Under the pieces are notes generated by a model. It was not told where the DNA came from, ran no database searches, and saw only the letters and a list, made by a program, of their open reading frames with translations. 25,000 bases of DNA from Chromera velia (taxonomy: Eukaryota > Sar > Chromeraceae), in assembly GCA_018398765.1 (NCBI GenBank), contig JAHBMJ010000289.1, forward strand, positions 1-25,000, written 5' to 3'. A program made the position numbers and the translations under genes. Below are positions 1-25,000 of this stretch, piece by piece (within the stretch, counting starts at the first letter, position 1; each line of letters starts with the position of its first letter).

Positions 1-75
<75 letters not shown>

Positions 76-78
76 CAC

Positions 79-140
<62 letters not shown>
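1..140. repeat. (AC)n then (AG)n microsatellite
   Basis: An almost pure AC dinucleotide run (1-112, a few AT or GC interruptions) passes directly into an AG run (113-140). It lies in the presumed intron downstream of exon w35 of the giant gene. On the gene's strand it reads as CT then GT, so the CT part could serve as a polypyrimidine tract. Confidence 0.95.
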
Positions 141-143
<3 letters not shown>

Positions 144-350
144 CGAGAAAAACAAGTCGTCGACCCATTTCAGAAGAGCATGCTCCTTCCAGAGTGGATG
201 CAGAACGGAGGAAAAAGAGAGAACGAGAGGCAGCGAAAGAGAAGAGATGAAAAAAAAGGAGGAGGTAGTAAAATTGAAGATGAAAGGGGGATCTGAAAAT
301 GCGTACTGGAAGGCAGCAGAGAAGAAGACGACATGGCCAGACAGACTGAC

Positions 351-496
351 GAGAGCGTTCCACTGGCCAGTGCCTGATCGTGTTGTCGGGCCTTTTGGTT
401 CATGTCCCTCACGATGGCCCCTGCCATCACATAGGTGATCACCTTCTCGCCTCCATGACCCCGGAGGTTCTCTACTAGGTCCGTGATGAATGATCC
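351..496 (-). CDS. Giant gene exon w35 (module R20, middle; last exon in window)
   Basis: Phase 0 in, phase 2 out, from GSFITDLVENLRGHG to HDQALASGTLS. The acceptor is CACGCAG and the donor GTCAGT. R20 still lacks its closing strand and Cys, so the gene must continue left of position 1. Read-through would stop at 170 in low-complexity Ser/Leu sequence. Confidence 0.8.
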
Positions 497-1495
497 CTGC
501 GTGCGTGCGTGTGTTTGCATGCAGGTATACAGACCATCAGAGAAAAACCTTGAGTGATCAATAGTTTCCACACAGGGAGATGGGGTATGTATGCATGCGT
601 GGGTGAGAGAAAAAAAAACGTGAATTTCCACCAATGAGACATCGATGGTGCAAATTGCGCATGCAACTGAAGAATTAAGAAAAGAAGGATTCAAAAAGAG
701 AGTGGAACGAACGAACGAACCTGCACGACGGCTTCACAAGTAGTCCCTCCCTGCTCGTACAAAGAGAACTCAAACGAAGTCGCAAATTGTGCCCCCTTCT
801 GGTGTGCCGCGTCGAAACAGTCGGGGAGTTCTACAGCATCTTTCATCCTCACGCGGCACCCCTCTGCAGAAAGCAAGGACTCGATTTGATTTGAATGGAA
901 GGAGCAAAATTGCTATCTCTCTGTCTCTCGGTCTGTCTGAGGCTTACAAAAAAAGGTGCCGCATTTCCTCTGTGTCCTTCATTGCTGATTCTCAGTTCAC
1001 TAAAATATTTCACTGGTATATCGTGCACATTCATAAATTTCAAACGATTCACCCTTTCAAAAACCTTCTCTTGCACACGAAATTAGCAATTGCACCCTTC
1101 CCGACATTTGAAGAGCCTGTGAGCATTTACGCAGGACGGAACTGTCCCGTCGGAAAACACTGCGATAACTGAAACCTGCTGCAATACACTCAGAATTGCA
1201 CAAAACCCTGGTTTTCTATCTATCTGCAGCCTGACCGACCGCATGGCCTGCCGACGTCATTGCAGACGTCTCCGGGTTCCAGTGTGAAGACCTTCGTGTT
1301 CGTGCCTCCGGTTGTGAGGCCCTCCAGTTGGGCCTGCAGAATTTGAAAATTAAGGGAAGAAAGACGTCGCACTACACAGAGTGAATGCAGGTTCCAGCTA
1401 GAATCGTCATGCATGTGCAGATTCTGTCCTGCAGTTTCCGGACGAGAGGGAAAGCCCACGTCCGCAAATTGAATGTGTGTGTGCGTGCCTCTGTG

Positions 1496-1528
<33 letters not shown>

Positions 1529-4500
1529 TTAAGTGAGCTCGTCTCTATGCGCTCCCGTTGTGAGTCACCGATTCTCCGCCTCATTCACGGCTTCATTGCT
1601 GCTTTTTTCAGTCGGTCACACACTGTTCTACTCACCAACTGGCTGACGGACAGACCTGGAGAGTTCCCTCCTTGCTCTGCAGTTTCTGGAGTGCCTTGTC
1701 ACACCCATATCTGCACAACAACTCGTGCATGGACACAAAGAAGGGAGGGATCAGAACGTTCCTTCATGAATGTGAAGCGCTGAATGGGTGCGTAGGGGGT
1801 TGGAGAAAGATTTGCCAATACGTTGGGTTCGGTTGAAACTTTATGGCAAAGTGGGGAAAAGAGCGCTGGGCTGAGACGGCTGGATATTTAGCCGAAAAGA
1901 AAGAACACTTCTTCGGCAGAAACGGTGTTCTGTATTGTCATTGATCAAATCTGTCCGGATAAGCAGAAGGGTCGACTGACTTGTCTTTGTCGCATTTCAC
2001 TCCATCAATCAGATAGTCAGCGTCTCTTCCTTTCCGCATTTGTTCCTCGAACACCTCCCAACAGTTAGCCCTCGCACTCACAGTGAAGGTCAGCGTGAGG
2101 GTCGGCAAGGAGCCTTGGTTGGAGCCGCCAGAGGGCTGGCAGGGGGGGCAGGTAGGGGTGCTGAGGGTGCCTGCAATCTGACAGGGGTCTGCAGGCAGAC
2201 AGAAAAGAGAAAGAGAATTAAGCACATAATATGAATTGAAGCCAGGAAGTGTGAAAAGGATAGCATAGACAAAGTTGGAGCGGAAGGGCTCGAAAAGAAG
2301 GTGGCGGTCTATTGACTGTATTCGCCCAACATAAAGAGAAGAGAAAAAACCGGAATGCAAACTTTTGGGTTCTTGTGGATTTGTTGGAGGTCATTTCATC
2401 AGCACCTTAGCGTATGTAGGGTGCAAAGAGCCACACATACAAAGCAAAGCTTCCGTCTGTATCATGTCCGCATCCTCCTACTGACCGCAGGGTTCGAGGT
2501 CCATCTCATCCCGAAACTCGACTGATTTCTTCAGAGGGCCCGTGAAAGTGAACTCCTGGTCTTGAGCGAAATCCGTTGTTGCCCTCATGACTGCCTGGAC
2601 TTTTTCCAACAACGCCAGAGCGTTTTCCTTCTTCCACTCCGCTGGCTTACCCCCCATGTCCCCCATCTTCTGCAGACACGACTGGCCAGTACTGCCCATG
2701 TCCAGCACTGTCTTCACACACGAGGGCCCCCCGTCCTCTCCCTTGTTGGTCACCTTCACTTTCACTTCCGCATCCGCATCCGTTGTGGTGGGATCCCAAC
2801 AGGTCGGCAGATTCGCCACACTCTGCAAGAAAGAAATCACGAAAATATCTTTCTCTAATTAGTGCTATTGTAAGTAAAAGGGTGCTGCAAGAACAGCTCT
2901 ACATGGCACATATTGCTCCATGCAGATCGGAACAGACAATTGGGATGGACATCCCCTCAAAAGAATCTGAAGGATCCTCCCAGCCATCGACACTCTTGAG
3001 AAGCCCACACGAACGAGCGAGCAACAATGAAGAAACCGCAGAACTGACCGTGCAATCCACTACGCATTTTTGGCAATCCGCCAGTCCCAACTGCAGCATT
3101 GTGATGGTTTCCTTTTTGACGGGTAGCACTTTGACATCAACTGCATGATCGGAGTCTCGTGCGGGTGAGGGGACCTTCTGGAGCTCTGAGAGAATTTGGC
3201 CTTTCAATTCTTCCACAAAGTCCTTGTGGGGACTTTTGGTGACCTTCGTCTTCAAGTCAGAAGGCGCGCTGCCTGCACACTTTTTGATAATGTCGCTGAT
3301 ATCGATATCATCTCTCTCTACCATCTCCGAGCAGTATGCCGCGCCATCGTTCCCCTCCTTGAACTTGATGTTAAAGGAGAGCTCCGTGTTGTCGTCCGCA
3401 CGGATACAGGGGGAGCTGGGAGTGCAGGTCTCCACGTTGCAGTCAGCTGCAGTGAGTGGGTGAGACGGTGGCACGGAGGAAAATAATAAGGGGAGAGTAA
3501 AATGGAAATGGAACGACGTGGAGGACCCTCCAATTTCGGTTGGTCCACTTCAATGAGTTCACACAGAAGTGTCATCGGGAGACAAACAAAAAGACATAGA
3601 AATGCTGGTTGAAACAGAACGGGCGAAAGAGAACAAAGAAAATGCGAGACGGGCAAACAACAGCAACAAGAAGGAAACACAATTCGATTCGACTGACGGC
3701 AGTCCGAAAGTCCCGTCAGACCTCCCGCTTCTATCTCTGTGAGGATTTCTTTTCCCGTCAAGGGGAAGGGCCCCAGAGTCAACGTGACAGGCACAGTAGG
3801 TCTCGTGGCGTCTGCCTCAAGTTCCACAATCAGCCACCGTCCCAGGTGGGGGCTTGAGGTGGAGGGGTCGTTCAGAGCGCAACCATCGGGAAGGCTTGCC
3901 CCTCTCTGTTCCGACAGTTTCAGGAGGCACTCCTGCAGGCAAATAACAAAACAAACCGAGTTGTTGGCCAAAGAGAGAGAGAGAGAGCGAAGAAAGAAGA
4001 GAGGACCCATGAAGATGAGTCAAGCCGGTACGTAGTGTGGGGAACAAAGGCACAACAACCCAGACAGATGCTCACACACATGCTACACTCTGTGCATGCC
4101 CACAGACAGACAGACAGACCTGCAGGACGTTGCTGCCTTCATGTCCAAAGACACGGGCCCGGATGGCGTCCACTCCCTGTGTGCCCCTGAATATTGTCTC
4201 TGAGACGACGTCACTGCAAGGCCTCCCCCCGGCCTCCCCGGCCTTCAGCTGGATCTCCCAGGTCCCCGTTCCCCTCGCGTTCTCTCTGGTGGGCTTGCAG
4301 GGAGGAGGCAGGAACTTCACCTTCACCTCACACGCCTCTGCATGGATGCAGGAGTGTCAGTCACAATCAGAGTCAGAAAAGGTATTTATTTCTGGAGGGC
4401 AGTGGGAATTTTCCCAATTCTTCTGTTTCCTTGGTCTCCCCACATCTGTGTACGTATGTGAGTGTACACGTGTGTGCGACTGTGAAAATGTATGGACCTG

Positions 4501-6856
4501 TGTGGGTGTCTGTAAATGCGTATGTGCCCGACCATGTGTGTGCACGTCTTCTCAAAAGAGAGAAGTGGAAGAGAACGTACGAAGGCAGTTTGGAGCTGTC
4601 TCCGTGTGTCGATAATGGCCATAGGGGGCTCATGGTCAAAGCTCAGCGTTGAATACCCACACCTCTATATTCTTCATCATCCAATGATGCATGTACTGAA
4701 TTGAATATGATTTGTGCATGCGCAAAGCTAGGCCCCCCCCCATGCACTCACTGGCTGACCGCACGTCTGGAGGCTGTCTTCTCTGCAGAAGTACCCGACG
4801 TCCGTCTCTGAGAGAGACGGCTGCTCTCTCAGAGGCCCGAACCCATCTGCAGGTCTCCACCCTGCCCACTCGTCTGCTGCAGAGGCCCGGTGGACTGTCT
4901 GGCTGAGCCTGAGTCTGTAGGCGTCGGGAATCGTCGCCTCCATCTGGACTGCTTGCATGCAGGTGCGGTATTTGGTACCGTGCACCATCTCATACCTGCA
5001 TGATGCAAATGAGACAGAAGGGGGAATCGACTGTCTGTCTGATGGGAATACGCACACTGAAAAAACAGTCATGAGGTCCAAACAAGGTTTGTCCAAAAAC
5101 ACATAGAGAAAGACAAGAAGCAACACTGTCTGTCTCTCTATCTATCTTCGAATCACGTGCAGTTGATGCCCTGCAGTTCCCAAAGTCCAACCCCATGTTG
5201 GTGACCCGCTTGATATCTGACTGCCTCTTTGTCAAGCTGTCTGATTCAGAAGGGGGCTGAGAACACCTGCGCATTGATGCTGCGATGCTGATGAGATGAG
5301 ATGAGATCGGGTCTGACGGTTAGCGACTCTTTGACTGACTTCAATCTCACGGAGGAAGTGAGCATAGAGGTGATGGCGGATTTGCAGGTCTTGCAGTTGT
5401 CGTCTACTGCGACCTTGCAGAACACTGCAGACAAGATCGAAAGACAGACAGACAGACAGACAGGTATCTGAACGAAAGGGGAAAATTGTGCCGAGTGTTA
5501 CCGGGTGGCATGAATGAGTCGAGAAAACGCGTGTGAGATCATGACCGTATACCTCATTCGCTCTGAATATCTGCGAAGCATACTCATGCAGTACTCCCCT
5601 TCACAGGCCGTCTTTGTAGAACACGACACGAGACCTTCCCATGCAATCACACGCAAAGAAAAGATCCCTCCGCATGTGGTCATCCATTCCCTTCTCTTCG
5701 CAACGGGCGATTCTCCTCCCTGATTCATCAGGTTCATAGCAAGGATAGTTTTCTTCTTCTCTTTGGCTGACTGAAAAGCAGGGATGAGGGCCACTCTTCT
5801 CAAGAAAGTCCGGTGGACACACCGAAGCATCTCAAAATTTCTCTCTTAAAGGAGACGAAATCGCACAGACAGACAGAGGGACGGACCGCAGTCCCGAGGT
5901 TCGAGTGCTCTCACTTCCTGCAAGAGCTTTTCTCCCTTGTAGCTGTCCACCAGGTCGTCTTTCCCTGCCGTCTCCACGTTGGCAGCGTCCTCGACTACCA
6001 AACGGAGGAGCTCTACAGTCACGTCCTGTATCGTTTGGGGGATGTTGGTGATCCGAAATGTCTCCGGGATTTTCTCCCGTCTCTGCAAAAACGCATCCCG
6101 CACCTGCAGCACAAACAAAGAGAAGAGCGAGGGCGTCTATTCTGACAGCACGGGCGGGCCACAATCATCAGAAAGAAATCTGCACTCTAAAGAGAGGGAG
6201 GCGAAAAAAGTCTGCACACCATTCCCCTCTCCTTCTATTGCTCAACAGAATTGGTGATTAGCTGTGCATTCCCTTCTTCAGGTATTGAGAAAGAGCAACT
6301 TAACTCCCCCCAACACTTGTCGGCAGATGTCCTATACACGTTTTCTTGACTGTATGCCAGACAGCTGAGAGGGAAGAAGAACTTCGCTAAATGGACAGAC
6401 ATTCGAGGAGACGTGAAGAGGGAAAAGTGCGAACATGACGACATGCTGACCTTATCTCTCCACGGGTGGGGGGTCTCCGGGGTCTGTTCTATCTGGTCGA
6501 AGTTTCCTTGCAGGAGGTCTTTGCAAGATTTCCCCCCTGCCTGCCCTCCCTGCTTCTTTGCAATCATGCGCACTTTGTCTGGAGCAGCTCTGCCTGGAAT
6601 GCAGGGTGGCATTTCTGGAATTTCAATCTCAACCTTGCAGTCCCTGCACTCAGAGACGCCAAACAGATCCGCAAGCACGCTCTGTGTCAGTCCAGGCAGA
6701 GAGACGTCAATGGAGTGATCTTGGGGTGTGTCGCTTGAAGGGAAGGACGCCTGGGGCGGAGTGATCTTCTGCTTGAGCCCTGTGCCGACGTTCTGGGCAT
6801 CTGGGTCGCTGGCGTCGACCAACAGCTTCTTTACCCCTGACTCGGAGGCGCCACAT

Positions 6857-6893
<37 letters not shown>

Positions 6894-9800
6894 ATCACAC
6901 ACTGACTCTACAGGCAGACGGACATAAGCGCAAAAGACACCACAACTTATTCCCTGTAGTTGGTATAGGCAAAGCTCGCTTGTGTGGGTTGAATGGACGG
7001 ACGAATCTAAGTGGAAGGTTATGAAGGTGGACAGATGAGCAGGCAGGCAGGAAGAAAGACAAATGCACACGCAGACCTGAGGAGGAGTTTGTCGAGGCCC
7101 ATGGCCCCAACAACGGTCCCACAGGACTTCCCGCCCTTTGCCTCCGTTTTGAAGTTCACTTTCCAGTTGACTGTATTTCCACTCGCACTGGCACATAGGG
7201 GGGTCTGGAGGTTGCAGCTCACTATGAAGCAGTCAGCTGCATATACTTGCATCAACAGAAGCGATCAGGAGAATGGACCATTCTACGGACAGACAGACAG
7301 AAAGACAGACACACCCACAATATTAAGAAAAAACGCATGAATTTCAACATGTCGGGCTGTGTGGCATGACCGAGTTTCTTTGTGTCACGCAGTACTCCGA
7401 AAAAAGGAGACTGATCCTCGAGATAAATTTGCAATTGGTGTGAGATTCCAATTTAGCAGGGTTCTAAAGAAGGATGGAAGAGAGACAGGCAGAGGTTTGA
7501 TGACTGCGAAACCGCTAAAGGGGGTGACGCACCGCATGGTTGGACTGTCGAGAACAAGCTGGAGGTCTCCATCACCTGCTGCATCCTCCCCTGGTCTGTG
7601 ACTGCAATCTTCACGTCTACTTTCTTCGTTGTGGGGGTGCCTGCCGTGGGGGTCCAGTTGTCGTCTCTGATGCCGAAGAGGAGATCGCTGTCTTTGTGGA
7701 AATAGTCGGGGACTGGACTTGGCACGTTCTCACAGAGATCGGAAGGGGGGCTCGTGCTCGCACAGGAGGAGATGACTCCTTGGGGCACTAGACTGATCAG
7801 CTTGCGGGTTTCGTCGTCAATGAAACCGTTGTCGAAGCCTTCTGGAAGAGAGGGTTGTCTGTCCCAAGGGTTCCTTTCGAGAAGATTGAGCGTCTTCAGA
7901 CAGGACAGGCCGCCCTTCTGCTGTTCCGTGAGTTCCATCTCGAGTACCATGTCGGCTCTGAAGGAATCACTCCCGCTGAAGGACAGACAGTCTGGGGGCG
8001 TCTTCATCGTCAACTTGACTTTGCAGGGAACTGCATGCATGCAGGGGGTGTCCACGTGCGCAAATAAGAAAGTCAAACAAGGGCCTGGCGCACCTGGCAC
8101 AAATCTGTTCACACTGTATGGATTGAGGCATACGAAAAGGAAAATAAAAGAATCGAAAGAGCACTCAGGTGGATAGACAAGGAGAGAGAATCGCACGCAA
8201 GGTTCGAAAACGCATTCATCCACTGGAGAGGAAACCTTCGGAGTGTGACCGTAAAAACGGAAGAGACTGAAGATGATCTGGATGAACTGACCGCAAACGG
8301 GGATATCGGCTTTGCAGACAGTCTTGACGACTTCAGGAGGGAGAGAGAGACTGGTTCCAATTGCGTGTTGAGGAGTCCAACCCAAGAACGGGATCGGCAG
8401 GTTGTCCTGAAAAGCCTTCAAACCCTGCGCGCTGCATTTCTTCTCTTGCTGCCCGTTGTTGTCACGAGTTGCGTCGCAGGCAGGTGGTAGGACTTCCTTG
8501 CACGTTTTGTGTTTACTTTCCCCCCCGCCTTGGCCTGCCAGGTCTTTGACAAAGCCTGCTGAGGTATCAGACGCTTCCAACTGCACAGAAAATACACACA
8601 CGGACATTTTCACACTTGCCGGTAACAGAACCACTCTTATCTGCAAGTTTTGTGAAACGATTTGAATCCGATGCTGCAAACACCCGTATGAGCCGGCCTC
8701 AGTCTGGAGAAATGGTCCAGGAAAAACGGTGGCGATCGGCAGCAAGTTGACTGCACAAACAGACTTTGCTTCCACCTGTTGAGGAAATGGTCGGATTCCT
8801 GATCGACTTGCAGAAAGAAATGAAGGCACAAAATTTCCGAAGTGCCCATCACACATCACATCACATCACACCACAGCGTTGCCTTCTGTCTGCACGAACG
8901 CACCCGACAATTAAACCGACGCACCTTCAATGAAGACTCCCTGTCCTCCTCATTCATCATGCGCTTGCACCTCTTGCACTTCTCCCAAGGCTCCAGACCG
9001 CACTCCACTGCACACAGGCAATGAAGAGAGAAGACCTTACACGCGGGGACCAGAGTATTTGTAGAAAAATCTTGACTAGGAGAAAAAACGTCTCGTCTTG
9101 GATCTGTAAAAAACCCACAGAGACAAGACAGAAATGCCAAAGGAAAGCCATAGAGTGTTTGACCGACGAAGACGCCCAAAGCTTTCCTGTGCTTCTTTCT
9201 CTCTGCCTCTCTGTCTGCCAGTAGATTCATCTCATCTGTCTCCCTGCCTGCCGTCCTCTCTTTGTGCTAGTAAATTTGCCTAACTAAGGGAGAGAGAGAG
9301 ACTGACTGCATCGCCAGATGGACATCTTGTCGGCGAATCCGCTGATTTGGGAAATGGGGTCACTGTCCCATTTTTTGCTCTTCTTCTGAACCGCAGCTCC
9401 GAATGCAACTTCGGTAGGATAGTCAGGGGCTTCCTTGACTTTTTTGGCAATCTGTTTGGCCACCTCTAGGGATGCCTCTTGGCGTCTCTGTGCGGGCATC
9501 TGGAGGTGATCCATTCCCTTCGCTTCAGGCCTCTCATTCCGCAGTGACAGCGCGTCGTTGACAGAAGAGGACCAGGCCTGCAGGGCAATTCGATCATTGC
9601 ATTTCAAGGACACTGATTAGAAAAATGAATTTTGGGGTGACAGAAATAAATTGCATTTCAATGATGGAATGCACAACTCCTTCGGTACAAACGCTCGATC
9701 AAAGACAACCGAAGACGACCCGGCTCTCTCATCGATTTCATGAACCGGAATCAATTGACGAAAGACGCAAATGGATACTTCGACCTGTTGAATACTTGAA

Positions 9801-12148
9801 ACCAACTGAGACCAAGAGAAAGGTCACTTTTCTTGATGCCTCCTCTGGAGTTCCCTGATCGATCCACTTTATCTTTCATCTCGCGATACCTCTACTGCTT
9901 CCACCCCATGACACGATTTGATTGATTGTTCCTTCCCCCTTTTGACTGACTGACCCTGATTGTCTGGGGGTCCTCAATCATCTTGTCACACGCGAAGCCG
10001 CCGGTCTCGGGGCCCTGGAAGTTCACCGTGCCGTACACGGTCGTCTTGACAGGGTCAGGAAGCCAGCAGACAGGAACGAAAACGTCTGAGATGGTAGCAG
10101 AGCAGGGCTTGCAGAGGGGAAGGCCGAGAGCCTCCAGAATCTCCGGGGTCACGTCAGGGACGGCCCAGGGAATGCTCGCGTGGCTCATTACGGCGGTGGT
10201 CCTTGCAGGGACCGTGACGCTGGAGGAAGCGCTCTTAAACGCGCTCTTGAAAGGAGCAATCTGTAGAGAAACAAGGAGAGAGTGAGAAGGATGTGAGGGT
10301 AGCGCGACAGTTGGAGTCTGCCTGTGTTTCGACATGGAAATTCGCCTTCACGCGTTCCATAGGGGACATCGCTGGGTCTTTCTGGAGAACGAATATCGAA
10401 AGAGAGAGGAAGGAGAATGGCCAATCCAAGCAGGCATGGAAGGGATGTGCTTGGCCGATCCTCCTTCATTGCCTTCTTTCTCCAGTACTTTTTTCATTTA
10501 TGTATACAATCGTTCACTCCGTGGTTCAAACCACGTAATAATACATGCAAACATCGAATCTCGTGAACGGACTCACGATTGCGTTCGGAGGGTCGTGAGA
10601 GGGGAAGCAAATCTTGAAGATCTTGTCTTGCATCGATTGCTGGGTGACCGCAGTCGCGCATGCTGGTGCAGGCTCCGCTCGCTCGTCCAAAGAAATCTTC
10701 ACGCAACAAGAGGGCGGGTATATAGAGAGGAACGAGGGAGATCGGTATCGAAGAGAAGAGAAGAGAAGAGAAGAGCAGAAAAGAGAAGGACATAGCAAGA
10801 GAAGCCACAGAGTGTCGGCAAAGCAAATGAGTACGCCATTTTGGCCACAGTCAGTCGACTCTCTCTCTGGGTAGCTCTTCTTTTGATTCTTTTCTTCTTC
10901 CCTTCCCTTTTCTTGTCCCTAGCTTTATTTGCAGGAAGGCAGTAACCCTTCATTCCAGTCCACCCTGTGACCCCATGTCTTCCCTTCTCAACAGAGACTG
11001 CCCTATCTCGCTGTCCTCCTGTAATTTTGTTCTTTCTCGCTCGTTCTCACGTTCTCTCACCAATCTGTGTGAGCATCCGCCACAGTCTCTCTCTGGGACT
11101 TACCGTTGCCGTGACGGTGTCCTTCTCTCCCCTTCCATTGGGGTTCTTGATGCATTTGGGCTCCAGGGAACAGCTTGTGACAGAACACTCCTCTGCAGGC
11201 GGACGCAGAACAGAAGCAGCGTCAACGCACAAACAGGCACAAGTCCTTTTCAAAGCAAAGGGACACATTTGCAAGCAGGTGCGTGAGTAAATAATAGATT
11301 GTGCAAGAATGGGCAGTGCCTCACAAACGAGCTAGAGGAAAGAAGCTGGAAAGAACCAGTCCGATTTGGTGTTGCCCTGCTCCCACGACTTGGGTTGAGT
11401 TCAAATCGTACCGAGATAGAACCGTTCTCGTTTGTCCCCTCGAGGCCACTTGCAAAGGCGGGCGTCATTTTCTTCCCTTCGCTGTTTGAACATTCTTCTG
11501 TCCTTGGTTTCCTTTCCTTTTGTTTTGATGAACTGTCAAACATGGTTACTATGTTATTGAACGACTTCCTCACTGACTGACCACAAGTTGCGAGGCCAAG
11601 GCTTGCAATTGCACCGTTGTCTGTCACCTGGATCTGCTTGATGAGAATCTCTGCTGTCCCGGGGTCTCGAGGAGAGGGGGCACTCGTCAGGGGCTGGGTG
11701 GCCAATGCCTCCCTGCTGACGAGAAATTCCAACGACTGACTAGCTGAGAGGGCAGAGCTCGGAGAAGTGAGCTTGCAGCCGTCTCTAGATGCAGAGCCTG
11801 TCGCTGCGGCTTCGAAGCACCTTTTGAGGTATGCAGACTCAGGCTTGGAGGGGGAGATGGGGGTGTTGTCGAGAACTAGGGCGAGGGCCTTCAGGACCTT
11901 CATCGAGCTGGGCTTTAGAGTGCTGAGGCTGTCGTAGCACGTGGCGCCTGTTTTGTGTCCCCCCTTAGTGATTTTGATCTTGAAATCGAGAAAGACAGGG
12001 CCTTCTACGGGAAGACAGGGAGCAGGGTCGAGGGAAAACTCCATCTCGCAGGGATCTGCACACACAACCACATAAACACAGGCTCATGTACAGACAGCCC
12101 TGCAAACGTTACGGGCGACACAGGGAGAGAAAGAGAAAGAGAGAGATA

Positions 12149-12193
<45 letters not shown>

Positions 12194-15004
12194 CAGATAG
12201 AGGAAGAGACGGAGATCCAGGGACATACCGCAAGGAAAGAGATCAGGCAGCTCCTTCTTGCAGATCTTGTGCGCACTCGTGGCATCGTCCACTGGCACTG
12301 TCTTGCCCTGGGACCGCCCGTTCAGTTCCATTCCGGCAAACACGTCGCGAAGTCTCTGCATGGATGGTGCCACGTTGAGGGAGGGAATTAGGGAAGGAAA
12401 CAAATGCATGGGCATCAAGCAGCAAAGAATTTAACGGATCGAGAGGATCTCTCGAGGATAGTCAGCAGTCATTTGTTCCTTTAATTGTTGCGGCGCAATG
12501 AAAAATTATGAAGACAAATGGGATGTACATTGAACGAATCGGACAGGCCATTGGGACTGCTCACCGGTGCCTGCACCGGCAAAGAAAAAAGGGGAAGCAG
12601 ACGGCCGGAAGGAAGGGAGGATGAAACCCTGACCTACCGGTATTGCTGTGTCTTTGATGTAGGCCTTCAGTTCATCATTCAGGCTGCCGTCTGCCTGTGC
12701 TGCGTCTTTGCAGGTCTTCAGGGTGTTCTGAGCAGGGTCGATGGCGAACTTCAGGGTCACCTCCGAGGACGCGTAGCCGTTCGAATCCGAAGGGGGACGC
12801 GAGCACGAAATGCATTTGTACTCGGCGGCAACCGAGCACACACCTACACATTTATGCACTCAAATTTACGTACATGTGCGCGCATCCCCACACTTACAGA
12901 CAAAGTCACGCGGAGAAAAAAAAATGAGGCACGGGACAAAGCAATCCGAAAATGAGGAAGGAAGGAAGGAAGGAAGGAAGGAATGCAAAGGGTGCTATAG
13001 AGGACGACAGGAAAGAAAAACCAAAGTATATCACACAACACCAAGCAACAATAAAACATATGACCAGCACACGAAAGCTCTGGGGAAATCCGAACGATTC
13101 GTGCGATAGAAGATCATTTCGACGGCTTTCCACTGGTTCCACCACTTTTTGCGGATTGCCACTGGGCATGTGATCACGCAAGCACATAGAGAGAGAGAGA
13201 ATGGAGGGGGCTTGTTGGAAGGCAATAGACTGACTGACTGACCACATGGGAGCATGCCCAGGCAGTAGCGGTGGTCCGGGCTGAGGGACATCAGCTGCAC
13301 TCACAGACACAGAGAGAGAAACAGAGGTGTGCGTTCGTGTGTGTGTCTGCGTGTTTTGGGGGAAGACGGTGCCGGGGGGGGAGGCTTTCGTGTCAGTAAG
13401 GGAGGGAGTGAGCTTGCTCCCGTCCGTTGATGTGTCCCTGTACGTGATTTTGTCCATGAGTGTACATACCTCTCGAGCTTCTTTCCTTTTTTGGCTTCTG
13501 ACAGGAGATCGAAAAGCACCACTGCATGTACGCAAAGGAACTTATGCGACCACAGATTCCGACAAAGCAAGCCCGCATGCATGCAGACCACCGAATTAAC
13601 CCAGCGACTGACGTCTACGTCCGCATTGAATGTCCCGGACATTTGCCTTCCGAGAGATCTCAGTGTCTTCTCCAGAATCGTGTCTGCCAGCTGTCGGACC
13701 GCGTTTTTGAAGGCCGTCTTGACCCTGTTATCCGACTCGAGCTGCAAAGTCTGGAGGGCGGTTATCCGTGCGTCTCTCTTGGCCAAGAGTGCCGTCTCCA
13801 ACGACGTGAGTGCCTTGGGCCGTGTGCTCTCCTCACTGTTCACAGCCGACCTGGCAAGTTGCAGAATTTCCCTGCAAGGTCTGCTCTTCGGGTTCGACCC
13901 TGGCGTGAGTGTGGAGCTGACTTGAATCCTCAGGTCCCCTGACTTGGGAGAACACTCAGCAAAATTGGGGACAGTCCAGGAAACGTCGCAGTCGTCTGCA
14001 ATATACAGAGGCAAAACGAAAAGACAGGAGAATACAAATCCATGAAAAAGGAGTCAAACACCAAAACATCCAGGTCAGAGCAGCACAGAACAGGAAACAT
14101 CATTGGAAGACCCGGGCGATGTGCAGAAAGAAAGAGGAGGCGCATATTCCATGAGGACTCGAAAGTGCCACTACCGAGTCGTACTCACTCACTCACTCAC
14201 TCACTCACTCACTCACACACACTGTCTGTCCAGGAGTTCCGCTCCAAAAAACACCCACAACATCTTCACGCAATGCAAGGGCGCACGGAGTGTCGACTGT
14301 AATGCCCAAAGTATAGAGAATCGAGAAATGAAACCGCCCATGCACTGACCGCACGTCTGCCATGCAGCAATCCTCTCCCATCCCCTCACGTCTTCCACTC
14401 TCATGACAAGCTCTACAGGGGCGGCTGAGCTTCCAACGAATGCGTCTGTGTCGAGTCTGTCCAGATCAGGGAACCGGGACTGCTGGAGGAGTTTGCAGAA
14501 GGCCGCCTGGATCACCTGCGCGTCCGCAGTCGCGGAACTTTGCCCGGAGTCTAGAGCTCCTTTGATCGCCTGCACGCATATGAAGGGATCAGAATGAATG
14601 GAGAAAACAACAAGGAAAAGAATAGGGGGGATTGAATTGTTTAGAGTGAAGACATAGGAAGGGAGTTTCCGATATGTAGCTCCGGATGAATGTGTGCCAG
14701 TTCAGAAACATGTGGTACTATGTGCACTTGCAATAAAACCCCCATCTAACGACTTTTGCGGTCAAACCTCCATTTGATGAAGCCAAGCACATAAACGTTC
14801 CAGTTCCATTTGTGCATGCATGAAACCCCCCCACGCACGCGTGGAAGGAGGGCCCATTTGAGCATGTAATGTGTTTCTCCACAGCACCTGAGTGCGTCCA
14901 ATGTCTCTGTCTGTCTCCTGCAAGATGAGCCAGTCAAACCACTTCAGTTCTCTCTGTCCCGTACAATTCTTCCTGGACTTCGTTCAGTCACACACATACA
15001 CACG

Positions 15005-15041
<37 letters not shown>

Positions 15042-18000
15042 ACCTCGAGGTCGGGGCAGTTCTCCCTCGCGACGACTGCACACGCCTTCCCAGGTGCCCT
15101 GCTTGCTGGAGATGAGGCTGCTGCCATGGTGAGAGTAATCTTGTAGGAGCCCATGGGGGCGTCAGCAGAGTGCTTGCAGGGAAGATCGGCCGTCGTTCGC
15201 AGTTGGCATGGCTCTGCAGAGAAGGAGGGGAGAGGAGAAAAGAAGAGAATCAGACGCGTGGATGTAAAGTCGAATGCAATCACGTGCGTTGAAATCTTCG
15301 TATGGACGAAGAAGTAGAAGTAAGAAACAGAGCTCAGAGGCCCTCAGATGGCTCAGGTGCATGTGGTTTCTCTTGTATGGAAGAGTGCTTGAACTTTTCC
15401 GGCCTAGTCTTTTCCATGCAGATTCAGTCTGGCCTGCAGATATGCAAATGGGAGGGCAGACAAACTGACGGCAGTCCGGAAGAGACGGCATCATTCTCTT
15501 CAGTTGTTCGGGTCCGAGTTCAATTTGGCCACGGTGCTGCAGCCTCCGACGGTCTGCAGGCCTGTTCGTGAGGTCCGTCAGTGCCACCAACTGCATGGAG
15601 GGAGTCGCCCTAGTGGAGTCCGAGCTAAAAGGGACGTCGAATGCTTTGCCAACCGCGGTTCTCCATGTGACGAACTCGTCGCCTGCCCATGAGATCCCGT
15701 CGTCTGCACTCTTCAGGGGGGGCACTGCGTTGGGAAAGCAGGCGGAGGTGATGGGGTCAGGTTGGTTGAAGGCCTTCTGCCCTGCATACGAGAGGATCAG
15801 TTTGCATTCTGGCTGGATGATGTCGGACGCAGTTGAGGTGACGTCAGTGGAGACCGTTTGCATCCCCGCATCGTGCACACAGGTCACCGTGCCAGGACTG
15901 CAAGTAGGCGTGCAGGAGACACAGAGCCTATTTTTCTGCGAGTAAACGTCCGTCTTCCATTTGTTGGCATCCTCAACAGCGACTTGAAGTACAGACGATC
16001 GAGCAGTTTGTGGAGAGGTGGGACGCCTCCAGATTTCGATGTCCAGTTTGTTCGTGATCTCAGTCTTCAGTAGGGGCCAAGTAGAGAGTAAAGACAATCG
16101 CTGGAGCTCAGCTTTCGTCTCCAGCTCAAAGATCTGACTGCAAGTGCGTCCCCCTGGTTCCCAGTCTCTGACTGAAAACTCAAACTGCGCCTTCATTGGG
16201 CCGACGTCCGCATCCATGTAGCAGGGAGGAACCAGGGGCCGGAGGTCGAGCTTGCAGTCAGAACAGGCAGCGGAACCGCAGCCAAGGACATTGAGAGCTC
16301 CACTGGCAGCGTCGAGCCTGAAGTTTTTAGAGCTGATTTGCGCAGTAAGAGATTCGGGTGTCCAGACGGAGAGGTCGGGACTTGTGCGAATGTACTCAAA
16401 GGCTTCGATGATCTTCGGATGGGATTTCCACCCCATGTCCCGGGGAGACAGGTTGGGATTGCGACAATTCTGGGATGCCTGCTTGAGCCTTTCCACAATC
16501 GCTTTCTGAAGACCTTGGTCGCAATCGCGTCTCCAGTTGGAGTCAACACGTGTGGGCTGGAGGTTGAATTGGATTTGGATGAACGGATCAGTGGAGGCCT
16601 CCGCGCGTTGGCAGCATTCGCAGTGGGCGTTGAGAGTTGCCGTGCAGCTCTGGCACATCTCTGGGTCCGTCGCCTGTGTGCCCAATCGGAATGCGGTCAG
16701 AGGAAGAACGATGGGCTCCATCTGGCCAGATTGGAGTCCCGCATCAGATTCTGCTATGTGATTTCCCAGCATTAGGCTTCTTCGGACAGCGTCTGCTTTC
16801 CATGATCCCAAAAGCTTCTCACTGTCTTCCACCCACATCACAGAAACCTCCGGAACCTCTTGTCGTCTTGCCCACTTTTCTCGGGCATCAGCAAGGACAA
16901 GTTCACACGGTTTGCCTCCCTGCTGCGGTTCTTCTAGAGACACCACGGGAATCAAATGCATCTGGAAATCGTAAGGGAGGCAGCGCTGGCTGCGTGGCTG
17001 GGTCTGTGCGAGGACTTTGATGGCGATCCGGCAGGGGTCGCATGCTTTGGGCGGAATGGCACCGAAGGCCATGTTCTTGTCTGCATTCGGGTTTCTAGTG
17101 TCTGCCTGTTGAAGGAATTGCAGTGCTTCGGGGTAGCGATCTATGGCGATCTCTGGATATTTTCTTCTGAACACCTGGATGCATGTTTCCGGCCTTCGGT
17201 AGCGTCCTGATGTGACGTCATACCACTCGATGGAGGGTGAGAGAACTCGGATGTTGCCTGGACACGATTGGCCAGATCCGGTCTGGGTGTAGGGCACGCA
17301 GGGGCATCCGGGTTGTTCGAAAATGAGCTTGCAGGGATAGTCTTTTTGGATGTTGAAGAATAATGTGTCGCATTTCATCTGACGTCCACTGCCAATGGCG
17401 TCTGCAGGGTTCTTGTGGGTCCCTGTTTTCGTGTGTTTGTTTGCGTCAGATGAGAACCCGCAACCGGTGTAGACCTGCTTCTTCTTGTCTCCATACCACC
17501 ACGTCAGGCCCCTGTTTTTGATATACCTCAAGTTCTGGTAGAAGGGAAACATGAAGGTGTCGCGCGTGCGTGAGGGTCTCCAGTGCCCCAGAAAGGACTC
17601 TCGGAGCTGCCCGCTGTTAGCGGCCTCGAGGGAAAAGCCATCATGGACAACGTGGAAGTCTACCTCACTGCCCGATCGCAGGCGGACACACCTGCACAAT
17701 TCAGCACAGACAGACACATGGAGGTATGGATATATTCCGTCATTCCATGCATGAATCTTCCCTTATTCGAGAGAGCAGCTTCATTCGTTTTTCGCTTCTG
17801 CTTTGACAGGAGAGACTTCTCGAAACGGGCAGAAAAACATCGCTTTTGCTGATATGAAACAAATGACTTCATCAAAGTCTACCGCAAACATTTTTGCCAG
17901 GCGTGTCGGGTCCGATGCACACATACTTTCTTGTAACTCTGTGGATGTTTGTGATTATTCAAGGATGCACGTACCAATTGTAGCTGTAATGTCCCCTTCT

Positions 18001-18295
18001 GGCCGAGCTGCCCTGATCCCTCCAGTGATCCCAAATTTCGTTTTTGGTCAATTTGACCATGGATGTGTAGGAGAAGGGTTTCTTCCCTCCACACGAGTGT
18101 CTCGAGTTGGACTCCCAACTTTTGCTGACTGAGATGTAATCTGATCCCGTTCCGAACCCTCCAATGTGGAGTTCCGGGCTTCTCTCGTAAGTCGTTACAA
18201 AATCCTGAAGGATAAAGAGTCGTGGGAGGACGAAGGGGTCCCTAGGGTCTTGGGAAACCTCTCTGTGGGGCAGGAGCACCTGAAGACAGAGAAAG

Positions 18296-18336
<41 letters not shown>

Positions 18337-18870
18337 GAAAGGGGAAAGAGAGAATCAAGGAGAGAAAGGAGGAATGAGTGAGTGAATGAAAGGAGGGGGG
18401 ACGCGATTTGTCATCGAAAGAAGAGTACTGTACTTGCATACACCAGAACTCCTGAACCCTTCGAAAGAGAGAATATGCGAACGAAAACGAAAGAGGCATA
18501 GAAATCGTAAGCGCGTTGTTGTTGCTTCCATTTCGAGACCATTCTCTTGTACGGACACATTTTCGATCCCCATTCAGCTCAATCAGGAGTATCTACCGGA
18601 CCCTTCCAGCTCTCCAAACGTCTTCTTTCCTTCATTCCATCCGCTTAACTAATGCCTCTGAATCACTTTTACTCAATCAAGTACTCACAAAAGCAGTCAC
18701 TGAATCCACCATGCTTGCATGCATGCGAATATCATGCAGAAAATACGTGAGCTAGTGCCCGAAGGAAACTCACCTCTCCGTATGCCAAGAGAGTCAACTT
18801 GCCGGTATTCCCCAACAGATACCTTTCCTGCACACGTGCATCCATCCATCCATCCATCCATCCATCCATG

Positions 18871-18904
<34 letters not shown>

Positions 18905-20747
18905 AACTCGATGCTTTATTCTGCAGCCGTGTGTTCCTTCCTCTCTACAGCGACGAGCGGCGCAAACAAAAACCCCACGAGCAAGAAAGAAAGAAACGTC
19001 TGCTGTGTATTCACAGAGGACACTGCATAGCGCATGACTGCCTGCTCTGTCATTCATAACGTTTTTGAATCAATTTTCCTCTGCATTCGCGAAAGGTACG
19101 GACAAAAGTTCGGGATCGCAGATTCACACCCCTTTCTGTGGACAAACAAAATGCTTCAGCCAGCCATTGTGTGCTCTTTTCAATTCACACAGTCCGTACA
19201 TCGACCAACCTCTGGAGGAGCGAAGTACTCGAGGAGAATGTCCGAGCTATCTAGATACTGAGACTTCAGGTCACCCGCACTGTACAGGGCAACGGACTTG
19301 GCGGCCCATCCCGCCCTTTCTCTCTGCAGGATTGCAGGTCGAAACGCAGACAGACGGAAGGCTTGGATCCAAGGAGGGAAAGAGAGACAGAGGTGCACAA
19401 AGGATGCAAAGGGTCCCCTAGTGAGGACTTTATTGTGTCAATGCACTTCAGTTTTCTCCTCGGAAAGTTTTGCGTCTTAGAAAGGGATGCACAAGGAGAA
19501 ATGCAAAAGCAGCGGCACCCAACGGCAGAGACCCGCATACACACATGCACACATACACACACACACCGAGAGTTTGAACAGAGAAATAGATGGAAAAACA
19601 TCAAAAAAGAGTCAAATTGATCGGACTACAAGGGCAATCTCATGAACGCACGCACACAGCACCCAACCACCATTACCCAGAACGTACCAAAAAAAAAAAA
19701 AAGGCACCTACCGACCTGCAGAGGTTCCCTGTTGATCTGCCAATGGGATTCCTCAGGCCCCGCTGTGAGAGCCTGGGTGAACGCCGGGTAGTTCATGCAC
19801 TGGGCAGGCCAGAACTGCATGCACTTCACGTTCTCTAGAGTGGGGGGGGGGTCGCACATCCGTTCGTCGTTGTGGAGAACGTCGTGCCATAATACGGGAG
19901 AGTCCTGCAGAGTAGTCCATTCACGCGCATGCACACATGCACATAGAGACACAATGCTTTGAGAAGAAAAACGGAAAAGAATGAGGCCGCTGCACCTTTC
20001 AGGTTCTGGAGAGACACGAAGAAAGCTGTGCCCCTTGGGCGCATCCTAGGGAGGAAGGGAAAAAAGAGAAGAAGAGAGGCAACAGGGGGTAAAAGAGGAA
20101 AGGTCCCTAAGAGCTGCCTACCACAAACTGTGCTGTGATGTGGTCCTCTCCTCTCCTTCCAGTTCCTTTGTTCAAAACGGCATTGAAGATTGTGTTTCGA
20201 GTGGCTGCTTCGTTCTGCAAATAGTATCAGCGAAGAGTAAACATACAACATCGGATGCTGGAGAACAGGCAGGCAGGTCAAGATGGCTGCTGTATCTTTG
20301 AATTGATCCCCTGACCCAGGAGCCCAGTCAAAAAAATGGACTCGCCTTTTCTTTCGTGTGTGTGCAGTGTCATCATACCCAACACGCACAAGAATGAAAA
20401 AGAAGAAAGCAGGCCGAGTCTTTTAATGTCCTTTTGTGTTGAGACCCGAGAAAAGAATGAATAAAAGACAAGACAAAATAAATAAAGAAGAAAAGAAAGA
20501 AAATACATAAGGAAGAGAGGAAGATAAGAAGGAGGCAGGGAGGCAAGGAGTCAGCTCGAAAAAGTGATACGAAGGGAGTCCTAGAAGGACAAAAGTCATG
20601 ATCCAGACGCAGACACACCTGCAGCGCGACTTCAAACCAGAATTCCTCCAGTGTGCACTTATGGAGATGGGTGCACCCTTTGCCCCCGTTCGGTCTTTGC
20701 GAAAGCGCATTTCTGGCATTGTCGAAACATTTGTACAAAATGGGGTC
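351..20747 (-). CDS. Giant multi-exon Cys-rich protein of at least 20 tandem CxxC modules (partial, runs off left edge)
   Basis: Thirty-five exons join in one open frame of about 3,110 codons; each is listed separately. All 35 donors are GT with G at +5, and 30 of 35 acceptors end TGCAG. The head (w1 to early w7) is unrecognised. Modules R1-R20 follow, each about 105-165 residues: C-x-x-C, about 7-14 residues, C, a hydrophobic strand often ending GG-x-x-C, a helical stretch, a second strand, then the next module's first Cys. Thirteen phase-1 introns sit inside C-x-x-C; all others are phase 0 or 2. The start codon and 5' exons lie above 20747 and were not identified; the 3' end lies left of position 1. 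I recognise no family and give no molecular function. A disulfide-bonded extracellular, wall or lumenal structural protein is inferred from the Cys pattern only. An intact frame across all exons argues against a pseudogene. Confidence 0.88.
721..863 (-). CDS. Giant gene exon w34 (module R20, first part)
   Basis: Phase 1 in, phase 0 out. The junction is PC-E-GCRVRMKDAVELPDC. The strand FATSFEFSLYEQ ends at GGTTC. It ends EAVVQ before donor GTTCGT, at the same place relative to the fourth Cys as the intron after w27. Confidence 0.88.
1240..1333 (-). CDS. Giant gene exon w33 (end of R19)
   Basis: Phase 0 in, phase 1 out, from AQLEGLTTGGTNTKV to NDVGRPC plus one base. The acceptor is TCTGCAG and the donor GTCGGT. 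It supplies the Cys that opens the next C-x-x-C. Confidence 0.78.
1474..1529. repeat. (GT)n microsatellite
   Basis: An interrupted GT run lies in the intron between exons w32 and w33. Confidence 0.9.
1656..1710 (-). CDS. Giant gene exon w32 (microexon in R19)
   Basis: Fifty-five nt, phase 2 in and phase 0 out (YGCDKALQKLQSKEGTLQ). The acceptor is TGTGCAG and the donor GTCTGT. It is accepted because it restores the frame between w31 and w33 and continues the Lys/Cys pattern. Confidence 0.65.
1981..2188 (-). CDS. Giant gene exon w31 (module R19, first part)
   Basis: Phase 1 in, phase 2 out. The junction is PC-D-PCQIAGTLSTPTCPPC, again with a second C-x-x-C. The strand PTLTLTFTVSA ends at RANC. 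It ends KCDKDK with Lys split by donor GTCAGT. Without splicing the frame would stop at 1938, leaving R19 unfinished, so splicing is preferred. Confidence 0.82.
2486..2822 (-). CDS. Giant gene exon w30 (module R18, remainder)
   Basis: Phase 0 in, phase 1 out, beginning SVANLPTCWDP. The strand DAEVKVKVTNKGED ends at GGPSC. Helices with Lys/Glu follow, and it ends MDLEPC plus one base. The donor is GTCAGT. Confidence 0.9.
3049..3446 (-). CDS. Giant gene exon w29 (module R17 and start of R18)
   Basis: Phase 1 in, phase 0 out. The junction is DC-P-DCNVETCTPSSPC with the class-1 extra Cys. The strand ELSFNIKFKEGN ends at GAAYC, and the closing strand AVDVKVLPVKKE leads to LGLADC. It crosses CQKC into R18 without an intron and ends VVDCT before donor GTCAGT. 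Confidence 0.9.
3698..3932 (-). CDS. Giant gene exon w28 (module R16, second half)
   Basis: Phase 0 in, phase 1 out, from ECLLKLSEQRGASL to LTGLSDC plus one base. The closing strands are WLIVELEADATR and VPVTLTLGPF. The acceptor is CCTGCAG and the donor GTCAGT. Confidence 0.88.
4120..4337 (-). CDS. Giant gene exon w27 (module R16, first half)
   Basis: Phase 1 in, phase 0 out. The junction is TC-E-ACEVKVKFLPPPC, close to R3, R8, R12 and R20. The strand GTWEIQLKAGEA ends at GGRPC. It ends GSNVLQ before donor GTCTGT, itself the start of a GTCT repeat. Confidence 0.88.
4760..4995 (-). CDS. Giant gene exon w26 (module R15, remainder)
   Basis: Phase 2 in, phase 1 out. It begins YEMVHGTKYRTC, which finishes the strand and supplies the fourth Cys, and ends DSLQTC plus one base. 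The donor is GTCAGC. R15 totals 321 nt, the shortest complete module. Confidence 0.86.
5340..5424 (-). CDS. Giant gene exon w25 (module R15, start)
   Basis: Eighty-five nt, phase 1 in and phase 2 out. The junction is DC-V-FCKVAVDDNCKTC with a second C-x-x-C. The strand TSMLTSSVRLK is cut by the intron at GTCAGT and continues in w26. This donor was preferred over later GT sites because only phase 2 fits w26. Confidence 0.8.
5887..6103 (-). CDS. Giant gene exon w24 (module R14, second half)
   Basis: Phase 0 in, phase 1 out, from VRDAFLQRREKIPE to LEPRDC plus one base. The closing strand is DVTVELLRLVVEDAAN. The acceptor is GCTGCAG and the donor GTCCGT. Confidence 0.87.
6451..6856 (-). CDS. Giant gene exon w23 (end of R13, start of R14)
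   Basis: Phase 2 in, phase 0 out. It begins CGASESGVKKLL, ends R13 at FGVSEC and crosses CRDC into R14 (KVEIEIPEMPPC) with no intron. The strand KVRMIAKKQ ends at GGKSC. It ends HPWRDK before donor GTCAGC. This intronless junction matches R9-R10 and R17-R18. Confidence 0.9.
6859..6888. repeat. (AC)n microsatellite next to an acceptor
   Basis: An AC run lies two bases outside exon w23. On the gene's strand it is a GT run ending directly in the GTGTGCAG acceptor, so the acceptor tract is a microsatellite rather than a polypyrimidine tract. Confidence 0.9.
7077..7236 (-). CDS. Giant gene exon w22 (module R13, start)
   Basis: Phase 1 in, phase 2 out. The junction is PC-A-DCFIVSCNLQTPLC with the extra Cys shared with R9 and R17. 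The strand NTVNWKVNFKTEA ends at GGKSC. It ends DKLLL with R split by the intron; the donor is GTCTGC. Confidence 0.86.
7533..8030 (-). CDS. Giant gene exon w21 (complete module R12 in one exon)
   Basis: A 498-nt single-exon module flanked by phase-1 introns, homologous in layout to w14. The junction is VC-V-PCKVKLTMKTPPDC; the strand ADMVLEMELTEQQ ends at GGLSC. A variable middle has two extra Cys (SSC, DLC), and the closing strand KKVDVKIAVTDQG leads to VQPC plus one base. The donor is GTGCGT. Confidence 0.92.
8292..8580 (-). CDS. Giant gene exon w20 (module R11, remainder)
   Basis: Phase 0 in, phase 1 out, from LEASDTSAGFVKDLAG to KADIPVC plus one base. Gly-rich GQGGGESKHKTC carries the fourth Cys, and several further Cys follow (PPAC, KKC, TVC). 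The donor is GTCAGT. Confidence 0.87.
8925..9007 (-). CDS. Giant gene exon w19 (module R11, start)
   Basis: Eighty-three nt, phase 1 in and phase 0 out. The junction is RC-M-ECGLEPWEKCKRC with the second C-x-x-C of class-3 modules. It ends EDRESSLK before donor GTGCGT. Confidence 0.8.
9307..9577 (-). CDS. Giant gene exon w18 (module R10, second half)
   Basis: Phase 0 in, phase 1 out, from AWSSSVNDALSLRNE to DKMSIWRC plus one base. It is mostly charged helix (EVAKQIAKKVKEA). The acceptor is CCTGCAG and the donor GTCAGT. Confidence 0.86.
9955..10260 (-). CDS. Giant gene exon w17 (end of R9, start of R10)
   Basis: This has 102 codons, phase 0 to 0. It begins IAPFKSAFKSASSS, ends R9 at ALGLPLC and continues without an intron through CKPC into R10 (ATISDVFVPVC). 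The strand KTTVYGTVNF ends at GGFAC. It ends PQTIR before donor GTCAGT. The junction R9-R10 has lost, or never had, the phase-1 intron. Confidence 0.88.
10577..10696 (-). CDS. Giant gene exon w16 (module R9, middle)
   Basis: Forty codons, phase 0 to 0 (ISLDERAEPAPACATAV to SHDPPNAI). It completes the strand begun in w15 and carries the fourth Cys (PAPAC). The acceptor GTGAAG is weaker than most; the donor is GTGAGT. Confidence 0.7.
10751..10775. repeat. (AAGAG)n repeat
   Basis: An AAGAG pentanucleotide run lies just outside exon w16. On the coding strand it provides a CTCTT tract upstream of that exon's unusual GTGAAG acceptor. Confidence 0.9.
11104..11192 (-). CDS. Giant gene exon w15 (module R9, start)
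   Basis: Eighty-nine nt, phase 1 in and phase 0 out. The junction is TC-E-ECSVTSCSLEPKC with an extra Cys, shared with R13 and R17. It ends DTVTAT within the first strand, before donor GTAAGT. Confidence 0.8.
11582..12055 (-). CDS. Giant gene exon w14 (complete module R8 in one exon)
   Basis: A 474-nt exon with phase-1 introns on both sides encodes one whole module. The junction is PC-D-PCEMEFSLDPAPC; the strand VFLDFKIKITKGG precedes GATC, helices follow, and the closing strand EILIKQIQVTDNG leads to LGLATC plus one base. It is a symmetrical 1-1 cassette of 158 codons, a type that can be inserted or duplicated without a frameshift. Confidence 0.92.
12125..12189. repeat. (AG)n microsatellite
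   Basis: An AG run with a few interruptions lies in the intron between exons w13 and w14. It reads as CT on the gene's strand. Confidence 0.95.
12229..12355 (-). CDS. Giant gene exon w13 (module R7, end)
   Basis: Phase 0 in, phase 1 out, from RLRDVFAGMELNG to LPDLFPC plus one base. The acceptor is CATGCAG and the donor GTATGT. It completes the short module R7 (333 nt over two exons). A long AG microsatellite lies in the next intron. Confidence 0.82.
12638..12843 (-). CDS. Giant gene exon w12 (module R7, first part)
   Basis: Phase 1 in, phase 0 out. The junction reads PC-G-VCSVAAEYKCISC, with a second C-x-x-C typical of class-3 modules. The strand SSEVTLKFAID ends at TLKTC. The acceptor GTGTAG is one of the few not ending TGCAG; it was chosen because only it gives the required phase. 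The donor is GTAGGT. Confidence 0.8.
12956..12982. repeat. (GGAA)n repeat
   Basis: About seven GGAA/GAAG units lie in the intron between exons w11 and w12. Confidence 0.95.
13243..13294 (-). CDS. Giant gene exon w11 (microexon closing R6)
   Basis: Seventeen codons plus one base (LMSLSPDHRYCLGMLPC), phase 0 in and phase 1 out. It supplies the terminal Cys needed before the next C-x-x-C. The donor is the first of repeated GTCA units (GTCAGTCAGTCAGT). It is accepted because both phases fit w10 and w12 exactly. Confidence 0.68.
13613..13995 (-). CDS. Giant gene exon w10 (module R6, main part)
   Basis: Phase 1 in, phase 0 out. The junction gives TC-D-DCDVSWTVPNFAEC. The strand GDLRIQVSS leads to the fourth Cys in KSRPC. 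A long charged helical region follows (residues from CREILQLARS to LRSLGRQ). It ends NADVD before donor GTCAGT. Confidence 0.87.
14183..14220. repeat. (ACTC)n repeat
   Basis: About nine ACTC units, ending in AC, lie in the intron between exons w9 and w10. Confidence 0.95.
14350..14569 (-). CDS. Giant gene exon w9 (module R5, second half)
   Basis: Phase 0 in, phase 1 out, from AIKGALDSGQSS to WQTC plus one base. It is a helical stretch (QVIQAAFCKLLQQ) followed by the closing strand VELVMRVED. The donor GTCAGT comes right after the first base of the codon that follows Cys. Confidence 0.88.
14983..15040. repeat. (AC)n microsatellite next to a donor
   Basis: An AC run almost touches the GTAAGT donor of exon w8. 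On the gene's strand the intron begins GTAAGT and runs straight into GT repeats. Confidence 0.95.
15044..15213 (-). CDS. Giant gene exon w8 (module R5, first half)
   Basis: Phase 1 in, phase 0 out. The codon split by the intron gives DC-Q-PCQLRTTADLPC, so the intron lies inside C-x-x-C. The strand GSYKITLTM is followed by PGKAC instead of the usual GGxxC. The exon ends NCPDLE before donor GTAAGT. The next intron carries an AC microsatellite. Confidence 0.88.
15470..17691 (-). CDS. Giant gene exon w7 (large exon: end of head, R0-R4)
   Basis: At 2,222 nt (phase 2 in, phase 1 out) this is by far the largest exon. It starts with CVRLRSGSEVDF, continues the head through a Trp/Tyr-rich part (LTWWYGDKKK), then a degenerate module R0 (PCKLIFEQPGCPC). 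Four modules without internal introns follow. Their C-x-x-C motifs are CDPC (17031-17042), CQSC (16644-16655), CSDC (16254-16265) and CVSC (15912-15923), spaced 129, 130 and 114 codons. R1 has GGKPC and R3 has GGRTC as the strand-end motif. The exon ends SLPDC plus one base before donor GTCAGT, the first phase-1 intron of the gene. Tandem modules without introns contrast with the split modules downstream. Confidence 0.93.
17975..18279 (-). CDS. Giant gene exon w6 (head region)
   Basis: This exon has 101 codons plus two bases (phase 0 in, phase 2 out), from VLLPHREVSQDPRD to SARRGHYSYN with W completed by w7. The acceptor TCTTCAG follows a long CT tract; the donor is GTACGT. A Gly-rich segment (HIGGFGTGSDYI) and one Cys in HSCGGKK are visible. 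I compared it with MACPF-type motifs and found no match. Confidence 0.8.
18300..18332. repeat. (AG)n microsatellite
   Basis: An AG run lies just upstream (gene sense) of exon w6. As CT repeats it forms the polypyrimidine tract of that exon's TCTTCAG acceptor. Confidence 0.95.
18774..18827 (-). CDS. Giant gene exon w5 (microexon, head region)
   Basis: Eighteen codons, phase 0 to 0 (ERYLLGNTGKLTLLAYGE). The acceptor is TGTGCAG and the donor a canonical GTGAGT. It is supported by exact phase fit with w4 and w6. It lies just left of an ATCC/CAGA microsatellite that occupies its upstream intron. Confidence 0.62.
18840..18904. repeat. Compound (ATCC)n-(CAGA)n repeat
   Basis: About seven ATCC units are followed directly by about eight CAGA units, in the intron upstream of microexon w5. 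Confidence 0.95.
19210..19323 (-). CDS. Giant gene exon w4 (head region)
   Basis: Thirty-eight codons, phase 0 to 0, from RERAGWAAKSVALY to LLEYFAPPE. The acceptor is CCTGCAG and the donor GTTGGT. It has no Cys. It reads as one amphipathic helix followed by a short strand; no family is recognised. Confidence 0.72.
19716..19904 (-). CDS. Giant gene exon w3 (head region)
   Basis: Sixty-three codons, phase 0 to 0, beginning DSPVLWHDVLHNDERMC and ending NREPLQ. The acceptor is CTCTGCAG and the donor GTCGGT. It has three Cys (MCD, KCM, QCM) and several Trp, typical of a folded extracellular segment. The frame stays open upstream for about 140 bp, so a longer exon is possible but would contain intron-like sequence. 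Confidence 0.75.
20122..20214 (-). CDS. Giant gene exon w2 (head region)
   Basis: Thirty-one codons, phase 0 to 0, from NEAATRNTIFNAV to HITAQFV. The acceptor is TTTGCAG and the donor GTAGGC (G kept at +5). It is hydrophilic, without Cys. Phase and charge pattern join smoothly to exons w1 and w3. Confidence 0.68.
20619..20747 (-). CDS. Giant gene exon w1 (head region)
   Basis: This encodes 43 codons, phase 0 at both ends, from DPILYKCFDNAR to FWFEVALQ. The acceptor is CGTGCAG and the donor GTGTGT. It contains three Cys and a Gly-rich turn (NGGKGC). There is no in-frame ATG, so it is not the first exon. No family is recognised. Confidence 0.72.
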
Positions 20748-21948
20748 CTGCACGTGTCGTGTAGAGTTTATTCATCTGTTTGCTTGCAGTTTCTCCATGC
20801 CCTGTATGATACACACAGGGACCACGTGAGAAGCCTATGGCCGAGGAAAGAAAGCACCAGCGTGCACACTCATTTGAAGTCCCTTAAGGGATGTGGAGAA
20901 TCACATCAACGTGAGCAGAGAGGGGGTGTTGGGTGCTTCAGAGGAGGAGAAAGTCTTCTTTTCTTCTCATTCTTGGCGAGGTGAAGAAGAATGGTGAGAG
21001 ACACGTCAAAAGGACGAGCGATGCCGGAGCGAAGAGAACACACAGGAAGCAGGGAAGAACCATTGTGTTGGTTTCCTTTTCAAACAGGCACAAATACGCA
21101 TACACGCAGGTTGCAAGGCAGAAAGAAGGACAAGTATAGAAAAGGCACCGGAAAAGATGTGCATTGTCAGCATTGCTCCGTAGACGGGCGCGTCACATGC
21201 TTCTTGAAGTGTTGTTTCTTAGTATCGTCCTTTTCTCAGTGAGCAACAGAAGACCAACAAAGGAGGAATTACGACACAGGTCCGCATCCATGCGAAGCTT
21301 CTTCTCTGATCGCTTTCAGTTCAGCCTCAAAAGAGACGAAAGCAAGAGAAAGGGGCTGCAAGGCATCTACATCTGACCTGACAAAGTGATGGAGTCGCCG
21401 TAAGCTGCAAGCAACAGATATATATTCACGAGACAAGAGTAGAGTTCAAGACATGATGTTCTCGGTGTGTCGGCATCGATTTCAAGTCAATCAGAATTAT
21501 TCACAGTGGCAAAGGAGAGCAGAGGCCAACAAAGAGAACATACCGCAAAAAGAAGGGCACAAAGGCGCCGCAATCGTCTACGAGATCCGGTCATGTGTAC
21601 TCGAGGTGGAAGATGCTGATAATCTATCGTATTTGTGTTCTGGTTTCACCAGGGAATACATGGAGCTCTTGGAGAGGAGTTTCCTGAAGAGCTTTCAGAT
21701 GACTTCATTGGGTGTGAACACAGAACAACGGGCACGGAAACTTTAATCGTGCATGGTCAATACGATCAAAACAACGCTTGTGTGTTGTTTGCCGAAACGT
21801 TTCGCATAATTCTGTTTCAGACAGTCTGGGTTCGAAAGAGGCAGTTGCAGCAGGGCAGTTTTGGAGCACACTGGAGCTAGCTTTCAGACACGTTCGGAGC
21901 ATCACGCGTGTTTATGGACATGAAAATGCGCTCGCCGTATACATATGA

Positions 21949-21966
21949 GCATGCATGCATGCATGA
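21949..21966. repeat. TGCATGC tandem cluster
   Basis: Overlapping GCATGC palindromes occur about 1.2 kb upstream of exon w1. TGCATGC-type motifs are known targets of ApiAP2 regulators in apicomplexans; a promoter role here is inference. Confidence 0.5.
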
Positions 21967-22001
21967 AACACGAACAAAAAACCAAGAAAAAATGCAGAGC
22001 T

Positions 22002-22031
22002 CGCGCGCGCGCGTTGTGGAAGTGCGCGCGG
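22002..22031. repeat. Alternating CG runs
   Basis: Two runs of alternating C and G (22002-22013 and about 22024-22030) lie close together. They have Z-DNA-forming potential and border the region upstream of the giant gene. Confidence 0.6.
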
Positions 22032-22189
22032 GGCCTGTTAACTTGAAAGAAAAGTCAGTCAGGTGACTCATTGAATGGTGGCTATCAAGACGACTGGCCA
22101 CGGAATGTTACCTACACCGAGGTTGCTTACTTGCATGACCACAGAACTCTTCAAAACCTCTTTGTGAGTCGTTGGAGGCTTATTCACAA

Positions 22190-22625
22190 GGATAGCAAGC
22201 TATCATTATTGCAATCATATAATTTATTACACTAAGTTGCAGTTCAAACAATTTATACTATTCCTTTTTACAATTTAAAAGACAAAAAAAAATCTTATAT
22301 ATTGACACAAATCTCCTACCTACGTCATACAAAAAATACAAAGTAGTACAAAGGCAAGACATTTGAAACTGCATGAGACAATTCTTTAAAAAAATCATAG
22401 TAAATTATAGTAAATTTTTGAATTCATGATTATTATCGATCAGTTACGATCAGTTTTGAGCAGAAAGGGCACGAAAGCTAACACGAAAGTCTTTGAAAGT
22501 CTTCAAACCCAATCTTTTTATAGAAAAACAAAAAAACAAAAAAAAAACTTTGTTTCAATTGTAGAAATATACTATGATTGTTATATAATTGTTAGAATTA
22601 CTGGCAATTTTAGTGTATGACAGTC
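22190..22625. other. AT-rich island
   Basis: Composition changes abruptly here: hand counting 22201-22440 gives 56 G/C of 240 (about 23%), while coding exons nearby exceed 50%. Poly-A/T tracts are frequent. No recognisable gene, terminal repeats or target-site duplication were seen. It could be an inserted organellar fragment, an old transposon remnant, or a scaffold or origin-like intergenic element. Confidence 0.75.
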
Positions 22626-23256
22626 TAGCCCACCCATCGTAGAGAGCAAAAAAACATTCACAGAATTCAAGTCAACATGGGGAACTTTGAATGACCAACC
22701 AGTTGCGCAATCGAGTGCAAGGCAACACTTGATTCATGGACCAGTTGAATGTGTGCATCTCGGTGTGCATGGTTCATCCATCTCTTTATCCATCCGTCCA
22801 TCCATCCATCCATCCATCCTTCCATCCTTCCTTCCATCCATCCATCCATCCATCCATCCATCCATCCACCCGAGTCCTTCCTTCCTTCCTTCCTTCCTTC
22901 CTTCCTTTTGCTTTGCTAGGAGGAAACAAAGAGCGCTGCATGCCCTCTGGCACGCAAAAAGCTCTCTCGGTCAACGTACTCGATCGAAATGTCTCATCAA
23001 GAAAAACAATCCAATTCTCTCTCAACGTTGGTCAAGATGAGGGACCAACACCCTCGAGCTGCTCCCACCCCCCTTTCCCCCCGGTGCCGATCGACTCGAA
23101 ACTTTCTTTCCAAAAAAAAAAAAAAGTGTGGGAGAGAGCATTCTTAGTCAGAGCTCTCGATCGACTGACAGAAGACAAGCAGGCACTGTCATACGAGTGG
23201 CCCGTTCCTTCATTCATTGAATGATGGATCCATTGAGTGGATTCGGGTGTGAGGGA
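22626..23256. other. Intergenic stretch with microsatellites
   Basis: Apart from the ATCC and TTCC repeats listed separately and a poly-A run near 23112-23125, I see no gene here. Short ORFs across the repeats are simple translations of the tetranucleotides. Confidence 0.7.
22786..22908. repeat. Compound (ATCC)n-(TTCC)n repeat
   Basis: ATCC units (22786-22870, with a few CTTC interruptions) are followed by a TTCC run (22876-22908). The ATCC part is the same motif as the repeat in the intron at 18840. Confidence 0.95.
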
Positions 23257-23331
23257 GTGAATGAGTGAGTAAGTGAGTGGTTGAATGAATGAATGAATGA
23301 ATGAATGAATGAATGAATGAGTGAATGAGTG
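23257..23331. repeat. (GAAT)n repeat abutting the RNase T2 stop codon
   Basis: GAAT/GAGT units end two bases from the stop codon of the RNase T2 gene. On the gene's strand the 3' UTR therefore begins with a CATT/CACT repeat. Confidence 0.93.
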
Positions 23332-23333
23332 CT

Positions 23334-24251
23334 TCACGAGAGGAACGTGGAGTCCTTCGGGGTGAACTCCTTGCCGATCTCCACCACGTCCCCGCATGCA
23401 CGCAAGGCCCCGAAGGCCGAAGGGGGCCCGCAATCAGCAGGGGCCCCGACTTTGTTGGTCACCTCGTCCTTCCTGAAACACGCCCTCAGCTCGACCAGAC
23501 GGTCTTGCCCCTCTGGCAACGTGTTGTCGCACAGGAGCTCAACTTTCTTCGGGAACATTTCTTGAAGTGCTGAGGCACTCACCGTCTTCCCTCCAGGGAG
23601 GGCGTCAACTTTCGCGATCGACTCATCGAGTGAGTGGAACACAGACATGGTTTCAGAAAAATAAGCCCTTGCACCGTACGATGAACGAGTGTCAGTGGGC
23701 GCCCCGAGGCCCGCACACGACCCATGCTTCAGCCATTCATGCTGCCAGATGCTGCACATGCTCCCCCACTCATTCCATGCCACATCAGTGGGGTCGATCC
23801 AATTCACAAGCATGTCGGAGTGCAGAGCATCCGAAAACTTATGGGGGTCGTTCCAGTGCGGCACAGTGTCCCCTGAGCCGATTCGTTCGTTCTCTATGTC
23901 ACCGCAACAGGCCGGGAACCCCCCGTCGTACTGTGTCCAGAGACCGTGGACAGTCATGCGGGGAACCTCAATGTGCTTGCATCTGGTGCCTGTGGGGTGG
24001 GTTGCAGTGGCGTCGCCATCTCTTTCAAGGGCGTCGCACCAACTGGACACATGCAAAAGGGCGATGGCGTAGGAGTCAAAGTCGCCTGGGTCGCCCTTCT
24101 TTGTTTCGCACTTGGATTTGAATTTCCCTTCAAAACAAGTCACGTGCTTTACATTTTCGCCTGAACAGGTCTTGTCGGGACACCAAAAGGCGTCAGCCAA
24201 CGTGGCTGTTCCTACAAACGCAACGAAAGTCGAAAAGATTCCCTTCACCAT
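23334..24251 (-). CDS. Secreted ribonuclease T2
   Basis: This is a complete intronless gene of 305 codons (ATG at 24251, TGA at 23334-23336). Residues 1-21 look like a signal peptide cleaved near ADA-FWC. The core follows the RNase T2 order: strand FDSYAIALLHVSSWC (58-72), CAS I as MTVHGLWTQYDGGFPACC (99-116, catalytic His102), and CAS II as WQHEWLKHGSC (169-179, His171, Glu172, Lys175, His176). Family members cleave single-stranded RNA through a 2',3'-cyclic phosphate intermediate in secretory, vacuolar or extracellular compartments. About 20 Cys are present, consistent with a disulfide-bonded secreted enzyme; the C-terminal part (240-305) is more divergent. All catalytic residues are present, so activity is expected. 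Length is a little above the usual 220-260. It lies upstream of the giant gene on the same strand, without evidence of co-regulation. Confidence 0.96.
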   Translation of the reverse strand: MVKGIFSTFVAFVGTATLADAFWCPDKTCSGENVKHVTCFEGKFKSKCETKKGDPGDFDSYAIALLHVSSWCDALERDGDATATHPTGTRCKHIEVPRMTVHGLWTQYDGGFPACCGDIENERIGSGDTVPHWNDPHKFSDALHSDMLVNWIDPTDVAWNEWGSMCSIWQHEWLKHGSCAGLGAPTDTRSSYGARAYFSETMSVFHSLDESIAKVDALPGGKTVSASALQEMFPKKVELLCDNTLPEGQDRLVELRACFRKDEVTNKVGAPADCGPPSAFGALRACGDVVEIGKEFTPKDSTFLS

Positions 24252-24460
24252 CTCTGAGAGAAAGACGTACTTCTACAAATTCCTTTCAAAGAATCCGTTC
24301 TTGTCAGGGCGGCTCAAGAAAGCCCCAAGAGGCACTGTCAAAAAAGCAGACCCGTAAATCAGCACCGAGGCTTGAGAGATCGGCTCGCCCTTTTCTTGAA
24401 TTGAGGGGGCAACCGAGGTCAGAACTCAAGGTCAATCAGTCTGGGACACAGCCACGGATT

Positions 24461-24470
24461 GTATATATAG
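24461..24470 (-). promoter_or_regulatory. TATA-like element upstream of RNase T2
   Basis: CTATATATAC on the minus strand lies about 210 bp before the RNase T2 start codon in an otherwise mixed-composition stretch. It is a possible core promoter element, but the distance implies a long 5' UTR and many protists do not use TATA boxes. Confidence 0.25.
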
Positions 24471-24755
24471 GTGTCAGACAGTCGTCGGCGGGTAATGGTC
24501 TGCAAAGAGCAAAAGGCGCTTTTCTGTCGTCGGATTGATTCCACACTTATTAATAATGATCCGTTGGCATGTCTGAGAGAGCCCGAATCCGTCGGAAGAA
24601 TGCAGGGCATCTTTAACCGACAGTTAGCCTCCACATGCACCCATGCACGCGCATTAAATTTTTGTCTGACCTGCAAGAATGAACGCGACGCATGCAGGGC
24701 CTCACGTAGGGGTAAAATCCCTTTTTTTTGTAGGGCGTGTGGGCACGCGTGCATG

Positions 24756-24786
24756 AATGCATGCATGCATGCAATATGCATGCATG
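24756..24786. repeat. TGCATGC cluster upstream of RNase T2
   Basis: Several overlapping GCATGC/TGCATG palindromes lie about 500 bp upstream of the RNase T2 start. ApiAP2 proteins of apicomplexans bind this motif class; function here is inference, since similar runs also occur inside introns of this window. Confidence 0.45.
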
Positions 24787-24811
24787 GGGGAATTAACCGC
24801 GGCCCGCCGGA

Positions 24812-24823
24812 GCGCGCGCGCGC
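24812..24823. repeat. Alternating GC run
   Basis: Six GC dinucleotides in a row lie next to the TGCATGC cluster, the same pairing of motifs seen near 21949-22031. Confidence 0.6.
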
Positions 24824-25000
24824 CTCGACACATGCAATGGCAGAGCGGCCGGAAGAGCAAGAGGAAGCTCGAGTCCCTGGAAGAAACAGAAATCCAGACC
24901 CTTTGTGGCCCTTTTCCTTCTCACCACTTACCAGGCTCGGCGCCGACAGACTCGATAGAGAACAGGAACCATACATTGCATTTCTCAACTCGCTCCTAAG

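Follow-up and report, generated by a model that had tools for sequence, protein, structure and literature searches.

The window, by which we mean the whole stretch of DNA analysed (25 kb at the start of contig C288 in a Chromera velia assembly of 177.8 Mb and 4040 contigs), probably contains most of a gene for a giant secreted protein, with a signal peptide, an N-terminal region and a rod of new disulfide-bonded alpha/beta domains (~100–200 residues) grown by intron-mediated tandem duplication. We are rather confident that the modules represent a new domain family and that the family grew in the manner set out below, and the gene appears to be one of a few that encode very large proteins, probably secreted, with ~20 to 26 module copies. 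Three features of it, the phase-1 module borders, a four-module repeat and the paralogs, were overlooked in an earlier, sequence-only reading of this DNA.

Extent and N-terminal region of the window gene

The predicted gene lies on the minus strand and comprises 33 exons (19859 to 351) joined in a single open frame of 3014 aa without a stop. All exons of the gene are predicted, those farther upstream being hand-placed, and the Viterbi exon model, for which the long ORF and intron stretches chosen by hand served as seeds, was blind to the modules. An array of 20 tandem modules (M1–M20) begins at aa 423 (base 17042) and continues up to position 351 at the end of the contig, where the last module, M20, is cut. 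Because the window starts at the end of contig C288, the array is incomplete, and the gene holds 20 of ~26 modules if it is matched to a paralog on contig C840 (described below). The sequence-only reading had confined its protein to 351..17042; this interval holds for the array, but the gene probably extends past it, to ~21594 via hand-placed exons, and the module register was one Cys off. An AC/AG simple repeat occupies positions 1–140, where the end of the contig truncates the gene.

The N-terminus of the giant gene is tentative. Hand-placed upstream exons (all on the minus strand) yield a signal-peptide-like start and a DPILYKC...CTLEEF stretch, and the hand-read start of the C840 gene is similar, with three exons. 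The putative first exon (21544..21594), which encodes the signal-peptide-like MTGSRRRLRRLCALLFA between an ATG and a gt donor, is itself hand-placed, tentative and absent from the Viterbi models, with a similar layout at the hand-read C840 start; the signal-peptide-like character of both first exons was judged by eye. It is followed by putative exon 2 (21378..21404; LTATPSLCQ; ag/gt ends, phase 0), putative exon 3 (20619..20747; DPILYKC...CTLEEFWFEVALQ), which opens the N-terminal region shared with the paralog, and putative exon 4 (20122..20214; NEAATRN...AQFV; ag/gt ends, phase 0), all three hand-placed, and then by putative exon 5 (19716..19904), within which the Viterbi model begins, at 19859. 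Exon 5 carries the motif KCMQFWPAQC, whose C840 counterpart is KCIQFWPLDC, and the N-terminal regions of the two genes align over 118 aa at 29% identity (E 7e-7, for a query of hand-joined exons). Viterbi attempts on either gene did not pick the hand-placed N-terminal exons. An exon at ~20045 was dropped as an N-terminal piece since including it broke the frame. Farther upstream lie an AT-rich stretch (22001–23000, GC 0.393) and, on the minus strand, an ORF of the Ribonuclease T2 family (23334–24272, Pfam E 7.8e-18). Rfam at the gathering threshold and a tRNA scan returned nothing in the window, and a plasmid collection gave no match.

A module family and its paralogous arrays

Each module carries four invariant cysteines in alignments of 19 modules, with the CxxC of the next module counted as extra. 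CxxC occurs 25 times in the window protein against 5.1 expected (at most 14 in 2000 shuffles), and GGxxC nine times against 0.42 expected (at most 4). The nine modules with GGxxC are M1, M3, M10, M12, M13, M14, M16, M18 and M20, the same list that had been drawn from the letters beforehand. In leave-one-out HMM tests on the N-terminal 62 residues, against shuffles that kept every Cys in place, 18 of the 20 modules were matched by at most 2 of 200 shuffles, and M4 (11/200) and M11 (12/200) were weaker and count as doubtful. Most modules in the predicted genes are thus detectably homologous, at only ~11–34% identity to the first alignment row, which upholds the proposal of a tandem Cys-module family with at least 20 copies in one giant protein. 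The 19 complete window modules have 4 to 8 cysteines each, and for the two genes together 40 of the 45 complete modules have an even number (binomial p 3.9e-8), as disulfide-bonded domains would; odd counts occur in M6 (5) and in 4 of the 26 C840 modules. Counting from the second Cys of CxxC gives even numbers in 22 of 26 C840 modules versus 20 of 26 when counting from the first, and the natural unit therefore seems to open with the second Cys of a CxxC and to close with the first Cys of the CxxC that follows.

The colinear paralogous array predicted on contig C840 comprises 26 modules (N1–N26). Although these lay outside its building set, an HMM made from window modules only recognises 19 of them, failing on N1, N2, N4, N8, N13, N19 and N21. 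Modules of the same number are the most alike of all offsets tabulated (double-centred p 2e-5), with the same-number partner as best match for only 4 of the 20 window modules and M20 as the closest single match to N20. An intact CxxC is found at 22 of the 26 C840 starts, 19 of those 22 with an intron, and N6, N8, N12 and N13 keep one of its two cysteines, their starts being set by the intron, which lies at the standard distance from the kept Cys. The exceptional N16 (~64.7–66.0 kb of C840; 324 residues, 12 Cys) has about twice the usual length and may conceal a fused or nested module.

With the default exon model the C840 array falls into three genes of 394, 3594 and 1003 aa, whereas a raised start/stop penalty yields a single gene, in a model that wrongly ran into a downstream gene. 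Colinearity with the window array argues for one gene despite the default model. The downstream gene (C840 ~38–45 kb, minus strand) has an HRDLK-type motif in its model and is presumably kinase-like, and in the C-terminal stretch between 44.8 and 54.9 kb no module-like exon reached an E below 0.19. Outside the window gene, a search in which 18 of 27 candidates were scored found only paralogous arrays or fragments of the module: in addition to C840, two further loci were seen, on contigs C3692 and C760. C3692 bears modules resembling 19, 20 and 21 (19 and 20 through weak matches) and was rejected as a continuation of the window gene, as it carries its own modules of these numbers; C760 has two modules, like 23 and 24, and could be either a continuation of the window gene or a fragment.

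These loci bear on the question of whether the window gene is instead a pseudogene in decay, or several genes that the exon model fused into a mosaic. The cut at the contig end, the fragments on C3692 and C760, and gene models that are only predicted, with three genes in the default C840 model, all leave room for such a reading; 33 exons without a stop, a constrained Cys frame and a colinear paralogous array speak against it, and we regard it as highly improbable. One gene with a long array remains our preferred interpretation.

Border introns and probable growth of the array

Across the two genes, introns lie at 36 of 46 module starts. All of them are in phase 1 and share a fixed position in the CxxC joint: each splits the codon immediately after that of the first Cys, between its first and second bases. 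In the window, 13 of 20 starts have such a border intron (13/13 in phase 1), and in C840 23 of 26 (23/23), against 0 of 15 other array introns in phase 1 in the window (all being phase 0 or 2) and 3 of 21 in C840, among them the intron at the closing border of N26. By chance, ~0.07 (window) and ~0.09 (C840) exact matches to the border position would be expected. The window starts without an intron are M1–M4, M10, M14 and M18, and the only ones in C840 are 10, 14 and 18, which are intron-less in both genes. This placement of the border intron makes CxxC look like a joint between modules, with its first Cys closing one module and its second opening the next.

M1–M4 share one exon of 2.2 kb (15470..17691, minus strand, as for all modules) with a preceding degenerate module M0; within it lie M1 (16656..17042), M2 (16266..16655), which like N2 has CxCC at its third Cys, M3 (15924..16265) and M4 (15474..15923). 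N1–N4 of the paralog each have a phase-1 intron, and the single M0–M4 exon perhaps reflects intron loss en bloc, such as gene conversion by a cDNA copy could bring about. Phase-1 border introns are present at the two modules that follow, M5 (14354..15473) and M6 (13247..14353).

The cysteine pairs could also be taken as metal ligands, in which case the modules would be zinc- or iron-sulfur-binding domains of an intracellular protein. CxxC pairs are frequent metal ligands, and some modules have two CxxC, yet the even Cys number in 40/45 modules, the hand-read signal-peptide-like starts and the splitting of CxxC by module-border introns all speak against a metal site, and we consider this very unlikely.

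From modules 7 to 20, the array shows a higher-order repeat of four modules, with period 4 detected within the window array (permutation p 0.0028) and also between the window and C840 genes (p 0.004); within the window the contrast for period 2 (1.04) is close to that for period 4 (1.13). Class a of the unit comprises M7 (12233..13246; CxxC at the third Cys), M11 (8296..9310), M15 (4764..5890) and M19 (1244..2489), and class b M8 (11586..12232), M12 (7537..8295), M16 (3702..4763) and the truncated M20 (351..1243). Class c consists of M9 (10114..11585) and M13 (6649..7536), both with an extra Cys, and M17 (3076..3701), and class d of the modules without a border intron, M10 (9311..10113), M14 (5891..6648) and M18 (2490..3075), the last also with an extra Cys. 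The donor sequence gtcagt is present at 22 of the 36 border introns and at 16 of the 55 other introns of the two genes (Fisher p 0.0024), an excess that is expected if the border introns are copies of one intron.

Mechanistically, phase-1 introns at both module borders (36/36 border introns), the hallmark of class 1-1 modules, mean that unequal crossing-over in the introns adds whole modules and leaves the frame intact. We posit that the array probably grew first by copying of single modules, through unequal crossing-over in the phase-1 border introns, that a four-module block was then copied, and that the whole gene was finally duplicated.

Structure, relatives and known systems

An AlphaFold2 model of M17, built on 14 aligned unspliced stretches of the window, has the order strand-strand-helices-strand-helix (pLDDT 72.7, pTM 0.60). 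A second prediction, for M8, shows the same element order at low confidence (pLDDT 56; alignment of 12 stretches); the two alignments have rows in common, so the predictions are not independent. Each module would fold alone, as a hairpin, helices, a closing strand and a helix, and the two residues within CxxC would link it to the next. N8, which fails the HMM test, has apparently lost the GGxxC Cys along with the second Cys of its CxxC, and this co-loss, together with the strand order, suggests that these two cysteines pair. From the co-loss in N8 and the medium-confidence M17 model we infer two disulfides: the second Cys of CxxC would pair with the GGxxC Cys, pinning the hairpin, and the third Cys with the closing Cys.

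No described domain with this layout had been known to the sequence-only reading, and our searches likewise produced no relative. The Pfam scan of the array, which covered C840 through 10 of its modules, gave no significant match (lowest E 0.059), and neither did PDB sequence and profile searches (lowest E 0.17) or a protein-database search at thresholds of E<=10 and E<=1. A fold search with the M17 model found no PDB match, and among viral models (BFVD) its best E was 1.5. Rows at chance level, namely RRM (E 0.13), beta-glucosidase (0.17), gamma-tubulin (2.4 and 4.2) and Fer2 (4), were rejected. The modules might nonetheless belong to a known extracellular domain family from which they have diverged beyond the reach of profiles, and the gene would then encode an ordinary modular surface protein: with identities this low, relatives elsewhere could be invisible, and the word-based protein-database search scores only candidates of similar length that share 5-mers. 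We consider this unlikely, and continue with a new family.

The module family is well supported, and for its role we tentatively suggest an extracellular filament or coat protein: a long string of beads, resistant to proteases, that would lie at the cell surface, in the wall or in a flagellar coat and would space or bind ligands. The size and repetition of the protein, together with its signal-peptide-like start and likely disulfides, point in this direction, and no domain of known function singles out any role.

EGF, Kunitz and similar domains are metazoan class 1-1 modules. Exon shuffling with such modules is described as practically restricted to animals, and the question of why phase 1 prevails is raised, in the passages of Patthy 2021 (PMC8001218) that concern it. 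Like the proteins treated in those passages, the array consists of tandem modules, probably disulfide-bonded and probably extracellular, with phase-1 borders, which would have multiplied with the frame preserved (PMC8001218). Unlike them, it gave no sequence or fold match in our searches, its border intron lies inside the CxxC joint, and its host is a photosynthetic protist. The mechanics suggested here are those of class 1-1 shuffling, as tandem growth and gene duplication only and not as transfer into unrelated genes. Exon shuffling is reported for brown algal ROCO genes (PMC11378527), and the parts of the literature searched, including PMC3488318, contained no array of the present kind.

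Closer to home, Woo et al. 2015 (PMC4501334) mention a "two-cysteine" tandem domain of Chromera velia, for example in Cvel_967, as well as COWP, CPW-WPC and LCCL as Cys-rich surface domains of apicomplexans and chromerids. The Cvel_967 domain resembles our modules in being Cys-bearing and in forming tandem arrays in a chromerid protein, extracellular there and probably so here, and is set apart by being described with two cysteines where complete modules here have at least four (PMC4501334). COWP, CPW-WPC and LCCL are likewise Cys-rich and are secreted, as is probable for our protein, and some are repeated, in contrast to which no scanned module had a significant Pfam match.

It is possible, though somewhat short of probable, that a photosynthetic alveolate invented its own class 1-1 module system independently of animals, with a new disulfide domain and with border introns as points of repeated recombination at the levels of module, four-module block and gene, leading to proteins of several thousand residues. 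If true, this would be a clean independent protist case, with 36 border introns among 46 module starts, all in phase 1 and at one codon, with a repeat of four modules nested in the array and with a paralog colinear to it. The extracellular proteins of a probable alveolate alga would also gain what looks like a new domain family, in a group studied for clues to how apicomplexan surface proteins arose. As for the host assembly, the RuBisCO large subunit family had 0 matches there, and the RuBisCO of Chromera velia is a nuclear form II gene; this result would speak against Chromera velia if that gene should be part of the assembly. The assembly also looks alveolate-like, with 11 alveolin matches, from a family that was positive in a Caulobacter control as well and so is not exclusive, and photosynthetic, with 58 matches to light-harvesting proteins.
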